Program-made: the position numbers and the translations under genes
NCBI GenBank assembly: GCA_003054695.1
Contig: QAZA01000010.1
Span: 124,001 to 188,000, forward strand
Direction of reading: 5' to 3'
Source: Verrucomicrobia bacterium LW23
GTDB lineage: Bacteria > Verrucomicrobiota > Verrucomicrobiia > Methylacidiphilales > UBA1321
Length of the DNA stretch: 64,000 nucleotides
In this document: positions 1-64,000 of the stretch, one piece after another
Numbering within the stretch: position 1 is the first letter of the stretch
Layout of the letters: each line of letters begins with the position of its first letter
Notes under the pieces: model-generated
Seen by the model: only the letters and a program-made list of their open reading frames with translations
Databases searched by the model: none
Told to the model about the DNA's origin: nothing

Positions 1-336
1 GCCCTTCGCGTGCGCGCCGCCATGGATCGGGTCGTCGCCACCACCAACACCACGCCCGTCAACAAAGCGCTCCTTAGCATCCTGCAGGGCAACAAGGACA
101 TGCTGCGCACGGCAGCCGCCTACTTCAACCGCGCCCTGCGCGCTCTGCCCTTCCGCAAACGCGACGCCGATCACGTGGGCGACGCCCTGCAGCAGGCCGA
201 GGCGCAAACCGCCACGTCCGTCGGCGGCATCGTCTGGCCCCTGCGCTCCGCCCTGGATGCCATTCCCCCGCAACACTTTACGGAGATGGAAGCCGCGCTG
301 GACGCCGAACTGGCGCGAGACGACAAGCCCCTGTGA
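1..336 (+). CDS. Hypothetical protein, C-terminal part (cut by window edge)
   Basis: The frame is open from the first base of the window and stops at 334-336, so this is the 3' end of a longer gene. A GTG at 10 and an ATG at 22 are in frame but need not be starts. The visible 111 or so residues are soluble and mainly helical in composition, with an Arg-rich stretch, an Ala/Gln-rich helix and an acidic end. I recognise no motif or family. It lies 72 bp upstream of the dCTP deaminase gene on the same strand, so co-transcription is possible. That it is coding is supported by the open frame and the GC-rich third positions; the function is unknown. Confidence 0.55.
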   Translation, partial: ALRVRAAMDRVVATTNTTPVNKALLSILQGNKDMLRTAAAYFNRALRALPFRKRDADHVGDALQQAEAQTATSVGGIVWPLRSALDAIPPQHFTEMEAALDAELARDDKPL

Positions 337-408
337 GCAGCCGCCCACGCGCCGCGCAAACTTTGCGCTCGCATCCCCGCCGCCAACGCGCTACCAAAGG
401 CGTGCATT

Positions 409-978
409 ATGGGAATACAGCCTGACACGTGGATCCGCAAAATGGCCCTGGAGCACGGCATGATCGAGCCGTTTGTCGACCGCCAGGTGCGCAAGGTGGA
501 GGGCGGCACGCCGGTCGTCAGCTACGGGCTCTCCAGCTACGGCTACGACCTGCGCGTATCGGACGAATTTCGCGTCTTCACCAACGTGTTCAACACGATG
601 ATCGACCCGAAGAACTTTGACGAAAAATCCCTCGTCAACATGCAGACGGACATCTGCATCGTCCCCCCCAACAGCTTTGCGCTGGCCCGCAGCGTGGAAT
701 ACTTCCGCATTCCGCGCGACACCATGACTATTTGCCTGGGCAAAAGCACCTACGCCCGCTGCGGCATCATCGTCAACGTCACCCCCTTCGAGCCCGGCTG
801 GGAAGGGCACGTCACCCTGGAGATCTCCAACACCACGCCGCTCCCCGCCTGCATCTACGCCAACGAGGGCCTCGCCCAGGTCCTCTTCCTCGCCGCTGTC
901 AGCGAGTGCGAAGTCTCCTACGCCGACCGCCACGGTAAATACATGGGGCAGAGAGGGATAACCGTGCCGCGGCCGTAA
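409..978 (+). CDS. dcd: dCTP deaminase
   Basis: Cytosolic enzyme that deaminates dCTP to dUTP, which feeds dTMP synthesis. The 189-aa length is normal for the family. The visible signatures are SSYGYDLR (residues 42-49), GKSTYARCG (111-119, with the catalytic-site Arg at 117) and the stretch ending HVTLEISN (134-141), where Glu138 matches the catalytic Glu138 of the E. coli enzyme. [10 protein letters not shown] follows at 151-160. The start ATG at 409 places these residues at the family's usual numbering. The gene stands alone, followed by a short spacer and a convergent LuxR-type regulator. Whether it also has dUTPase activity, as in some archaeal and mycobacterial homologues, cannot be decided here. 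Confidence 0.96.
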
Positions 979-1047
979 GGGCGTATCCCTGGCCCCTGGT
1001 CCCTGGTTTGGCCTCCGGCCGGGGGAAACCGCGCCGCGCCGCCCTGC

Positions 1048-1932
1048 TCACGCCTTGCCAAACGTCTTCAGCACAGCACCTAGGCGTGTCTCGACGCCAA
1101 GTTTGCGGAGAATCGCCGCGACATGCAGATTGACGGTGCGAAAGCTGATGCCCAGAATCACCGCGATCTCCTTGTCGGTTTTGCCCTCGCGCATCCAGTG
1201 CAAAACCTCCACTTCGCGCTGAGTCAGTCCGTAAACCATCAGTGCGCGGGGATCGGTTACCGTTACGCCGTTGCCCCGAAGCCTCAGTTGAAAGTGAGCC
1301 GCCTGATACGCTTTCATCAGGTGCGGCCGGAGCAGTTTCAACAGCTCGCGTTCATCCTGACGAAAGTGCCCTCTGCGGTGGACAGCAGGAAAAAGCGACG
1401 ATGCGAGCACATCAAGGCGGTGGGGGTTGGGCCCCAGGTCAACGAGTCCCGCAGGAACCAGAGTGACGAGGTGCTCGGTCATCCCTATCTCCCGCAACAC
1501 ATCGTTATAAAGATCTGTTCTTTGGAATTCCCTTTTAGATACCAGATCGTAAGGGCTGATGATTTCCCTTACATCGCCAGCCACCTTGGCTCCCCCATTC
1601 ATTACGTAGGGAACGATTGGATTCTGAAACACGACCTCCTGCAGGCGATTCTGGAGCGCCGCACTAGCAGGCATTTCCACATTGCAGAAGAGCCGATGTG
1701 CGTTGGTGATAGGGTCCACCACATGCCAGGAAACCCAGTCGCCTATTAACAGCGCAGCCACGGACTCAATCATCCTTTCATGGATACGCTCAGGCTCGGG
1801 AGAGTCGTAGAGTTTGAGCACGGCGTTGGAGAAGCGCTGAAGTCCGCGATAACTCAGGTGTCCCATAGTACTATAGCCTTGTCTACGGATCTGGAGAATG
1901 GCAGAACGCCGGGTTTCATCAAGGACAAACAA
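1048..1932 (-). CDS. LuxR-family transcriptional regulator
   Basis: Predicted DNA-binding transcription factor of 294 aa. The C-terminal 65 residues form a GerE/LuxR helix-turn-helix: GLTQREVEVLHWM, then GKTDKEIAVILGIS, then RTVNLHVAAILRKLGV. The preceding 220 residues resemble no receiver domain, since the acidic phospho-acceptor pattern is absent. They could be a GAF-like or autoinducer-like sensor, but I cannot name the ligand. The first ATG is at 1932; a second in-frame Met at residue 23 (1866) would give a shorter protein, and neither has a convincing Shine-Dalgarno sequence. It is a single gene transcribed away from the ctaA operon, with a 450-bp gap between them. Confidence 0.85.
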   Translation of the reverse strand: MFVLDETRRSAILQIRRQGYSTMGHLSYRGLQRFSNAVLKLYDSPEPERIHERMIESVAALLIGDWVSWHVVDPITNAHRLFCNVEMPASAALQNRLQEVVFQNPIVPYVMNGGAKVAGDVREIISPYDLVSKREFQRTDLYNDVLREIGMTEHLVTLVPAGLVDLGPNPHRLDVLASSLFPAVHRRGHFRQDERELLKLLRPHLMKAYQAAHFQLRLRGNGVTVTDPRALMVYGLTQREVEVLHWMREGKTDKEIAVILGISFRTVNLHVAAILRKLGVETRLGAVLKTFGKA

Positions 1933-2386
1933 TGTTCACACGTCGTCCCGGGGCAAAAAGCGACTCTCTTTTGAATTCGTTGAATCCAGGCGCCTAAGGA
2001 ATGCCTCGCCAATCCACCATCGTGGCCAGTAATGGACGGGCTCCAGGCGAGACAGGGCGGCGGAGCATTAGCCGGGCTGCGTGAACAGGATGCCGGGATT
2101 CCGCCAGACTGGAGCGCCCCTCTCCCAATTCCTGCATTAGCGCGCCTAATGCAACGACATAGAAATCGCGTTTGACACTGCGGCGTGGTCTGGGATACTG
2201 GCAAAATTCCGCCCTTTCCGTCGCCCGTGCCCGGGCTATGGATTTTTTGCCGGGGAGGATTCTTGATTGCCACATTTTTTTCTACACTTTTCCCTCCCCA
2301 ATCCCCTCGCCTCGCTTTACGGCTTTTCCCCCTCTGTTTAAGCCTTAGCTTCGGCCTTCCCCCGCTCTCACGCGCGCTCACGTCGC
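1933..2386. other. Intergenic region between luxR-type gene and ctaA
   Basis: This divergent spacer of about 450 bp holds no convincing gene. The short frames on both strands lack recognisable motifs and are interrupted by pyrimidine-rich stretches. The last 120 bases before ctaA are strongly pyrimidine-rich on the + strand. A sigma-70-like promoter is listed separately at 2172-2198. The spacer is long enough for control regions of both divergent genes. Confidence 0.6.
2172..2198 (+). promoter_or_regulatory. Candidate sigma-70 promoter for ctaA operon
   Basis: A perfect -35 hexamer TTGACA (2172-2177) is followed, after 15-17 bases depending on register, by GATACT/ATACTG around 2193-2200. That is a -10-like element matching four of six consensus positions. 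It points toward ctaA, leaving a 5' leader of roughly 180 bases. This is an inference from the sequence pattern alone. Confidence 0.4.
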
Positions 2387-3577
2387 ATGTCTTCGTCGTC
2401 TCCCCTCTATCGCATTGCCTGGTTGCACCGCTATCTGTTGTTTTTGGCGGGCTCCATTTTCGTCCTGATTACCAGTGGGGGAGTCGTCACCAGCCACGCG
2501 GCGGGGATGGCGGTGCCGGACTGGCCTAACAGCTTTGGCTACAACATGTTCCTGCTGCCCATCAGCAAATGGTTCGAGAGCCTGGATATTATCCAGGAAC
2601 ACACGCACCGGCTGATCGCCAGCTTTGTCGGCTTTGTCACCATCGGGCTCGTCATCTATGTCGGGCTCGTCGTCTACAAGTTCAAAACCGATCGCCGCGG
2701 CTGGCTCATGACACTCTCCGTCATTGCGCTGGTGGCCGTGATCATCCAGGGGGTGCTCGGTGGTCTTCGCGTGCACCTTGTTGATACCCGTTTCGGCATT
2801 TTCCACGGCTGCCTTGCGCAGGCGTTTTTCTCGCTTATCTGCCTTATGGCACTCTTTACATCTCATTGGTGGGTAGTGACTTCCCGCAATATTGCCGCCC
2901 GGGCGGCATCAGCGGGCGGCGCTGCTGCGCCTGCTTTATCGTCGTCCGCCGCGGCTCCGCTTGTCCCGCTCTGGGTCTCGCGCTCGCTGCTGGCTATTAC
3001 CGTCTGTATTTTTGTGCAGCTAACGCTGGGCGCTACCATGCGCCACGCGCACGTGGGCAAGGAGCACCTGGGCCTGGCCGTGCCGGACTTCCCCCTGGCC
3101 TACGGCAAAGTGTGGCCCGATACCAGCGACGCCGCCCTGGCCATCATTAACGAGCGCCGCGACAACAGCACCGATGCCGTCGTCTTCCCCATCACGCGCG
3201 AGCAAATCTGGGTGCACATGTCGCATCGCCTTATGGCTGTGCTGATTACGCTGGCCGCCGCCGCCTATTGCGTCGCCGCCCTGCGCGCCCGCCGCATGCC
3301 CGCCGTGCTGCGCCGCAGCGCTCTGATATGGTCCACCCTGGTATTTGTGCAGTTTTGCCTGGGCGCCGCCACCATCTGGAGCGGCAAAGCCGCCGACATC
3401 GCCACCCTGCACGTGGCCTGCGGCACCCTGCTGCTGATGTTTGGCACCGTGCAAATCGCCATTGCCCTGCGCCTGCAACACCTGTGCCGACAGCCGGCAG
3501 CGGCGGCTGCGCCTGAGAAAGGCGCGGCGCCGACCGGACTGGCTCACCATCATCACGGCACCCCCCGCGCCGCGTAA
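2387..3577 (+). CDS. ctaA: Heme A synthase (CtaA/COX15 family)
   Basis: Integral membrane enzyme that converts heme O to heme A for aa3-type cytochrome oxidase. The 396-aa protein has about eight hydrophobic segments. It shows the paired histidine motifs of the family in both halves: EHTHRLIAS near residue 71 and HMSHRLMAV near 276, with further histidines in GKEHLGLAVPDF near 224 and LHVACGT near 340. The N-terminal WLHRYLLFLAG and SGGVVTSHAAGMAVPDWP stretches are typical of COX15/CtaA. The C-terminus is Ala/His-rich and not conserved. It is followed within 6-24 bp by the heme O synthase gene, so the two are almost certainly one operon. Start at 2387, MSSSSPLYR. Confidence 0.95.
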   Translation: MSSSSPLYRIAWLHRYLLFLAGSIFVLITSGGVVTSHAAGMAVPDWPNSFGYNMFLLPISKWFESLDIIQEHTHRLIASFVGFVTIGLVIYVGLVVYKFKTDRRGWLMTLSVIALVAVIIQGVLGGLRVHLVDTRFGIFHGCLAQAFFSLICLMALFTSHWWVVTSRNIAARAASAGGAAAPALSSSAAAPLVPLWVSRSLLAITVCIFVQLTLGATMRHAHVGKEHLGLAVPDFPLAYGKVWPDTSDAALAIINERRDNSTDAVVFPITREQIWVHMSHRLMAVLITLAAAAYCVAALRARRMPAVLRRSALIWSTLVFVQFCLGAATIWSGKAADIATLHVACGTLLLMFGTVQIAIALRLQHLCRQPAAAAAPEKGAAPTGLAHHHHGTPRAA

Positions 3578-3601
3578 ACGGAGATGAAAGGACCTCACGC
3601 C

Positions 3602-5158
3602 ATGAAATCTCCCACCAGCACCCCCGCCCGCGGCGGCGGACGCGGCCCCTCCCGGCCCTCTGCCCAAAGCAGTGCCGCCGGCTCCCCCTCAGCGTCCCCG
3701 GGCGCGGCCTCCGATGACGCAAGTACGCTGGGCACAAGCGCTTCCGCCTCATCGTCGTCGACAGAACGGACGCCAGAGCGATCCGCGGCGACGCCCGCCC
3801 AGGCCCCTTCGCAGGGCGACAGCTCTTCCTCCGCACCAGCCCCCCCGGCGCCTGCGGCCCAGGCCAATGCCGGCGGCCCGCAACGCCGGGAGCGCGGCGA
3901 GCGGCCGGACCGGGACAGAACTCGGGATCGCGAGCGCGAGCGAGATAAGGACCGGGATCGCAACCGCGAAGCTCCATCCGCCCGCGACCGCGACGCCCAG
4001 ACCGGGCGCGACCGCGACCGCAGCCCTCGCGACCAGCGCGGCGGCGGCTCGGGCAACGCTGGCGGCAGTGCGTCCGCCTCTCCAGGCACAAGCCATGGAG
4101 GCAATCCCTCGCGCCGCACTTCCGACTCCGGCGGCGGCCAGAGCAACGCCCGCCGCCAGGATCACCACCGCACTGCCGATGCCTCTCCGCGTCGCCCCCG
4201 CAGCGACCGTGATCGCGACCGTGGCGGCGCGCATTCAGGCGCGGGAGGAACCGTCGCCATGGCACTCTCCGCCGACGATGATGACGCGAGCGAAAAAATG
4301 TCGTTTCTCGGCGATGTCGCGGAGCTTACCAAAGCGCGCCTTACCCTGATGGTGCTGCTCACCACCCTGGTCGGGTTCTATCTGGGCATGCCGGAGGGCA
4401 CGGTTTCCATCATCATGCTGGGGCACACCCTGTTTGGCACCGGCCTTGTCGCCGCCGCTGCGTCCGCCCTTAACCAGTACCGCGAGCGCGAGTTCGACGC
4501 CCAGATGCCCCGCACGGAGGACCGCCCACTGGCGCGCGGCCGCCTCTCCGCCAACGACGTAGCGCCGGCGGCCATTGCGGCGGCCCTGTTTGGCACACTG
4601 TGGCTGGGCATCCTGGTCAACTGGATGGCGGCAGCGCTGGCCATCCTGACATTGCTCATCTATGTCTTTGTCTACACGCCCCTTAAGCGCATAACGCCTC
4701 TCAACACCATCATTGGTGCGGTGCCCGGCGCCATTCCGCCCGTCATCGGCTGGGCCGCCGCGCGTAACTCCTTGGATTTACAGGCACTTGCGCTTTTCTT
4801 CATCCTGGTGCTGTGGCAAATGCCACACTTTCTGGCCATAGCATGGCTGTACCGCGATGAATACTCAGGCGCCGGCTTCAAAATGTCGTCGCTTGGCGAT
4901 CACTCGGGCGGGCGGACCGCCGGCTCCGCGGTCTTCTACTCGCTGCTGCTCATCCCCGTAAGCATGACGCCCAGCTTTTTGGGCACTTGCCACATCGCGT
5001 TCGCCTTTATCGCGTTTGCGCTCAGCACCGGGTTCGCCGTCATGTGCGTGCGCTTTTTCAGCTTCCCGGTTAACCTGCGGGCCCGGCAGCTGTTTCTCGC
5101 ATCCATCTTTTACCTGCCGCTCATCCTCATCGCCGCCGTTCTCACCAAAACCGGCTAA
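3602..5158 (+). CDS. cyoE: Protoheme IX farnesyltransferase (heme O synthase) with long Arg/Asp/Ser-rich N-terminal extension
   Basis: UbiA-family membrane enzyme that farnesylates heme B to heme O, the substrate of the adjacent CtaA. The catalytic core covers roughly the last 300 residues. It begins at ELTKARLTLMVLLTT, contains the N-x3-E-x3-D box in NQYREREFDAQMPRTEDRP, and has the usual run of transmembrane helices with YTPLKRITPLNT and a second acidic loop. Upstream lies an unusual tail of about 220 residues rich in Ser, Pro, Gly and then Arg-Asp repeats. Three starts are possible: 3584 (weak RBS), 3602 (AAAGGA 8 nt upstream, used here), or an internal ATG at 4259 preceded by GGGAGGAA at 8 nt, which would give a normal-length enzyme. 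The core assignment is firm; the start is not. Confidence 0.9.
   Translation: MKSPTSTPARGGGRGPSRPSAQSSAAGSPSASPGAASDDASTLGTSASASSSSTERTPERSAATPAQAPSQGDSSSSAPAPPAPAAQANAGGPQRRERGERPDRDRTRDRERERDKDRDRNREAPSARDRDAQTGRDRDRSPRDQRGGGSGNAGGSASASPGTSHGGNPSRRTSDSGGGQSNARRQDHHRTADASPRRPRSDRDRDRGGAHSGAGGTVAMALSADDDDASEKMSFLGDVAELTKARLTLMVLLTTLVGFYLGMPEGTVSIIMLGHTLFGTGLVAAAASALNQYREREFDAQMPRTEDRPLARGRLSANDVAPAAIAAALFGTLWLGILVNWMAAALAILTLLIYVFVYTPLKRITPLNTIIGAVPGAIPPVIGWAAARNSLDLQALALFFILVLWQMPHFLAIAWLYRDEYSGAGFKMSSLGDHSGGRTAGSAVFYSLLLIPVSMTPSFLGTCHIAFAFIAFALSTGFAVMCVRFFSFPVNLRARQLFLASIFYLPLILIAAVLTKTG
4241..4261 (+). promoter_or_regulatory. Strong internal ribosome binding site and ATG inside cyoE frame
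   Basis: GGGAGGAA (4243-4250) lies 8 nt before the in-frame ATG at 4259, just where homology to the UbiA core begins a few residues later. It is a better Shine-Dalgarno than those at the upstream starts 3584 and 3602. Either it marks the true start, or a second, shorter product is made from the same frame. Confidence 0.55.
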
Positions 5159-5176
5159 GTCTGCCGCAGCCCCTCT

Positions 5177-6571
5177 ATGAGCCACGCTACTTACGACGTC
5201 GTCATTGCCGGCGGCGGCCCTGCGGGAAGCACCGCCGCCACCTTCCTGGCAAAAGCCGGGAAGCGCGTGCTTCTCCTTGAGCGCGAACGCTTTCCGCGCT
5301 TTCACATCGGCGAGTCCCTCCTCCCCTACAACAACGACGTCCTGCGCGAACTGGGCGTATGGAACAAGCTGGAAAACGGCGGCTTTATGCCCAAGCCCGG
5401 CGCCGAGTTTTACCTGGGCAACGCCACCAAAGTCCACCGCTTCTGGTTCAGCAAAAACCTGCCCGGCCCCTACGGCAGCACGTTTCAGGTGGAGCGCGCC
5501 CGCTTTGACGAGCTCCTGCTGGATCACGCCGCCGAGTGCGGCGCCGAGGTCCACGAAGAAGCGCGCGTGACTCACGTGGAGACCGACGCCGATGGCGTGC
5601 GCATCGCCTGGGAGCAGGATGGCGCCACGCACAGCGCCGCCGCCCGCTGGATGATCGACGCCACCGGCCGCGACGCCCTGGTTGGCAAAACCCTCGGTAT
5701 CCCGCGGCACGACAACGGCTTCCCCAAACGCGTCGCCGTCTACAGCCACTTTACCGGCGTGCGCCGCAACGAGGGCGAGGCGGCGGGCATGATTACCATT
5801 GTGCGCATTGAGGACGGCTGGTTCTGGATCATCCCGCTGGACGAGGAGAAAACGTCCGTAGGGCTGGTGCAAAGCCTCGCGGGCTTCAAGGCCAAAAACC
5901 GCACGCCGCAAGAGGAGTTTGAAGCCACCGTGCAGGCGTGCACAGAGCTCCGCTTCCGCTTCAAAAACGCCACGCGGGCCACCGATTTCCACGTGACCGG
6001 CGACTACTGCTACCGCCATCGCACGCTGGCCGGCCCCCGCTACCTGCTGGCAGGCGACGCGGGCGGCTTTATCGATCCGATCTTTTCCTCCGGCGTGATG
6101 CTGGCCATGCGCTCGGCGCGCCTTGCGGCCAAAACCATTCTGGCGCAAGAAGTTGCAGCGAGAGTGGGCGCCAGCCTCTCGGCCGCGGCGCCCCTCTCGG
6201 CGCCACTTACGGGCTGGCAGCAAAAGCAGTATAGCAAGGCTGTCTACCACATGATGGATACGTACGCCAACATGATCCGCATGTACTACGACAATACGGC
6301 GTTCGAAGTGTTTATGAACCCCGCGCCCTGGCTGCAGCTGCCCCGCGCCATCCTCGCCATCGTAGCCGGCAAGACGGATCTGGAATGGCCCCTCTGGTGG
6401 CGCATGAAGGTCTTCTACGCTATATGCCAATTGCAGAAATACATGCCCATCTCCCCTCGTATCAACTACAAGGACGTGATGCCCAGCACCGGCCGCAACG
6501 CCAGAAAAGTGGTGAAGCGCGATCTCGACTCCCCACCAGCCGCCACCACCACCGCCGGACCTGCCGCTTGA
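5177..6571 (+). CDS. Flavin-dependent halogenase / geranylgeranyl-reductase-like FAD oxidoreductase
   Basis: 464-aa flavoprotein. The N-terminal dinucleotide fold VVIAGGGPAGSTAATFLA (residues 8-25) binds FAD, followed by the FPRFHIGESLLP box typical of the tryptophan-halogenase/GGR superfamily. Features associated with halogenases are WFWIIP (215-220, matching WxWxIP), Lys73 in FMPKPGAEF, where the family places its catalytic lysine, and GDAGGFIDPIFSSGV near 293-308. Non-halogenating homologues share several of these, so a reductase or hydroxylase role on a polyketide or isoprenoid substrate is also possible. It starts 18 bp after cyoE, so it is probably in the heme A operon. No flavin reductase or biosynthetic cluster is adjacent. 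Class firm, substrate unknown. Confidence 0.75.
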   Translation: MSHATYDVVIAGGGPAGSTAATFLAKAGKRVLLLERERFPRFHIGESLLPYNNDVLRELGVWNKLENGGFMPKPGAEFYLGNATKVHRFWFSKNLPGPYGSTFQVERARFDELLLDHAAECGAEVHEEARVTHVETDADGVRIAWEQDGATHSAAARWMIDATGRDALVGKTLGIPRHDNGFPKRVAVYSHFTGVRRNEGEAAGMITIVRIEDGWFWIIPLDEEKTSVGLVQSLAGFKAKNRTPQEEFEATVQACTELRFRFKNATRATDFHVTGDYCYRHRTLAGPRYLLAGDAGGFIDPIFSSGVMLAMRSARLAAKTILAQEVAARVGASLSAAAPLSAPLTGWQQKQYSKAVYHMMDTYANMIRMYYDNTAFEVFMNPAPWLQLPRAILAIVAGKTDLEWPLWWRMKVFYAICQLQKYMPISPRINYKDVMPSTGRNARKVVKRDLDSPPAATTTAGPAA

Positions 6572-6643
6572 CACACGCGCTAGGTGATGCGCCACTGTTA
6601 TACATATAGATAATTATGATGGATTTGCGGCGCGAAAAGTGGC

Positions 6644-6991
6644 ATGCTGGGGGGACCAGGAGGTTACCAGCAAGCAAAAGAAATATATCGTTTGGAGGAG
6701 CGGGAGCGGATGATGTTGCGGGGGATCATCGCCAAAAAGGGCGTGGCGGATACCAAAGGCGCCTTCCACGAGGTACTGCCCGCCGAACGGGCACGCGCCC
6801 TGGTCAAGCGCATCGCCGCCCGCCGCTTCGCTACCCCGGACGACCTCCGCCATGAAACCGCCGCCTGGTCCCACCACACCAACGCCCGCCAACGCGCCGT
6901 CAACTGGCAGTTCAAAACCGCTGACGCCAGAAGCAAACTCAAATCCATTTATCCTCAATTATTAGGGTGGCGTAGCACTAGTACCCTATAG
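6644..6991 (+). pseudogene. IS630-family transposase remnant with internal deletions
   Basis: The conceptual 115-aa product matches pieces of IS630/Tc1-type transposases in order. An N-terminal YRLEERERMMLRGIIAKKG segment looks like the first helices. A middle GAFHEVLPAERARALVKRI segment matches the stretch just before the usual HYTPKHGSWLN block. The C-terminal end (about residues 65-107) contains AAWSHHTN, VNWQFKTADARSKLKSIYP. The catalytic DDE region and the HYTPKHGSWLNMAE block are missing, while the frame remains open. An intact family member is about 340 aa, so it cannot be active. It sits between the heme operon and the membrane-protein triplet. Imperfect inverted repeats GTAGCACTA/TAGCGCTAC (6971-6997) flank the end. 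Confidence 0.7.
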
Positions 6992-7074
6992 CGCTACTTC
7001 ATGGCCAAATAATCAGTTTCCTCCCCATTTCCGGGCTGTCTTTTACATATGGGGTGTGGCACTATGGTTACGCG

Positions 7075-8775
7075 ATGACACAGCCGCCCCATGATGCGAC
7101 GATCCGTAACCCGGCGTTCAGTCGGGCGGAGGCGGGCGGGGGGCGGCGGGAGTGGTCGGACTGGGTGCACCCGTGCGTGATTCTGGAGGCGCGACGCGAT
7201 GTACGCACCAGCCTGTTTGTGCTGATTTTTCTGGGGCTGCACCTGCTGCTCATCGCGTCGCTCATCGTCAGCTTTATGGTGGACGAGTTCCTGGACACGC
7301 TGGGCTTCCACTACTTGTTGCGCTCGGTCGCCGCGGAGCTGGGGGATGCGGCCTTCTGGATCGCGGCCGTGCCGGTGCTTCTCGTCGCCCTGCCCTTTTC
7401 CGCCCTGTTTGCGCTCACCGGAGATATCCGCACCCGCTCGCTGGAAGTTATTCTGCTGACGCGACTTGGGCCGCTGGGCATTGTGGCGGGCAAGTGGAGT
7501 GGCTATGCCCTGCAGGCTCTCCTGCTGGCCTGCACGATGTCGCCGTACCTGTGCCTGCGTTACATGTTGATGGGCACCAACCCGGTGGTGGAGAGCGTGG
7601 CGCTGGTTGCGCTGGCGGCGGCGGCCACGGCAGTCTGCGCGGCCGGTGTGGCAATCTCCGCAATTCCATCCATCGTCCTGCGACTGTTGCTGGCGGTCCT
7701 CGTGGCTATTTTGCTGGGCTGGGCAACGTGTATCGGCATCGGCGCGATAATCGTCTGGAACGCCTCCGGCAGCTGGGAGGAGCTCTTTTTTACTTCAACC
7801 GGCGTGCTGTTGCCGGCAACCCCGGCCATGCTGGGCTTTGCCGCGGCGTCCATCGCCGGGCCGTCGTACCGGGGGGCGTGGATCCCCCGTGTAGCGACGC
7901 TTGCCACCACGCTCTTTTTTGGCGCCGCCGTTGTGTACAGATCGGAGGCGTTTGTCGTCATGTCCGTACAGGTCATCTTTGGGCTGCTGGTGATGCTGCC
8001 GATGATGCTGGAGGACGTTGTGAGCGCGTGGAACGGCTCGACGCCCCTGCAACGCGGGCGAGGGCACGGCGGCGACGACACGCCGGCGAGTGGCCGCATG
8101 CCCACGCAACTACCGACGCCGATGGTTGTCGCGGCGCTCAGTACGTCGCCCTGGCGCCGGCTGATGAGCTGGCCGTTACTGCCAGGCTGGCAGGGCGCAA
8201 CGCCCTGGGTGGTGGCCACGCTTACCATCTGGAGCCTCTCCGCAACGCTGCCCTACCTCCAGTTTTCGCATGGGTCGATCTGGAACACTGCCTCGTTGCG
8301 CCTGGAGGAGTATAGCCTGGGCGCCATCCCTGTGGCGGCCGGGGCGTTCTGCTTCTACTTTTTGCTTATCTACGTGCTAAACGTGGCGAAAGAACGGGTG
8401 GGCTGGGGGCGCATGAGCATGGCGCAAGCGGTGCTGGGCCTCGTACTGTTTACCGCTATCTTCTCGGGCGTGGCCACGATTCTGGAGGCGCTGGACAGGG
8501 CGTGGTTTATCGGCAACTTCGGCGTTTACGCTTATCCCGTGCCGCCTCTTCAGCTCGCCTCCATTTTCATTCGCGAGTCCGCAGCCGATGAGGCGTACGT
8601 CGCCTACCTGGCCATGTGGCCTCTGCCGGTGCTTCTTTTGCTTGCAGTAAGGGAGCACTACCGGCTGCTGGGGCTGGCCGGCTCTGTGCCGAAAGCGGCG
8701 GCGAATCCACCTCAGTCCGCAGCATCCGCGCCGGCTGCGCCCCTGCCTGCCGCCGGCACCAGCACTACAGCTTAA
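7075..8775 (+). CDS. ABC-2-type permease-like membrane protein, first of three tandem paralogues
   Basis: 566-aa polytopic membrane protein. An N-terminal cytoplasmic SDWVHPCVILEARRD motif is followed by hydrophobic helices, then a conserved central block (GDIRTRSLEVILLTRLGP, GKWSGYALQALLLA) that recurs in the next two genes. After this block come about six further transmembrane segments, making this copy some 210 residues longer than its siblings. The RSLE(V/L)LL-TxxGP-x-GKW arrangement is typical of ABC-2 transporter membrane subunits. No ABC ATPase is encoded nearby, so the partner must lie elsewhere or these proteins act differently. The ATG at 7075 is chosen because a start at 7054 would add only a short non-conserved leader. 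It is followed by its paralogue after 7 bp, so operonic. Confidence 0.7.
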   Translation: MTQPPHDATIRNPAFSRAEAGGGRREWSDWVHPCVILEARRDVRTSLFVLIFLGLHLLLIASLIVSFMVDEFLDTLGFHYLLRSVAAELGDAAFWIAAVPVLLVALPFSALFALTGDIRTRSLEVILLTRLGPLGIVAGKWSGYALQALLLACTMSPYLCLRYMLMGTNPVVESVALVALAAAATAVCAAGVAISAIPSIVLRLLLAVLVAILLGWATCIGIGAIIVWNASGSWEELFFTSTGVLLPATPAMLGFAAASIAGPSYRGAWIPRVATLATTLFFGAAVVYRSEAFVVMSVQVIFGLLVMLPMMLEDVVSAWNGSTPLQRGRGHGGDDTPASGRMPTQLPTPMVVAALSTSPWRRLMSWPLLPGWQGATPWVVATLTIWSLSATLPYLQFSHGSIWNTASLRLEEYSLGAIPVAAGAFCFYFLLIYVLNVAKERVGWGRMSMAQAVLGLVLFTAIFSGVATILEALDRAWFIGNFGVYAYPVPPLQLASIFIRESAADEAYVAYLAMWPLPVLLLLAVREHYRLLGLAGSVPKAAANPPQSAASAPAAPLPAAGTSTTA

Positions 8776-8782
8776 TAACGCT

Positions 8783-9841
8783 ATGGCCCCGCCCTCGCCG
8801 CCCCTGCCCGCGCTGCCGCCGCCGCGGCTGTCGCATCTTGCGCCGGGTGCGGTGGCGGAGAAGACGGATGGCTATACGTATCCGCTTTTTCCCGGGGCAA
8901 ACCCGGGCTACCAGGTGCTGCGCCGCGCCTGGTACCGCAACTTCAGCTACTGGGATGCGATCAGCCGCACCTGGGCCTCCGCGCCGCCGGAGGTGGAGTG
9001 GAGCGATCGCATCCACCCCGCCGTGGTGCTGGAGGTGCAGCGCGGGCTGCGCAGCTACAACCTGGTCTACACCATCCTGGGGATACAACTTGCCATGGCG
9101 GCCGCGCTGGCTTGGGACGTATCCAGGCATTATTCATTCGCAAGCGAGCTGCACGCCATTCTCGACGACGGATCCTCGCTGATGGAAAATTTCTGGTCCA
9201 TCGCCGCGACATACCTGCTTTGCATGCCATGGGCGGGCGTTTTTGCGCTGGATAGAGACCGCCGCTCCGGCGCGCTGGAGCTCCTGTGCTTTACCCCCAT
9301 GGGCCCGCCCAGCATTGTGGTGGGCAAGTGGATGGCCTTTACTTTGCAGGCGATGCTTATCACCACCACGCTGCTGCCGCATGTGGTGCTGCTCTACTTT
9401 ATTAACGGCGCCAATCCGCTCACCTCCTGCATCCAGCTGGCCGGGCTTGTGTGGATAAGCAGTTGCATCTCGGCCACGGCCATAAGTGCCTCCGCCAGGC
9501 GATCGCTGGAGACACGGCTGTTTGGTCTTCCTTCTGGGGTTATCGTGAGGTTTGGCCTCACCCTGCTCCTCATCCAGTTCGCCTTTGGCTGCCTCCATTT
9601 TCTTACCGGATCGAGGCTGTTTAACCTGGGAATGGGAGGCGGCAGCCCGCAGCACTGGGGGCTTGTTTTGCTCGTTGGCGCGGCTATCTCTTTCCATACC
9701 GTTATCGCCTTGTCCCTGCAGCATGGCTGCGAAGCTTTGGCGGAACGTCACCACTACCTGCACAAGGTGGATGAACCGGGGGGACCGGACCGACATCCCG
9801 CAGGCGCAACATCGCAAGCGACTACGCCCGCGCAGCCCTGA
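8783..9841 (+). CDS. ABC-2-type permease-like membrane protein, second paralogue
   Basis: 352-aa membrane protein. A Pro-rich N-terminus (residues 1-40) leads to the shared cytoplasmic motif DRIHPAVVLEVQRGLRSYN near residue 75. The next block is FALDRDRRSGALELLCFTP, then GPPSIVVGKWMAFTLQA, then several hydrophobic helices and a charged His-rich end. It aligns over its full length with the third gene and with the N-terminal two thirds of the first. The spacing of 7 bp from the upstream gene and 39 bp to the downstream gene indicates one transcription unit. The function is inferred as the membrane component of an exporter. The substrate is unknown and the lack of an ATPase neighbour leaves that open. 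Confidence 0.7.
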   Translation: MAPPSPPLPALPPPRLSHLAPGAVAEKTDGYTYPLFPGANPGYQVLRRAWYRNFSYWDAISRTWASAPPEVEWSDRIHPAVVLEVQRGLRSYNLVYTILGIQLAMAAALAWDVSRHYSFASELHAILDDGSSLMENFWSIAATYLLCMPWAGVFALDRDRRSGALELLCFTPMGPPSIVVGKWMAFTLQAMLITTTLLPHVVLLYFINGANPLTSCIQLAGLVWISSCISATAISASARRSLETRLFGLPSGVIVRFGLTLLLIQFAFGCLHFLTGSRLFNLGMGGGSPQHWGLVLLVGAAISFHTVIALSLQHGCEALAERHHYLHKVDEPGGPDRHPAGATSQATTPAQP

Positions 9842-9880
9842 GCGTACCGTACCGGCCCCGAAGTACACCCTGCACTCCCC

Positions 9881-10960
9881 ATGCCGCCGCCCCCCCTTCC
9901 CCCGCCGCACCTGCAGCCGGCGCCGGCGCTGCCGGAGGGCGGAGCGTTGCCACCGCCCTCTGCGCCGCCGTTGCCTGGAGCGACGCCCGGCTACCAGAAG
10001 CTTCAGCATGTGTGGTATCAGCACTACACGTTCTGGTCCGTGCTGGGCCGCATGTTCGACAAGCTCCCGCCCGAGGCGGACTGGACGGACCGGATCCACC
10101 CCGGCGTGTTGCTGGAAGCCCGGCGCGGCCTGCGCAGCTACGCGCTGATCTGGGCCCTTACCGGCCTGCACGTTGCCATTATGGCCGCCCTGGCCTACGA
10201 CGTCGCGGTGCCCGGAGTCACCGCCGGCGACTCCAAGGAGCGCGTACTGGTGGCGTTCTGGACCATCACCAGCATCACCCTCCTGGTCGTCCTGCCCGGG
10301 ATCGCGCTCTTTTCCATGGACGAAGACCGCCGCTCCGGCGCCATGGAGCTGCTCATCTTTACCGCTATGGGCCCCACCGGCGTGATGATCGGCAAGTGGA
10401 TTGCCAAAGCCATCCAGGCGGCGCTCATCGCCACCACACTGATGCCCTACGTGGTGCTGCACTACTTCCAGTCCGGCTCCAACCCGTTTATCGAGTGCTT
10501 TGCGCTGCTGTGCGTGGTGTGGGCCAGCCTGTGCTATTCGGCACTCGCCGTCGCGGTGTCCACCGTGCGCAGCCTGGTGCGGCGCTTTATTGGCTTTGCC
10601 TGCGCCGCCGCCGCCTGCCACATCGGGGTGATGACAGGGATGCAGTTCGTCTACCTCGGCGCCTTTTTGCTGGCTATTCCCATCTTTATCCTCGCGAAAA
10701 TCTTCGGCTTCTCGTCGGACCAGGATTTTCTCTTCTGGCTTTCCGGCATCTGCATTGCCGTCATGACAATGCTGCTCGCCTTCACCTTCTTCGTTGTGCT
10801 ACCTCTGCAATGGGCCATCCAGGGCATTGTGGACTTGCGCACCTACCTGCAGTACGCCGAGCCCCGCGCCGCGGAAACATCCCTGGCCGCGCACGCCGCC
10901 CACCGCACCCACGATGCCCGCGTACCCGCCCGGCCGCCGCCGCTAAGCCCAAACCCGTGA
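9881..10960 (+). CDS. ABC-2-type permease-like membrane protein, third paralogue
   Basis: 359-aa membrane protein closest to the second paralogue. It has a Pro-rich start, PGYQKLQHVWYQHYTFW (paired with PGYQVLRRAWYRNFSYW in the previous copy), DRIHPGVLLEARRGLRSYA, SMDEDRRSGAMELLIFT, and GKWIAKAIQAALIATTLMP. At least six hydrophobic segments follow. Shared motifs in the same order across three adjacent genes show descent from tandem duplication. It ends 29 bp before a convergent gene. As with its siblings, it fits the ABC-2 membrane-subunit pattern but is not accompanied by a nucleotide-binding protein. Confidence 0.7.
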   Translation: MPPPPLPPPHLQPAPALPEGGALPPPSAPPLPGATPGYQKLQHVWYQHYTFWSVLGRMFDKLPPEADWTDRIHPGVLLEARRGLRSYALIWALTGLHVAIMAALAYDVAVPGVTAGDSKERVLVAFWTITSITLLVVLPGIALFSMDEDRRSGAMELLIFTAMGPTGVMIGKWIAKAIQAALIATTLMPYVVLHYFQSGSNPFIECFALLCVVWASLCYSALAVAVSTVRSLVRRFIGFACAAAACHIGVMTGMQFVYLGAFLLAIPIFILAKIFGFSSDQDFLFWLSGICIAVMTMLLAFTFFVVLPLQWAIQGIVDLRTYLQYAEPRAAETSLAAHAAHRTHDARVPARPPPLSPNP

Positions 10961-10989
10961 GTGGGGCCGATTAACGTCTGGAATTGGTC

Positions 10990-11895
10990 TTACTGCACAC
11001 CCTTCCAGATGGGCCCGTTGCGTGCGAAAGGTGGTGCAGGCTGGCCCGGGCGGGGATCCGGCGTATTGTACGGCGCCAGCTGAAAGATCGGGAACACCGG
11101 CTTGCCGTTGCGCATCTCGTAGGTCTCCCCCTCCTTCTCCACCAGCAGCACGGCGCTGAAATTGCCGCCGCCGCGCTCGCCTATAAGTACGTCCAGGTCA
11201 ATCACTTCCCCCGCTTTCAGCTCAATCCAGCTGCCGCCGATAAGATGCCCCAGGTGCATCGGCTGGCCCTGCGGTGCCTCGGACTTCCACGGCACGTCCG
11301 GCATCGGCATCGGCTTCTGCTCCAGCCAGTTGCTCACCAGCACCGTTTTGCCATTTACCGCCACGCAGCACACCTCGCTGCCGTAGCCCCAAAAGCGCCA
11401 GCGGCCAGACGTGGGCGGCGCCACTTGCCCCTTGTAGTGAATCATCCAGAAGTTGGGCTTCACAATCTTCTCCACCCCGAACGCTTTCGGCCCGTCCGAC
11501 GCAGGTCCCAGCGGGATAAATACTTGCGTTGTGTACATGGGCCGCGTTACCCGGTAGTACCGGTTCAGCACGCCTTCGTCCCAGTTGCTGGAGACAAACT
11601 CATTGGTGATCTGGTTATATTTCGTCACGTCAATCTGAAGCTTCTGGTGCTTCTGATTCTGCTTCAGATCATACAAAATGCCGATCAACGCCGACTCGCT
11701 GAACTCCGCCGAGCCATACTGGCTAAGCGCCCCGCGATCCTCCCTGGCCGCAGGCGCCGACTTGGAGGCGGCAGGCTTGGGCGCCGGCTTGTCCTGGCCC
11801 TGCACACGCATCGGCCCCACGCACAACGCCACAGCCAGCGCGCAGGCACACGGAAGCGCAAAGCGCCGCCCCAAAGCATAAATATCGGCAATCAT
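10990..11895 (-). CDS. Secreted PA14-like domain protein
   Basis: 301-aa protein with an N-terminal signal peptide (Arg pair, then a hydrophobic ACALAVALCVG core, with probable cleavage near VQGQ, residue 34), followed by a short Ala/Pro/Lys linker. The middle and C-terminal part looks like a PA14/carbohydrate-binding beta barrel. It shows a YYRVTRPMYTTQVFIP strand, GRWRFWGYGSEVCCVAVNGK, WLEQKP, and then LKAGEVIDLDVLIGERGGG followed by FSAVLLVEK, the usual order of PA14 strands. It is the last gene of a probable mpl - small protein - PA14 unit on the minus strand. A role in binding surface or cell-wall glycan is inferred from the fold only. Confidence 0.6.
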   Translation of the reverse strand: MIADIYALGRRFALPCACALAVALCVGPMRVQGQDKPAPKPAASKSAPAAREDRGALSQYGSAEFSESALIGILYDLKQNQKHQKLQIDVTKYNQITNEFVSSNWDEGVLNRYYRVTRPMYTTQVFIPLGPASDGPKAFGVEKIVKPNFWMIHYKGQVAPPTSGRWRFWGYGSEVCCVAVNGKTVLVSNWLEQKPMPMPDVPWKSEAPQGQPMHLGHLIGGSWIELKAGEVIDLDVLIGERGGGNFSAVLLVEKEGETYEMRNGKPVFPIFQLAPYNTPDPRPGQPAPPFARNGPIWKGVQ

Positions 11896-11970
11896 TCCTT
11901 ACCCAGCAAAGCCGCGCAACCCCCGCGCGTCAATGGAAATCGCACCGCCACTCCTTCGCACCAGCCCCGG

Positions 11971-12348
11971 CTAAATGGGCGACATGTACGCCACAACACT
12001 TTGCGACTGAAGCACTTTCACCAGCTGCTCTGCATCCTGCCGCGGCCCCACAAAACATGGCGCCTTCCCCAACTCCTCCACCTCACTTACAATTTTGGAC
12101 GCCAGCGCGCCGGAGCACTTCAACTCCTGCGACAGCAGCCGCCGCACCTGCGTCACGCTCACCGCGGGCGAGCGCGACAAAATCACCTCATACTCCATAT
12201 CCAGCGAGGGATCCATGATGATGTGAACTCCAATGTCGGCCGACCGGCCCAACGCGCCACACACGGGCACGCCGCGCACAACCAGCCCATTACACATCAC
12301 TACATCGATTTGGCGCCGTGGCAAGCCCCGACGCGCCATCGCCATCAT
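11971..12348 (-). CDS. Small protein with L7/L12- or ClpS-like C-terminal pattern
   Basis: About 125 aa. The start is chosen at 12348 because GAGGG lies just upstream of clustered ATGs at 12348, 12345 and 12339; the longer reading from 12366 has no such signal. The N-terminal third carries a VVMCNGLVVRGVP strand. The C-terminal half alternates an EYEVILSRSP strand, a VTQVRRLLSQEL helix, a SKIVSEVEELGKAP segment and a DAEQLVKVLQSQSVVAYM helix-strand. This order resembles ribosomal protein bL12 C-terminal or ClpS folds, but the similarity is weak and the function is unknown. It follows mpl by about 40 bp and precedes the PA14-like gene on the same strand. Confidence 0.55.
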   Translation of the reverse strand: MMAMARRGLPRRQIDVVMCNGLVVRGVPVCGALGRSADIGVHIIMDPSLDMEYEVILSRSPAVSVTQVRRLLSQELKCSGALASKIVSEVEELGKAPCFVGPRQDAEQLVKVLQSQSVVAYMSPI

Positions 12349-12388
12349 TTTCCCTCTACGCCACACAGCGCAACAACGCCGCGCCTCC

Positions 12389-13819
12389 TCAGCTCGCCAC
12401 CGCCGCGCCGTCCAGCACGCTCAGCGAGGTCAGCAGCTTTTCGTGAATGCCGCCGAACCCGCCGTTGGAAAACACCGCTACCACATCCCCCCGCAACACC
12501 TTCGTGCTCAGCGACGCCACAATCGCGTCAGCGTTCGCCTCATAGTATGCCGGTACCCCGGCCGCGTTGATGTCAGCCACCACCTTCTCGGGGTTAAGTC
12601 GTTGCTCCGCAGGAATTTGCTCCAGCTTGGCCACCTGCGCCACATACACGCCGTCGGCATGGCTCAGCGCCTCCGGCAACGTGCTCTGAAACACCGCGCG
12701 CCGCGTCGTATTGCTGCGCGGCTCAAACACCGCCCACAGGCGCCGCCGCGGGTACTTGCTCCGCAGCCCGCGAATCGTCTCGCGCAGCGCCGTCGGGTGG
12801 TGTCCAAAGTCGTCGATCACCGTCACCCCATTCTTCTCCCCGCGCACCTCCTGCCGGCGCTTGACGCCCTTGAACTGCGCAAGTGCCTCCGCAATAACAG
12901 GTAACGGCAGCTGATAGAAATGCGCCGCCGCAATCGCCATCGCTGCGTTGCGCGCATTAAATGCCCCGGACATCGGCAGGCGAAACTCCGTCCCCAGCAA
13001 CGTAAATGTTTGGGACTCATCGCCTTCCCGCAAATTCTCAATGCGAATGGCCGCGTTTGGCGAGAAGCCCACCTCCAGCACCGGCGCCGGGCTGTCCGTC
13101 GTCACCGCAATCGCGTTCGGGTCGTCCGCGTTTACCAGAATCGTCCCATTGCGCGGCACAATCCGCACCACATTCCGAAACGACTTCTGAATCGCCGTCA
13201 GGTCCTCAAAAATATCGGCATGATCAAACTCGATGTTGTTGATAATCAACAACTCCGGCAAATAGTGCACAAACTTGCTGCGCTTGTCGAAAAAAGCCGT
13301 GTCGTACTCATCGCCCTCCAAGATCCAATGGCGGCCGCCCTGCCGCTTGCACCCCTGATCCAGATTGTACGGAATCCCCCCGATCAGCCACGAAGGCTCC
13401 TTGCCCGCGTGCTGGAAGATCCACGCCAGCAACGACGTCGTCGTAGTTTTCCCGTGCGTACCCGTAACAACAAGATTGTGCGTATAGCGCAGAAAATGAT
13501 GCTTCAGCACCTCCGGCAAGCACGTGCAAAAGCGCCGCGCATCCAACGCCGCCTCCAGCTCCACATTCCCCCGCTTGATGGTGTTGCCCACCACAAGCAC
13601 CGCATTCTCGTCCTTCGGCAAATTCCCCGGCGAGTACCCCGCCATAATGCGTATACCCTTGGACTCCAGGAACGTAGACATGGGCGGATACACGTTTTCG
13701 TCCGACCCGGTAACCGTGTGCCCCGAGTCGTGAAGCATTGCAGCCACAGCCCCCATGGCCGTACCGCAAATGCCCATAAAATGAAACGAAACGCGCGAAG
13801 AAGTGGAAATGTTTTGCAT
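12389..13819 (-). CDS. mpl: UDP-N-acetylmuramate:L-alanyl-gamma-D-glutamyl-meso-diaminopimelate ligase
   Basis: Cytosolic Mur ligase that recycles the murein tripeptide by attaching it to UDP-MurNAc. From the start at 13819 it is 476 aa. Near the N-terminus FHFMGICGTAMGAVA is the Mpl nucleotide/UDP-binding loop. VVTGTHGKTTTTSLLAW is the ATP P-loop of the central domain. WILEGDEYDTAFFDKRSKF and NNIEFDHADIF are the conserved Mpl-type central motifs. VIDDFGHHPTALRETI and FEPRSNTTRR near the C-terminus are diagnostic of Mpl rather than MurC. The frame extends to 13888, but the extra residues do not match the family start, so the Met nearest the first strand was chosen. Probably the first gene of a three-gene unit. 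Confidence 0.93.
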   Translation of the reverse strand: MQNISTSSRVSFHFMGICGTAMGAVAAMLHDSGHTVTGSDENVYPPMSTFLESKGIRIMAGYSPGNLPKDENAVLVVGNTIKRGNVELEAALDARRFCTCLPEVLKHHFLRYTHNLVVTGTHGKTTTTSLLAWIFQHAGKEPSWLIGGIPYNLDQGCKRQGGRHWILEGDEYDTAFFDKRSKFVHYLPELLIINNIEFDHADIFEDLTAIQKSFRNVVRIVPRNGTILVNADDPNAIAVTTDSPAPVLEVGFSPNAAIRIENLREGDESQTFTLLGTEFRLPMSGAFNARNAAMAIAAAHFYQLPLPVIAEALAQFKGVKRRQEVRGEKNGVTVIDDFGHHPTALRETIRGLRSKYPRRRLWAVFEPRSNTTRRAVFQSTLPEALSHADGVYVAQVAKLEQIPAEQRLNPEKVVADINAAGVPAYYEANADAIVASLSTKVLRGDVVAVFSNGGFGGIHEKLLTSLSVLDGAAVAS

Positions 13820-14069
13820 TCGGAATCCGCTGAAAATAAAGGCCATACCGCGCATTGCACATAAACACGCACGTTTGCCGCCAGCCACGCTATACCACCC
13901 CGGGCCACCGCTGGCGAGCGCTAGTTTAATACAAACGTAAAAAAGTAAGATCCCCTCAACACATCCATGGAGTCCCCAACCCCTTACCGCCGATATAAAC
14001 TTAAGACTCGAAAAGCAACCTCAATCTGCCAGTCTGCCTTCCACAAACAAACAACCACCACTCGCTGCC

Positions 14070-14522
14070 ATGATTCGCACCATCCGTCCTCGCACGACGT
14101 CCGCCTTCTCCCTGGCGGAGGTGCTTATTTCGCTCGCGCTCTGCACCTTCTGCCTTACCCTCCTGCTTAGCCTCATCCCCCTGGGCCTCAACCACATGCG
14201 CAAAGCTTCGGAGGACAACGCCCGCTCTGTCGCCCTTCGCCACATCTCCGCCATCGCCCGCACCACCCGCTACGATCTCCTGCCCTCCCTGGTCAACAAC
14301 CCCATGTGGTTCGACGCCGAAGGCAACATCCTTGCATCCAACGAGTTGCAACGCATTTACCGTGCCGACATCACCGTCGAAGACTCCCTCTCGCGCGACT
14401 CCACCGGCGAGCGCTCGAACCCCTCCCTGCGCCGCGTCCGCATCGCCTTCTCCCACGCCCCACCCGACCTTACCACGCCGCGCGCCATCGGCACCCACAT
14501 TCTGCTTATAGCTGACAATTAG
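14070..14522 (+). CDS. Verru_Chthon cassette protein B-like pseudopilin
   Basis: 150-aa type IV pilin-like protein. A short basic leader (MIRTIRPRTTSA) precedes a FSLAEVLISLALCTFCLTLLLSLIP hydrophobic helix. Phe at +1 and Glu at +5 of the mature protein are the residues needed for prepilin peptidase cleavage and N-methylation, although the residue before the cleavage site is Ala rather than the usual Gly. The globular part contains the pattern of about 100 residues seen in cassette B proteins of Verrucomicrobia (residues such as RHISAIARTTRYDLL and LRRVRIAFSHAP). These normally occur with partner proteins A, C and D for an exported-protein system; none is adjacent here. It is divergent from mpl and convergent with tamA. 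Confidence 0.75.
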   Translation: MIRTIRPRTTSAFSLAEVLISLALCTFCLTLLLSLIPLGLNHMRKASEDNARSVALRHISAIARTTRYDLLPSLVNNPMWFDAEGNILASNELQRIYRADITVEDSLSRDSTGERSNPSLRRVRIAFSHAPPDLTTPRAIGTHILLIADN

Positions 14523-14555
14523 GCACTTACAACGGCGCGCCGGACGACCCGGCAC

Positions 14556-16928
14556 TCAAAACGCCATGCCGAAACCAAAGTGCAGCGCGCCCACATCTTC
14601 ATTCGGCCGCATATCGGGATTCCAGCCATAATCCAGACGCATCGCGCCAATCGGCAAACCGTAGCGCAGGCCGGCACCCAGAGCGTACCGCATATCGTTA
14701 AAGGAGAGAAAGTCGCCGGAATTCTCGTAAAGCGCACCCATATCCGCAAACACCGCGCCTTTCAAGTCGCCCCAAATGGGAAAGATAACCTCCGCATTAT
14801 AAACCATATACGAGTTTCCCCCGATAAAATTCCCGCTCCGGTCGCGCGGCCCCATCTCGCGCTCCGCAAAGCTGCGAATCGTCGTGCTGCCCCCCAGATA
14901 AAACCGCTCATCCACCGGCAGCTCGCTGTTTTTGATCGGCGAAATCAACCCGCCCTGAGCCCCAAACGCCAGCACCACCTTCCCCAGCGGCACATACACG
15001 CCCGAGCGGTACACAAAGCGCACATACTCGATGTCGCTTGCAATCGCGCTGTTCGCCATATCAAAGGAAGTCGTGAAGTGATAACCACTTGTGGGATTTG
15101 CCTTGTTATTGCGCCGGTCGTACGTCTGCGTAACACCAATGCTGTTTGCGAAATAACTGGTCGGCCCCAGGTCCTGCTCATCAATGTCCGACTGAAGAAT
15201 ATTAACCTGTCGCGCCCACTGAAAGGCGCCCACTCGCCAATACCGATCTACGTCCCAGGACAAATCGTTGCGAAGCCCCGTCTCTATCTTACTATATTGA
15301 TCCTCATAGCGATACATCGAGTAGAGCCGGCTCTTCAACTCCAGATCCGTATCCAGAAACCACGGATCAAGATAGATAACCTCAGCCTTGCCGCCCCGCG
15401 CCGAGCCCTCGACTACCGCCTCAAACGATCGCGCACTACCAAAGAAATTGCGGTTACGGTAGTTAACGCCAAAATACGGGCCCTCGTACGTGCCGTAGCC
15501 GCCGTAAATACCAAACTCGCGCGGCTTCGCCTCCTTCACCGCAATGTTCAAATCAAGCGTCCCATCCGGCCGCGGCACGGGTTCAATCACAAACTGAGTA
15601 TAGAGTCCCGCCTGTACCATCCTCTTGTAGGTGTCCTCAACGTCCCGCGGATCATATACGTGCCCGCGCATCCGCCGAAAGCGCTTCTCCACAAACTCGG
15701 ACCGGATATCCTTGGCACCCGTAACATGCACATCCCCAATACGATACAACGGGCCCTGCTCCACGTTAAACGTTACCGCAAGCGCGCCTGATTTACGCCC
15801 CTTCGGCTTCGCCACCTTCACCTCCACCGTGCGCGTATAGTACCCGCTGTTGCGGTAAATATCCTCAACTTTTCGCTGTAACGTGTTGATAGACAACTCT
15901 GAATATGGAATCGGCTTCCCCGTCGCCAACTCCTTCTGAATATCATCCGGCGAAAGCCGCCCATTTCCCTCGAAGTAGAACGGCCCCAACAAGTAACGCG
16001 GCCCCTCATTCACCGTAACCGTCATGTCCATGGAACGCCCATCCCGCGACAGCCTGAAGCTGGACGAAATAGTGGCATAGGGATACCCCTCCGACCTGTA
16101 AAATCCTTGCGCTCGCTGCAATCCCAGGTCGATATCCGCCCGTATAAACGGCAGCCCATCCTTGTACGTCGATTTCCGCTCGTGCGTCGGCCCCAGTATA
16201 TACTCGCCCAGCTTCGTGCCGTCGTAGGAGGCGTTGCCAATAAACACCACATTCCCCAGCCGCACCAGCTCGCCCTCGTCCACATCCAGCACAAGTCGCG
16301 CTCCCTCAATGCGATACAACACGCGCACCTTCATGTAACCTTTGCGCCGGTAATACTGCGCCACATAAAAGGCCGCGTCGTCCGCCGTCGCCAGCGTCAA
16401 ACCTTCAGTCCCCATGTTATCCCGTTGATCCTGAATAACTTCCAGCAGTTCCGTCTCAGGAATGCTCGCATTCCCCACAAACTGCACACGAGCGTCCGAA
16501 GAGACCCCACTCACCCGCGCACGTCGTTCCACATCAACAGGATGCAGCGACGAGCTCCCTGCCTCAGCCTCCTCGTCAAAAGGCTTCGAATCCAAAGCCT
16601 CCGGCACCTCAATCTTCTTCCAGCGCTCCCGCCGCGCCGCCGCCTCCTCCGGCGTCTCGCCGGGCAACCGCTCGTCGTCCACGGTAGAGTTCATCGGTTC
16701 CGGCGGCTGCGCCGAGCTTCCCAGGTCCGGCATCGGGTTTAGCCCCTGGTTTGGCGATGAAGGCGTGGAGGGCGCGGGCGCGTTCTCCGGGGCGTACGGC
16801 ATAGGGTTGGACGGCTCCGGTGCCGAACTTTGCGCCATGGCAAAAAACGGCAGCACCCCGGCAATCACCACAAGTGCGGCGATCGCCCGGCTCCGTCTGG
16901 TCAGCCACGTGCGCAGTAAGTCGTTCAT
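14556..16928 (-). CDS. BamA/TamA-family outer membrane assembly protein
   Basis: 790-aa outer-membrane protein. A signal peptide (residues 1-33, ending FFAMAQS) is followed by a Pro/Ser-rich linker. Several POTRA-like repeats run from about residues 150 to 470, with motifs YYRRKGYMKVRV, YRSEGYPYATI, YRNSGYYTRTV and RIGDVHVTGAKDIR. The beta-barrel occupies the C-terminal 320 residues, including GGYGTYEGPYFGVNYRNRNFFG, the GGSTTIRSF surface-loop motif and a terminal Phe. The ATG overlaps the stop of the upstream tamB gene by four bases, so the two are translationally coupled. That pairing argues for TamA rather than the essential BamA, though the Opitutae versions are hard to separate. It assembles or transports material into the outer membrane. 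Confidence 0.85.
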   Translation of the reverse strand: MNDLLRTWLTRRSRAIAALVVIAGVLPFFAMAQSSAPEPSNPMPYAPENAPAPSTPSSPNQGLNPMPDLGSSAQPPEPMNSTVDDERLPGETPEEAAARRERWKKIEVPEALDSKPFDEEAEAGSSSLHPVDVERRARVSGVSSDARVQFVGNASIPETELLEVIQDQRDNMGTEGLTLATADDAAFYVAQYYRRKGYMKVRVLYRIEGARLVLDVDEGELVRLGNVVFIGNASYDGTKLGEYILGPTHERKSTYKDGLPFIRADIDLGLQRAQGFYRSEGYPYATISSSFRLSRDGRSMDMTVTVNEGPRYLLGPFYFEGNGRLSPDDIQKELATGKPIPYSELSINTLQRKVEDIYRNSGYYTRTVEVKVAKPKGRKSGALAVTFNVEQGPLYRIGDVHVTGAKDIRSEFVEKRFRRMRGHVYDPRDVEDTYKRMVQAGLYTQFVIEPVPRPDGTLDLNIAVKEAKPREFGIYGGYGTYEGPYFGVNYRNRNFFGSARSFEAVVEGSARGGKAEVIYLDPWFLDTDLELKSRLYSMYRYEDQYSKIETGLRNDLSWDVDRYWRVGAFQWARQVNILQSDIDEQDLGPTSYFANSIGVTQTYDRRNNKANPTSGYHFTTSFDMANSAIASDIEYVRFVYRSGVYVPLGKVVLAFGAQGGLISPIKNSELPVDERFYLGGSTTIRSFAEREMGPRDRSGNFIGGNSYMVYNAEVIFPIWGDLKGAVFADMGALYENSGDFLSFNDMRYALGAGLRYGLPIGAMRLDYGWNPDMRPNEDVGALHFGFGMAF

Positions 16929-19900
16929 CTAAAACGAATTAAATACTTGATACCACCCTTGAAATTGCCGTCAACGCCCACATCTCCCAATAGCAAAATC
17001 TGGTCATTTATCTTGAATGTCGTGCGAATCCCATAGCCCTTCGAATCGGCCGTAGGCGTCACCGAAATCCGGTTGATAAAGTCGTCATCCGAACTCCTTT
17101 TACGCGGACCAAAAATCTTGTCATACAACTTCATGAAAACAAGCCATGTTGCCTTGCCCGCAATCACATTACCGCCCGACATCAGCTCCGAGGTCGTTGA
17201 GCCGGTTGCGATAAGTGACACAATGTCTTCCTGCGGCAGTGGCGGTGTACTGAAGAAAAGCACCTTCGGATCCAGCACCGTCCCGTAAATCTGTACCGTA
17301 ATGTCATAGTCGTTCACCTTCGACCGCCCGCGAATCTCCAGCCGCGCATTAAGCCCGCCACTAAACAAAATCAACCCATTGGGAATTCGCAACTGGCTGA
17401 AGGGAAGAGCCGCTTCAATCTGCCTAAGCGTCACGCGCCCATTTACTTGCGGATTCTCGCCCTTGCCGGTTACCCGAAGGTCAATCAATACGTTACCGTC
17501 CGCACGATTGCTGATAATACGGAACGGATCCTTCGTTGTAATGGCAACATCCAGGTTCCAGTTGTTCACCGGCGGTATCTTCACCCCAATATCTGGCAAG
17601 GTACTCGCAGGCGCCTGGGGGGCAGGACGCCCCGGCAAACCGATGGGCAGAATATCAATTTCCTTCTGAAAACGGCTCTTCACCAGCGCTATACTTCCTG
17701 TCACATTCGCTTCATTTAGCGGCCCGGCGAGAGTAAGATTGGCATCGCTTCGCACAATCATGTTATCGTCGCGAGTTAACAGAAGGTCACTTGCTGTAAA
17801 CGTAAAATTCAACTTCGGGTCAACAAGATCCTCAAAGTTCGCGCCACCTGTCAGCCTGAACGGCCCGCCAGCGATGAGACCCGTACACTGCTCAATGTCC
17901 ATCTTCTTCTCATTAAAGAGGATACGACCGCGCACGTTCGTGATCAGAGGTAGCGTAATGTTGCTAAATCGAACTAGCGGAGCGTTCGCCTCCGCATGCC
18001 CCTGAAGTCGAGGCTGATTGATTGTCCCGTCCACCTTAACATCCACCGACACATTCCCTTGCGCCTCAACAATTTCCGGCACAAGCTGCTCGGCAAGTTT
18101 CAGATCCGGCAAGCGGAAGCGGGCCTCCAGTTTTATTGGCCCATTGCGGTCAACGGAGCCGTCCCTCAAAATCTGCTCCACGTCGCACGGCAACTCACCG
18201 GCGATTCGCAGCGGTGGAATGCGCGGTTGGGTACCCTCTGCAACCAGGGTCAGCTTCTTGTCCCTAAGCCGGAGGTCCATGCCGAACGCAGCGGGTTCGA
18301 TTCCACTTAAAGCCTTGGCTTTCAGGTTCTTGGCGCGAAGTGTCATGCTGGCCTCCAGGCTTTCCACCGATCCATCAACATCCAGCGTGGCCTGCACGTT
18401 GCCGCTGCCCGGGAGCGAAAGCCCTACCGAAGTTGCAAGTGTGGTAATATCAAGAGGTTCCGTGCGCACTCTCGCGGAAATCCTGTTCGGGGCGCGAAGC
18501 ATGTCGGCCGGCGTCCCCAACTTTGCAAAATCGAGCGGTGCCTCTACTTCGCCAAAACCGAGTTCTCGTTTCTGGTGACGCAACGAAATGTTGAGTACAG
18601 ATAACTTCTTCTGCTGCCATGCTAAATCTCCCGAAAGGCTCAGGTCACGCCCCGAAACACGCATGCCGGGAAAGAAAATTTTCTCCGGGTCATACGATCC
18701 TTTCAGCCGAACATCGACCCCCTTGACCTCGCCAAAGCCAATCTTTTCCAGCGATATATCGGTGCTCCCCCAGTGCGCCAGATCACCACCCTGCGGGAAC
18801 GAGCCCTTGCCTTCCACCGATACATTCGCCTTACCCGCAACTACTTGCGTAACACCAAACGCATTAAGCAGCGGTTGAAATGCCCCCAGATTGGCAATGC
18901 CTCCCTTTAGCTTTGCCTCGTAATCGTACGGGGCAACCAAATGCAACGTCGCGTTGCCTTCCACTTTTGTGGACTGGCCCGAAACGGCAAGGTTTACGCC
19001 CAACTGCCCCTCCGGCGACAACTTTCCCGTCGCGATTGTATCCGCGATGTTCACAGGCATCGCCATCCGCAGGACCACCGGAGGTAACTGAGCCTGAGTA
19101 ACTTGTGCGTTGAGAGAAAACTGGTTATCCTTAAAATCTCCCTCCACGACACATATTGCGGGCTCCAGGCCAGGACTTGAATCGGCCACGATTCTGGACA
19201 AGCGCACGCGGATGGCCCCAAGCATCTGCGAGAGGCGACCGCTTGTCACAACCGTTGCATCCAGCGTTGCATCTACAGGTACTTCCAGCTCAAAACTCCT
19301 GGCTATTTGCCTGACGTCAATTCCCTCAGCCTTGAGATTGGAGGCAATCTGGCCGTTCGGGCCGATAAGTTTTGCCGGGTCTGCAAGATGGTCGCGGTCA
19401 AAAGGCGCGCTTATGCTGCCCGATAGCAAGGTTTTGGCGACAGGAACCTTCTGTATCAATGAGATAGGAGCGATGGTCAGCAGTTTATCGCGCCAGTTTA
19501 CCGCGGCGTTAAAGTCGAAATCGCCTGAGGTTAACTGAACGATCGGGAAGACAATTTCCTCGGGCGAGTACCTTCCCTTAACCGTTATCGCTGAGACCTT
19601 TGCGGGGCCAGCGACGAGATCGGAGACGTTGAGGTTACAGGTGCCGTTATTCTTCATCGAAGGCAGGCCAACCTTTGGGTCCATCTCTCCAAGTCCTTGC
19701 CAGTCAACTGTTAAACGGCCGGCAATCCGATCGCGAACGCCCAGGGCCGAGAGAAGCGGCTCAAACACCGCCAGGTTGTCGATACCGCCCCTCGCTTCCA
19801 GGTCGTAACGAATCGGGCCAGTGACATCAATTTTGCCCTTGGCCACAAAGCGGGTCGCCTGGTTGACATCAAGCGTAACCCCTTTAATATCAACCACTCC

Positions 19901-21019
19901 CTTCTCCATGCGTAACAACATTTCGCCCCGATCCACCCGGGCGCGACCGCTCCGCACCATCATTTCGACCGTGCTCAGGCGGGCGTTCATGTCCACCACC
20001 CAGCTTTTCACATCGTTAATGAGGCCGGTAAACTCCATGTTAACTGCGGCGATTTTTCCGGTCACTGGCGTATCCGAACCGATGGATTCGCGGATGGCAT
20101 CCAGGGAGACATTCTCCACTTTGACTGTGGCCGAGAGCTTCTGATCTTCCTCTCCAGGTTCAACAGCGGCAACAAATTGCGTCGTACCGTCAAAGGTATT
20201 TCCCAGAAAGCTCAGTTTGACGCGACCTAGTTCAGCCTCGCGAGTGTCAAGCGCCAGCTTCTCGATCAAAACCCGCGGAGGCAACGCCAGTTTACTTAAT
20301 GTTAACACGCGGTCCTTCCATGCAATCCCGGCGGAAAGATCATCCCACTGGCCAACGCCTGGTAACTGAAGGAAGCCAAGGCGAAGGCTGCCTGGCACGT
20401 TGTCTTCGACGTTAAGATTGAGGTCTTTTACCACGACATCGCCCGCCTTCTGTTTACCGCGAAAGTTAACATTTGTTATCGCGATTTTGCCTGGAATCGG
20501 GATGGGAGGGAGCATCAACGGGGCGTCGGACGCCTTGGCATGGGGATCCTTAAACTCAAGATCCAGAACAACTTCCACATCCTTTGCCTCCAGGTTTGTG
20601 GCAAAGCGGGGCAAGCCGGAGAAGATCAGGCCGATGAGGCTGTACTGTACAGCGAGGTGTCTGGCCTTGATTTTTTCGACCGGACCTGGCTCACGAGGGA
20701 CAATATCTACATCATTAAAGGTAACGCCATAAACGGGGTTACCTTCCAACGTATATTTGATATCCCATTTCTGTCCTTCCGCCACCCAATTGACACCATA
20801 AGTAATAGCCATTCGCAGAAGCATGCCGTGCATAAAGAACAGCAAGACAAGCATTACACCAAACGCGCCAAGAAACCAGGGCCACAGAGCGCAGAGGCGA
20901 CGAAAGAGGCCGGGCCGCGCCTCCCCACCGCGTGAGACCACAGGCGTGCCGCGCGAAGCGCTGGCGTTGCCACCTAACAGCTTGTCGTGCTTTGGGTTAT
21001 GTGCGTTGGGATCAGGCAT
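16925..21019 (-). CDS. tamB: TamB-like translocation and assembly protein (AsmA/DUF490 family)
   Basis: 1364-aa envelope-spanning protein. A single N-terminal transmembrane helix (LWPWFLGAFGVMLVLLFFMH) near residue 45 anchors it in the inner membrane. A long periplasmic body of repeated beta-rich segments carries AsmA-type phrases such as GKIAITNVNFRGK, GKIDVTGPIRYDLEA and GRVTLRQIEAALPFSQLRI. The C-terminal 300 residues match the DUF490/TamB domain: VQIYGTVLDPKVLFFSTPP, EDIVSLIATGST, and the closing ILLLGDVGVDGNFKGGIKYLIRFR-type beta strand. Such proteins form a lipid-conducting groove between membranes. The adjacent TamA-like gene, overlapped by 4 bp, is the expected outer-membrane partner. 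It is divergent from the beta-helix protein gene. Confidence 0.87.
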   Translation of the reverse strand: MPDPNAHNPKHDKLLGGNASASRGTPVVSRGGEARPGLFRRLCALWPWFLGAFGVMLVLLFFMHGMLLRMAITYGVNWVAEGQKWDIKYTLEGNPVYGVTFNDVDIVPREPGPVEKIKARHLAVQYSLIGLIFSGLPRFATNLEAKDVEVVLDLEFKDPHAKASDAPLMLPPIPIPGKIAITNVNFRGKQKAGDVVVKDLNLNVEDNVPGSLRLGFLQLPGVGQWDDLSAGIAWKDRVLTLSKLALPPRVLIEKLALDTREAELGRVKLSFLGNTFDGTTQFVAAVEPGEEDQKLSATVKVENVSLDAIRESIGSDTPVTGKIAAVNMEFTGLINDVKSWVVDMNARLSTVEMMVRSGRARVDRGEMLLRMEKGVVDIKGVTLDVNQATRFVAKGKIDVTGPIRYDLEARGGIDNLAVFEPLLSALGVRDRIAGRLTVDWQGLGEMDPKVGLPSMKNNGTCNLNVSDLVAGPAKVSAITVKGRYSPEEIVFPIVQLTSGDFDFNAAVNWRDKLLTIAPISLIQKVPVAKTLLSGSISAPFDRDHLADPAKLIGPNGQIASNLKAEGIDVRQIARSFELEVPVDATLDATVVTSGRLSQMLGAIRVRLSRIVADSSPGLEPAICVVEGDFKDNQFSLNAQVTQAQLPPVVLRMAMPVNIADTIATGKLSPEGQLGVNLAVSGQSTKVEGNATLHLVAPYDYEAKLKGGIANLGAFQPLLNAFGVTQVVAGKANVSVEGKGSFPQGGDLAHWGSTDISLEKIGFGEVKGVDVRLKGSYDPEKIFFPGMRVSGRDLSLSGDLAWQQKKLSVLNISLRHQKRELGFGEVEAPLDFAKLGTPADMLRAPNRISARVRTEPLDITTLATSVGLSLPGSGNVQATLDVDGSVESLEASMTLRAKNLKAKALSGIEPAAFGMDLRLRDKKLTLVAEGTQPRIPPLRIAGELPCDVEQILRDGSVDRNGPIKLEARFRLPDLKLAEQLVPEIVEAQGNVSVDVKVDGTINQPRLQGHAEANAPLVRFSNITLPLITNVRGRILFNEKKMDIEQCTGLIAGGPFRLTGGANFEDLVDPKLNFTFTASDLLLTRDDNMIVRSDANLTLAGPLNEANVTGSIALVKSRFQKEIDILPIGLPGRPAPQAPASTLPDIGVKIPPVNNWNLDVAITTKDPFRIISNRADGNVLIDLRVTGKGENPQVNGRVTLRQIEAALPFSQLRIPNGLILFSGGLNARLEIRGRSKVNDYDITVQIYGTVLDPKVLFFSTPPLPQEDIVSLIATGSTTSELMSGGNVIAGKATWLVFMKLYDKIFGPRKRSSDDDFINRISVTPTADSKGYGIRTTFKINDQILLLGDVGVDGNFKGGIKYLIRFR

Positions 21020-21406
21020 TCGCGAGGGCGTGCGCGGTTGGTGCCGGGCTAAAGAGGAGACCGACTATGTTTTAGCGGATGAGAGTGTGAAAGGACAGCA
21101 TTAGATGAAGATGAGAGATGATTGAAGGGGGGACGGGCGTCTTTTTACCTAATATCTTATAATGCAAATGAATACCTTGCGAAATGCAGTACAAGATACA
21201 AATATGTGAATAGTGGTCTGATGCCGTTCGATTAGCCATGTTTACGCGAGTTTTTCTGCATTCGTGCGTGAGCTTATATTCATCTGTATTAAAAGCCATC
21301 TTTTTCTCCTTTGTTATGCGTTTTCGACTCGCCTGTTACCTTTGCAAAGGCGATTCTTGCATCGTACCGAAACACCGCCTATCTTTCCCTCACACATAAC
21401 CCGCAC
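21020..21406. other. Divergent intergenic region between tamB and beta-helix gene
   Basis: The 387-bp spacer is clearly more AT-rich than its surroundings, especially 21100-21310, as expected of a bidirectional promoter region. A 75-codon frame on the minus strand (21072-21299) has no recognisable features and no good RBS, and is treated as chance. I could not assign precise -35/-10 boxes. Confidence 0.5.
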
Positions 21407-24400
21407 ATGACGCATCCGCCCCGTGAAACGCGCTTTGTTCGCCCGCTTCGCCGGGCGCTGGCCTGTTTTGTGCTGTTCGCGGCCATTTTTGGGGGCGTCG
21501 TCCAGGCACACGCAGCGCGCGACTGGTTTGTCAAAGCGAACTCCGGTGACGATGCGGATGGGACGATACTCAGGCCCTATAAGGATATCTACTGGGCTTT
21601 AGAGCAGGCAAAAGAGGGTGATTACATCCATGTTGCCGAGGGAACTTATACGGGGCGACTGGATACCGCCAACTGGACGCTCGATACGCCGCGGCTTCGC
21701 ATTCTGGGCGGCTACAATGGCACATTTACGGAGAGAGCGCCGTGGAAGTATGTGACGCGATTCGCGTTTCAGGCGGGCTCGCGGGCGCGCAATACGGGGA
21801 CGATGCTGATTGGGGGGCGCGATCACTCCGGTTGCATAATAGATGGCATTGTGTTTGATCAACAGAACAGGAACACCTATGCCAGCGCCGATCCGCGTGC
21901 CAGCCTGGAGGTGCAACGATCGAGCCGGGACCCTATCATTTCGCTGACATCGCCGGAGGTGGAGATTCGCAACTGTTTGATTATCAACGGCTCCGGAACG
22001 GGTGTGATTTTGGCGGGGGAGGGCTCGCGGTTTGAAAACAATGTGGTGATGAACATGGCGGGTCCGCATTTGCTGGAGCTGCGAGGCAACAGCCAGGAAA
22101 AGCCGACTGTTATCTCAGGCAACAGCTTTATGTTTTGCTGGAGCGCTCAGTACGGTCGCGGTGACGACCCCGGGGCTGGGCTGAAGCTTTGGGGGGGAAC
22201 GCGGGCGGAGATTACGGGCAATCTGTTTTTGATGTGTGACGGCGCGGCGATTGAGGTGCATACAAGTGCAGACCGTGTGTCGCTAAAAGATAATCTTTTT
22301 TGCCTGAGCGGGCTGGCTCACGTGCGGTTTGCAAGTGACGGGCGCCAGGCGCTTATCGACACCGGTAATTTCAACGATATCAATGACTTAGGTTTTAAGT
22401 TGTGCGAGAATAATCGCGTCGGGGATCCGGAGTTGCTTGAAGTGGACCGGGGTTGGATGGAGTATGCGATTAATCGTGCTGCGGATGTGGTAAGCAAGGT
22501 GAAGCCTGAGGAGTGGGCGCGTTTTCGGCAGGCGCTGGGGCTTAACGCACCGACGGAAGGCAAAGGGCCGCAAGGGTTTGCGATGGCTTACGACGCATTG
22601 CAGGCGCTGAAGATGGTGCTGAAGGGGCAGGCGGCGGGCTCGAAGAGCGCGACCTACCCGGTGCAGTTTGCGGGGCCGCTGGTGAAGTCGTACTGGACGG
22701 TGCCATATTCGACGTTTCTCATTCGGGCTCAGTCGCTTAACAACAGGGACGTTGCCCTTTTCGGCATTGTGGGCCGCGAGGTGAAAGGCTTTACATTTGC
22801 TGGGGTTGCGGAGAAGGATTATCGCGCGTTTGAGCTGATTCCCTCGCCGCTGGGGCCGGTGGAGAATCCGCCGCTTGTGTTTATCCGCCGTGGGGCACCC
22901 ACGGAAGCTCTTTTGGACAAAACACTTGCGTTGCAACCGCCGCCCAGCAACGCCGCGCGGGAGTTCTATTTTAAGGGCGTGTGCAAGTGGGACGGGGGCG
23001 CCTCTGTGCCGCATAAGGGCGCGCTTGTGCTGGAGGAGCTTGTGGTGCCTGCGCAGGCCACGCCCACGGGGGGACGCGACTGGTTTGTGCGCAGCGGCAG
23101 CCAGGGCGGCGACGGCAGCCGGGAGAAACCGTTTGGCGATCCTCAGGAGGCGATTGAACTGGCGCTGCCGGGGGACGTGGTGCATGTGGCCGCGGGGGAG
23201 TACGCGCGGCCGGGCACGCGGGGCGGATGGCGGGTGGATGTGCCGTTTGTGACGTTGCGCGGTGGCTACAACTCCGAGTTTACGGAGAGGATTCCGTGGC
23301 GGTTTGCATCGCGCCTGAGCGTGGCGGCCGGGCCGTTGGCAGGGGCCATTGTTCGAGGGGAGGAAGATCATACAGGCACCATTATAGATGGCTTTGTGCT
23401 GGATGGTCGCGATATGAATGTGTACGACGGCCAGGGTAATCTTGTTCCGGGGCGATCGCCCCGCAAGGCGTTGCTTAGCCTTTCATCCGGCGGTTGCATG
23501 ATTCGTAACTGTTTGATCCTGAATGGTTCACTGGGTTCCGTGGAGATTTCGGGCGGAAGTGCGGACGCGGGGGTAATGGAGAATTGCGTGCTGCTGAACT
23601 TTAGCTGGCAGTCGGTGCAGCTGTCACCGGCGGACGACACCATGAGAACTTTTGTTCTCCGTCAATGCACGGTACTGGCAAGCTGGTACGATCGGCCGGG
23701 CGGGCCGGGCGGGACGCCGGACGGGGCGGGTGTGGCGACGCGTGGAGATGTTTCGCTGGAGCTGGACGGGAACATTATTGGCTATCACGACTCGGTGGGT
23801 GTGTATTGCAGCTCGCCGCCGGGGCGGGTTCGGCTGGTGAATAACCTGTTCTGCCGCAATCTCTTCGGCAATTATACGGATGCGCAGCGGACGTTTTTGG
23901 ACGACAATATGGCACAGGTGGCGTACGCCGGCTTTGCGTCGGCCTCCGGCAATTTCGTGGGAGATCCTCCCCTGCCGTGGGACAAAGATTGGCTGACGCT
24001 GTGGACAAGCCGGGCCCAGCGGCTGGGTCGGCGCTGGCCGGAGGATGACTGGCGTCGATTTCGAGAGGCGGCAGGGCTGAAATCCGAAGATGTGTCGGCC
24101 GCGGCGGCAAGCGGCGACCCTGTGTATGCGCGGGCGTACGACTGGCGCAAGGCCCTGCCGTTTTTTATGGCGCCCGCGGAAGGTGCGCCGGGCGGCGGGC
24201 CGGGGGCTCGCGCGGTGCCGCTGCCGGTGCATTTTCTGGGGATACCGGGCGAGGCGCTTTCGACGAAAGCGTATGCGCCGGCGGAGGTGGGCGCACTGCA
24301 GTCGGCGGCCGATACGATTGACGCGAGGAATGTGGCGCTGACGGGGGTGCTGGGCGACATGCTGCCTCAGATTCCGGCCGACCTTATTGAGGAAACGAAG

Positions 24401-25312
24401 GTGGGCGACTGGACGGGCGTAGAACTTTTTGCCACCACCTCCGCGCGCGGGGAGACGCCGATGCTTGTGGTGGTAAAGCGCGACACGCGTATGGCGCGAA
24501 GGCTGAAGGTGGCGGACCGGGCGTTGCGTTATGTGTTGCGAGGCACGGCGCGCAAGAGCTCGCGCCTGGGACGGGCCGTGCTGGTGCTGGAGACGCTGGA
24601 ACGGGAGGCGACTGCGCCCGCGACTCCCGCGCCGTCCTCTGCACCCGCGCCGGTAGCGGCACCGGCCGCGAGTGCGCCGCCAGCCCCCGCACCGGCGCCA
24701 GCGCCGGTTGCGCCTGCGACGAATGCGGCTGCACCGGCTCCGGCATCATCGCCGGCACCAGGGCCGACCTCGGCACCAGCTCCAGCACCAGCGGCGGGTG
24801 CGCCTGCGGCGGCGGTACCTGCGGCTGTTCCGGCGACAAACTCGCCAAGATCGCCGCCTCCCAGCGGAGGCTCCGCTACTCCACAGCCGACGGCTCAACC
24901 GACGCCACAACCGGCGGCAGGAGAAGGACGTGGGCAGACATCCGCATCGCCTGCAACGGCGCCGCCCGCGCCTAAGGCAACAAACGCGGCACCCGAGGCA
25001 AAGCCGTCTGCGGCGAAGACGCCGCCAGCTGCGCAGACGGGAGGCGCGCCCTCCGTGGCAGCACCGGAGACGCCGGGCAATGCTCCTGCTCCTCCTCCTG
25101 CTGCACCCGCTCCAGCACCCGCTCCTGCACCACCGGCGCCGTCGGCCACAAATGCACCTCCCCAGGCGAGCTCGGCGCCTGCTCCCGCGCCACCGACGTT
25201 GCGACCGCAGGAAAGCGCGCCCGCGCCTCGGCAAGTGTCACCGGCACCCGAGGCTGCGCCAGGAAGCGCGCCGTCGGAGCCGGTTCTGGTGAATCCTGGG
25301 GCAACGGGGTAA
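21407..25312 (+). CDS. Giant secreted protein with two tandem beta-helix (DUF1565-like) modules and Pro/Ala-rich tail
   Basis: About 1300 aa from the ATG at 21407. A signal peptide (RRALACFVLFAAIFGGVVQAHA) leads directly into the first module, which opens RDWFVKANSGDDADGTILRP, a DUF1565-type start, and continues with AKEGDYIHVAEGTYTG and parallel beta-helix repeats such as IRNCLIINGSGTGVIL. A second module opens RDWFVRSGSQGGDGS near residue 560 and repeats the same order (PGDVVHVAAGEYARPG, LRGGYNSEFTERIPW, IRNCLILNGSLGSVEI). Each module ends in a beta-rich region with an Arg-Asp-Val-Ala-Leu-centred motif. The last 235 residues are an Ala/Pro low-complexity tail. It is probably exposed on the surface or released, perhaps binding polysaccharide. 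No catalytic residues could be assigned. Confidence 0.8.
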   Translation: MTHPPRETRFVRPLRRALACFVLFAAIFGGVVQAHAARDWFVKANSGDDADGTILRPYKDIYWALEQAKEGDYIHVAEGTYTGRLDTANWTLDTPRLRILGGYNGTFTERAPWKYVTRFAFQAGSRARNTGTMLIGGRDHSGCIIDGIVFDQQNRNTYASADPRASLEVQRSSRDPIISLTSPEVEIRNCLIINGSGTGVILAGEGSRFENNVVMNMAGPHLLELRGNSQEKPTVISGNSFMFCWSAQYGRGDDPGAGLKLWGGTRAEITGNLFLMCDGAAIEVHTSADRVSLKDNLFCLSGLAHVRFASDGRQALIDTGNFNDINDLGFKLCENNRVGDPELLEVDRGWMEYAINRAADVVSKVKPEEWARFRQALGLNAPTEGKGPQGFAMAYDALQALKMVLKGQAAGSKSATYPVQFAGPLVKSYWTVPYSTFLIRAQSLNNRDVALFGIVGREVKGFTFAGVAEKDYRAFELIPSPLGPVENPPLVFIRRGAPTEALLDKTLALQPPPSNAAREFYFKGVCKWDGGASVPHKGALVLEELVVPAQATPTGGRDWFVRSGSQGGDGSREKPFGDPQEAIELALPGDVVHVAAGEYARPGTRGGWRVDVPFVTLRGGYNSEFTERIPWRFASRLSVAAGPLAGAIVRGEEDHTGTIIDGFVLDGRDMNVYDGQGNLVPGRSPRKALLSLSSGGCMIRNCLILNGSLGSVEISGGSADAGVMENCVLLNFSWQSVQLSPADDTMRTFVLRQCTVLASWYDRPGGPGGTPDGAGVATRGDVSLELDGNIIGYHDSVGVYCSSPPGRVRLVNNLFCRNLFGNYTDAQRTFLDDNMAQVAYAGFASASGNFVGDPPLPWDKDWLTLWTSRAQRLGRRWPEDDWRRFREAAGLKSEDVSAAAASGDPVYARAYDWRKALPFFMAPAEGAPGGGPGARAVPLPVHFLGIPGEALSTKAYAPAEVGALQSAADTIDARNVALTGVLGDMLPQIPADLIEETKVGDWTGVELFATTSARGETPMLVVVKRDTRMARRLKVADRALRYVLRGTARKSSRLGRAVLVLETLEREATAPATPAPSSAPAPVAAPAASAPPAPAPAPAPVAPATNAAAPAPASSPAPGPTSAPAPAPAAGAPAAAVPAAVPATNSPRSPPPSGGSATPQPTAQPTPQPAAGEGRGQTSASPATAPPAPKATNAAPEAKPSAAKTPPAAQTGGAPSVAAPETPGNAPAPPPAAPAPAPAPAPPAPSATNAPPQASSAPAPAPPTLRPQESAPAPRQVSPAPEAAPGSAPSEPVLVNPGATG

Positions 25313-25402
25313 AGCGTATTGCCGTCCTTTGCCGGCTTTTCTCGATACTGGGCAGGACTGTTGTTCCTTTTTTGGCGTAACCTATTGCGCGCCAGCGGCT
25401 TA

Positions 25403-25565
25403 GACCAATTGTCGGAATAAACCGGTAGATTGGTGGAGGCGATTTTGAGCGAGGGCGGCGTTGAGTCTTCGGTCATGCATTTTTCAAATGCACTCCCTCA
25501 GCCTCGCCTAGCCCTCATCTCAAAATCGCCTCCACCAATCTACCGGTTTATTCCGAGAATTGGTC
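25403..25565. repeat. 163-bp near-perfect palindromic element (MITE-like)
   Basis: The left arm 25403-25449 (47 bp) and right arm 25519-25565 (47 bp) are reverse complements with a single mismatch. The 69-bp centre continues the symmetry in broken form (GAGGGC, GGCG and TGAG pairings) and ends in a small perfect hairpin TGCATTT-TTC-AAATGCA (25478-25494). TTA occurs immediately outside both ends in direct orientation (25400-25402 and 25566-25568), as a 3-bp target duplication would. The right TTA is also the stop codon of the DegT aminotransferase. It lies between two convergent genes and encodes nothing, so a transposed palindrome or oversized bidirectional terminator are both possible. Confidence 0.9.
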
Positions 25566-26810
25566 TTACTCGGGCTGCACAAACTCCGCAATCGCCGCGC
25601 ATACATAAGCCACTTCCGCCTCCGTAAGCTCGCCGAAGATGGGGAGGGCCAGGGAGGTGCGGGCGGCTTCTTCGGAGACGGGGAAGTCGCCGGGGCGGTG
25701 ACCCAGGAAGGCGAAGCAGGGTTGCAGATGCAGGGGGATGGGGTAGTAAATCTCGCTTCCGATCGTGCGCGCGGTCAGCGCTTCGCGCAGGGCATCGCGG
25801 CGAGGGTGGCGGATGCAATACTGGTTGTGGACGTGGGTGCCGCGAGGATCGGGGCGGGAGAGAAGCAGGCCGCCACTGGTCGCGCCGGGCGAATTGGGCG
25901 AGACGGTCGAATTGGTCGCAAGGGGTTGCAGCGCAGCGGTATACTGCGCGGCGCGGATGGAGCGCTCGGCGTGGTACGTCTCCAGGTGGCGCAGTTTAAT
26001 GCGGAGCATGGCGGCCTGCAGGGTATCCAGGCGGCTGTTGACGCCTACCATGTGGTGGTGGTACTTGGGCCTGGATCCATGGGCGCAAAGCACGCGCAGT
26101 TTCTCGGCCAGGGCGGCGTTGCGGGTAATCAAAGCGCCGCCATCGCCAAAGCCGCCGAGGTTTTTGCTGGGGTAAAAGCTGTAAATGCCGATATCACCCA
26201 GGGTGCCGACCATGCGGCCGTGCCAGCGGGCGCCGAGAGATTGCGCGGCGTCCTCCACCACCCGCAGGTTGTGGCGGCGGGCGATGTCGAGCACGGCGTC
26301 CATATCGACGCTGTGGCCAAAGAGGTGGACGGGGAGGATGGCCCGGGTGCGCGGGGTGATTTTCGCTTCGATCTGCGAGACGTCGAGGTTAAAGGTGTCG
26401 CGGTTGATATCGACGTAGACGGGCACCAGGCCCAGGCGGGTCAGGCACGCGGTCGTGGCAAAAAAGGTGTAAGGCGTCGTGATGACCTCGTCGCCGGGCT
26501 GAAGATCCAGCGCCATAAAGGCGACGATCAGTGCGTCGGAGCCCGACGCGCAGGCGATGACGTGCGCGGGCGGCTCGTCGGGGCTGCGTCCGTCGGGGCG
26601 GGGTGCTCCTCCATCGGGCTTGCCTGCGGCATCGGCATCGCCGCCGCTGCTGCTTACGGTATTGCAGTAATCGGCCAGCTCCTTCTCAAACGCGCCTACC
26701 TCCGGCCCGTTGATAAAGCGCCCATCCTCCACCACGCGGCACGCTGCCAGTTTCAGTTCGGCTTCCAACGGTTTGTTCTGTCGATTAACGTCGAGGAGAG
26801 GAATCTTCAC
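25566..26810 (-). CDS. DegT/DnrJ/EryC1/StrS-family sugar aminotransferase
   Basis: PLP-dependent aminotransferase of 414 aa that aminates nucleotide-linked keto-sugars for surface glycan synthesis. ACASGSDALIVAFMAL (residues 87-101) is the substrate/PLP phosphate loop. VVEDAAQSLGA carries Asp187, which contacts the pyridine nitrogen. SFYPSKNLGGFGDGG has the Schiff-base Lys216. The C-terminal SEEAARTSLALPIFGELTEAEV block is typical of the family. Two low-complexity inserts (about residues 52-80 and 275-295) are not conserved. No other sugar-nucleotide gene is adjacent, so the exact sugar is unknown. The stop codon abuts the long palindrome at 25403-25565. Confidence 0.92.
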   Translation of the reverse strand: MKIPLLDVNRQNKPLEAELKLAACRVVEDGRFINGPEVGAFEKELADYCNTVSSSGGDADAAGKPDGGAPRPDGRSPDEPPAHVIACASGSDALIVAFMALDLQPGDEVITTPYTFFATTACLTRLGLVPVYVDINRDTFNLDVSQIEAKITPRTRAILPVHLFGHSVDMDAVLDIARRHNLRVVEDAAQSLGARWHGRMVGTLGDIGIYSFYPSKNLGGFGDGGALITRNAALAEKLRVLCAHGSRPKYHHHMVGVNSRLDTLQAAMLRIKLRHLETYHAERSIRAAQYTAALQPLATNSTVSPNSPGATSGGLLLSRPDPRGTHVHNQYCIRHPRRDALREALTARTIGSEIYYPIPLHLQPCFAFLGHRPGDFPVSEEAARTSLALPIFGELTEAEVAYVCAAIAEFVQPE

Positions 26811-27351
26811 GGAGAATGAGAGGAGATGGGGCGGCAGTGTGCCGCGCGAAAACCTGTATTTAAGAAGCGCCCAGACCCCCTTGGCAATCTTTGTTTTATC
26901 CTGAAGGGTGTCGACAGCCTCTGATACTCCATTTTCGCATCGGATGCGGCTGAGGTAAAGGTGTAAGCAATGCGAGGTGTTCTGAGGCGCCTACGACACT
27001 AGCATCTCGCAGCCCAGGGGATAAAGTCCGCCGCAACCCTGGTTGCCGGGGATCGCTCCCCACTAACCGCGCGATTTGGCCTCGGACTTGGCGATCTTTC
27101 CGCCCTTGGCCGGACGGCCGGCGCTGGGATAAGCACTTTAGATTGAGAAATGGTATAACCGCGTTGCTTTTAGCTCGCCACTGCAACGCGGCATGGTTTT
27201 AGATAGCGGGTGATTCGCCTGCGCTTTTGTCCGCCGGAGGGTGTTGCGTTGCTCAATGCACCATAGCACACTGCACCCTGGCTCCGCCACCCGGCACAAC
27301 GGCCGGCACGATCCTCGCAGGCCTTCCTCCCCGGCCGGCATACGCCACAAC
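26811..27351. other. Gene-free region rich in inverted repeats between degT and chemoreceptor genes
   Basis: The 541-bp divergent spacer contains no convincing gene. It holds several hairpins: CCAGGG/CCCTGG around 27018-27045, and a perfect 9-bp stem CCGCGTTGC/GCAACGCGG (27159-27167 with 27183-27191). It also holds a 24-mer (27087-27110) that recurs at 47484-47507. On the minus strand the 24-mer reads as GGKIAKSEAKSRG before a stop, so part of this region may be the eroded end of a lost gene. Confidence 0.5.
27087..27110. repeat. Dispersed 24-bp repeat, copy 1
   Basis: CTTGGCGATCTTTCCG followed by CCCTTGGC, matching 47484-47507 at 23 of 24 positions. Both copies are in gene-free regions. On the minus strand both translate to a lysine/glycine-rich phrase (KGGKIAK and KDGKIAK), so they may be fossils of the same gene or of a mobile element. 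Confidence 0.6.
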
Positions 27352-29277
27352 ATGTCGCTTTCGGACAACTACCCTCACCAGTTTCGCGCCTCATCCACCT
27401 GGCTGCGCAAGTATTCCATGCGCAAGCAGCTGGTGGGCGCCATGCTTATCCTTAGCTGCGCCGGCACGCTGGGCATGGCAATTGTGGCCATTGTTTCCAT
27501 TTATGCGGCGGCGGAGGTGGCGGGAGAGCAACGTGTGCGTGCCCTGGCGGACATAGCCACAGCACGCATCCAAACGTGGCTGGACGGGGAGCGTACCACC
27601 CTGGCGTCCGAAGCCGAGTTTGAGCACATGGCGGAGGTGCTGAGCCCGCAGCCCTCCCGCCCGGTGGAGGGCTGGAACAAATACTTCACCAAACTGGCCA
27701 ACCAGCACAAGCTGCGCGATCTGCTGATTATCCGCGCCGACGGCACCGTGGCCTACAGCCAGGCCAAAAGCATCGACGCCGGCACTGGTATCTCCTTCTC
27801 GCAATACGTCCAGACGTACGGCGAGCTTGACAACGTGGTGCAGAAGGCACTGCGCATTGCGCGCACCACCAATGGCGCTCCCCCGGTCGTCATGTCGGAC
27901 CTGTGGCTTACCCGCCTTTTTGGCGGCAGCGGCGGCGTGTGGATGATGGCCTCGCCCGTTATCCCCGCCTCCGGCAAGCCGCTCGGCGTCGTCGTGTTTG
28001 TGTACGACTCCGACACGGTGACACAGCTGCTCACCACCGGCGGCAACTACGATGCGCTTAACCTGGGCGCCGCCGGCGACATCTTTGTGCGGGGTGCCGA
28101 TGGCAAACTCAAGTCTTCCGCGCGATTCCTTTCCATGGGCAAGGGGCGCCAGCAAACCATCACCAGCACCTTCCTGGAATCCGGCGAGCGCCCCGGCGAA
28201 CGCGCCAGGGAGTATGTGGGCGCCGGGCAGCGCGACGTGGTGGGCCTGAGCCGCAAGGTGGAGCTGGGCCCGGACAGCAACTTTGTGCAGGTGGAGCTGG
28301 ACTCTATCGACGTCTATGGTACGGCGCGCTACATGTCGTGGTGCATTCTGCTTTTCTGTGCTCTCAGCATCAGCGGCAGCCTCGTGTTTGCCTGGTGGTT
28401 CTCCGGCACCGTGGCTGGCACGCTGCGCGCCGCCATGGCGGGGCTGGAGGGCATCTCAGGCTCCGCTCGCCGCACCTCCCAGGGGTTTGAGGAAGCAAGC
28501 GAGCGCCTCTCCTCAGCGTGCATGCAGCAGGCCGCCTCGCTCCAGCAAATCTCCAGCAGCCACGAGGAGATGACGGCCATGAGCCGTCAAAACGCCATCG
28601 GCGCCAAAAAAGCGGCGGATCTCACCCGCGAAGCGCGGGAAACCGTGAAACACGTGGCCGACGACATCGCCCGCATGATTGCCGCCGTGGAGGCCATCCG
28701 CAGCAGCAGCCAGGAAAGCATGAAAGTGGTGCGCTCCATCGACGAGGTGGCCTTTCGCACCAAACTGATTGCCCTCAACGCCGCGATTGAAGCCGCCCGC
28801 GCTGAAGGCCAGACCGGCGCCGCGTTCTCCGTTGTCGCCGACGAAGTGCGCCGCCTGGCCCAGAGCAGCGCCGACGCCGCCCGCGGCTCCAGCGAGCGCA
28901 TGGAAGCCGTGGTGCAGGACGCCGTGCGCGCCGCCACCCTTACCGACAACGTCAGCCAGGACCTCACCACCATTGTGCGCCAGGTGGAGGACATTGACCT
29001 GCTGAGCGAAGAAATTGCGCACAGCTCTCAGGAGCAAGCCGTTGGCTTTGAGCAGATTAGCCGCGCCGTGGTGGAGATCGACCGCGTCACCCAAACCGCC
29101 GCCGCCGCCTCCAGCGAGTCCGCCCAGGCCGGCCGGAGCCTGCGCGAAAACGCCGCCGACCTGGGCGTCACCGTTCAGCAACTGCGCATTCTGGTCGAAG
29201 GCACCGACTCGCCAGAAGCCCGTCGCGAAGCCGTTGCGCCAGGCGAGCCGGACGAGGCGGGGATCGTATCGTTTTGA
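27352..29277 (+). CDS. Methyl-accepting chemotaxis protein (HAMP-poor chemoreceptor)
   Basis: Inner-membrane chemoreceptor of about 640 aa. The first transmembrane helix (LVGAMLILSCAGTLGMAIVAIVSIYAA) lies near the N-terminus. The periplasmic sensor of about 270 residues has a PAS/Cache-like order (RIQTWLDGERTTLASE, LLIIRADGTVAYSQA, GVVVFVYDSDTV). The second helix is ILLFCALSISGSLVFAWWF. The cytoplasmic part is a long coiled coil. Its tip FRTKLIALNAAIEAARAEGQTGAAFSVVADEVRRLAQ is the CheA/CheW-interaction hairpin. I see no clear HAMP motif between helix two and the coiled coil, and no C-terminal methyltransferase-tethering pentapeptide. The start could instead be 27241 or 27418; the ATG at 27352 is a compromise. 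No flagellar or other chemotaxis genes are in view. Confidence 0.85.
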   Translation: MSLSDNYPHQFRASSTWLRKYSMRKQLVGAMLILSCAGTLGMAIVAIVSIYAAAEVAGEQRVRALADIATARIQTWLDGERTTLASEAEFEHMAEVLSPQPSRPVEGWNKYFTKLANQHKLRDLLIIRADGTVAYSQAKSIDAGTGISFSQYVQTYGELDNVVQKALRIARTTNGAPPVVMSDLWLTRLFGGSGGVWMMASPVIPASGKPLGVVVFVYDSDTVTQLLTTGGNYDALNLGAAGDIFVRGADGKLKSSARFLSMGKGRQQTITSTFLESGERPGERAREYVGAGQRDVVGLSRKVELGPDSNFVQVELDSIDVYGTARYMSWCILLFCALSISGSLVFAWWFSGTVAGTLRAAMAGLEGISGSARRTSQGFEEASERLSSACMQQAASLQQISSSHEEMTAMSRQNAIGAKKAADLTREARETVKHVADDIARMIAAVEAIRSSSQESMKVVRSIDEVAFRTKLIALNAAIEAARAEGQTGAAFSVVADEVRRLAQSSADAARGSSERMEAVVQDAVRAATLTDNVSQDLTTIVRQVEDIDLLSEEIAHSSQEQAVGFEQISRAVVEIDRVTQTAAAASSESAQAGRSLRENAADLGVTVQQLRILVEGTDSPEARREAVAPGEPDEAGIVSF

Positions 29278-29397
29278 GGCGGCACCCGGCAACACCCTAA
29301 AGCCTGGATGTACGCGCATGCGCAACGCAATAATTATTCATCTGAATTCCCGCGACTTGCCGTTGCGGTGCAACGCTTTTTCGGGCAATGTGGTGGC

Positions 29398-30480
29398 ATG
29401 ATTACCCTTGGCCGCCGGCGCCGCTTTCTCCTGCCCAGCTTTCGCGCGGCTGTCGTCGCCACCACCATGGCCATCACCGTCGCCGCCGCCTACCCGGAGC
29501 CCGCGGCGGCTCAGCGCCCCTCGCGCAGCGTGGTCGTCCCGCAGGACGATGAGACAAACACGGCGTCCCCGGGCTCCCGCTCCTCCATGCCTGGCGAGAT
29601 GCCTGCCATGCCGCCGCGCCAGCCTCCGCCCTCCATCCCGCCCGACCCGGATCCCATCAACGAGCGCTGGTACCAGGCGCTGGAGCAGTACCGCAAAGGC
29701 AACCTCGCCGAGGCCGCGCGCCTGGCGGAAAGTGTAAGCAAGGCGCGCCCCAGCACCAAAGTCTCCCTGCTGCTTGTACGCATTGCGCGCGACCAGAACG
29801 ACTTTATCAACGCACGCATGCGCCTGGTGCAAGTTCTCGACGCCGACCCAACCAACAAAGCCGCCCACATCCTCTCTGGCGACCTGTTTCTGCGCCAAAA
29901 AGAGTATCTCAAAGCCAAAAACAGCTACGAGACCGCGCTGCAATATGCCAAAGGCGGCAAGGACTACGACATCACCCTCAAGCTCGTCTATACAACCCTG
30001 GGCCTGAAGGAGTTACCAACCGCAAACCGCCTTGTAAAAGAGCTGGCCGCCAGCACGGAAAGCACCGACCCCACCGAAAAGCTGCGCCCCAACTATTACT
30101 TTGCCAAGGCCGCCATCTCCTACGCCATGGGCCGCCCCACCGAGGCCGACAAAACGCTGGAAAATGTGCGCAGCATGTTCGAAACCAGCGTGTTTTACGA
30201 GTACCTGGCCGAATATATCTGGCTCTACCCCACCAGTTTAGCTCTGCGCCCCCACCAGGCCGGCCCCACCGCGCAAAAGGCCGAGGACGCAGGCGACAGC
30301 CTGGGCAAAGGACGCGGCGCCGCCTCCGCCGGACTGGACGCGCCGACACCCGCGGCTCCCTCCCCGGCCACCGGCGCCACACCCGCACCCACTCGCTCGG
30401 AAAAGCCCGCGGCCAAAAGCGCCACCCCCACGCCCGTTGCGCCAAAACCCACCCCCCGCAAGCCGGCCACCACGCCGTGA
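29398..30480 (+). CDS. Exported TPR-repeat protein
   Basis: About 360 aa. Start at 29398; earlier in-frame codons precede a hydrophilic leader without an RBS. The signal peptide is RAAVVATTMAITVAAAYPEPAAA, with cleavage before Gln. A Pro-rich spacer is followed by tetratricopeptide repeats from about residue 90 to 260: WYQALEQYRKGNLAEAARLAE, LLLVRIARDQNDFINARMRLV, AHILSGDLFLRQKEYLKAKN, NYYFAKAAISYAMGRPTEADK. The C-terminal 80 residues are Ala/Pro/Lys-rich. It is probably a periplasmic scaffold; the partner is unknown. Its stop overlaps the GTG start of the next gene, so the two are coupled. Confidence 0.75.
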   Translation: MITLGRRRRFLLPSFRAAVVATTMAITVAAAYPEPAAAQRPSRSVVVPQDDETNTASPGSRSSMPGEMPAMPPRQPPPSIPPDPDPINERWYQALEQYRKGNLAEAARLAESVSKARPSTKVSLLLVRIARDQNDFINARMRLVQVLDADPTNKAAHILSGDLFLRQKEYLKAKNSYETALQYAKGGKDYDITLKLVYTTLGLKELPTANRLVKELAASTESTDPTEKLRPNYYFAKAAISYAMGRPTEADKTLENVRSMFETSVFYEYLAEYIWLYPTSLALRPHQAGPTAQKAEDAGDSLGKGRGAASAGLDAPTPAAPSPATGATPAPTRSEKPAAKSATPTPVAPKPTPRKPATTP

Positions 30481-30974
30481 GAACCTTCTGCAGCGCAAGG
30501 CCTTACAGAGGCGCACGCCACACGTCACGGCTTGGACCGCGGATGTGGGGCCTGCTCGCTCTGGTGGTTGCTGTATCAGCCCCCCTCCCCGCCCGCGCCG
30601 CGCTGGGCGAGGATGAGGCCGCCACCATCCGCCGCTACGGCCCCGACCCCGAGCGCGGCACCGTAAACCGCAAGGCCGATTTTACTCTGCACTGGGAGCG
30701 CAAGGACCGCATCATTACCGCCGCGTTCGTCGACGGAACCTGCGGCATGGTGACTTACGCCATGAAAGAAGGCGCGGGCGAAATCCCCGTCGCGGACGTC
30801 GCCGCCGCCCTGGCCGAGAACGTCGGCCCGGACAGCGCGACATGGTCGGAACCGATTGTTGGCGCCGCCTCCACCACCTGGCGACGGTCCGATGGCAAGG
30901 CCACGGCGATTCGCATCGGCGACATCCTGATGATCTCCACGAAGGAGTTTGCCGCGAGGAAACCGAAGCAGTAG
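30477..30974 (+). CDS. Small exported protein of unknown function
   Basis: 165 aa from a GTG that overlaps the TGA of the upstream TPR gene (GTGA). An internal ATG at 30543 would give MWGLLALVVAVSAPLPARA, a compact signal peptide, and may be the real start. The mature part (about 120 residues) is beta-rich, with DFTLHWERKDRIITAAFVDGTCGMVTY and ATAIRIGDILMISTKEF. The overall shape suggests a small periplasmic lipid- or ligand-binding protein, but I recognise no family. Coupling to the TPR protein suggests a joint role. It converges on mfd. Confidence 0.6.
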   Translation: MRTFCSARPYRGARHTSRLGPRMWGLLALVVAVSAPLPARAALGEDEAATIRRYGPDPERGTVNRKADFTLHWERKDRIITAAFVDGTCGMVTYAMKEGAGEIPVADVAAALAENVGPDSATWSEPIVGAASTTWRRSDGKATAIRIGDILMISTKEFAARKPKQ

Positions 30975-31034
30975 CCGCGCTTATCGGCAAAGGGCGGGAC
31001 ATGCGCCTCGCGCCCGCCATTAGCCAGGCTACTG
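30969..31034. terminator. Candidate bidirectional terminator between the exported-protein gene and mfd
   Basis: CAGTAGCC (30969-30976) and GGCTACTG (31027-31034) are perfect inverted repeats. They enclose a second GC-rich pair GGCGGG (30993-30998) / CCCGCC (31013-31018). The structure fills the whole convergent gap and overlaps the end of the upstream gene. There is no long T-tract, so termination efficiency is uncertain. Confidence 0.4.
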
Positions 31035-31036
31035 CA

Positions 31037-34000
31037 TTATCTTTTCCCCAGCACTTCCAGCCAGTGCAAAATCTCGCGAAGCTTCTCCGCCGGCTTCACC
31101 TTGTGCAGGCGCGGAAACTTGTCGCCCACCATCAGATAGTCGCCACCACCGCCGCCTGCCGTCTTGAGAATAAGCTTGGCACCCTGCGTCTCCACAACGG
31201 AAACACGCACTGCGCTGGCCCGTATTTTAATTTCTGTCGCCAGCCACAGCAACGCCACCGGCTCCGGCCATGCCCCGTAGCGATCCCGCCATTCCTGCTG
31301 CAAAAGCCGCATGTCGTCCACCGATCCCAGCTCCGCCATTCGCCTGTAACCCTCTATGCGCCAACGGCTTTCCGTAAGGTACGAGGCCGGCAGGTAAGCG
31401 CCGGCATGCACCGCGTCCAGATCGGCTTCCTGCCACACCAGAAAGTCCAGAAGAAGGCGCGTCTCCACACGACGCGTTGTCGTCTCACCTCGCAAACTCG
31501 CCACAGCCTGCTTCAGCAGCTGGCAGTAGAGATCGAAGCCAACCGCCGTAATGTGGCCGCTTTGCGCGGTGCCCAGCAGGTTGCCGGCACCGCGAATCTC
31601 CAGGTCGCGCATCGCAATCTTGAAGCCCGCGCCCAGCTGGGAGTACTGCTTGATTGCCGACACCCGCTTCTTCGCATCCCCCACCGCCATAAGATGCCGC
31701 GGCAGAAAGAGATACGCATATGCCTTGTTGCCCGATCGCCCGACGCGCCCGCGCAGCTGATACAAGTCCGCCAACCCAAAGAGGTCGGCGCGATCGATCA
31801 AAATCGTATTCGCGTTCGGGATATCAAGCCCGCTCTCAATAATGGTAGTGGAAAGCAAAACGTCCGCCTGGCCGGTAACAAACTGCTGCATAACCACTTC
31901 CAGCTCATCGGTTTCCATTTGCCCATGCCCCACAACAATCCGGGCCTCCGGCACCAGCAACTTCAGCCGGTCCGCCACCCCGTAAATGGTTTGCACGCGG
32001 TTATGGAGAAAATAGACCTGTCCGCCTCGCGCCAGCTCGCGCTGAATCGCCTCGCGAATCACCCGCTCGTCGTACCCGCCAATAATCGTCTCCACCGGCT
32101 GCCGGTTCGCCGGCGGCGTCTCAATCAAGCTCATGTCGCGCGCCCCGGTAAGCGATAGATAAAGCGTTCTCGGAATGGGAGTTGCAGAAAGCGTTATGAC
32201 ATCCACATTACGGAAAAGCTGCTTGAACTTCTCTTTCTGCACCACGCCAAAGCGCTGCTCTTCATCTACCACCACCAGTCCTAACTCCTTAAAGCTTACG
32301 TCCTTGGAGAGCAAGCGGTGCGTTCCCACCACAATATCCAGGCTACCGTCCGCCACCTTCGCAATAATCTCGCGCTGCTCCTTAGCGCTGCGAAAGCGGC
32401 TAAGTACATCCACCGTAATGGGATACGCCGCAAAACGCTCCTGCATGTTTTTGGCATGCTGCTGCGCCAGCACGGTCGTCGGTACAAAAAAGGCCACCTG
32501 CTTTTGCCCAAGCACCGCCTTAAATGCCGCGCGGATAGCCACTTCCGTTTTCCCGAAGCCCACATCGCCGCAAATCAGGCGGTCCATGGCACGCGCGCTT
32601 TGCATATCGCGCTTCACGTCCAGGATCGCCTTCAACTGGTCCTCGGTCTCCTCGTAAATAAAGGCCTCCTCAAACTGCGCCTGCCACGGCGTGTCCTCGG
32701 GGAAAGTGTGGCCCGGATGCAGGTCGCGCTCGGCGGCCGTCTTCAGCAGCGTGGCGGCGTAGTCCATTACCGCGCGGCGGGCCGCGGCCCGGGCCTTCTC
32801 CCAGCGCGATCCACCTAGCACGTCCAGCGGCGGATGTCGTTTACCCACACCAACATACTTCGAGACAAGATACGCCTGTTCCACCGGCACGTACAGCTTT
32901 GCGCCCTCCGCAAACTCCAGCAGCAGCGCTTCCGTTTCCCCCTCCGCTCCCCCCTCGCCGGGAATCCTTTGCACGCCGCAGTAGAGGGCAATTCCATGCT
33001 GGGTATGCACCACATAATCGCCATCCTGTATCTCACTGTAATCCAGCAGCTGATGGCCCGACCGCAAGGAAGCCAGCCGCTCCTGCCGCCGCTGCGACCG
33101 CATCGTCTGATACCGCCCAAAAATCTCCGAGTCCGAGAGGACAACCAGCCGGCCCGCCGGCCATACAAACCCGCGCATCAGGGGCCGGATGTAATATTGC
33201 ACCCGCTCGCCGCTTAACTTGGCATCCTCCAGAATTTCCTGAAGCCGCTTCTGCTCGCCCTCGCTGTTACAAAATATCGCGATCTCCCAGCCTTCCGTCA
33301 TCCAGTCCAGCAAGTGGTCCAGAAACAGGTCGCGCCGCTTCTCCTGAAGAATGAAATCGTTGGACCCAGCGTGCAAAAAATCGTGGGCAAAAAACTCAAG
33401 GTCCAGCTCCTCAATCTCCCGTTCCTCCAGCTCGCGCGGCCCGTCCAGCTCCAGCACAATCTCCGTAAAGCCTTGCGGCAGATAATCTTTGAGTGTAGCA
33501 TCCTCATCCGCTTCACCGGTCAGGCGCCCTTCCTCATCCGTCTCTCCCGGCAACTGCCCGTCGGTCAGACTGAACTCCGCCTCGCGCAGCGAGTCCGTGG
33601 AGCGTTGCCCGTTCGGATCAAAATGCCGCAGCGACACGATCTCGTCCCCTTCCCACTCCGAACGAACGGGCACAGCGGAGTGCCATGAAAAAATATCAAC
33701 CACCGCGCCTCGCACACTAAACTGCCCCCGATCCTGCACCTCCACCTCGCGGTGATACCCTGCGTTCCCCAGCATTTGCAGCAACGCATCGCGATCCGTT
33801 TCCTGGCCCACCGTCAGCACCACGCGCGAAGTCCTCACCTGATCCGGCGCCGGAAGCCGCTGATGCCGTGCCACTTCCGTCAGCAACAACATGCCGGAAA
33901 ATTCCGGCCCAAGTTGCCCGATCACCGAAAGGCGCTCCGCTGCCAGATCCTGATCCGGCAACGTGCCCGCTGAGGCACGCTCCGCCTGCGGCAAAAAGAG

Positions 34001-34285
34001 AAACGGCACGCCCCAGGCCTCCAGATCGTGCGCAAGCTCCTCCTGCGTACGGATTTTCCCCACCCGCAGCAGAACCGGGCCGCCGCTCTTCTTCCTCTCA
34101 CGCTCGGCCGCCAGCGCCAGAATCATCAGCGCCTGGGCGGCGGTGGGAAGCCCTATCGCGCTTGCTATCCCCTTCTTATGCAATAGCTTAAACGCTCTTG
34201 CCCACTCCGGCCTGCCCAGCCAGCGCTTGCGCGCCTGGTCCCACAATGAGGCATCGTGTGGCGTGGAACGGCGATTTTTTTTCAT
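31037..34285 (-). CDS. mfd: Transcription-repair coupling factor
   Basis: 1082-aa ATP-dependent DNA translocase that removes RNA polymerase stalled at lesions and recruits UvrA. The N-terminal third is the UvrB-like region. The RNA-polymerase-interaction (CarD-like) domain is near residue 423 (DGDYVVHTQHGIALYCG). The translocase has Walker A in ICGDVGFGKTEVAIRAA (about 570), DEEQR (about 673), LSATPIPRTLYLSL, and TIIESGLDIPNANTILIDRAD with QLRGRVGRSG. The C-terminal TRCF domain is present, so the protein is complete. The N-terminus (MKKNRRSTPHDASLW) is slightly divergent. It is divergent from rpoD, and the 640-bp spacer contains promoters. Confidence 0.96.
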   Translation of the reverse strand: MKKNRRSTPHDASLWDQARKRWLGRPEWARAFKLLHKKGIASAIGLPTAAQALMILALAAERERKKSGGPVLLRVGKIRTQEELAHDLEAWGVPFLFLPQAERASAGTLPDQDLAAERLSVIGQLGPEFSGMLLLTEVARHQRLPAPDQVRTSRVVLTVGQETDRDALLQMLGNAGYHREVEVQDRGQFSVRGAVVDIFSWHSAVPVRSEWEGDEIVSLRHFDPNGQRSTDSLREAEFSLTDGQLPGETDEEGRLTGEADEDATLKDYLPQGFTEIVLELDGPRELEEREIEELDLEFFAHDFLHAGSNDFILQEKRRDLFLDHLLDWMTEGWEIAIFCNSEGEQKRLQEILEDAKLSGERVQYYIRPLMRGFVWPAGRLVVLSDSEIFGRYQTMRSQRRQERLASLRSGHQLLDYSEIQDGDYVVHTQHGIALYCGVQRIPGEGGAEGETEALLLEFAEGAKLYVPVEQAYLVSKYVGVGKRHPPLDVLGGSRWEKARAAARRAVMDYAATLLKTAAERDLHPGHTFPEDTPWQAQFEEAFIYEETEDQLKAILDVKRDMQSARAMDRLICGDVGFGKTEVAIRAAFKAVLGQKQVAFFVPTTVLAQQHAKNMQERFAAYPITVDVLSRFRSAKEQREIIAKVADGSLDIVVGTHRLLSKDVSFKELGLVVVDEEQRFGVVQKEKFKQLFRNVDVITLSATPIPRTLYLSLTGARDMSLIETPPANRQPVETIIGGYDERVIREAIQRELARGGQVYFLHNRVQTIYGVADRLKLLVPEARIVVGHGQMETDELEVVMQQFVTGQADVLLSTTIIESGLDIPNANTILIDRADLFGLADLYQLRGRVGRSGNKAYAYLFLPRHLMAVGDAKKRVSAIKQYSQLGAGFKIAMRDLEIRGAGNLLGTAQSGHITAVGFDLYCQLLKQAVASLRGETTTRRVETRLLLDFLVWQEADLDAVHAGAYLPASYLTESRWRIEGYRRMAELGSVDDMRLLQQEWRDRYGAWPEPVALLWLATEIKIRASAVRVSVVETQGAKLILKTAGGGGGDYLMVGDKFPRLHKVKPAEKLREILHWLEVLGKR

Positions 34286-34926
34286 GCGGACTTAAAGCTC
34301 TGGCGCCGGGTGGTTGCCGAGTTCCGGCATCGGCCCGTCCACCATACTCCCTGAATCGTGTTTTGGCGGGATTGTGTAAGATGCGGCAAAACCAGGAACT
34401 TGCGAACAAAGGCTGCCAGATTTCGCCGATCTGCGGAGGAGCAGGAAAACCGAGCCTGGCTGCGGTTCCGGTTCTCATCCTCTACATCAGCGTGCAAAGG
34501 CGGGCGAGAACTAAGTGTGGCTAAGAAATCTTTTTAAATTTTTGTCCTGCATCATTGACATCACACGCAAATCCAAACATAGTAACTGGTTCAGGCATCG
34601 CCCTTCGCGCCACGCAAAACGAGCTCCCCGCCCAGTGCACCACGCTCTCACGCAGCGCCCTCTTCCACAAGACCACCGCGGCCTGCCCCTCGCGCAAAAA
34701 CAAAAATTGACGCGGAAAGCAAACTTTGCTTTTCTCCGACCCTGCTATTTTGCGCACCGGAACCGCCCTGGCAGCATGAGCGTTGCTAATAGCAGCCTGC
34801 CGCCTCAGCTTCTCCGTCCCCCCCCAGGCGCCTGCCCCTCCCTCCTCCCTGCCGTTGCGCGCACTCGCCGCATCGTCTCACAGCCCACTCTTCTCCTCCC
34901 AAGGTTCTACCAACCGCCATTCGAGC
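34286..34926. other. Divergent region between mfd and rpoD
   Basis: A spacer of about 640 bp without a supported gene. It holds a possible rpoD promoter (34555-34583), A/T-rich runs around 34530-34545 and 34694-34706, and a 17-bp perfect palindrome AAAGCAAACTTTGCTTT (34716-34732) about 195 bp before the rpoD start. The coding frames across it are not conserved in any way I recognise. The rpoD frame itself opens at 34783, but the first residues before 34927 do not resemble RpoD. Confidence 0.5.
34555..34583 (+). promoter_or_regulatory. Candidate sigma-70 promoter for rpoD
   Basis: TTGACA (34555-34560), a 17-base spacer, then CATAGT (34578-34583), four of six matches to the -10 consensus. The leader to the rpoD ATG at 34927 would be about 335 nt. 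This is an inference from consensus only. Confidence 0.4.
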
Positions 34927-37002
<2,076 letters not shown>

Positions 37003-37048
37003 GTCGCTCTTCAAAAGGCACTTACGACTTCGTGTAAATCAAGTTTAC

Positions 37049-37093
37049 AACTCCCGCCATTGCCGTAATCCGGCATTTGGCGGGAGTTTTTTT
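37049..37093 (+). terminator. Rho-independent terminator of rpoD
   Basis: AACTCCCGCCA (37049-37059) pairs perfectly with TGGCGGGAGTT (37078-37088). An inner TGCCG/CGGCA pair extends the stem, and seven Ts follow (37087-37093). This is a textbook intrinsic terminator 46 bp after the rpoD stop codon. Confidence 0.92.
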
Positions 37094-37161
37094 CGCCGTC
37101 GCACGCTCTTTCTGGTCTCTTTCCTCCATATTCAGACACTCAGCCGTACATTTATTTGCTC

Positions 37162-37998
37162 TCACACAAATCGCGTCCTGTCGCCCGATGGCGAGCCACC
37201 CCAGAAGCGGCGATACATGCGGGAGAAATAGAGGGGATCCTCGTATCCAGCCTCTTGCGCAATCTCCTTTATCGAGCATGCGCTGTGACTTAGCCGCGAG
37301 CGCGCGTATCGCATCCGGAGGCGCAGCAAATAGGCCCCTGCGCTTAAGCCGTTCTCCTGCAGGAATCTGCGTCGAAAATAGTGCGCACTTAAGCCGGCGC
37401 GTCGATGAATATTGCGCAACGCGTCCGACTCCCGAAAATGCGCCTCAAGCCACTCCACCGCCAGGCGCATGCCACGGGAAGAGGCACCGCTCTCCGGTCC
37501 AAAGCTCAGCCTTGGCGCAATGTCGTCAAGAGCAGAACCGGCGCAGAAGAACCGGCCAAGCATGCCTTTCAGCTCGCCCTCCAGCCTGTGCGCAACCTGG
37601 GGATCACGCTCCGTAAGCCATACGGATATCATTCTGCGCAAAGTACTTAGCTCCAGGCGAACATCTTTCACGTCCGGCATCAGCGCCCGATGAAAGCGTT
37701 GCAGGGGCGAGGCTGTCGCAAACTCGCACCAGGCCAAAATGGCAGGGCGCTGTCCTGTAACCACCCAACCGCGGCGCACCCAGGGGGGAATCAGGAACAG
37801 GCTTCCCGGCAGAAGCTCAAGTACCTGATCATCAACTCTATAGCTCAGCTCACCTGCCTTGAGCAGAATGAGCCGGGCAGTCTCAATCACTTCCCGCCGA
37901 AGCTTCATACCCGGGGGATAGCGATGTTGCTGCACGCTTGTTACTACAAGGCGGGATTGAAGGAGCTGGGCCAGGTAGTGCGAGGCATCTTCGTCCAT
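37162..37998 (-). CDS. AraC-family transcriptional regulator
   Basis: 278-aa regulator from the ATG at 37998 (MDEDASHYL); a longer frame to 38271 overlaps the divergent gene and is not supported. The N-terminal half is a cupin-like sensor (VQQHRYPPGMKLRREVIETARLILLKAGELSY and LLPGSLFLIPPWVRRGW). The C-terminal half has two helix-turn-helices: LRNIHRRAGLSAHYFRRRFLQENGLSAGAYL, then CSIKEIAQEAGYEDPLYFSRMYRRFWG. It is divergent from an FAD_oxidored-type flavoprotein with an 81-bp spacer, a layout in which the regulator usually controls its neighbour. Such pairs are frequent in polysaccharide-using Verrucomicrobia; the inducer is unknown. Confidence 0.88.
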   Translation of the reverse strand: MDEDASHYLAQLLQSRLVVTSVQQHRYPPGMKLRREVIETARLILLKAGELSYRVDDQVLELLPGSLFLIPPWVRRGWVVTGQRPAILAWCEFATASPLQRFHRALMPDVKDVRLELSTLRRMISVWLTERDPQVAHRLEGELKGMLGRFFCAGSALDDIAPRLSFGPESGASSRGMRLAVEWLEAHFRESDALRNIHRRAGLSAHYFRRRFLQENGLSAGAYLLRLRMRYARSRLSHSACSIKEIAQEAGYEDPLYFSRMYRRFWGGSPSGDRTRFV

Positions 37999-38035
37999 GG
38001 TTGTCGAGTTACTGTTTTCTCCATATATGTGCACG

Positions 38036-38053
38036 TGCCGTGCCTGTACGGCA
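38036..38053. promoter_or_regulatory. Inverted repeat in AraC/flavoprotein divergent promoter
   Basis: TGCCGT (38036-38041) and ACGGCA (38048-38053) form a perfect inverted repeat with a 6-bp spacer. It overlaps GCACGTGC palindromic sequence just upstream, in the 81-bp gap between divergent genes. It is a plausible operator for the AraC-type regulator, although AraC proteins usually bind direct repeats. Confidence 0.35.
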
Positions 38054-38079
38054 ATCGAAATAAATGGGATATTCGCAGC

Positions 38080-39417
38080 ATGGAAACTTTTCTGGAGCCT
38101 CCGCGCCAGGTGCGTATCGTCGCCGACGCGGACATTTGTGTGGTGGGCGGAAGTTGCACCGGCCTGTTTGCCGCCATTCGTGCAGCACGCCTGGGTGCGC
38201 GGGTTATACTCATCGAACAACGCGGCGCATTCGGGGGCGTCGCCACCATTTCCCTGGTCAACGTCTGGCACTCCCGCATGGACGAAACCTTTGAGCGACA
38301 GATATTTGCGGGCCTAAGCATAGAGACGATGGAACGCCTGAAAAAGCGGGACGCCGTCCGATGCCGCGAGGGTTCCCCCGACTGGGAATGGGCCTTCAAT
38401 CCTTTTGAGCTGCAGATAGAGCTGGACGAAATGGTACGTGAGAACCGTATTCAGGTCATGCTTCACACCATGGTGGTTGCCCCCTGCATGCAGGATGGCG
38501 CGGTTTACGGTGTGTTTATTGAGAATAAGAATGGCCGCGGCCTGGTGCGGGCAAAATGTTTTATAGATGCAACAGGAGATGGAGATTTGTGCTCTCGCAT
38601 CGGCCTGGAGACGTACCATAACGAGCATCCCCAGCCGCCGACCACCTGCGCGCTTTACGAAGGCTGGCAGCGCGACAACTTCGATATCGGCGCCTTGATG
38701 CGCAAACATGGGGAAGAGTTCAACCTTCCCCGCGGTTTTCAGTGGGGGGCTCCGCTGCCTGGCTGCCATACGTTTATGCTTGCAGGCACGCGAGTTACGG
38801 GTGTCGATTGCTCCTCCGCGGACGAGTTAACGATCGCGGAGATGGAAGGCCGCCGGCAGGTGCGAGCAACGATGGATCTGGTCCGCAAGTACCGCCCGGA
38901 TGTCCCCCTGAAGCTGGTAGGCCTTCCCGCGCGACTGGGCATCCGCGAAACGCGCCATGTCCGTGCGCTGCACCAACTTACGGGCCAGGAAGTACTGAGC
39001 GGAGTGCGCTTTCCCGACGCGATTGCGAACGGCAGTTACCGTGTCGATATTCACCATCAGGAGCGGGCGGGGCTCACGTTCCAGTACCTCAGCGGCCGCC
39101 AGCTGTATATCGAGCCAGGCGCGCCAGCCAGGGAAGACCGGTGGCGCCCCGTGACGGAAGTGAACCCCACCTTTTACCAGATTCCCTACCGCTGCCTGGT
39201 TCCGCCCGGCATACCTAACTTGTTGATGGCAGGCAGGATGATTGATGCCGACCAGGCGGCGCACGGGGCCATTCGCGTGATGGTTAACATGAACCAGACA
39301 GGCGAAGCGGCCGGCGTTGCCGCCGTGCTTGCGCTGGAATCGGGCATTCCTGTAGACAGGGTGGACACGGTGAAACTTCGCGCAAAGTTGGCGGAAGGCG
39401 GGTCCGTAATGTTATAA
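38080..39417 (+). CDS. FAD-dependent oxidoreductase (FAD_oxidored family)
   Basis: 445-aa flavoprotein. The FAD-binding fold ICVVGGSCTGLFAAIRAARLG (residues 16-36) is followed by VILIEQRGAFGGVATISLVNVWH, which is characteristic of the FAD_oxidored (pfam12831) group. Later motifs are FIDATGDGDLC, RRQVRATMDLVRKYRPDVPL, LPARLGIRETRHVRA and the C-terminal NLLMAGRMIDADQAAHGAIRVM, then NMNQTGEAAGVAA. Members are common near carbohydrate-utilisation loci in Verrucomicrobia and Planctomycetes, but the substrate of this one is unknown. The start at 38080 (METFLEPPR) is preferred; the frame extends upstream into the AraC gene. It is probably regulated by the divergent AraC protein. Confidence 0.85.
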   Translation: METFLEPPRQVRIVADADICVVGGSCTGLFAAIRAARLGARVILIEQRGAFGGVATISLVNVWHSRMDETFERQIFAGLSIETMERLKKRDAVRCREGSPDWEWAFNPFELQIELDEMVRENRIQVMLHTMVVAPCMQDGAVYGVFIENKNGRGLVRAKCFIDATGDGDLCSRIGLETYHNEHPQPPTTCALYEGWQRDNFDIGALMRKHGEEFNLPRGFQWGAPLPGCHTFMLAGTRVTGVDCSSADELTIAEMEGRRQVRATMDLVRKYRPDVPLKLVGLPARLGIRETRHVRALHQLTGQEVLSGVRFPDAIANGSYRVDIHHQERAGLTFQYLSGRQLYIEPGAPAREDRWRPVTEVNPTFYQIPYRCLVPPGIPNLLMAGRMIDADQAAHGAIRVMVNMNQTGEAAGVAAVLALESGIPVDRVDTVKLRAKLAEGGSVML

Positions 39418-39441
39418 TCTGTTGCCTCGAAAGGGCCTTCA

Positions 39442-39501
39442 GGCATGCCACAAGTTTTAACATCAGGCCTCCTAATGCCTGATGTTTACGCGTGGCATGC
39501 C
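39442..39501. terminator. Nested palindrome between convergent genes, likely bidirectional terminator
   Basis: The outer arms GGCATGCCAC (39442-39451) / GTGGCATGCC (39492-39501) and inner arms AACATCAGGC (39459-39468) / GCCTGATGTT (39477-39486) are both perfect 10-bp inverted repeats around an 8-nt loop. The structure spans the gap between the flavoprotein and the HAD gene, and its right arm encodes the last residues (TACHA) of the HAD protein. Confidence 0.7.
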
Positions 39502-40346
39502 GTTTGAGGCGTAAACCCGTCAGGTTTTGCTTTGCGTTGTAAGCTGTTGCCGCTAAAGATGTTCTCCAACGCCTCCAGCGTCCCTTCGCCATTGCTTGCC
39601 GTAGCGATGTAGCCGCCCTGGCGCTGGACAAGCCCCTTCACTTCATCCGTCGCATTGGCAGGGCATGCGATATGCCCGGCGTACTGCGTGTTCAACATCG
39701 GGATGTCGTTGGAGTGATCGCCTGCCGCAAACACCTCGGCAACAGGTATTTGCAGAGCGTTGGCGACCGCATGCATTGCCGTGCCCTTATTGTAGTCGCA
39801 GTGGGAGAAGCGAAAGTAGATGGAATTATGCACAAGCGTTATACCTGGGTAATTCTTGAGCAAATCCGTCATAAACTGCACAATGCGAGCAGCTTCCGCT
39901 TCGTCGTACGCAATCATGCCGATTGGCGAGCCCGGGTCGGCGATGATCGTGGCCCGGGTATCATGCTCCAGATAGCGTCGGACCTCCCGCCACAAACTGT
40001 CCACGCCGGCGTAGAGCGTCTGATGGGCATCGGCGCAGCGCTCGTTCCAATCGCCCCAGGGGCGATAGGTGCCGCATCCAAACGCATCTCCCTGGCGCTC
40101 ATGCACTTCACGCTCAATCGTAATAAGGAAATCGGGCATGAAGGGCGCACCCCGTCTCCGCAACTCGGTTTCCACACCGGCAAGATTTCGGCCCGTATTG
40201 ACAGCCCAGTAGACACGCTTATGGCGACTCCACTCCCTCAGGCGGTCAAAGAAGTGGGGCTGATAGGGCTCCTGCGAGCCAGGTCGGGAAAAAGTTCCGT
40301 CGTAGTCGGTGGAGATAAAGCGGACCGGACTGATGGAAGGAGGCAT
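39486..40346 (-). CDS. HAD-superfamily (IIB) phosphatase
   Basis: 286-aa phosphohydrolase. The nucleophile motif ISTDYDGTFSRP (Asp14 and Asp16) is near the N-terminus. The C-terminal half has the type IIB cap layout, a Lys in CDYNKGTAMHAVANAL, and the metal-binding motif AAGDHSNDIPMLN. This resembles Cof-type and sucrose-phosphate phosphatases; the substrate is probably a small phosphorylated sugar or metabolite. The start at 40346 (MPPSISPVRF) gives the normal N-terminus, while the frame extends 45 codons further without homology. The final residues come from a palindromic terminator. Two small exported proteins lie upstream on the same strand, of which the nearer is 82 bp away. Confidence 0.85.
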   Translation of the reverse strand: MPPSISPVRFISTDYDGTFSRPGSQEPYQPHFFDRLREWSRHKRVYWAVNTGRNLAGVETELRRRGAPFMPDFLITIEREVHERQGDAFGCGTYRPWGDWNERCADAHQTLYAGVDSLWREVRRYLEHDTRATIIADPGSPIGMIAYDEAEAARIVQFMTDLLKNYPGITLVHNSIYFRFSHCDYNKGTAMHAVANALQIPVAEVFAAGDHSNDIPMLNTQYAGHIACPANATDEVKGLVQRQGGYIATASNGEGTLEALENIFSGNSLQRKAKPDGFTPQTACHA

Positions 40347-40428
40347 GCCGCACACAATGCACACCTTCGGCCTCTTGTGCAAGTGTATCAGATCGCCCGC
40401 GGCGCGCCATCTCCCCAGCAGCGCACTG

Positions 40429-40740
40429 CTAGTAGCGCACTTCTGCGGTCTCGGACGGCTTGCGGTGCCCGCCCAGGCCAAGGCGTTTATCGCTGTCCTC
40501 CAACGCGCGGCCGCCCTCCCAGTCGGCGTTGGCCGCAGTCACAGCGGTACCGGGATCGCTTAGGCCCCCTTCGGTCAGCCAGTAGCGGGTTCGCTTCTCG
40601 ATAAAGGCGTCCTTTTCGGCCTGTTGCTCTTTGGTAAGCTTGTCAGAGGAGGCGCAGGCGCTGAGCCCAACGACCAGGACGAGGGCAAGGCAGAAGTGGG
40701 TCAGGAGTTGGGAGAGGGAAGGGAGCGATTTACGCATATG
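40429..40740 (-). CDS. Small lipoprotein of unknown function
   Basis: 103 aa. The signal peptide LLTHFCLALVLVVG ends in LSAC, a lipobox with cleavage before Cys28. The mature protein is short and charged, with a SSDKLTKEQQAEKDAFIEKRTRYW helix followed by a polar tail. The lipobox predicts a membrane-anchored envelope protein. I recognise no domain. The ATG at 40740 (MRKSLPSL) is preferred to 40764, whose extra residues break the signal peptide's n-region. It lies between two other minus-strand genes, possibly in one unit. Confidence 0.6.
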   Translation of the reverse strand, partial: HMRKSLPSLSQLLTHFCLALVLVVGLSACASSDKLTKEQQAEKDAFIEKRTRYWLTEGGLSDPGTAVTAANADWEGGRALEDSDKRLGLGGHRKPSETAEVRY

Positions 40741-40816
40741 TATTCCTTTTTGGCAGAAATACATTGCAACAAAAACTTTAGCAAGATTTTTTACACAAAC
40801 CGCGATAATAACTCAC

Positions 40817-41218
40817 TTAACGCTCGGCGTAGCGCTTCACGTACACCGGCCAGGGCTGATATTCGTCGTCCTCGATCGAATACCATAAGATTTTCTTATC
40901 CTGATACACGCGAAACATTCCCAGCAGTGGGGCAACACCGGGATCGCCCTTACCTGCCTTGGCATTGTTGATCCGCACTTCAACATCCGTATATTCTTTC
41001 TTCTTCTCCACGTCGTAGATCATCAGCGGTAACTCTTTGTCCGTCATGATCTTATCCTTGATAAATGCCTCCTTTAGGAAGGTAAGGGACCAGTGTTCCT
41101 TCTCCTGGGCAGCTCCGGGCGTTGCGGTGGCAAGCAGCAAAATGCAGGTCACGATGAGGGCGGCGGCGAGCCCCCACAACGTAGGGCGCACACGGACGCT
41201 GGTGGAAAAAGTCTTCAT
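40817..41218 (-). CDS. Small exported protein of unknown function
   Basis: 133 aa with a clear signal peptide (WGLAAALIVTCILLLATATPGAAQ, cleavage after Ala-Gln at about residue 38). The mature 95 residues are beta-rich, with LPLMIYDVEKKKEYTDVEVRI, LLGMFRVYQDKKILWY and WPVYVKRYAER. This is consistent with a small periplasmic protein. It is not assigned to a family. It is the first of the minus-strand group at 39486-41218 and starts 281 bp from the divergent AsmA-like gene. Confidence 0.6.
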   Translation of the reverse strand: MKTFSTSVRVRPTLWGLAAALIVTCILLLATATPGAAQEKEHWSLTFLKEAFIKDKIMTDKELPLMIYDVEKKKEYTDVEVRINNAKAGKGDPGVAPLLGMFRVYQDKKILWYSIEDDEYQPWPVYVKRYAER

Positions 41219-41499
41219 TTTTGCTATGTTAGAAGTCCTGGCAGCGGGATAAAGCCTTTTCTGCCCGAGGCTTCAACTTTTTTAATGGGGTACACCAGTC
41301 GCCGATTCGCGCCACTTATCGCCCGTACCCACGCTATGTGGAGCGACGGACAGGAAACAATTGCCGCCTGCCGCCAAAAGATACTGCACTTTCCCGGCGA
41401 CCACGCTATAAGGAACGGGTGGCGAAGCGGCTACGCAGGCTTCGCGCTCCCTGGGCCGTGGCATACAGCCTCCCCTGCCCTTTCTCGAACTACTTCTCT

Positions 41500-43011
41500 A
41501 TGAACCGCTTGCGCCTTACACTCATGATCATTGCCATGGTCCTGTGTGGCGTGGCGTTATTTGTGTGCCTGGTGCTGTATCGCATGCAAAGCCATGTGGA
41601 AGGGCCGGAGTTCCGCCGCAGCCTGGAGAAACTCGCCCTCACCTCCACGGGCATCCCCGTTGCCTTTGAGAAAGTACGGCTTGATATCAATGATCCTTCC
41701 ATCGTTGTCACGGACTGGAAGGCGAGTCATCAAATGCCCAACTCGCGGCCGGCGGAGTTTTCGAGCGATACGATGACGCTGATTTTCCGATGGAAGCCCT
41801 ATTTCTTAAGCAGCCGCATTGAGCTAAGTCGTTTTGAGGCAAAAGGTTCCACGCTTACGATTACGCGCGTGCCGGGAGGGCCCTTCTTGCTGCCCATCCT
41901 GTTGCAGGAGGAGCCGCCCTCGCGCTGGCGTCGCAAAGATCCCACGCAAAAGCCTCCTCTGGATATTGGGCTGCGCAGCTTCCAGATTGAAGGCGGCACG
42001 ATGTCCGCTGTTGATGATAACGGATTTACGTTGCTGGACCTGAAGAACGCGAATGTCGAAGGCAGAATTGCGGAGGACGACTGGGACAATTTCACTGCGT
42101 CCGGCAAGGCCACTGTGCAGGAAGTACGTGTGGCGGAGAGACTTACGTTTGAGAAGGTGAAGTGCGAGAATGTGGAGTACCGCCGCGGAGACCTGACAGT
42201 GGGCTCCTTTGAGGGCGGGCTTGCGCGGGGCAAAGTGAGCGGCTCACTGAGCCAGAGCGTGCGTGATCCGCAGGCGGGGTTCGATTACCGCATGACTCTG
42301 CAACGCGTTGATACTTCGACACTTATCGAGCAGCTGTGGGGCAAGTCGGGCGTGATTTCCGGCAAGACGGATATGGAGTCTGTCTGGACTGGATCGGCGC
42401 TGCGCCCGGAACGCCTGAACGCCAACGTGAGCGTCAAGCTGAGCAATGGGCAGATTCTGGAGGCGCCCGTTTGCCGCGCGTTTTCGCAATATCTTCGCAT
42501 TCAATCCCTTGCGCAGCCAGATTTTGAGCACCTGGGCCTGGAGGTGGCGATTGCTTCCGGGCGGATTTCGGTGCTCAATCTGACACTTAAGTCGGGACTG
42601 GTGCAGGCGGTTGGGACGGGCTCCCTGGACTTTGCATGGAACTGCGAAGGTGTTGTAACTGTGGCACTTAGCCCGGATTTACTACCCCAGCTTCCTGCAT
42701 CGGTGCAGGCAGAGGTGAATAAGCGCAGCGACGGTTTTGGGCTGCTGACATTTACTATCACGGGCAGCCTGATGGCGCCTGCCATCAAGCTTTCGCCAAT
42801 CAAGGCCGGGGACTTGCCCGCGCCGACCGGCCCGACGATCGAGACGGCACCGCGGGGGGAGCCGCATGGGTCGCTCAGGCGTTTCAAGTGGGGCTGTGAC
42901 AACGAGTTGCAAGCTTTGTCTGCAGCGTCGCCACAGTCCGGTGGCGCGGTGGCATCGCAAGTTGCGGGGCGTCGTTCGTTATATTCTTGTGGCTTTGAGA
43001 CATGCGTGTGA
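41500..43011 (+). CDS. AsmA-like membrane-anchored protein
   Basis: 503-aa protein from the ATG at 41500. The N-terminal transmembrane helix LTLMIIAMVLCGVALFVCLVLY is followed by a long beta-rich periplasmic region with AsmA/DUF3971-type phrasing: RSLEKLALTSTGIPVAFEKVRLDI near the start, then ISSRIELSRFEAKGSTLTITRVPGG, NLTLKSGLVQAVGTGSLDFAWNCEGVVTVAL and LTFTITGSLMAPAIKLSP. The acidic and basic alternation and repeated strand-turn motifs resemble the larger TamB-like protein of this window. It probably functions in lipid or outer-membrane transport. The last 10 bases overlap the rsmD start. Confidence 0.65.
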   Translation: MNRLRLTLMIIAMVLCGVALFVCLVLYRMQSHVEGPEFRRSLEKLALTSTGIPVAFEKVRLDINDPSIVVTDWKASHQMPNSRPAEFSSDTMTLIFRWKPYFLSSRIELSRFEAKGSTLTITRVPGGPFLLPILLQEEPPSRWRRKDPTQKPPLDIGLRSFQIEGGTMSAVDDNGFTLLDLKNANVEGRIAEDDWDNFTASGKATVQEVRVAERLTFEKVKCENVEYRRGDLTVGSFEGGLARGKVSGSLSQSVRDPQAGFDYRMTLQRVDTSTLIEQLWGKSGVISGKTDMESVWTGSALRPERLNANVSVKLSNGQILEAPVCRAFSQYLRIQSLAQPDFEHLGLEVAIASGRISVLNLTLKSGLVQAVGTGSLDFAWNCEGVVTVALSPDLLPQLPASVQAEVNKRSDGFGLLTFTITGSLMAPAIKLSPIKAGDLPAPTGPTIETAPRGEPHGSLRRFKWGCDNELQALSAASPQSGGAVASQVAGRRSLYSCGFETCV

Positions 43012-43547
43012 TATCTGGAAGCGCCGGGGGGCTCCGGCTGGCATCGCCCAAGGGGGTGGAGCTGCGTCCTACCCAGGATCGCATTCGCCAGGTTATTTTT
43101 TCCAGCCTGGCGTCGCGGGTGCCTGGGTGCAGGGTGCTCGACCTGTTCGCGGGCACGGGCTCGCTGGGCATTGAGGCGCTGAGCCGCGGTGCGGCGTCGG
43201 CGCTTTTTGTGGAGAAGGAGGCGCGGAGCGTGAAGACGATACAGGCCAATCTGGCGACTTGCCGACTGTTCGGTACTGTTGTGCAAGCGGACGCACTGTC
43301 ATGGCTTGAGCGTCCGAATACGGACACTTTTGACCTGATTTTTGCCGATCCGCCCTATGAGAAAGTAAAAGGAGAACTTTCTGAAACTTATTTGCCGGCG
43401 AAAGTGGCTCGGTTTCTGGCGGAGGACGGTCTCTTTATCTGGGAGCATTATCGTGGCCAGATTCCGGCAAAAATGGAGGGGTGGGAAGTTACAAGGCATC
43501 AAGTATATGGTGAGACGGGGCTAACGTTTTTACGTCAAAAAGTATAA
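43002..43547 (+). CDS. rsmD: 16S rRNA (guanine(966)-N2)-methyltransferase
   Basis: 181-aa SAM-dependent methyltransferase. MRVISGSAGG at the N-terminus and RPTQDRIRQVIFSSL (residues 22-36) are typical of RsmD. The SAM motif VLDLFAGTGSLGIEALSRGA (45-64) and the catalytic DPPY (116-119) are intact. It modifies G966 of 16S rRNA on the 30S head. It overlaps the upstream AsmA-like gene by 10 bases, so translational coupling is likely. The stop codon sits inside a 10-bp inverted repeat (43542-43551/43584-43593) that may act in termination. Confidence 0.95.
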   Translation: MRVISGSAGGLRLASPKGVELRPTQDRIRQVIFSSLASRVPGCRVLDLFAGTGSLGIEALSRGAASALFVEKEARSVKTIQANLATCRLFGTVVQADALSWLERPNTDTFDLIFADPPYEKVKGELSETYLPAKVARFLAEDGLFIWEHYRGQIPAKMEGWEVTRHQVYGETGLTFLRQKV

Positions 43548-44123
43548 AATCTTGCACAACTGTATTTTAAACATGCGCTAAAGGATTTTATACATCCAGA
43601 TTATAACCCTGTTTTTGTTCTTTTTGTCAACTTACATGTGTTACTCCTTTTCCTGTTTTGGAAACCCCTTCAACCCGGCATCTTTTGCCGCGCAAACCCC
43701 ACTTAATACGTGACTTGCGACATTTTCTAACAGCCCTTAAGCTGACGCCTGAATAAGGATGGCATTCCATTTGCTTTTATTGTCATACAGTGAAAAGGCA
43801 ACCAGGAACTCCTCAACGCGGGCTGAAGAACACAAAAGTCGTCAGCTGCTCGCGCAAGACAGATACCCGTCCGTTGTTTATCACTTCCGTTGCGCTTCAT
43901 CCGCGTCGCCCGCAGATGTACAGCCGCTACACGGAATAGCTTAAAAGCCACCGACCAACAGGTCCGGGTCTCCGAAGCCGACAGGCGTTGAGACCTCGCC
44001 CCGCGCGGGGAAGCCATGCAGTGCCAGAGGGTTGCAGTTGCAGGCACTGGATGACTTAACATGAGGCGCGCGAGGCGAGGTTTTCCTTTTTTTGCCCGCC
44101 GTTTCTGCGCATGATGTGGGCCA
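43548..44123. other. Gene-free region between rsmD and the AMP-ligase gene
   Basis: A gene-free stretch of 576 bp. The first 150 bases are AT-rich with a perfect 10-bp inverted repeat, GTATAAAATC/GATTTTATAC, overlapping the rsmD stop. A 140-codon minus-strand frame (43727-44149) has no recognisable motif, an odd Cys/Arg composition and no RBS; I treat it as noise. The last 100 bases contain a strong hairpin with a U-tract, listed separately. Confidence 0.5.
43993..44093 (+). ncRNA. Candidate structured RNA or attenuator hairpin upstream of AMP-ligase gene
   Basis: A 15-bp stem (43993-44007 with 44067-44081, 14 of 15 paired) and a 7-bp inner stem CAGTGCC/GGCACTG (44019-44025 / 44043-44049), extended by CAT/ATG, are followed by TTTTCCTTTTTTT (44081-44093). 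The outline is that of a long hairpin with an intrinsic terminator, ending about 30 bases before the ATG of the ligase. It could end a small RNA or attenuate the ligase transcript. It does not match tmRNA, SRP RNA or RNase P RNA signatures that I recognise. Confidence 0.45.
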
Positions 44124-45896
44124 ATGACGCAGATGAAGCCTTCCGCCACTCCCCCCCCTCTACCCCCATATCGAGGCAGGCGGGTGGGGCAGGTGCGGGG
44201 CGGTTCGCGCAGTGGTAAGTCGTTGATTGCGAGCCCTTTTTCCGCTTCCCTGCTGTGGCATGCGTTTCATCGTGTGGCGCTGGAGCGCCCGCAGGACGCG
44301 GTGGTGGTGGAGGCGGAGACGGGGCGCGGCTGGGCGGCGGGGGAGCTGATGCGCGAAAGCGGAGCGCTGGCGGAGGCGATTGCAGGTTGGCGCCCGGAGT
44401 TTGCCTCGGTAACGCAAGTGATTGAAGGTAAAGCACTTACGCAATCGTCGATCGAGGCGACGGCGCGTCGTGGGCTGGGGCCGACGGCGGGGCAGCGGGT
44501 GGCCTTTTGCATCCCCAACAGTGCGGCGTGGGTGTGCGCGTTTTTGGCTTTGCAGCGGCTGGGGATTGGGGCGGTGCCGCTGGATCCGTCGCTGCCGATG
44601 GACGGCGGGGCACGGCTTGCGGCAGCGCAACTGGCTGGCGCAGAGTGGCTTATGGAGATACAGCCGGGCGCGCAATCCATGGCGGCACCGGTGCTGGTGC
44701 GCACTTCAGTAATCTCACGTAAGCGTTTGCAGACGAGGCGGATGCGACCGGTTGTGGTGAAGCTTACCTCCGGCAGCACGGGCAAACCGCGGCAAATCCC
44801 CTGCACGGCGGGGAATATGCTGGCGGATGGCTCTAACATCATCTCCACCATGGGGATACGTCGCGACGATGTGAACATTGCGGTGATTCCGCTGGGGCAC
44901 TCGTACGGGCTGGGCAATCTGATTATGCCGCTGCTGATGAAGGGCACCCGGCTGGTGGTAGCACGGGAGTTTGTGCCCAGGCAAATTGCGCAATGGATTG
45001 CGGCTTACGGGGTTACGGTGCTTCCTGCGGTTCCGGCCATTTTCCGGGCGCTGGCGGGGCTGCCGGAGACTCGTCTGGCGCCTCCCCTGCGCCTGGCGAT
45101 TAGCGCCGGGGCGCCGCTGAGCCCGGCGATTGCGGCGGGCTTTCGCGAGGCGCACGGTGTGGCGGTGCATAATTTTTATGGAAGTAGCGAATCCGGAGGC
45201 ATTTGCTACGACAAGACTGGTGACGCGCCCCTGGTGCAGGGGGTGGCGGGCACGCCGCTGAACGGAGTGCGCGTGAGCCTCTCGCCGGCGGGGCGCGTTG
45301 TGGTGGAGAGCCATGCGGTGGCGCTGGGGCGGCGGCGGTTGTCGACAGCGAGGGTGCAGGCGGATGCGGAAGTATCTGGAAGGGAACACGTTGCATCCCC
45401 TGCCACCCCTCGTCCGACGGGGAACGAGGAGCCTGAGGGACCACCCAGGCGATATACGCTCCCGGATCTGGGCGCCTGGACAGAGGTAGGGGAGCTGCGA
45501 ATCCTGGGACGCAGCACCGCGGTGGCCAACGTGGGGGGCAAGAAGGTGCATCCCGCTGAAGTGGAACGGGTTCTGCGGGGGCTGGAGGGCGTGGGGGATT
45601 GCTGGGTTGGCGTTGTGGGCCGGAGGAGCGCCGGCGACGACAGTGCTGACCCAGGTTCTTCTGCTTCTGATACTTCCGCAAGTGATACGCGACTGGCGGC
45701 TGCAGTGGAGACGGTGCTGACGAGGGCGGAGCTGGAGCGTCGGCTGGGGGAATTGCTGCCGGAGTGGAAGTGCCCCAAGGCGTGGCTCTTGCGAGAGCAG
45801 TTGCCGCGCACTACGAGAGGCAAGCTGGATACGGCGGCGATTTCCCGCGAACTTGGGGCGGAAGCTGGCCCCGGCGGGCAGTCTGCGCAACTCTAA
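44124..45896 (+). CDS. ANL-superfamily AMP-forming ligase (acyl-CoA synthetase-like)
   Basis: 590-aa adenylating enzyme. The phosphate-binding P-loop LTSGSTGKPRQ is at about residues 213-223. Later motifs are YGSSESGGIC (about 350-360) and the C-terminal RTTRGKLDTAAI (562-573, with the catalytic Lys). HSYGLGNLIMPLLMKGTRLVVA and SAGAPLSPAIA support the acyl/aryl-CoA ligase group. The usual TGD motif is altered to LPDLGAW, and a linker of about 60 residues (rich in Glu, Arg, Pro and Ser) interrupts the region before it. Substrate specificity is unknown. It follows a predicted attenuator hairpin by about 30 bp. Two possible starts, 44124 and 44133, differ little. Confidence 0.8.
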   Translation: MTQMKPSATPPPLPPYRGRRVGQVRGGSRSGKSLIASPFSASLLWHAFHRVALERPQDAVVVEAETGRGWAAGELMRESGALAEAIAGWRPEFASVTQVIEGKALTQSSIEATARRGLGPTAGQRVAFCIPNSAAWVCAFLALQRLGIGAVPLDPSLPMDGGARLAAAQLAGAEWLMEIQPGAQSMAAPVLVRTSVISRKRLQTRRMRPVVVKLTSGSTGKPRQIPCTAGNMLADGSNIISTMGIRRDDVNIAVIPLGHSYGLGNLIMPLLMKGTRLVVAREFVPRQIAQWIAAYGVTVLPAVPAIFRALAGLPETRLAPPLRLAISAGAPLSPAIAAGFREAHGVAVHNFYGSSESGGICYDKTGDAPLVQGVAGTPLNGVRVSLSPAGRVVVESHAVALGRRRLSTARVQADAEVSGREHVASPATPRPTGNEEPEGPPRRYTLPDLGAWTEVGELRILGRSTAVANVGGKKVHPAEVERVLRGLEGVGDCWVGVVGRRSAGDDSADPGSSASDTSASDTRLAAAVETVLTRAELERRLGELLPEWKCPKAWLLREQLPRTTRGKLDTAAISRELGAEAGPGGQSAQL

Positions 45897-46130
45897 TGCG
45901 GACTTGCGGCACTCCAGGCATGCACCTCATTAGCATAGCTTATGCAACTGCATGAAGATCACGGCTCGCCTGGACGTGAGCAGTCGCCTGGGTCAGGGCG
46001 TTATCTTTTAGCTTCTCGCGCGTTGCCGGTTTATCGCTTTTTCAATAGAATAGGCTTTTTGTGCGGGATGTGTTGTTCGACGAGCCCGTATTTTCTCTTT
46101 TCCATACTCCTACTCCCCTTCCCTAAAGCG

Positions 46131-47438
46131 ATGTCCGTCAACATGTTCTATAATGAGTTCGATCGCGAGTGCTTTTCGGACGATTTCAATTATCCGCGGC
46201 GGGCGGCGGAGCATCGCAGCGTGTTTCAGCACGATCGCGACCGGGTGATGTTTACAAGCGCGTTTCGGCGGTTACAGGGCAAGACGCAGGTGTTTCGCGC
46301 GGGGGAGTACGACTTTTATCGCACGCGGCTGACGCATTCGCTGGAGGTGGCGAACATCGCGGCATCGATTTGCGCGTTCCTAAAATCCACCTCGCCGCAT
46401 CTGGAGGACGACTACTTTGTGGATCCCCAGCTGGTGGAGGCCGCGTGTTTGTCGCACGATATCGGGCACCCGCCGTTTGGGCACAGCGGGGAGCGCGCGC
46501 TGAACGACTGGATGCAGCCGTACGGCGGCTTTGAGGGCAACGCGCAAAGCCTGCGTATCCTTACCCGCACTATCTATGGCAGTGGCGAGGAACGCAAAGG
46601 GATGAGCCCGAGCCGGGCGCTGATCGATGCGATTTTGAAGTACAAGCGGCTGTTTCGCGATCGCGGTGAGGATTACAACCACTTTATCTACGACAAACAG
46701 GTGGAGTTTCTGGTGTATTGCTTTGGGCGCGAGGATATTGCGGGCGCGCTTGACGACGCGGACGCCACTCCGGACGACGCCAACAAATTCCGTAGCATTG
46801 AGTGCCAGATTATGGACGCGGCGGACGATATCGCCTACTCGTGCTGCGACCTGGTGGACGCCGTGAAGGCGCGCTTTATTACCACGGACCGCCTGGAGCA
46901 GTGGGGCGAGGCGAACGCGGGGCGCCTCTCCGCGGTAAAGGCGGAGAAGCTGGACAAGCTTATCGAGCGCATTCGCGAGCGGCGGCTGGAGCCGGCCATT
47001 GGCAAGGTGATGGGCGAGTTTATCCACGCCTGCACGCTGATGGAGACGGACAACTTTATGAGCGTGCGCACCAATCGCTACCGCTTTTGCCTGGCGATGG
47101 ATGCGGCGCGGCGCGAAGAGATTTCGTTGTACAAGGAGATCTCGCGCCTGTTCGTGTTTGGCTCCACGGAGCTGCACCACATGGAATTTAAGGGCATTGA
47201 GATGCTGCGCCGTATGCTTCACACGTGGGGTGAGACATACGTGACGAATCCCGCCGCCACGCCCCGGCTGCGGCTGCTGCCCGGGCCCGTGCACGAGGCG
47301 GTGCTGGCACAGAGTGACGCGTCTGAGCGGGCGCGCATTATTTGCGACTATACGTCGGGCATGACGGACGCGTACGCAGTGAAAATGTACAAGCGCCTTT
47401 ACGATCCCGATTATGGGTCGATAACGGAGTTGATGTAG
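46131..47438 (+). CDS. dgt: Deoxyguanosinetriphosphate triphosphohydrolase (dGTPase)
   Basis: 435-aa HD-domain enzyme that hydrolyses dGTP to deoxyguanosine and triphosphate. RTRLTHSLEVANIAA supplies the first metal histidine. CLSHDIGHPPFGHSGERALNDW (about residues 105-126) is the HD motif. FRSIECQIMDAADDIAYSCCDLVDAVKA holds the conserved distal aspartate. The C-terminal third is typical for the family. The frame opens at 45942, but homology begins at the ATG at 46131 (MSVNMFYNEFDREC), where the preceding residues are hydrophobic and Cys-rich, unlike the family. It is followed by a gene-free region of 394 bp. Confidence 0.92.
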   Translation: MSVNMFYNEFDRECFSDDFNYPRRAAEHRSVFQHDRDRVMFTSAFRRLQGKTQVFRAGEYDFYRTRLTHSLEVANIAASICAFLKSTSPHLEDDYFVDPQLVEAACLSHDIGHPPFGHSGERALNDWMQPYGGFEGNAQSLRILTRTIYGSGEERKGMSPSRALIDAILKYKRLFRDRGEDYNHFIYDKQVEFLVYCFGREDIAGALDDADATPDDANKFRSIECQIMDAADDIAYSCCDLVDAVKARFITTDRLEQWGEANAGRLSAVKAEKLDKLIERIRERRLEPAIGKVMGEFIHACTLMETDNFMSVRTNRYRFCLAMDAARREEISLYKEISRLFVFGSTELHHMEFKGIEMLRRMLHTWGETYVTNPAATPRLRLLPGPVHEAVLAQSDASERARIICDYTSGMTDAYAVKMYKRLYDPDYGSITELM

Positions 47439-47832
47439 GTTACCGCGCAGCAAGTAACGAAAAGGTCGATCAGGAATTTGCCCCTTGGCGATCTTTCCGT
47501 CCTTGGCGGGGGGAGTTAAGGCAATCGGTTAATCAGCCGGTACGGCCTGGCATGTACCCAGCTGTAGATGGGAGGCAGGGGGTGATCCCGGCACTACGCT
47601 AAAGGCGCATTTGGTGCGCTTGCGGGTGACGTGGCGAGCCGTTGGGGACAAGGTTGAGCTATTCCCAATACCTTGAGAGAGAGGCGCCTGCGTTAACCCA
47701 CTGTTTTTGATAAACTTGCAGCTTTCGCTTGATTCTATCGATTGATTCAGGCATAGTTACTTCATAACGGGGAAGTTTTCACAGATGCACTCTTCTTCGT
47801 CCGTCGTTATCGCCATTTTTTACTTTTAGTCT
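47439..47832. other. Gene-free region before the adhesin gene
   Basis: 394 bp without a supported gene. It holds a second copy of the 24-mer (47484-47507), a small hairpin around 47600-47620 (GCGCA/TGCGC), and a CAAGGT/ACCTTG pair near 47650-47675. The last 100 bases before the adhesin are AT-rich, as expected for its promoter, though no clear hexamers were assigned. Confidence 0.45.
47484..47507. repeat. Dispersed 24-bp repeat, copy 2
   Basis: Matches 27087-27110 at 23 of 24 positions. See copy 1. The two copies are both in long gene-free spacers and share no longer identity that I could find by eye. Confidence 0.6.
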
Positions 47833-50800
47833 ATGACATCTCTCATCTCGTTGCGCCGTCACTGGATCGTTGCCGCAGCTTCGGCCTGGTGCTTCCTGTG
47901 GATTGGTGGAGCGGGGCGGCTCCACGTGCTCCACGCTAATCCATCCGGCGGCTCCGTGCAGGCCGGTTCGGCGCGCATCGAGAATTCGCCAGGCCAGGTG
48001 ACGATTCGGCAGTCGAGCGACCGCTCGGTGGTGCACTGGAATGACTTCAGCATCAGCCGCGGGGAGACGACCACGTTTGTGCAGCCGGGCACACGGTCGG
48101 CCACGCTGAACCGGGTGACGGGCAGCGGCACGTCGCACATCAACGGCTCGCTCAACGCAAACGGGCGTGTGTATCTCGTTAACCCTAACGGCGTTGTGGT
48201 GGGCAAGACGGGGCGAGTGAATACGGCCGGGTTTACGGCCAGCACGCACGATGTCTCCAACGCCGAGTTTATGAAGGGTGGCGACATGAATTTCAGCGGT
48301 AACTCGCGCGCCAAAGTGGTAAACTACGGCAAGATCAAGGCGACCGACGGCGATGTGACACTGATTGCGCGGCAGGTGGAGAATCACGGCCGCCTCTCGG
48401 CCCGCGGGCGGGTGCAGCTGGCGGCGGGCACGGAGGTGCTGATCAAATCCGACGGCGCGGAGCGCGTGTTTATCAAGCCGGGCTCGCGGGGTGCGGAGGG
48501 GGAGACGGGTATCATCAACACCGGCAAAGTGCGCGCGGCGGTGGCGGAGCTGAAGGCGGCCGGCGGCAATGAGTACGCGCTGGCGATCAACAACTCGGGC
48601 ATCATTCGCGCCACGGGCTCGCGCACGGAGTCGGGGCGCGTTTACCTCAGCTCCACGGGGGGCGGCATTGTCAACAGCGGCAAGATCCGCGCGACCAACC
48701 GCAATGGGTCAGGCGGCGAGATCCGCATTGCGGGTGGCGATATCAAGCTCAAGAGCGGCTCGGTGCTCGACGCGAGTGGCAGCCGCAAGGGCAAGGGCGG
48801 CAACGGCGGCAAGGTATATGTCGGCGGCGAATGGCAGGGCGGTGGCACGATGGCCCATGCAAAGAGTGTGACGATGGAGAAGGGCGCGGAGATTCGCGCC
48901 GACGCGACCGCGGGCGCAGGGGTGACGACCCCGGCCAACGGCGGCGAGGTGGTGCTGTGGTCCACCGACATTACGGATTTTAATGGTGCAATTACCGCGC
49001 GGGGCGTCAACGGCGGCCTGGGCGGCAAGGTGGAGACCTCCGGCTACCGGCTTAACGTGGGCATGGACGCGATGGTGCTGACCGATGGCGGCACCTGGCT
49101 GCTAGATCCGGAGAATATTGAGATTATCGGCTCCGCCGGCACGCACTCGGATGTCAACACACTGCCGGCGCTGGGCGATGTGACGATCCAGAACAGCGTG
49201 ATTTCCACCGCGCTGAATACGCAGCATGTTATTTTGCTGGCATCGCAGTCCATCACCGTATCGGCCAACGTGGCCGCCGCAACCGCAGGCACGTTTAACC
49301 TGACGCTGGACGCGCCGGAAGTCTTTCTCAACGCAGCAATTACGATGCGCGCCGGCACCAGCCTCCTGGGCGGCGCCGGTACGATGGACGTGGAAGTGGG
49401 CGCCAACGGCCGCGTGCAAAACGGCCTGGACGTGGTGGCCGCCGGGGGCACCGTAAAGCTGGCCGCCGCCACTTATACGGAAAATGTGGTGGTGCGTAAG
49501 TCGATGACAATTGAGGGGGCGGGCACTGATTTGGCCGACCCCGCCAACCGGACGACGATTGCAGGCGCCGGTACTGCCGCCGCACCCACCAGCACCGTTA
49601 TGTGGCTGAACGTCGGCTCCACCGATGTGGTAAATTTGAGTGGCTTCCAGCTTACCAATGGCCGGGCGATAAACACCGGCTTTCCCGCGCCAGTGGGCGG
49701 AAGCGGCCTGCGAATTGAAAACGGCACTGTGGTTGCAGACAACCTGCTGATCAATCGCAACCTCTCCAACCGCACTGGCGCCACGTATGTGGGCGCGGGC
49801 GTGCTGGTCGTCGCGGGTAATGTGACATTTGAGAATTCCCGGATTATCGATAACAATCTTGATCCCGTCTCCGGCCTTAAGCTTACCACGGGCACGGGTA
49901 GCGGCGGCGGTATCTACCTTAACTCCGGCACGCTCACGATCCGAGACAGTGTTGTCAGCAACAACGGTACCGCTGTTTCGGGTGGCGGTCTTTACCTGCT
50001 CAACGGCACGGTGCTAATTGAGAATTCGGACATCAGTAACAACAGCGCACAGAGTGGCACCGGCGGTGGCATCGCCTTTATTGATGGCAGTTTGCAGGTG
50101 CTGGGATCGACGGTGAACAACAACCTTGCCAACAGCATCAACAGCACGGGCGGCGGCATTTACCGCGGCAATGGCAGCCTCACCGTTGCGGATTCGACCA
50201 TTTCGGGAAATCGCGCAAACGCCGACACATCGGGTGGCTCGGGCAAGCGGCACGGCGGCGGCGGCATTTACAGCACGGGCAATGGAGCTGTTTCGCCGGC
50301 AGCGCCCAGCAAAATCATCGTTGCCCGGTCCGTCATATCCAATAATACGGCGGTTGGCACGGGTGGCGGTGTCCACATCCAGACGCCCAATGTAACGGAA
50401 ACCGGCGCCATCAAGGTGGAAATTTCTGATACAATTTTTAGCGGTAACTCGGCGCAAGCGAGCGGCGGCGGGTTCGCCTACGTGAGGACAGTCGACGTAG
50501 TGCAGATAAACAATTCGGTATTCGTTAACAATACCACGGCGGGCAACGGCGGAGGCATCAGCTTCGGCTCTGGCTCCGTTGGCGGTTCCGCAATACTGTA
50601 TCTCTCGAACACTAGCATATATGGCAACCAGGCCAACCTTGGCGGTGGCATTTACCTCACCTTCAACAATGCCGATTTGGCGAATGTGACGATTGCCAAC
50701 AATACTGCAACACTGGCGGGTGGTGGTATCCGGGTCAACTTTCCCGCCACGCTCCCTAACACTATTCCCGACCCCCTCCCTGCGTATCTTCCCAGTGGTG

Positions 50801-53247
50801 TGCGGATAATGAACAGCACCATTACGGGCAATCACGTCACCACGCCCACCGGCGCAGACGGATATAGCGGAGGGTCGGGCGGAGGTATCAGCCGGGCCCG
50901 GCACAACAGTAGCGGCAGTGCCAACACCAGTCACGCCATCAGCCTGGCCAACACCATCCTGGCCGGAAACACCGTGGCAACGGCCACTGGGGTGGAGTAC
51001 CAGGACTACTCCGGAAGCCTTACGGATTTCGGGCACAACGTCTTCGGTATCGGCTTGAACAGAACGCCTCCGATGGGTGAAGGACCTGGAGGTACCCAAC
51101 CCGGCAACCTCCCAGGTGTTATCAGAACGCCGAAAGCCAGCAGCTCCACCGGAATTACCGACCCGGGCCTCTCCACGCTGGGTTATTACGGCGGAGGCCT
51201 CGACCTGCAGGATACTACCTTGTTCCTGACCGCGGCACCTCTGCCTGGCAGTATCGCCATCGACAAAGGCAACGCCTCCCTCACGATCACCAGCACGCCC
51301 GTGCTTCCCAGCCCTCCGCTGGTCGCTCCGCTCGTTGTTCCTTCCACAGATCAGCGCGGCCTTGGTCGCGTTGGCGTGGCCGGCACGGTGGATGCTGGCG
51401 CCGTTGAGGCCCAGGGCTTTACCTACTCCGCAGCCGATGCCAATGCCACGCTGCTGCAGGCGTTTGATCCGATTGTCGTGACGGTGACACCCAACCATGC
51501 GGGGGATCCCGTGGCGGGGGGTACGTTCAGCATTGTGCTGCCGGGCAGCGGAGCCAGCGCCACGGGCACAACCTTGGCCACGATTGCGGCGGATGGCACA
51601 GCCACGTTCAACCTTACGGCAAACGGCACGGCCGGTGGACCCTACGCGGTTACCGTGGACGGCGCCACCGCGTTCAACCTCACCAACGATCGCATCGTGC
51701 TGACGGTGGCCCCTACCGGCACGTTGTCCAAGGTGTATGGCGACGCGACCCCCGACGCTCCGTTTGGATGGACAGTGACCAGCAGCAACTTTATGCTCGG
51801 CGACGACGCGGGCAACGTGTTTAACGGCGGCTCCCTGTCGCGCGTCGCCGGTGAGGTCGTCGCCTCCTATGCCATCACCAATGGCACGCTGGCCGTCACC
51901 AACTCCAACTACACGTTTGTCATCGACTCGAGCTACGATTTCGACATCACCAAACGTGCCATTACAGTAACGGCAAACGACAAGACCTCGGTGTATGGCG
52001 ACGCGATTGTGCCCCTCACCTTTACCGCCACCGGGCTGGTCGGATCGGACACGGAAAGCAACGCCTTTACGGGTGCCCTGGCCATGACGGGATCCAATGC
52101 GGGTAACTACGACATCACGCAAAACACGCTGGATGCCGCCAACTACTCCATTACGTTTGTTACCGGCAATTACGAGATTACCAGGCGCGCCGTCACCGTC
52201 ACCGCCGACGCCAAGACGTCGGTGTATGGCGACGCGATTGTCCCCCTCACCTTCACCGCCAGCGGGCTCGTCGGATCGGACACGGAAAGCAACGCCTTTA
52301 CAGGCGCCCTGGCCATGACGGAGACAAACGCCGGCTCCCACGCCATCACCCAAAACACGCTCGACGCTGCCAACTACGCCATCACGTACGTTGGCGCCAA
52401 CTACGTGATCAGCAAGCGCGCGGTGGATATCACCGCCCACGCCCAAACGTCGGTGTATGGCGATGCGATTGTGCCCCTCACCTTTACCGCCAGCGGGCTG
52501 GTTGGCACGGATACCGAAACCAACGCCTTTAACGGCGGCCTGGGAATGAGCCAGACAAATGCAGGCACCCACGCCATCCTCCAGAATACGCTGGACTCCG
52601 ACAACTACACCATCAACAGCTACACCGGGGCCAACTACACTATTACGCCCGCCATGCTGACGGTAACCGCCAACGACGCGAACATGCTGGCCGGGCAGGC
52701 GCTGCCCACCTTTAGCGGGGTTATCACCGGCTTCCGCTATACGGACAATGAGAGCGTAGTGGGCGGGCTTGCCTACTCCACGTCGGCCACCTCCGCCTCG
52801 CCGGTGGGCAGCTACGCCATTGTGCCTGGCGGCGCAAGCGCGTTGAACTACACGTTTACCTACGTTAACGGCAACCTCACCATTGCCGCGGCGCCTCCGG
52901 TTCCTCCCACGCCCGGCGGCGGTGGCCCGTCGCTTCCCCCCGGGAACCCCGGCATGCCTGGCGCCGTGGGCCAGCCGGGTGCTATGGGCGGCAGCGGCGG
53001 CGCCGGCGGAAACAGCGCCCCTGTCGGTACAGGCGGCAACGGCGCCACAACGGTTGCGTTTGGCGATATCTCCCTTATCGCTCAGGATTCCTTTAACGCC
53101 GTCCGCGGCCGCAATAACCTGGAGGAAGACGAGCTGGTGTTTGTTCCCGAGGCCCACAAGCCCACTATCTCCTACGGGAATCCCAACGGAAACGGAACCG
53201 GCACGGCACTCCTGCACGATTCCAGCTTCAACCTTACCTCCCCGTAA
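47833..53247 (+). CDS. Filamentous-hemagglutinin-type adhesin with beta-helix and MBG/YDG repeats
   Basis: 1804-aa surface protein. The signal peptide ends near GAGRLHVLHA. Residues 38-250 form the TPS/FhaB secretion domain: HWNDFSISRGETTTFVQPG, LVNPNGVVVGKTGRVNTAGF, with the NPNG signature. A large right-handed beta-helix follows (GGGIYLNSGTLTIRDSVVS, ISNNTAVGTGGGVHIQTP and many similar turns). Four MBG/YDG-type modules follow between about residues 1290 and 1605, three of them 77-residue near-identical copies encoded by 231-bp repeats. A Pro/Gly-rich collagen-like stretch and a short tail end the protein, without a C-terminal barrel. Family knowledge predicts two-partner secretion, but no TpsB transporter is adjacent. 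Confidence 0.88.
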   Translation: MTSLISLRRHWIVAAASAWCFLWIGGAGRLHVLHANPSGGSVQAGSARIENSPGQVTIRQSSDRSVVHWNDFSISRGETTTFVQPGTRSATLNRVTGSGTSHINGSLNANGRVYLVNPNGVVVGKTGRVNTAGFTASTHDVSNAEFMKGGDMNFSGNSRAKVVNYGKIKATDGDVTLIARQVENHGRLSARGRVQLAAGTEVLIKSDGAERVFIKPGSRGAEGETGIINTGKVRAAVAELKAAGGNEYALAINNSGIIRATGSRTESGRVYLSSTGGGIVNSGKIRATNRNGSGGEIRIAGGDIKLKSGSVLDASGSRKGKGGNGGKVYVGGEWQGGGTMAHAKSVTMEKGAEIRADATAGAGVTTPANGGEVVLWSTDITDFNGAITARGVNGGLGGKVETSGYRLNVGMDAMVLTDGGTWLLDPENIEIIGSAGTHSDVNTLPALGDVTIQNSVISTALNTQHVILLASQSITVSANVAAATAGTFNLTLDAPEVFLNAAITMRAGTSLLGGAGTMDVEVGANGRVQNGLDVVAAGGTVKLAAATYTENVVVRKSMTIEGAGTDLADPANRTTIAGAGTAAAPTSTVMWLNVGSTDVVNLSGFQLTNGRAINTGFPAPVGGSGLRIENGTVVADNLLINRNLSNRTGATYVGAGVLVVAGNVTFENSRIIDNNLDPVSGLKLTTGTGSGGGIYLNSGTLTIRDSVVSNNGTAVSGGGLYLLNGTVLIENSDISNNSAQSGTGGGIAFIDGSLQVLGSTVNNNLANSINSTGGGIYRGNGSLTVADSTISGNRANADTSGGSGKRHGGGGIYSTGNGAVSPAAPSKIIVARSVISNNTAVGTGGGVHIQTPNVTETGAIKVEISDTIFSGNSAQASGGGFAYVRTVDVVQINNSVFVNNTTAGNGGGISFGSGSVGGSAILYLSNTSIYGNQANLGGGIYLTFNNADLANVTIANNTATLAGGGIRVNFPATLPNTIPDPLPAYLPSGVRIMNSTITGNHVTTPTGADGYSGGSGGGISRARHNSSGSANTSHAISLANTILAGNTVATATGVEYQDYSGSLTDFGHNVFGIGLNRTPPMGEGPGGTQPGNLPGVIRTPKASSSTGITDPGLSTLGYYGGGLDLQDTTLFLTAAPLPGSIAIDKGNASLTITSTPVLPSPPLVAPLVVPSTDQRGLGRVGVAGTVDAGAVEAQGFTYSAADANATLLQAFDPIVVTVTPNHAGDPVAGGTFSIVLPGSGASATGTTLATIAADGTATFNLTANGTAGGPYAVTVDGATAFNLTNDRIVLTVAPTGTLSKVYGDATPDAPFGWTVTSSNFMLGDDAGNVFNGGSLSRVAGEVVASYAITNGTLAVTNSNYTFVIDSSYDFDITKRAITVTANDKTSVYGDAIVPLTFTATGLVGSDTESNAFTGALAMTGSNAGNYDITQNTLDAANYSITFVTGNYEITRRAVTVTADAKTSVYGDAIVPLTFTASGLVGSDTESNAFTGALAMTETNAGSHAITQNTLDAANYAITYVGANYVISKRAVDITAHAQTSVYGDAIVPLTFTASGLVGTDTETNAFNGGLGMSQTNAGTHAILQNTLDSDNYTINSYTGANYTITPAMLTVTANDANMLAGQALPTFSGVITGFRYTDNESVVGGLAYSTSATSASPVGSYAIVPGGASALNYTFTYVNGNLTIAAAPPVPPTPGGGGPSLPPGNPGMPGAVGQPGAMGGSGGAGGNSAPVGTGGNGATTVAFGDISLIAQDSFNAVRGRNNLEEDELVFVPEAHKPTISYGNPNGNGTGTALLHDSSFNLTSP
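51958..52650 (+). repeat. Three 231-bp tandem repeats encoding YDG/MBG modules
   Basis: Exact 231-bp spacing of GGTGTATGGCGA(C/T)GCGATTGT at 51990, 52221 and 52452 (77 codons each) marks three units, 51958-52188, 52189-52419 and 52420-52650, with high nucleotide identity between them. A more diverged 258-bp unit precedes them at about 51700-51957. The equal length and high identity suggest recent duplication or gene conversion, so the copy number may vary between strains. Confidence 0.85.
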
Positions 53248-53277
53248 ACGGAGCGCGGGGCGCGGAAGGCCCTGTCG

Positions 53278-53340
53278 CGGGCCGGGCCAATCTCTCTCTC
53301 CTTTTGTGTGATTTTGAGAGGAAAGAGCCCGGCCCGGTTT
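53278..53340 (+). terminator. Rho-independent terminator of the adhesin gene
   Basis: CGGGCCGGGC (53278-53287) and GCCCGGCCCG (53327-53336) are a perfect 10-bp inverted repeat. Inside lies a second TCTCTCC-type/GAGAGGA pairing, and TTTATT follows. It lies about 30 bp after the adhesin stop codon. Confidence 0.6.
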
Positions 53341-53373
53341 ATTCACGGCCTGCACTTTTCTCAAAAGATTTGC

Positions 53374-53402
53374 TTGCATGCCCCAGGCCAATCGCCTATA
53401 AC
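53374..53402 (+). promoter_or_regulatory. Promoter of tRNA-Glu
   Basis: TTGCAT (53374-53379), a 17-base spacer and TATAAC (53397-53402, five of six -10 matches). The tRNA begins 30 bases further on, which fits a short 5' leader. Confidence 0.55.
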
Positions 53403-53431
53403 AACACCTCTCGACCACGAGAAGTTTTCCA

Positions 53432-53503
53432 GACCCCATGGAGTAGTGGTTAGCTCTCCTCCCTTTCACGGAGGCTGCACGGGTTCGAATCCCGTTGGGG
53501 TCG
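53432..53503 (+). tRNA. tRNA-Glu (anticodon TTC)
   Basis: The 72-nt cloverleaf has acceptor stem GACCCCA/TGGGGTC plus discriminator G, D-arm GGAGTAGTGGTTAGC-type, anticodon stem CCTCC/GGAGG around loop CTTTCAC (anticodon TTC), and T-arm CGGGTTCGAATCCCG. The 3' CCA is not encoded. It is a stand-alone gene with its own promoter. Confidence 0.95.
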
Positions 53504-53840
53504 CTTTTCTCTTTCTCTCTCGCTCTCTCATCCAGTTTTCAGGTGCGAGGCTTATCCGGTTCGCTCAGTCTCCCAGTCTCCCAGTCTCTCGGCCCCCCCC
53601 ATTCGCTCAGCCCTTTGTGCCTTTTGCGGCCCGGCCCCATGCCGCAGACGACCTCGCACCGCGTATCGACGCGTGCCCCTCGCCGGGTCCGACGCGGGGC
53701 TTGATCTCCCTCGCCAAGCGTGAAAGGATGCGAGCCTCGCGGCGCTCCCCGCTCGACCGCGGCCGTACCCGCAGCCATACCACGCTCGCTGCCGCGGCCG
53801 GACCACGAGCTGCATCGCGCCCCCCCTGCCCCAGCTCCCT
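53504..53840. other. Gene-free pyrimidine-rich region after tRNA-Glu
   Basis: 337 bp with TCTC-rich runs directly after the tRNA and a triple GTCTCCCA-type repeat near 53570. No coding frame is supported, and no attachment-site duplicate of the tRNA 3' end was seen within the window. Confidence 0.45.
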
Positions 53841-55346
53841 ATGCCACCCCCTTCCTCCTCCGCACAGTCGCCGGATCCGGCCGTGCTTGCAGGTGGCGCC
53901 GCTCCGCAGGCCGGGGTGGACCGGCCGCTGTGCGTGGACCTGGACGGGACTCTGCTGGCAGGCGACGTGCTCTACGAGTCGGTGGTGCGCTACCTCCGCC
54001 CCAACCTGTTTCGCTTCGTCTACGTCGTGCTGTGGCTGCTCAGGGGCCGCGCCCATCTCAAGGCCATGCTGGCGCAGCGCGTGAGCTTTAACCCCGCCTC
54101 ATTGCCCTGGCGCCCGGAAGTGCTGGACATGCTGCGCCAGGAAAAAGCGCGCGGCCGCCGCCTGTTCCTCGTCACTGCCAGCCATGGGGAAACGGCGCGC
54201 TCGCTGACGGCCCAGCTTAACGTGTTTGACGACGTGTTTGGCACGGAGCCGGGCCGAAACCTCAAAGGCGCTGCAAAGGCGGATTATCTCTGCAACATGT
54301 TTGGGGAGAAGGGGTTCGACTACGTGGGGGACTCCCGGGCCGACTTTGCTGTGTGGGCACGGTCGGCGGGCGGCATGGTGGTTGGCTCACGCTCTCGCGT
54401 TGCGGCGGCACAGCGGGTTAACTCCCAGGTGACGGAGCTTGTTACGCCTCGCGTCTCGCGCATGAGCGCGACGTTCCGGATGCTACGGGTGCACCAGTGG
54501 TCCAAAAACGTCATAATCTTTGTGCCGCTGATCGCCTCGCATCACCTTACGGAACTTGGCGAATTGTACATGACGTTGCTTGCCTTTGGCTGTTTCTGCG
54601 CCACGGCATCGGCAACATATGTTCTCAACGATCTTTTAGATCTTGAGAACGATCGTACACATCATCACAAACGCTCACGCCCCCTCGCCTCCGGCGTCCT
54701 CAGCATCCCGTTTGGCATCGCCACCTCCGCCTTTCTTGCGCTCGTCGCGGCGGGCTTTGCGTCGTTCCTGCCGTCAGCGTTTTTGCTTACGCTTCTGCTC
54801 TACCTGGCGCTTACACTAAACTACAGCCTTTTTCTCAAGCGCATTGTGCTGGCCGACGCGATTGTGCTGGCGTGCCTTTACACCATCCGCATGGTGGCGG
54901 GACACACCGCAACGGGGGTGCCCTACTCCGTGTGGCTGCTGGCCTTTGCGGTCTTCATCTTCTTTAGCCTGGCGGTGGCCAAGCGGTACGCGGAGCTTCG
55001 CAATCTTTCGCTCCGCAGCGTCGATCCCCTTCACGCCGCGCCCGGCCGCGACTACGTTCTGGACGACATGCCGACCCTGCTCTCCCTTGGCACCGCAAGC
55101 GGCCTCATCGCCGCCCTGGTGATGGTACTCTACGTGCAAAGCGACATGGGCGGCCGCCATTACTCGCAACCGTTGTTTCTGCTCCTGCTTGTCCCCGCTT
55201 ACCTGTACTGGATCGGCCGCGTGTGGATTCTGGCGCAACGCGGGTTGCTCAACGAGGATCCCGTGCTCTTCGCCATTACGGATCGCGTCAGCTACGTTGT
55301 GGCGCTTTTTGCGATTGTCGTGATGCTTGTGGCGATCTATTACTGA
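53841..55346 (+). CDS. HAD phosphatase - UbiA prenyltransferase fusion (polyprenyl-phosphate phosphoribosyltransferase-like)
   Basis: 501 aa with two domains. Residues 28-210 are a HAD phosphatase: LCVDLDGTLLAGD (Asp33, Asp35), FLVTASHGETARSL, and DYVGDSRADFAVWARSA with the metal-binding Asp pair. Residues 215-501 are a UbiA membrane prenyltransferase: YVLNDLLDLENDRTHHHKRSRPLASG, LNYSLFLKRIVLADAIVLACLYTIRM, and the FFSLAVAKRYAEL motif (about 375) typical of the decaprenyl-phosphate phosphoribosyltransferase group. In mycobacteria that reaction makes a polyprenyl-phosphoribose that is then dephosphorylated, and a fused HAD domain could do the second step. It starts an apparent four-gene unit (50 bp to the next gene). 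Confidence 0.8.
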   Translation: MPPPSSSAQSPDPAVLAGGAAPQAGVDRPLCVDLDGTLLAGDVLYESVVRYLRPNLFRFVYVVLWLLRGRAHLKAMLAQRVSFNPASLPWRPEVLDMLRQEKARGRRLFLVTASHGETARSLTAQLNVFDDVFGTEPGRNLKGAAKADYLCNMFGEKGFDYVGDSRADFAVWARSAGGMVVGSRSRVAAAQRVNSQVTELVTPRVSRMSATFRMLRVHQWSKNVIIFVPLIASHHLTELGELYMTLLAFGCFCATASATYVLNDLLDLENDRTHHHKRSRPLASGVLSIPFGIATSAFLALVAAGFASFLPSAFLLTLLLYLALTLNYSLFLKRIVLADAIVLACLYTIRMVAGHTATGVPYSVWLLAFAVFIFFSLAVAKRYAELRNLSLRSVDPLHAAPGRDYVLDDMPTLLSLGTASGLIAALVMVLYVQSDMGGRHYSQPLFLLLLVPAYLYWIGRVWILAQRGLLNEDPVLFAITDRVSYVVALFAIVVMLVAIYY

Positions 55347-55395
55347 TCTTTTTTTCACACTTCTTCACCTTCTTTATATCGATAATTTGTTGCCT

Positions 55396-57363
55396 ATGTT
55401 GCGCGAGTGGATTCACAGCTGGTATGGCGATGTCGTCTCCGCCTACGTCTATGCGCGCGCCGACAGCCTGCCCCTGCCCGCCGGGCATGGCGATCGCAAC
55501 CGCGTTACCCGGTTTATCCAGGCCCAGCAGGGGCAAATGCCGGACTTTTTGCAGTGGCCCATGGTGGCCCTCACGCTCGGCTTCGATTCCGGCGGCGTCG
55601 CCCTCTTTGCCCGCACCTTCCGCCACCAGACGGTGACCCAGCGCAACGCCTACATCGCCGTGTGGAAGGAAAGCCCCGTGGGGCCGATGCGCGATCTCGT
55701 TCGCTTTTACGACAGCCTGTTTACCGTCGGCTGGTGCGACTCCTATCTGCCCGACCTCGTCCGCTCCACACCGCTTGAGGAGTTTCCCCCCGCCCTCTCC
55801 ACCCGCCGCGCCGTGCACGCCGAAGCCCCTTCTCCCTCCGGCACCGCCGCGGCGCCCGACGCCATCGTGATCGGCAGCGGCCCCGGCGGCGCGATTACCG
55901 GCGCCCTGCTGGCCGAGGCCGGCCTGCGCGTTCTGATGCTGGAAGAAGGCCCCTCCCCCCAGGAGGAAGCCTTTGCGCCCCAGGCGTTTACGGTGCAGGA
56001 GATGTTAACCCGCTACCGCAACGGCGGCCTCACGCCCGCCATGGGTTCGCCCAAAATCGCCTACGTGGAGGGCCGTTGCCGCGGGGGCGGCAGCGAAATC
56101 AACAGCGGCCTGTACCACCGCACCCCGCAGGATCTGCTGGCCCAGTGGCAGCGCACGCACCGCCTGGCCATCACCGCGGCCGATCTGGAGCCTCATTACG
56201 AGGCGTGCGAAGCGGCGGTCAGCGTCAGCAAGCTGCCCGGCCCGGCGCCTGCCGCGTCCACGATGCTGCAGCGCGGCGCCGACGTCCTGGGCTGGCAGTG
56301 CATGGAAGTGCCGCGATGGTTCCGCTACGCCGCTGCCGACGCCTCCGGCACCACTGGGCTTCTCGACGGCGAGCGGCAGTCCATGAGCCCCACTTTTTTG
56401 CAGCGTTTTGCCAACGCCGGCGGGCTGATGCGCAGCTCCACACGGGCCGTCGGCATTGAGTACACCGCCGGCAAGTGGCGCGTGGAGACGGCTGCGACCG
56501 GTTCGGGCACGGGCTCCCCGGCAGTCGCCGCGCCCCATCTCTTTCTGGCGGGCGGGGCCATCAGCACTCCGTCACTCCTCCAGCGCTCGGAGATCCGCAC
56601 CGCGGGCGGGCCCGGCAGCCGCATCGGCGGCAACCTGCACATGCACCCTACCATCAAGGTGGTGGCGGAGTTTGAGGAGGAGGTGAACTCCGAGGCTATG
56701 GGCGTGCCCGTCCACCAGGTCAAGGAGTTTGCGCACCAGGGCATCAGCATGGGCTGCGCCATCAGCTCGCCCCCGTTTCTCGCCCTGTCCATGCTGGACC
56801 ACCCGCGCGACCTCCACCGCGTGCGCGAGCGCTGGCGCCACATGGCCATCTACTATGCCATGATTGTCCCCGCCGGCCGCGGCCGCGTGCGGCAACTGCC
56901 GGGCGGGCTGTTTCGGGATCCGCTCGTCACCTTCACCTGCACGGCGGACGACATGTACCTGCTCGGCACCGGCCTGCGCCGCCTGTGCCAGGTGCTGCTG
57001 GCCGCCGGCGCCACGCGGCTCTACCCCACCATTGCGGGCTGCCCCGCCATCAACGCCGCGGACGGCCCCGACGCGCTGCGCCACCTGCCCGCGTCGCTTC
57101 CGCGCGATCGCACCAATCTGATGACCATCCACCTCTTCTCCAGCTGCGCCTCCGGAGAGAACCGCGACCTCTGCCCCGTCGACTCCCTGGGCCGCGTGGC
57201 CGGCCAAAAAGGGCTATACGTTGCCGACGCAAGCCTGCTACCCTCGGCCCCCGGCGTCAACCCGCAGGGCAGCATTATGGCCCTGTGCCACCGCAACGCC
57301 TCGGCTTTCCTCGCCTCGCGGGGATCCCGGGGCGCCCTTCCCCTTCCATCGCATCCCCTCTAA
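55396..57363 (+). CDS. GMC-family FAD oxidoreductase (long-chain alcohol oxidase-like)
   Basis: 655 aa from 55396. An N-terminal region of about 150 residues (FIQAQQGQMPDFLQWPMVALTL, QRNAYIAVWKESPVGPMRDLV) resembles the extra domain of FAO-type oxidases. The FAD fold AIVIGSGPGGAITGALLAEAG begins near residue 157. The GMC motif GRCRGGGSEINSGLYHRTP follows. The C-terminal SCASGENRDLCPVDSLGRV, then LYVADASLLPSAPGVNPQGSIMALCHRN is the GMC end signature. No cytochrome or membrane anchor is seen. It follows the HAD-UbiA gene by 50 bp and precedes two SDR genes, suggesting oxidation of a polyprenyl- or isoprenoid-linked alcohol. The substrate is unproven. Confidence 0.85.
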   Translation: MLREWIHSWYGDVVSAYVYARADSLPLPAGHGDRNRVTRFIQAQQGQMPDFLQWPMVALTLGFDSGGVALFARTFRHQTVTQRNAYIAVWKESPVGPMRDLVRFYDSLFTVGWCDSYLPDLVRSTPLEEFPPALSTRRAVHAEAPSPSGTAAAPDAIVIGSGPGGAITGALLAEAGLRVLMLEEGPSPQEEAFAPQAFTVQEMLTRYRNGGLTPAMGSPKIAYVEGRCRGGGSEINSGLYHRTPQDLLAQWQRTHRLAITAADLEPHYEACEAAVSVSKLPGPAPAASTMLQRGADVLGWQCMEVPRWFRYAAADASGTTGLLDGERQSMSPTFLQRFANAGGLMRSSTRAVGIEYTAGKWRVETAATGSGTGSPAVAAPHLFLAGGAISTPSLLQRSEIRTAGGPGSRIGGNLHMHPTIKVVAEFEEEVNSEAMGVPVHQVKEFAHQGISMGCAISSPPFLALSMLDHPRDLHRVRERWRHMAIYYAMIVPAGRGRVRQLPGGLFRDPLVTFTCTADDMYLLGTGLRRLCQVLLAAGATRLYPTIAGCPAINAADGPDALRHLPASLPRDRTNLMTIHLFSSCASGENRDLCPVDSLGRVAGQKGLYVADASLLPSAPGVNPQGSIMALCHRNASAFLASRGSRGALPLPSHPL

Positions 57364-57372
57364 CCTACCGCC

Positions 57373-58410
57373 ATGATTTTACTTACCGGAGCCAACGGCT
57401 GGCTGGGGCTGAACATCGCCACGATGCTGCAGGCCGGCCGAGCCGCCGAGCTGGGCCTGGACGACGCCACCCTGCGCGGCCTCATCCTCCCCAACTCCGA
57501 CCGCACCCGCCTGGCCGCCGCCGCGCCGCGCATGGAGATTTGCGAAGGCGACGTGGCCACCGGCGCCGGGCTGGACGCCTTTCTCTCGCGAGCGGATAAT
57601 GCAAAGGATGCCGTGCTGCTGCACACCGTCGGAATCATCCACCCGCGCGGCGTAAGTGACTTCTACAGAGTGAATACGGAAGGCACACGCAACGTGTTGA
57701 ATGCGGCAGTAAAAGCCGGCATCCGCCGCGTGGTGATCGTATCCTCCAACTCGCCCTTCGGCTGCAATCCGCACCCGGACCACCTTTTCGACGAAAACTC
57801 GCCCTACAACCCGTACATGCACTACGGGCGCAGCAAAATGTTGATGGAAAAGCTTGTGCTGCAGGAGTTTGTAGCGCCAGGCAAGATCGAGGCCGTGCTA
57901 GTGCGCGCGCCCTGGTTCTACGGCCCCCACCAGCCGCCGCGCCAGGTCCTCTTCTTCGAGATGATTCGCGACGGCAAAGGCCCGCTTGTCGGCGGCGGCG
58001 AAAACCTGCGAAGCATGGCATTTACCGAGAACCTGAGCGAAGGCATGCTGCTGTGCGCCGCCCGCGGCACATCCGGCCAGGCCTACTGGATTGCCGACGA
58101 GCGCCCCTACTCCATGATTGAAATCATGGATACCATCGAGCGCCTGCTGGAGACCGAATTTGGCCAAAAGTGCAAGCACCGCCGCATGCGACTGCCTGGC
58201 ATCGCCTCTGAAGTAGCCTGGCTGGTGGACAGAATGTTGCAATCCGCCGGGCTGTATCATCAGAAGATCCACGTACTGAGCGAGATGAACAAAACCATCG
58301 CGTGCAGCATCGACAAAGCGAAACGCGAGCTGGGCTACGCCCCCAAAATCAGCCTGGAAGAAGGCATGCGCCGCAGCCTGGCGGAGTATTTTCCGCGAGC
58401 TGCGGCGTAA
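57373..58410 (+). CDS. NAD-dependent epimerase/dehydratase (3-beta-HSD-like SDR), first copy
   Basis: 345-aa extended SDR. The Rossmann motif TGANGWLGLNIATM (residues 5-18) binds NAD(P). Tyr151 and Lys155 in YMHYGRSKMLME are the catalytic pair, with VIVSSNSPFG supplying the Ser region. The C-terminus (LGYAPKISLEEGMRRSLAEYF) is typical of 3-beta-hydroxysteroid dehydrogenase/nucleotide-sugar epimerase relatives. Only 9 bp separate it from the GMC gene. It could reduce or epimerise the keto intermediate made by the GMC oxidase, as DprE2 does in mycobacterial arabinan synthesis, but this is by analogy only. Confidence 0.85.
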   Translation: MILLTGANGWLGLNIATMLQAGRAAELGLDDATLRGLILPNSDRTRLAAAAPRMEICEGDVATGAGLDAFLSRADNAKDAVLLHTVGIIHPRGVSDFYRVNTEGTRNVLNAAVKAGIRRVVIVSSNSPFGCNPHPDHLFDENSPYNPYMHYGRSKMLMEKLVLQEFVAPGKIEAVLVRAPWFYGPHQPPRQVLFFEMIRDGKGPLVGGGENLRSMAFTENLSEGMLLCAARGTSGQAYWIADERPYSMIEIMDTIERLLETEFGQKCKHRRMRLPGIASEVAWLVDRMLQSAGLYHQKIHVLSEMNKTIACSIDKAKRELGYAPKISLEEGMRRSLAEYFPRAAA

Positions 58411-58540
58411 CAGCGCGGCGCTGACGCGCAACAGTTGGCCTCGTGCCTTCGTTCCCGACGTCCGCACTTCACTTTTCGCACTTCGCGCCCTTCCTGCTTT
58501 TCTTTATAGTCATCCTACTGCAACCACAACATTTTAGCCC

Positions 58541-59578
58541 ATGAAACACCTCGTCACCGGCGGCTCCGGCTTTCTCGGCAACCTTATCGCCCGCCGACTG
58601 TGCGCCAGGGGCGAGACGGTAAAAGTGCTGGATGTGTGGAAAGACCCGGGACAACCGGTCGAGATCGAGTACATCGACTGCGACATCCGCAACCGCGACG
58701 GCGCACTGGCCGCCATGCAGGGCATTGACGTCGTGCATCACAACGTGGCGCTCGTCCCCCTCTCCAAATCCGGCGCCAAATTCTGGGAGATCAACGTCGA
58801 CGGCGCGCGCATTGCCGCCGAGTGCGCGGTAAAAGCGGGCGTCCAGGCGTTTGTGCACATGAGCTCCTCGGCCATCTACGGGCTGCCGAACTCCTATCCC
58901 ATTAATGAGTCCACCCCCTGCAAACCGGTGGAAGCCTATGGCAAAGCCAAGCTTGCCGGCGAAGTTGCTGTGCGCGAGACACTTGCAGCGGCCGGCGTGC
59001 CACTTATCATTATCCGCCCCCGCACCATTCTTGGCGAAGGCCGGCTCGGCATCTTCCAGATTCTCTTCGATTGGATCCACGAGAACGCACCGATCTTCGT
59101 CATCGGCGACGGCCAGAACAGATACCAGTTTATCCACGCGCACGACCTGATGGACGCCTACATGCTGGCCCTGGAACGCCAGTTGCCGGGCGCGTATAAC
59201 GTTGGTACCAACCGCTTTGGAAAGCTGGAAGAGGTGCTCACCAACGTCATCGCCCACGCCGGCAGCAAATCGCGCGTGCGCCACCTGCCCATCGCGCCCA
59301 CGATTGGCATCCTGCGGCTGGCCGATAACCTCGGCATCTCCCCGCTGGCGCCGTGGCATTATCTTACCTACCACAAACCGTATTACTTTGATGTCCAACC
59401 ACTTATGGACATAGGCTGGCAACCGAAGTACAGCAACGACGAGATGTTTCGCGAAAGCTACGACTGGTTTCTCGCCAACCGCATCGCCAAAACGGCCGAA
59501 GGCGCGGAAGGCGGCAGCGCCCACCGCAAACGCGTGCCTGAGGGCATTCTGTGGCTGGCCAAAAAACTCTTTCCCTGA
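58541..59578 (+). CDS. NAD-dependent epimerase/dehydratase (3-beta-HSD-like SDR), second copy
   Basis: 345 aa, a paralogue of the preceding gene with the same layout. The NAD motif is TGGSGFLGNLIARRL (residues 6-20), and the catalytic pair Tyr133/Lys137 is in EAYGKAKLAGE. MSSSAIYGLPNS supplies the Ser region. The C-terminal YYFDVQPLMDIGWQPKYS and RESYDWF stretch is typical of 3-beta-HSD-like SDRs. It lies 130 bp after the first copy on the same strand and is the last gene before a convergent plsC. The two copies may act on successive steps; the substrate is unknown. Confidence 0.85.
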   Translation: MKHLVTGGSGFLGNLIARRLCARGETVKVLDVWKDPGQPVEIEYIDCDIRNRDGALAAMQGIDVVHHNVALVPLSKSGAKFWEINVDGARIAAECAVKAGVQAFVHMSSSAIYGLPNSYPINESTPCKPVEAYGKAKLAGEVAVRETLAAAGVPLIIIRPRTILGEGRLGIFQILFDWIHENAPIFVIGDGQNRYQFIHAHDLMDAYMLALERQLPGAYNVGTNRFGKLEEVLTNVIAHAGSKSRVRHLPIAPTIGILRLADNLGISPLAPWHYLTYHKPYYFDVQPLMDIGWQPKYSNDEMFRESYDWFLANRIAKTAEGAEGGSAHRKRVPEGILWLAKKLFP

Positions 59579-59655
59579 TCGATCACGCGCGCAGGCACCC
59601 ATGTGACGCCGCAATGGAGCGCAGCCTCTGCAGCAACGCGTTGATCCCAAGCACC

Positions 59656-60249
59656 TTACAACGCGCCAATTTCCCGCATCATCCGCTCCGCAATCGCCTC
59701 GTAATCCTGCTTCGTCTTGCCGCGCCCCGGCGTAAACGGCTTGCCGATAACGACTCGCATCGGGTGGTAGCCAGGAAACTTGCGCTGCCGCGGCCACGCC
59801 TCGAACGAGCCGTAGAGGCGCACCGGCAGGATGGGCACGCCCGCCTTGCACGCCAAAAACGCCGCGCCCGGCTGCGCCTTCAGCAAGCGCCCGTCCTCCG
59901 TACGTGTGCCCTCGGGGAAGAGGATGACAGGGAAGCCGTCGTCTTTCATCAGGCGTATAACGCGGCGCATGCTCGGCAAGTCCGCATTGTCCTGGTCAAT
60001 CGGCACCACGTTGCAGATCGGCAGCAACCGGCTCATCACCGGCGGCTTGAATAAAGTCTTGCGCGCCAGGAAGTAACACTCCCTCTGCAACGCCCAGCCC
60101 ACCGTCGTGGGGTCCAGAAAACTGGCGTGGTTGGACACCACCAGGCACCCCCCTGCCGGCACGTTCTCAAAGCCCTCCACCCGGGTCTGATAATACCCGA
60201 GCTTGATCGCCTCGATAAACTTGTAGCACAGCCGGTACCACGGTCGCAT
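59656..60249 (-). CDS. plsC: 1-acyl-sn-glycerol-3-phosphate acyltransferase
   Basis: 197-aa membrane-associated acyltransferase of the PlsC family, which makes phosphatidic acid. The catalytic NHASFLD (NHx4D, His41 and Asp46) and the glycerol-phosphate-binding FPEGTRTEDGR (PEGTR at 112-116) are at the usual spacing. LARKTLFKPPVMSRLLP lies between them. The C-terminus is basic. It is convergent with the second epimerase. A 75-bp gap separates it from the upstream hisD, so it may be co-transcribed with that gene. Confidence 0.92.
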   Translation of the reverse strand: MRPWYRLCYKFIEAIKLGYYQTRVEGFENVPAGGCLVVSNHASFLDPTTVGWALQRECYFLARKTLFKPPVMSRLLPICNVVPIDQDNADLPSMRRVIRLMKDDGFPVILFPEGTRTEDGRLLKAQPGAAFLACKAGVPILPVRLYGSFEAWPRQRKFPGYHPMRVVIGKPFTPGRGKTKQDYEAIAERMMREIGAL

Positions 60250-60324
60250 CGCGCCACCTTACACCATCCGCCCGGCCATGCAAGCCGGGCGTCGCAAGCC
60301 GGGTGCTAAAGCACGCATCCCCTT

Positions 60325-61593
60325 CTACTGCAGACGGATACGCGCGCTGCGGCCGTGGGCGTCCAGCTTCTCGACTTCCGAGAAAGTCTCGATGTGCGGC
60401 ACGACGGGCTCCAGAGTTTTGGCGCTGTACTCCACCAGGCTGGTGCGGCGGTAGAACTGGTCAACCGTGAGGCCGGCGAAGGATTTGGCGGCGCCGCCGG
60501 TGGGGAGGGTGTGGCTGGGGCCGGCAATGAAGTCGCCCGCGGCGACGGGCGAGTAGTTGCCGATAAAGATGGCACCTGCGTTACGGACCGACTTTGCGGC
60601 CTCGCGCGCGTTCTTGACGAAGAGCGCAAGGTGTTCTGGCGCATAATCATCCGCAAGGCGCAGGGCCTCCTTTATGTCGCGCGTCAGGATGACGCGGCTG
60701 CCTTGGGCCAGCACATCGGCCAGGTGCGTCTGGCGGGAGAGACGTGGCAGTTGCGCGGCCAGCTCCGCCTCCACAGCGCGGAGGAGCGCCTCGGAGGAAG
60801 TGAGGAGCAAAATCTGGCTGCCGGGGCCGTGCTCGGCCTGGGCCAGAAGGTCGGCGGCGATGAAATCGGCGCGGGCGGAGCCGTCGGCGACGATAGCGAT
60901 CTCGCTGGGGCCGGGGAGCTGGTCGATGGCGACGTAGCCAAGCACTTGTCGTTTAGCCTCAACGACATACGCGTTGCCAGGGCCAAAGATTTTCTGCACG
61001 CGTTTGATGGTGCCCGTGCCAAACGCGAGGGCTGCCATGGCGTGAGCGCCGCCTACCTGATAAATCTCGGTGGCGCCGGAAAACTGTAGCGCAAAGAGGA
61101 GGTTGGCGTCGACGGGCGGGGGCGTCATCACGACGATCTCGGGCACGCCGGCTTCGCGGGCAATCGCGACGGTCATCAGCGCGCTGGAGACGAGCGGGGC
61201 GGTGCCGCCGGGCACGTTGATGCCGACGCGCTGGAACGGGCGGTACATTTCCCCCACGCGGGCACCCTCTTTGTTCTTGCGCTCCCAGTCCCTGGGCCGG
61301 CGCGCCTTGCAAAAGGAGCGGATGTTTTTGAGCGAGTGCTTCATGGCCGCAAGCACGTGCGGTTCGGGCTTGGGGGCCTCGCGCGAGACGCGGAAATCAG
61401 CAGGCGTAAGTCCTTGCTTATCAAACTTTAGGGTGAATTCGACGAGCGCCTCGTCCCCTTGGGCGCGCACGTGCTCCACAATGCCGCGCACGGTCTCAAA
61501 GACCGTGTCGTTGGGCTGCGCCACGCGGTCAAGCGCGGCGACTTTCTGCTCATAATCCGCGTCGGTGTAGCGGATTGTTTGCCAGGTATTCAT
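60325..61593 (-). CDS. hisD: Histidinol dehydrogenase
   Basis: 422 aa from the ATG at 61593 (MNTWQTIRYTD); the frame extends upstream without homology. It performs the last two oxidations of histidine biosynthesis. The family stretch NVPGGTAPLVSSALM is at about residue 125. AEHGPGS with the zinc-binding Gln/His (LLAQAEH) is at about 248-255. APEHL supplies the catalytic Glu/His. SPVAAGDFIAGPSHTLPTGG holds the zinc aspartate. The C-terminal His is in LDAHGRSARIR. No other his gene is adjacent. It sits about 70 bp downstream of guaA on the same strand. Confidence 0.96.
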   Translation of the reverse strand: MNTWQTIRYTDADYEQKVAALDRVAQPNDTVFETVRGIVEHVRAQGDEALVEFTLKFDKQGLTPADFRVSREAPKPEPHVLAAMKHSLKNIRSFCKARRPRDWERKNKEGARVGEMYRPFQRVGINVPGGTAPLVSSALMTVAIAREAGVPEIVVMTPPPVDANLLFALQFSGATEIYQVGGAHAMAALAFGTGTIKRVQKIFGPGNAYVVEAKRQVLGYVAIDQLPGPSEIAIVADGSARADFIAADLLAQAEHGPGSQILLLTSSEALLRAVEAELAAQLPRLSRQTHLADVLAQGSRVILTRDIKEALRLADDYAPEHLALFVKNAREAAKSVRNAGAIFIGNYSPVAAGDFIAGPSHTLPTGGAAKSFAGLTVDQFYRRTSLVEYSAKTLEPVVPHIETFSEVEKLDAHGRSARIRLQ

Positions 61594-61664
61594 GATGGAA
61601 ATAGACGAACCAGCCGCGCTTATACAACAAGCGAAATGATGAAGATAAGAATAAAGTTTAAGCT

Positions 61665-63209
61665 TTACTCCCACTCAATGGTGGCCGGCGGTTTGGAGGA
61701 AATATCGTACACAACGCGGTTAACGCCTTTGACTTCGTTAATAATACGCGAAGATATCGTGCCAAGCACGCCCTGATCGATGCGGACCCAGTCGGCGGTC
61801 ATGCCGTCCTGGCTCTCGACAATGCGGAGCGCGATGGTGTAGTCGTAGGTGCGCTCGTCGCCCATAACGCCGACGCTGCGGACGGGGAGGAGCACCGCAA
61901 AGCTTTGCCAAACCTTTGCGTACCAGCCACTTCGCTTCATCTCCTCCAGCACAATGCGGTCAGCTTCGCGCAGGATGTCGAGCTTCTCCACGGTGATGGG
62001 GCCGATGCAGCGGACGGCGAAGCCGGGGCCGGGGAACGGGTGGCGCCACACCATCTCGTGCGGCAGGCCGAGGTTCTCGCCGACGACGCGCACCTCGTCC
62101 TTAAAGAGCTGGCGCAGCGGTTCGACGAGCTTGAACTTCATGTTCTTGGGCAGGCCGCCGACGTTGTGATGGCTCTTGATCAGCGCGGCCGGATTATCTC
62201 CAATGGCCACAGACTCAATGACATCGGGATAAAGCGTGCCCTGTGCCAGAAACTTCGCCTTGCCGACTTTCTTGGTCGCGGCCTGGAAGACGTTGATGAA
62301 TTCGCGGCCGATGATCTTGCGCTTCTTTTCGGGGTCCGTAACGCCTTTCAGCTTTTTGAGGAAGAGCTCGGATGCATCTATTGTATGCAGCTTAACGTGC
62401 ATATGTTGGCCGAAAACATGTTCCACTGTCTGTCGCTCTTTAAAGCGAAGCAGGCCGTTATCGACGAAGATACATTCGAGCTGGTCGCCAATGGCGCGGT
62501 GCAAAAGCGCAGCCGTTACGCTGCTGTCGACGCCGCCGCTGAGGCCGAGGATGACCTTTTCCTTGCCGATCTGCTTGCGCAGCTCGTCGCACGTCTGCTC
62601 GATAAACGACGCCATGGTCCACGTTGGTTCGGCGGCGCAAATATCTTGCACAAAGTTACTTACGATCTCCATGCCGCGTGGGGTATGCACCACTTCGGGG
62701 TGAAACTGCAGGCCGTAGATCTTGCGCTTTTCGTCGGCAATGGCCGCGTAGGGCGCGTTGTGCGTTTTGGCGATGGGGCTGAAGCCTTCGGGCAGTTTGG
62801 TGACGTGGTCGCCGTGGCTGTTCCAGATTTCCATCTTCGGCCCAAGTCCCTGGAAGAGAGGGCTATCCGTCAGAATCTCCAGCTCGCCGCGACCGTACTC
62901 GCGGCGTTCGCACTTCATCACCTCGCCCTTTTGCAGGTGGGCGATGAGCTGCATGCCGTAGCAAATGCCGAGGACGGGGACGCCGAGGTTGAAGATCTCC
63001 GGGTCCACATGCGGCGCTTTGGGCGCGTAAACGCTTGCGGGGCCGCCGCTTAAGATGATGCCGGCGGGGCGCAGGCTGCCGAGTTTTTTGGCGCTGGTGT
63101 TGTAGGGAAAAATCTCCGAGTAAACATGCAGCTCGCGCACGCGTCTTGCGATAACCTGGGTGTATTGCGATCCGAAATCGAGGATGAAGATGCGGTTGCT
63201 GGTGCTCAT
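61665..63209 (-). CDS. guaA: GMP synthase (glutamine-hydrolysing)
   Basis: 514 aa, full length. It converts XMP to GMP using glutamine. The N-terminal class I amidotransferase has [30 protein letters not shown] (nucleophile Cys) and [10 protein letters not shown] (His/Glu). The ATP-pyrophosphatase domain has [20 protein letters not shown]. The C-terminal dimerisation domain ends in the invariant PPATIEWE. It follows a partial guaB-type gene on the same strand with a terminator hairpin between them, so the two may be separately expressed. Confidence 0.97.
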
Positions 63210-63277
63210 GTTGCTTGAACTCTTGTGTGCCGTTGGGCTTTTGAAGCGGGACTATGTAAAAAGAGAAGTCGGGTCCA

Positions 63278-63316
63278 GAAAATCCAAACGGCCCGCCACA
63301 ATGTAGTGACGGGCCG
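63278..63316 (-). terminator. Terminator downstream of guaB-type gene
   Basis: On the minus strand an inverted repeat CGGCCCGTCAC/GTGGCGGGCCG (63306-63316 with 63289-63299, one bulged position) is followed by TTTGGATTTTC (63288-63278). It lies about 50 bases after the guaB stop codon. Confidence 0.6.
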
Positions 63317-63365
63317 AATGGCGAATGTGTGGATGGAAATGTAGGACGAAGTGTGTTACTTGCGA

Positions 63366-64000
63366 CTACTTGGTACCCATACCCACGCCCTGGAACATCT
63401 GGAAGAGTTTACCTTCGCTTTTGATGCTGGGGGCGATGATGATTTCGGTTTCCTGAAACTCGCGCAGGTTGGCGGCGCCGACGTTGCCCATGCATGTCAT
63501 GATGGCGCCGACGAGGTTTTGGGACCCGTCGTCCACTGTGGCCGGGCCAAAGAGGATCTGGTTAAGCGTGCCGGTGACGCCGACCTGGATGCGGGTGCCG
63601 CGCGGCAGGTTGGCGTGCGGGGTGGCCATGCCCCAGTGGTAGCCCTGGCCGGGAGACTCCTTGGCTTTGGCGAAGGCAGAGCCGACCATGACGGCGTCGG
63701 AGCCGCAGGCGAGGGCTTTGCAAACGTCGCCGCCCTTGCTCATGCCGCCGTCGGTAATGACGGGGACGTAGCGGCCGGACTTTTTGAAATAGGCGTCGCG
63801 TGCGGCGGCGCAATCCACGGTAGCAGTAACCTGGGGTACGCCGAGGCCGAGAACGCCGCGGGAGGTACAGGCGGCGCCGGGGCCGACGCCGATGAGGACG
63901 CCGTTGACGCCGGCTTCCATAAGCTCCAGCACCACGTTAAAGGTAACGGCGTTGCCTACAATGACGGGGACGGTGGAGGCTTTGCAGAAAGCGGCCAGGT
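63366..64000 (-). CDS. guaB: IMP dehydrogenase, GuaB3-like, C-terminal part
   Basis: The frame runs off the right edge, so only the last 210 or so residues are seen. The catalytic loop reads GPGAACTSRGVLGLGVPQVTA, with the nucleophile Cys in a GAACTSR context rather than GSICTTR. This, together with VTATVDCAAARDAY, points to the GuaB3-like IMP dehydrogenase group. ITDGGMSKGGDVCKALACGSDAVMVGS and NLVGAIMTCMGNVGAANLREF are conserved. It makes XMP for the adjacent guaA. The true start lies outside the window. Confidence 0.92.
   Translation of the reverse strand, partial: LAAFCKASTVPVIVGNAVTFNVVLELMEAGVNGVLIGVGPGAACTSRGVLGLGVPQVTATVDCAAARDAYFKKSGRYVPVITDGGMSKGGDVCKALACGSDAVMVGSAFAKAKESPGQGYHWGMATPHANLPRGTRIQVGVTGTLNQILFGPATVDDGSQNLVGAIMTCMGNVGAANLREFQETEIIIAPSIKSEGKLFQMFQGVGMGTK

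Follow-up and report, generated by a model that had tools for sequence, protein, structure and literature searches.

A shared cysteine-free C-terminal tail and an excess of unlinked TpsA-type exoproteins over TpsB transporters in Verrucomicrobia bacterium LW23

The genome of Verrucomicrobia bacterium LW23 encodes 16 proteins with a two-partner secretion (TPS) domain above the family cut-off and two TpsB transporters, with no linkage between the two sets of genes. Fourteen of the 16 TpsA-type exoproteins carry at their C-terminus a related module, the A1 tail, which is about 50 residues long and was found in no other genome searched. One of these proteins is encoded in the 64,000-nucleotide stretch of contig C10 analyzed here (the window). 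We propose that it forms a long stalk or adhesin on the cell surface, that one or two shared TpsBs secrete it in trans, and that its tail acts as a retention or recognition tag; we assign this reading a probability of about 0.55.

As summarized in Table 1, the open reading frame in question is real and encodes a TpsA-type exoprotein. The first-pass annotation had described an FhaB-type adhesin with an intact secretion domain and a C-terminus lacking a barrel. Both structural points are borne out, as the domain is intact and no translocator barrel family was found in the protein by a Pfam scan supplemented with modelling of the C-terminal 245 aa. The label FhaB-type stands in the sense of an FhaB/TpsA-type exoprotein without an adjacent TpsB, while adhesion would be its presumptive role. 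Scans of the whole protein against Pfam and NCBIfam found no toxin family of the CdiA type. Three features of the TpsA class are present (an N-terminal TPS domain, no barrel of its own, TpsB in the genome); a tpsB gene in the same operon, which is usual for the class and not universal (PMC5422565), is absent.

Table 1. Features of the window tpsA gene and its surroundings (window coordinates unless stated otherwise).
Feature	Position	Strand	Basis or remark
TpsA-type exoprotein gene	47833-53247	+	single open frame, 1804 aa
Probable Sec signal peptide		+	N-terminal to TPS domain; read by eye
TPS secretion domain, aa 35-286	47935-48690	+	PF05860 E 8.7e-32, above cut-off; TIGR01901 E 2.1e-20
TPS domain, position in assembly	C10:171935-172690		
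Probable right-handed beta-helix shaft	49270-51432	+	GGGIYLNSGTLTIRDSVVSNN-type repeats by eye; Pfam match absent here
Choice-of-anchor Q domain, aa 1130-1194	51220-51414	+	near shaft end; NF041518 E 1.8e-7
Five MBG_2 domains	51700-52881	+	PF18676: 51700-51921, 51961-52170, 52192-52401, 52426-52638, 52657-52881
Three in-frame 231-bp modules (R1-R3)	51938-52630	+	starts 51938, 52169, 52400; spacing 231, 231
P/G-rich linker, predicted disordered	52882-53085	+	P+G content; AlphaFold2 pLDDT mostly <50
C-terminal tail module A1, Cys-free	53086-53244	+	common to 14/16 TpsA proteins of the genome
tRNA-Glu (ttc)	53432-53504	+	downstream of tpsA gene; context

The protein is predicted to pass from folded domains into a flexible linker. 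Proline and glycine make up 38% of the 45 residues preceding the tail, against 19% protein-wide. AlphaFold2 modelling of the C-terminal 245 aa with 11 paralogs (mean pLDDT 62.7, pTM 0.44; two of the five models at about 35) predicts an MBG domain that is largely folded (block pLDDT 65-95); the linker and tail that follow score mostly below 50, and the tail contains two short predicted strands. An antisense open frame of 1151 aa lies opposite the gene (window 50014-53469, minus strand); it is probably a composition effect, since 12 of the 16 paralogs have an open antisense frame across their TPS domain. The window also encodes a second large beta-helix protein (21311-25312, plus strand; 1333 aa), which is of the Beta_helix/NosD type and has no TPS match.

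The 16 TPS-domain genes all lie in open frames, of 1105-3338 codons, and are dispersed through the genome apart from two that stand in tandem on contig C45. The two TpsB genes, each with ShlB and POTRA_2 domains, are located on contigs C53 and C39 (470 and 232 kb), which carry none of the 16; in a tree of TpsBs, their proteins fall on separate, unresolved branches. No TpsB was detected in the window when open reading frames of at least 80 codons were compared with a profile of 17 TpsBs (E 1e-6). The earlier impression that no TpsB is visible is therefore accurate for the window and for the gene's neighborhood, but not for the genome, where the search yields two rather than zero; absence of TpsB from the genome is ruled out by these two genes. 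The assembly is a draft of 56 contigs (6.6 Mb) at 95.4% completeness, and it may therefore lack a third TpsB that the genome contains. No gene is conserved beside all of the tpsA loci. The TPS domains of the paralogs are 49-81% identical to the window copy, a range compatible with shared transporters.

Omp85-type matches were also surveyed across the genome. These comprise a BamA-like protein (C11), a TamA-like protein (found twice, via contig overlap) and, weakly, the C39 TpsB; the search gave these alone, and hence no third candidate of Omp85 type. A TpsB of the Hmw1B type hidden under the Omp85 model was sought in the same search and not found. In the window, an Omp85 and POTRA open reading frame with a weak POTRA_2 match (14556-16928, minus strand) adjoins a TamB gene, and together they form a TAM-like pair (14556-21019, minus strand).

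One feature of the assembly bears on gene counts. Contig C9 starts with an exact reverse copy of window 5509-25508 and of C10:1-149508 of the assembly; 20 kb compared in full and four further samples up to C9:149400 are all 100% identical. The doubling reflects either redundancy in the assembly or an inverted duplication of very recent date. A short inverted repeat is inferred near its edge at about 25508 (25402-25456 against 25511-25566, 94.6%). No TPS match falls inside the doubled stretch, so the TPS counts are unaffected.

The core of the A1 tail reads FNATRGRNNxDExxY...IxY...LLHxSSxDLF; the residues GRN, H and S are invariant in 11 aligned proteins, and three of the 14 tails are a shorter variant. 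The tandem pair on C45 lacks the tail, which is therefore not required by every TpsA. Within LW23, a tail profile matches the 14 TpsA C-termini and nothing else (next match E 2.8, a chance level). The same profile found no tail in the other 11 of 12 family genomes or in the other 386 of 387 phylum genomes (up to 17 candidates scored per genome, LW23 being the sole match), and none of 79 named TPS loci contained it (best E 1.4). A single-sequence search with P0001 against named genomes found no relative. Searches of 14 tail pieces of 48-56 aa returned no NCBIfam family at E up to 1 and, from Pfam, one-member matches at E 0.13 or worse; nothing significant was found among solved structures (best E 0.76). 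NCBIfam and Pfam include models for PEP-CTERM, T9SS and LPXTG-type sorting signals, and the tails match none of these. Prediction of the tail alone gave no fold (pLDDT 59.6, pTM 0.19), which is weak evidence either way with only 14 sequences.

Cysteine is absent from the last 120 residues of all 14 tailed proteins. None of the 16 LW23 TpsAs has a cysteine loop of the HMW1/HxuA type within its last 80 residues; such a loop occurs in one of 47 distinct relatives (a 435-codon frame) and in 94 of 791 control open reading frame ends. Only seven of the 14 proteins are clearly enriched in proline and glycine over the 45 residues that precede the tail (at least 0.36, against about 0.2 overall), the remaining values being 0.27-0.29 in three and 0.13-0.22 in four.

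The tail could instead be a relic that the paralogs inherited and that has no specific role. Every tail does sit on homologous proteins of one genome, and their TPS domains are related to the degree given above. Against this, the invariant core residues contrast with the region that joins the last MBG domain to the tail, which varies in both length and sequence. The motif SS[YFWLH] is also enriched at the C-terminal end of relatives (25 of 47, against 52 of 791 controls and a mean of 4.9 in shuffles), a pattern that was picked after the tails had been inspected and that occurs in none of six independent plasmid TpsA ends that looked complete. We consider a relic unlikely, though the strongest of the competing explanations.

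Kinship of the A1 tail deeper than the LW23 genome is possible on the basis of sequence comparisons. Tails of the 47 relatives, which are non-independent (about ten come from one Verrucomicrobiales group), score higher against the A1 profile than the 791 control ends (Mann-Whitney p 4e-10), and 20 exceed the control 95th percentile; 19 beat their own shuffles at p<0.05. These relatives are not a random sample of TpsAs, since most were found via motifs typical of LW23 TPS domains, and the controls are not wholly free of TpsA ends, since one scored 94 bits. A reverse profile built from Verrucomicrobiales tails was positive for the 16 LW23 proteins (p 6e-6) but gave a negative result with the remaining 37 relatives (p 0.18), among which one near-duplicate of a training row was left. 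Homology of A1 to the tails of other lineages was rejected as not significant in profile-profile comparison (P 0.0095-0.13, probability <5%), and these other tails are likewise not significantly related among themselves (P 0.23 and 0.52). The plasmid set comprised nine loci, from 40 among 170 matching records, with two that ran off the stretch and gave no entry. The six complete proteobacterial TpsAs in this set all carry a cysteine pair in the last 80 residues, as judged by eye. Overall, SS[YFWLH] was seen in one of nine plasmid entries; this hit falls among three further entries, which are a frame of 679 codons with no gene listed for it and both fragments of a split gene.

Secretion of TpsA across the outer membrane by TpsB is established for this family of systems; TpsA is exported via Sec, and its shaft folds outside the cell. 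In the reading that we favor, the TPS domain would target the chain to the pore of a TpsB, the shaft would consist of the beta-helix and MBG domains, and the flexible linker would lead to the short cysteine-free tail. The window TpsA would most likely leave the cell in trans through either or both of the two unlinked TpsBs, which can plausibly serve it. The tail would most likely hold the chain at the cell surface, or label it for recognition by a shared TpsB or a different envelope partner, and would in effect do the job of the HMW1/HxuA cysteine-loop anchor. We infer both shared TpsBs and a tail that replaces the loop because some TpsBs secrete more than one TpsA (no ratio being given) and HMW1 and HxuA are kept in the TpsB pore by a C-terminal disulphide loop (PMC5422565). 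As a guess, one TpsB might handle the 14 proteins that bear a tail and the other the C45 pair. The 16 to 2 set could also contain proteins that are unsecreted or unexpressed.

A second alternative is that the orphan TpsAs use another route (TAM, Bam or a Verru_Chthon pseudopilin machine) or stay periplasmic. The TAM-like pair in the window is in line with this idea, as are the Verru_Chthon pseudopilin-like cassettes that adjoin two of the 16 tpsA genes, both variant-tailed, at loci L023 (11323-17775) and L029 (128-6714). Cassette proteins A, B and C (TIGR02600, TIGR02598, TIGR02599) are encoded at both loci, B at L023 falling just below the cut-off; protein D (TIGR02596) is encoded at L029, with a D-like frame at L023. 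Yet all 16 proteins have an intact, conserved TPS domain, the genome has two canonical TpsBs, and no cassette lies beside any of the remaining 14 tpsA genes within the 15-20 kb inspected for each; the 64-kb window has only a weak protein-B-like frame about 33 kb away. We therefore regard another route as improbable, somewhat more so than a relic tail. The weak frame lies at 13941-14519 and matches cassette protein B at 1e-8. Cassette-like genes also occur beside a tpsA-tpsB pair of another genome (L147), and a literature search under the Verru_Chthon cassette phrase found no paper.

The 231-bp modules had been read as nearly identical copies at exact spacing, a sign of recent expansion by which strains might come to differ in surface reach. 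The spacing is indeed exact; near identity and recent expansion are rejected because R1 and R2 are 81.4% identical in nucleotides (79% in amino acids), R2 and R3 75.8% (68%) and R1 and R3 70.6% (63%), with dS of 0.59-0.90 against dN of 0.11-0.25. The modules thus differ by 19-29% in DNA, and the longest exact run common to them is 32 nt. Tandem Repeats Finder reports a 231 x 2.8 array at 51977-52615 and two further arrays in the window, at 3959 and 25103, with no short-unit tract in or near the tpsA gene; the repeats are neither near-identical nor of the slippable short-unit kind seen in phase-variable adhesins. Across the 16 paralogs, MBG_2 domains number from 0 to 22 per protein (61 in total, in 10 proteins). 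Despite the exact spacing and these differences in domain number, strain-to-strain variation through recently expanded repeats is very improbable given how far the copies have diverged. The substitution pattern argues that the modules are old duplications under purifying selection, and length differences among the paralogs represent long-term diversification rather than phase variation; the genome of the window is the sole one from its genus among the 12 family genomes.

Comparison with the family places the LW23 arrangement in context. TPS matches were found in 11 of the 12 family genomes, as were TpsB matches; TPS matches number 16 in LW23 against 0 to 7 in the others. Outside LW23, 12 of 18 TpsB matches have a TPS domain no more than 10 kb away, whereas neither of the two in LW23 does. 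Among the 11 other genomes, 19 of 31 TPS matches have no TpsB match within 10 kb (contig ends disregarded), so the excess of TpsA over TpsB is a family trend of which LW23 is the extreme case. Only the size of its excess and its wholly unlinked TpsBs stand out. Among the 79 named TPS loci, the retrieved stretch includes a TpsB in 26 cases, 25 of them with the TpsB downstream of tpsA, and none in six cases despite at least 2.5 kb on either side; 45 were too short to judge and two, without a TPS open reading frame, were excluded. In the phylum sample of 387 genomes, at least 58 have TPS matches (up to six candidates scored per genome) and 71 have TpsB matches; LW23 has 20 first-look TPS candidates, and no other genome among those listed has more than 10.

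The closest systems compared are those of Tous-C9LFEB, HJP_bin11 and Methylacidiphilales SRB-18, whose TPS domains are 49-55% identical to that of the window; the LW23 TpsBs are 45 and 50% identical to their best-scoring relatives in these genomes. Several of these relatives also have more TpsA than TpsB. While many of their TpsBs adjoin or overlap tpsA, those of LW23 are unlinked, and none of the 0-7 TPS matches per genome in relatives bears an A1 tail, against 14 of 16 in LW23. Frames of 158 codons with a partial TPS profile match (about 1e-9) occur upstream of TpsA in Tous-C9LFEB (L134, 9836-10309) and HJP_bin11 (L136, 13936-14409).

A broader and more tentative proposal is that the A1 tail represents a new cysteine-free C-terminal address and anchor signal. 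LW23 may then operate a ‘hub’ form of two-partner secretion, in which a single TpsB pore, both pores or a dedicated partner in the envelope would secrete and hold at least 14 different giant stalk proteins in one cell as an exchangeable surface coat. The strand and SS-aromatic ends of other Verrucomicrobiota TpsAs would be relatives of this signal.

Among known systems, Bordetella FhaB/FhaC (type Vb) resembles that of LW23 in its N-terminal TPS domain, its very large repetitive exoprotein and its ShlB/FhaC-type TpsB. It differs in that LW23 has 16 TpsAs to two unlinked TpsBs, plus MBG arrays; FhaB carries a C-terminal prodomain. To our knowledge, a ratio of 16 to 2 with a common tail exceeds any multi-client TpsB case. 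A genome with 16 clients, two pores and a conserved tail in 14 but not two is a natural test set for the choice of clients by TpsB and for the surface retention of TpsAs without a cysteine loop. Searches linking filamentous hemagglutinin with Methylacidiphil, or the MBG domain with two-partner secretion, found no literature. Among the papers listed on two-partner secretion in Verrucomicrobia, on orphan, unlinked or multiple TpsAs and on C-terminal anchors, no title or abstract opening describes this arrangement. Multi-client TpsBs (PMC5422565) offer a precedent for one transporter serving several exoproteins, as proposed for LW23. Haemophilus influenzae HMW1 and HxuA share with LW23 a short segment at the extreme C-terminus proposed to hold the exoprotein at the surface; in HMW1 and HxuA it is a disulphide loop (PMC5422565), whereas the LW23 tails are cysteine-free and have another conserved core. 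The unlinked 16 to 2 arrangement, together with its tail, would be a new form of two-partner secretion.
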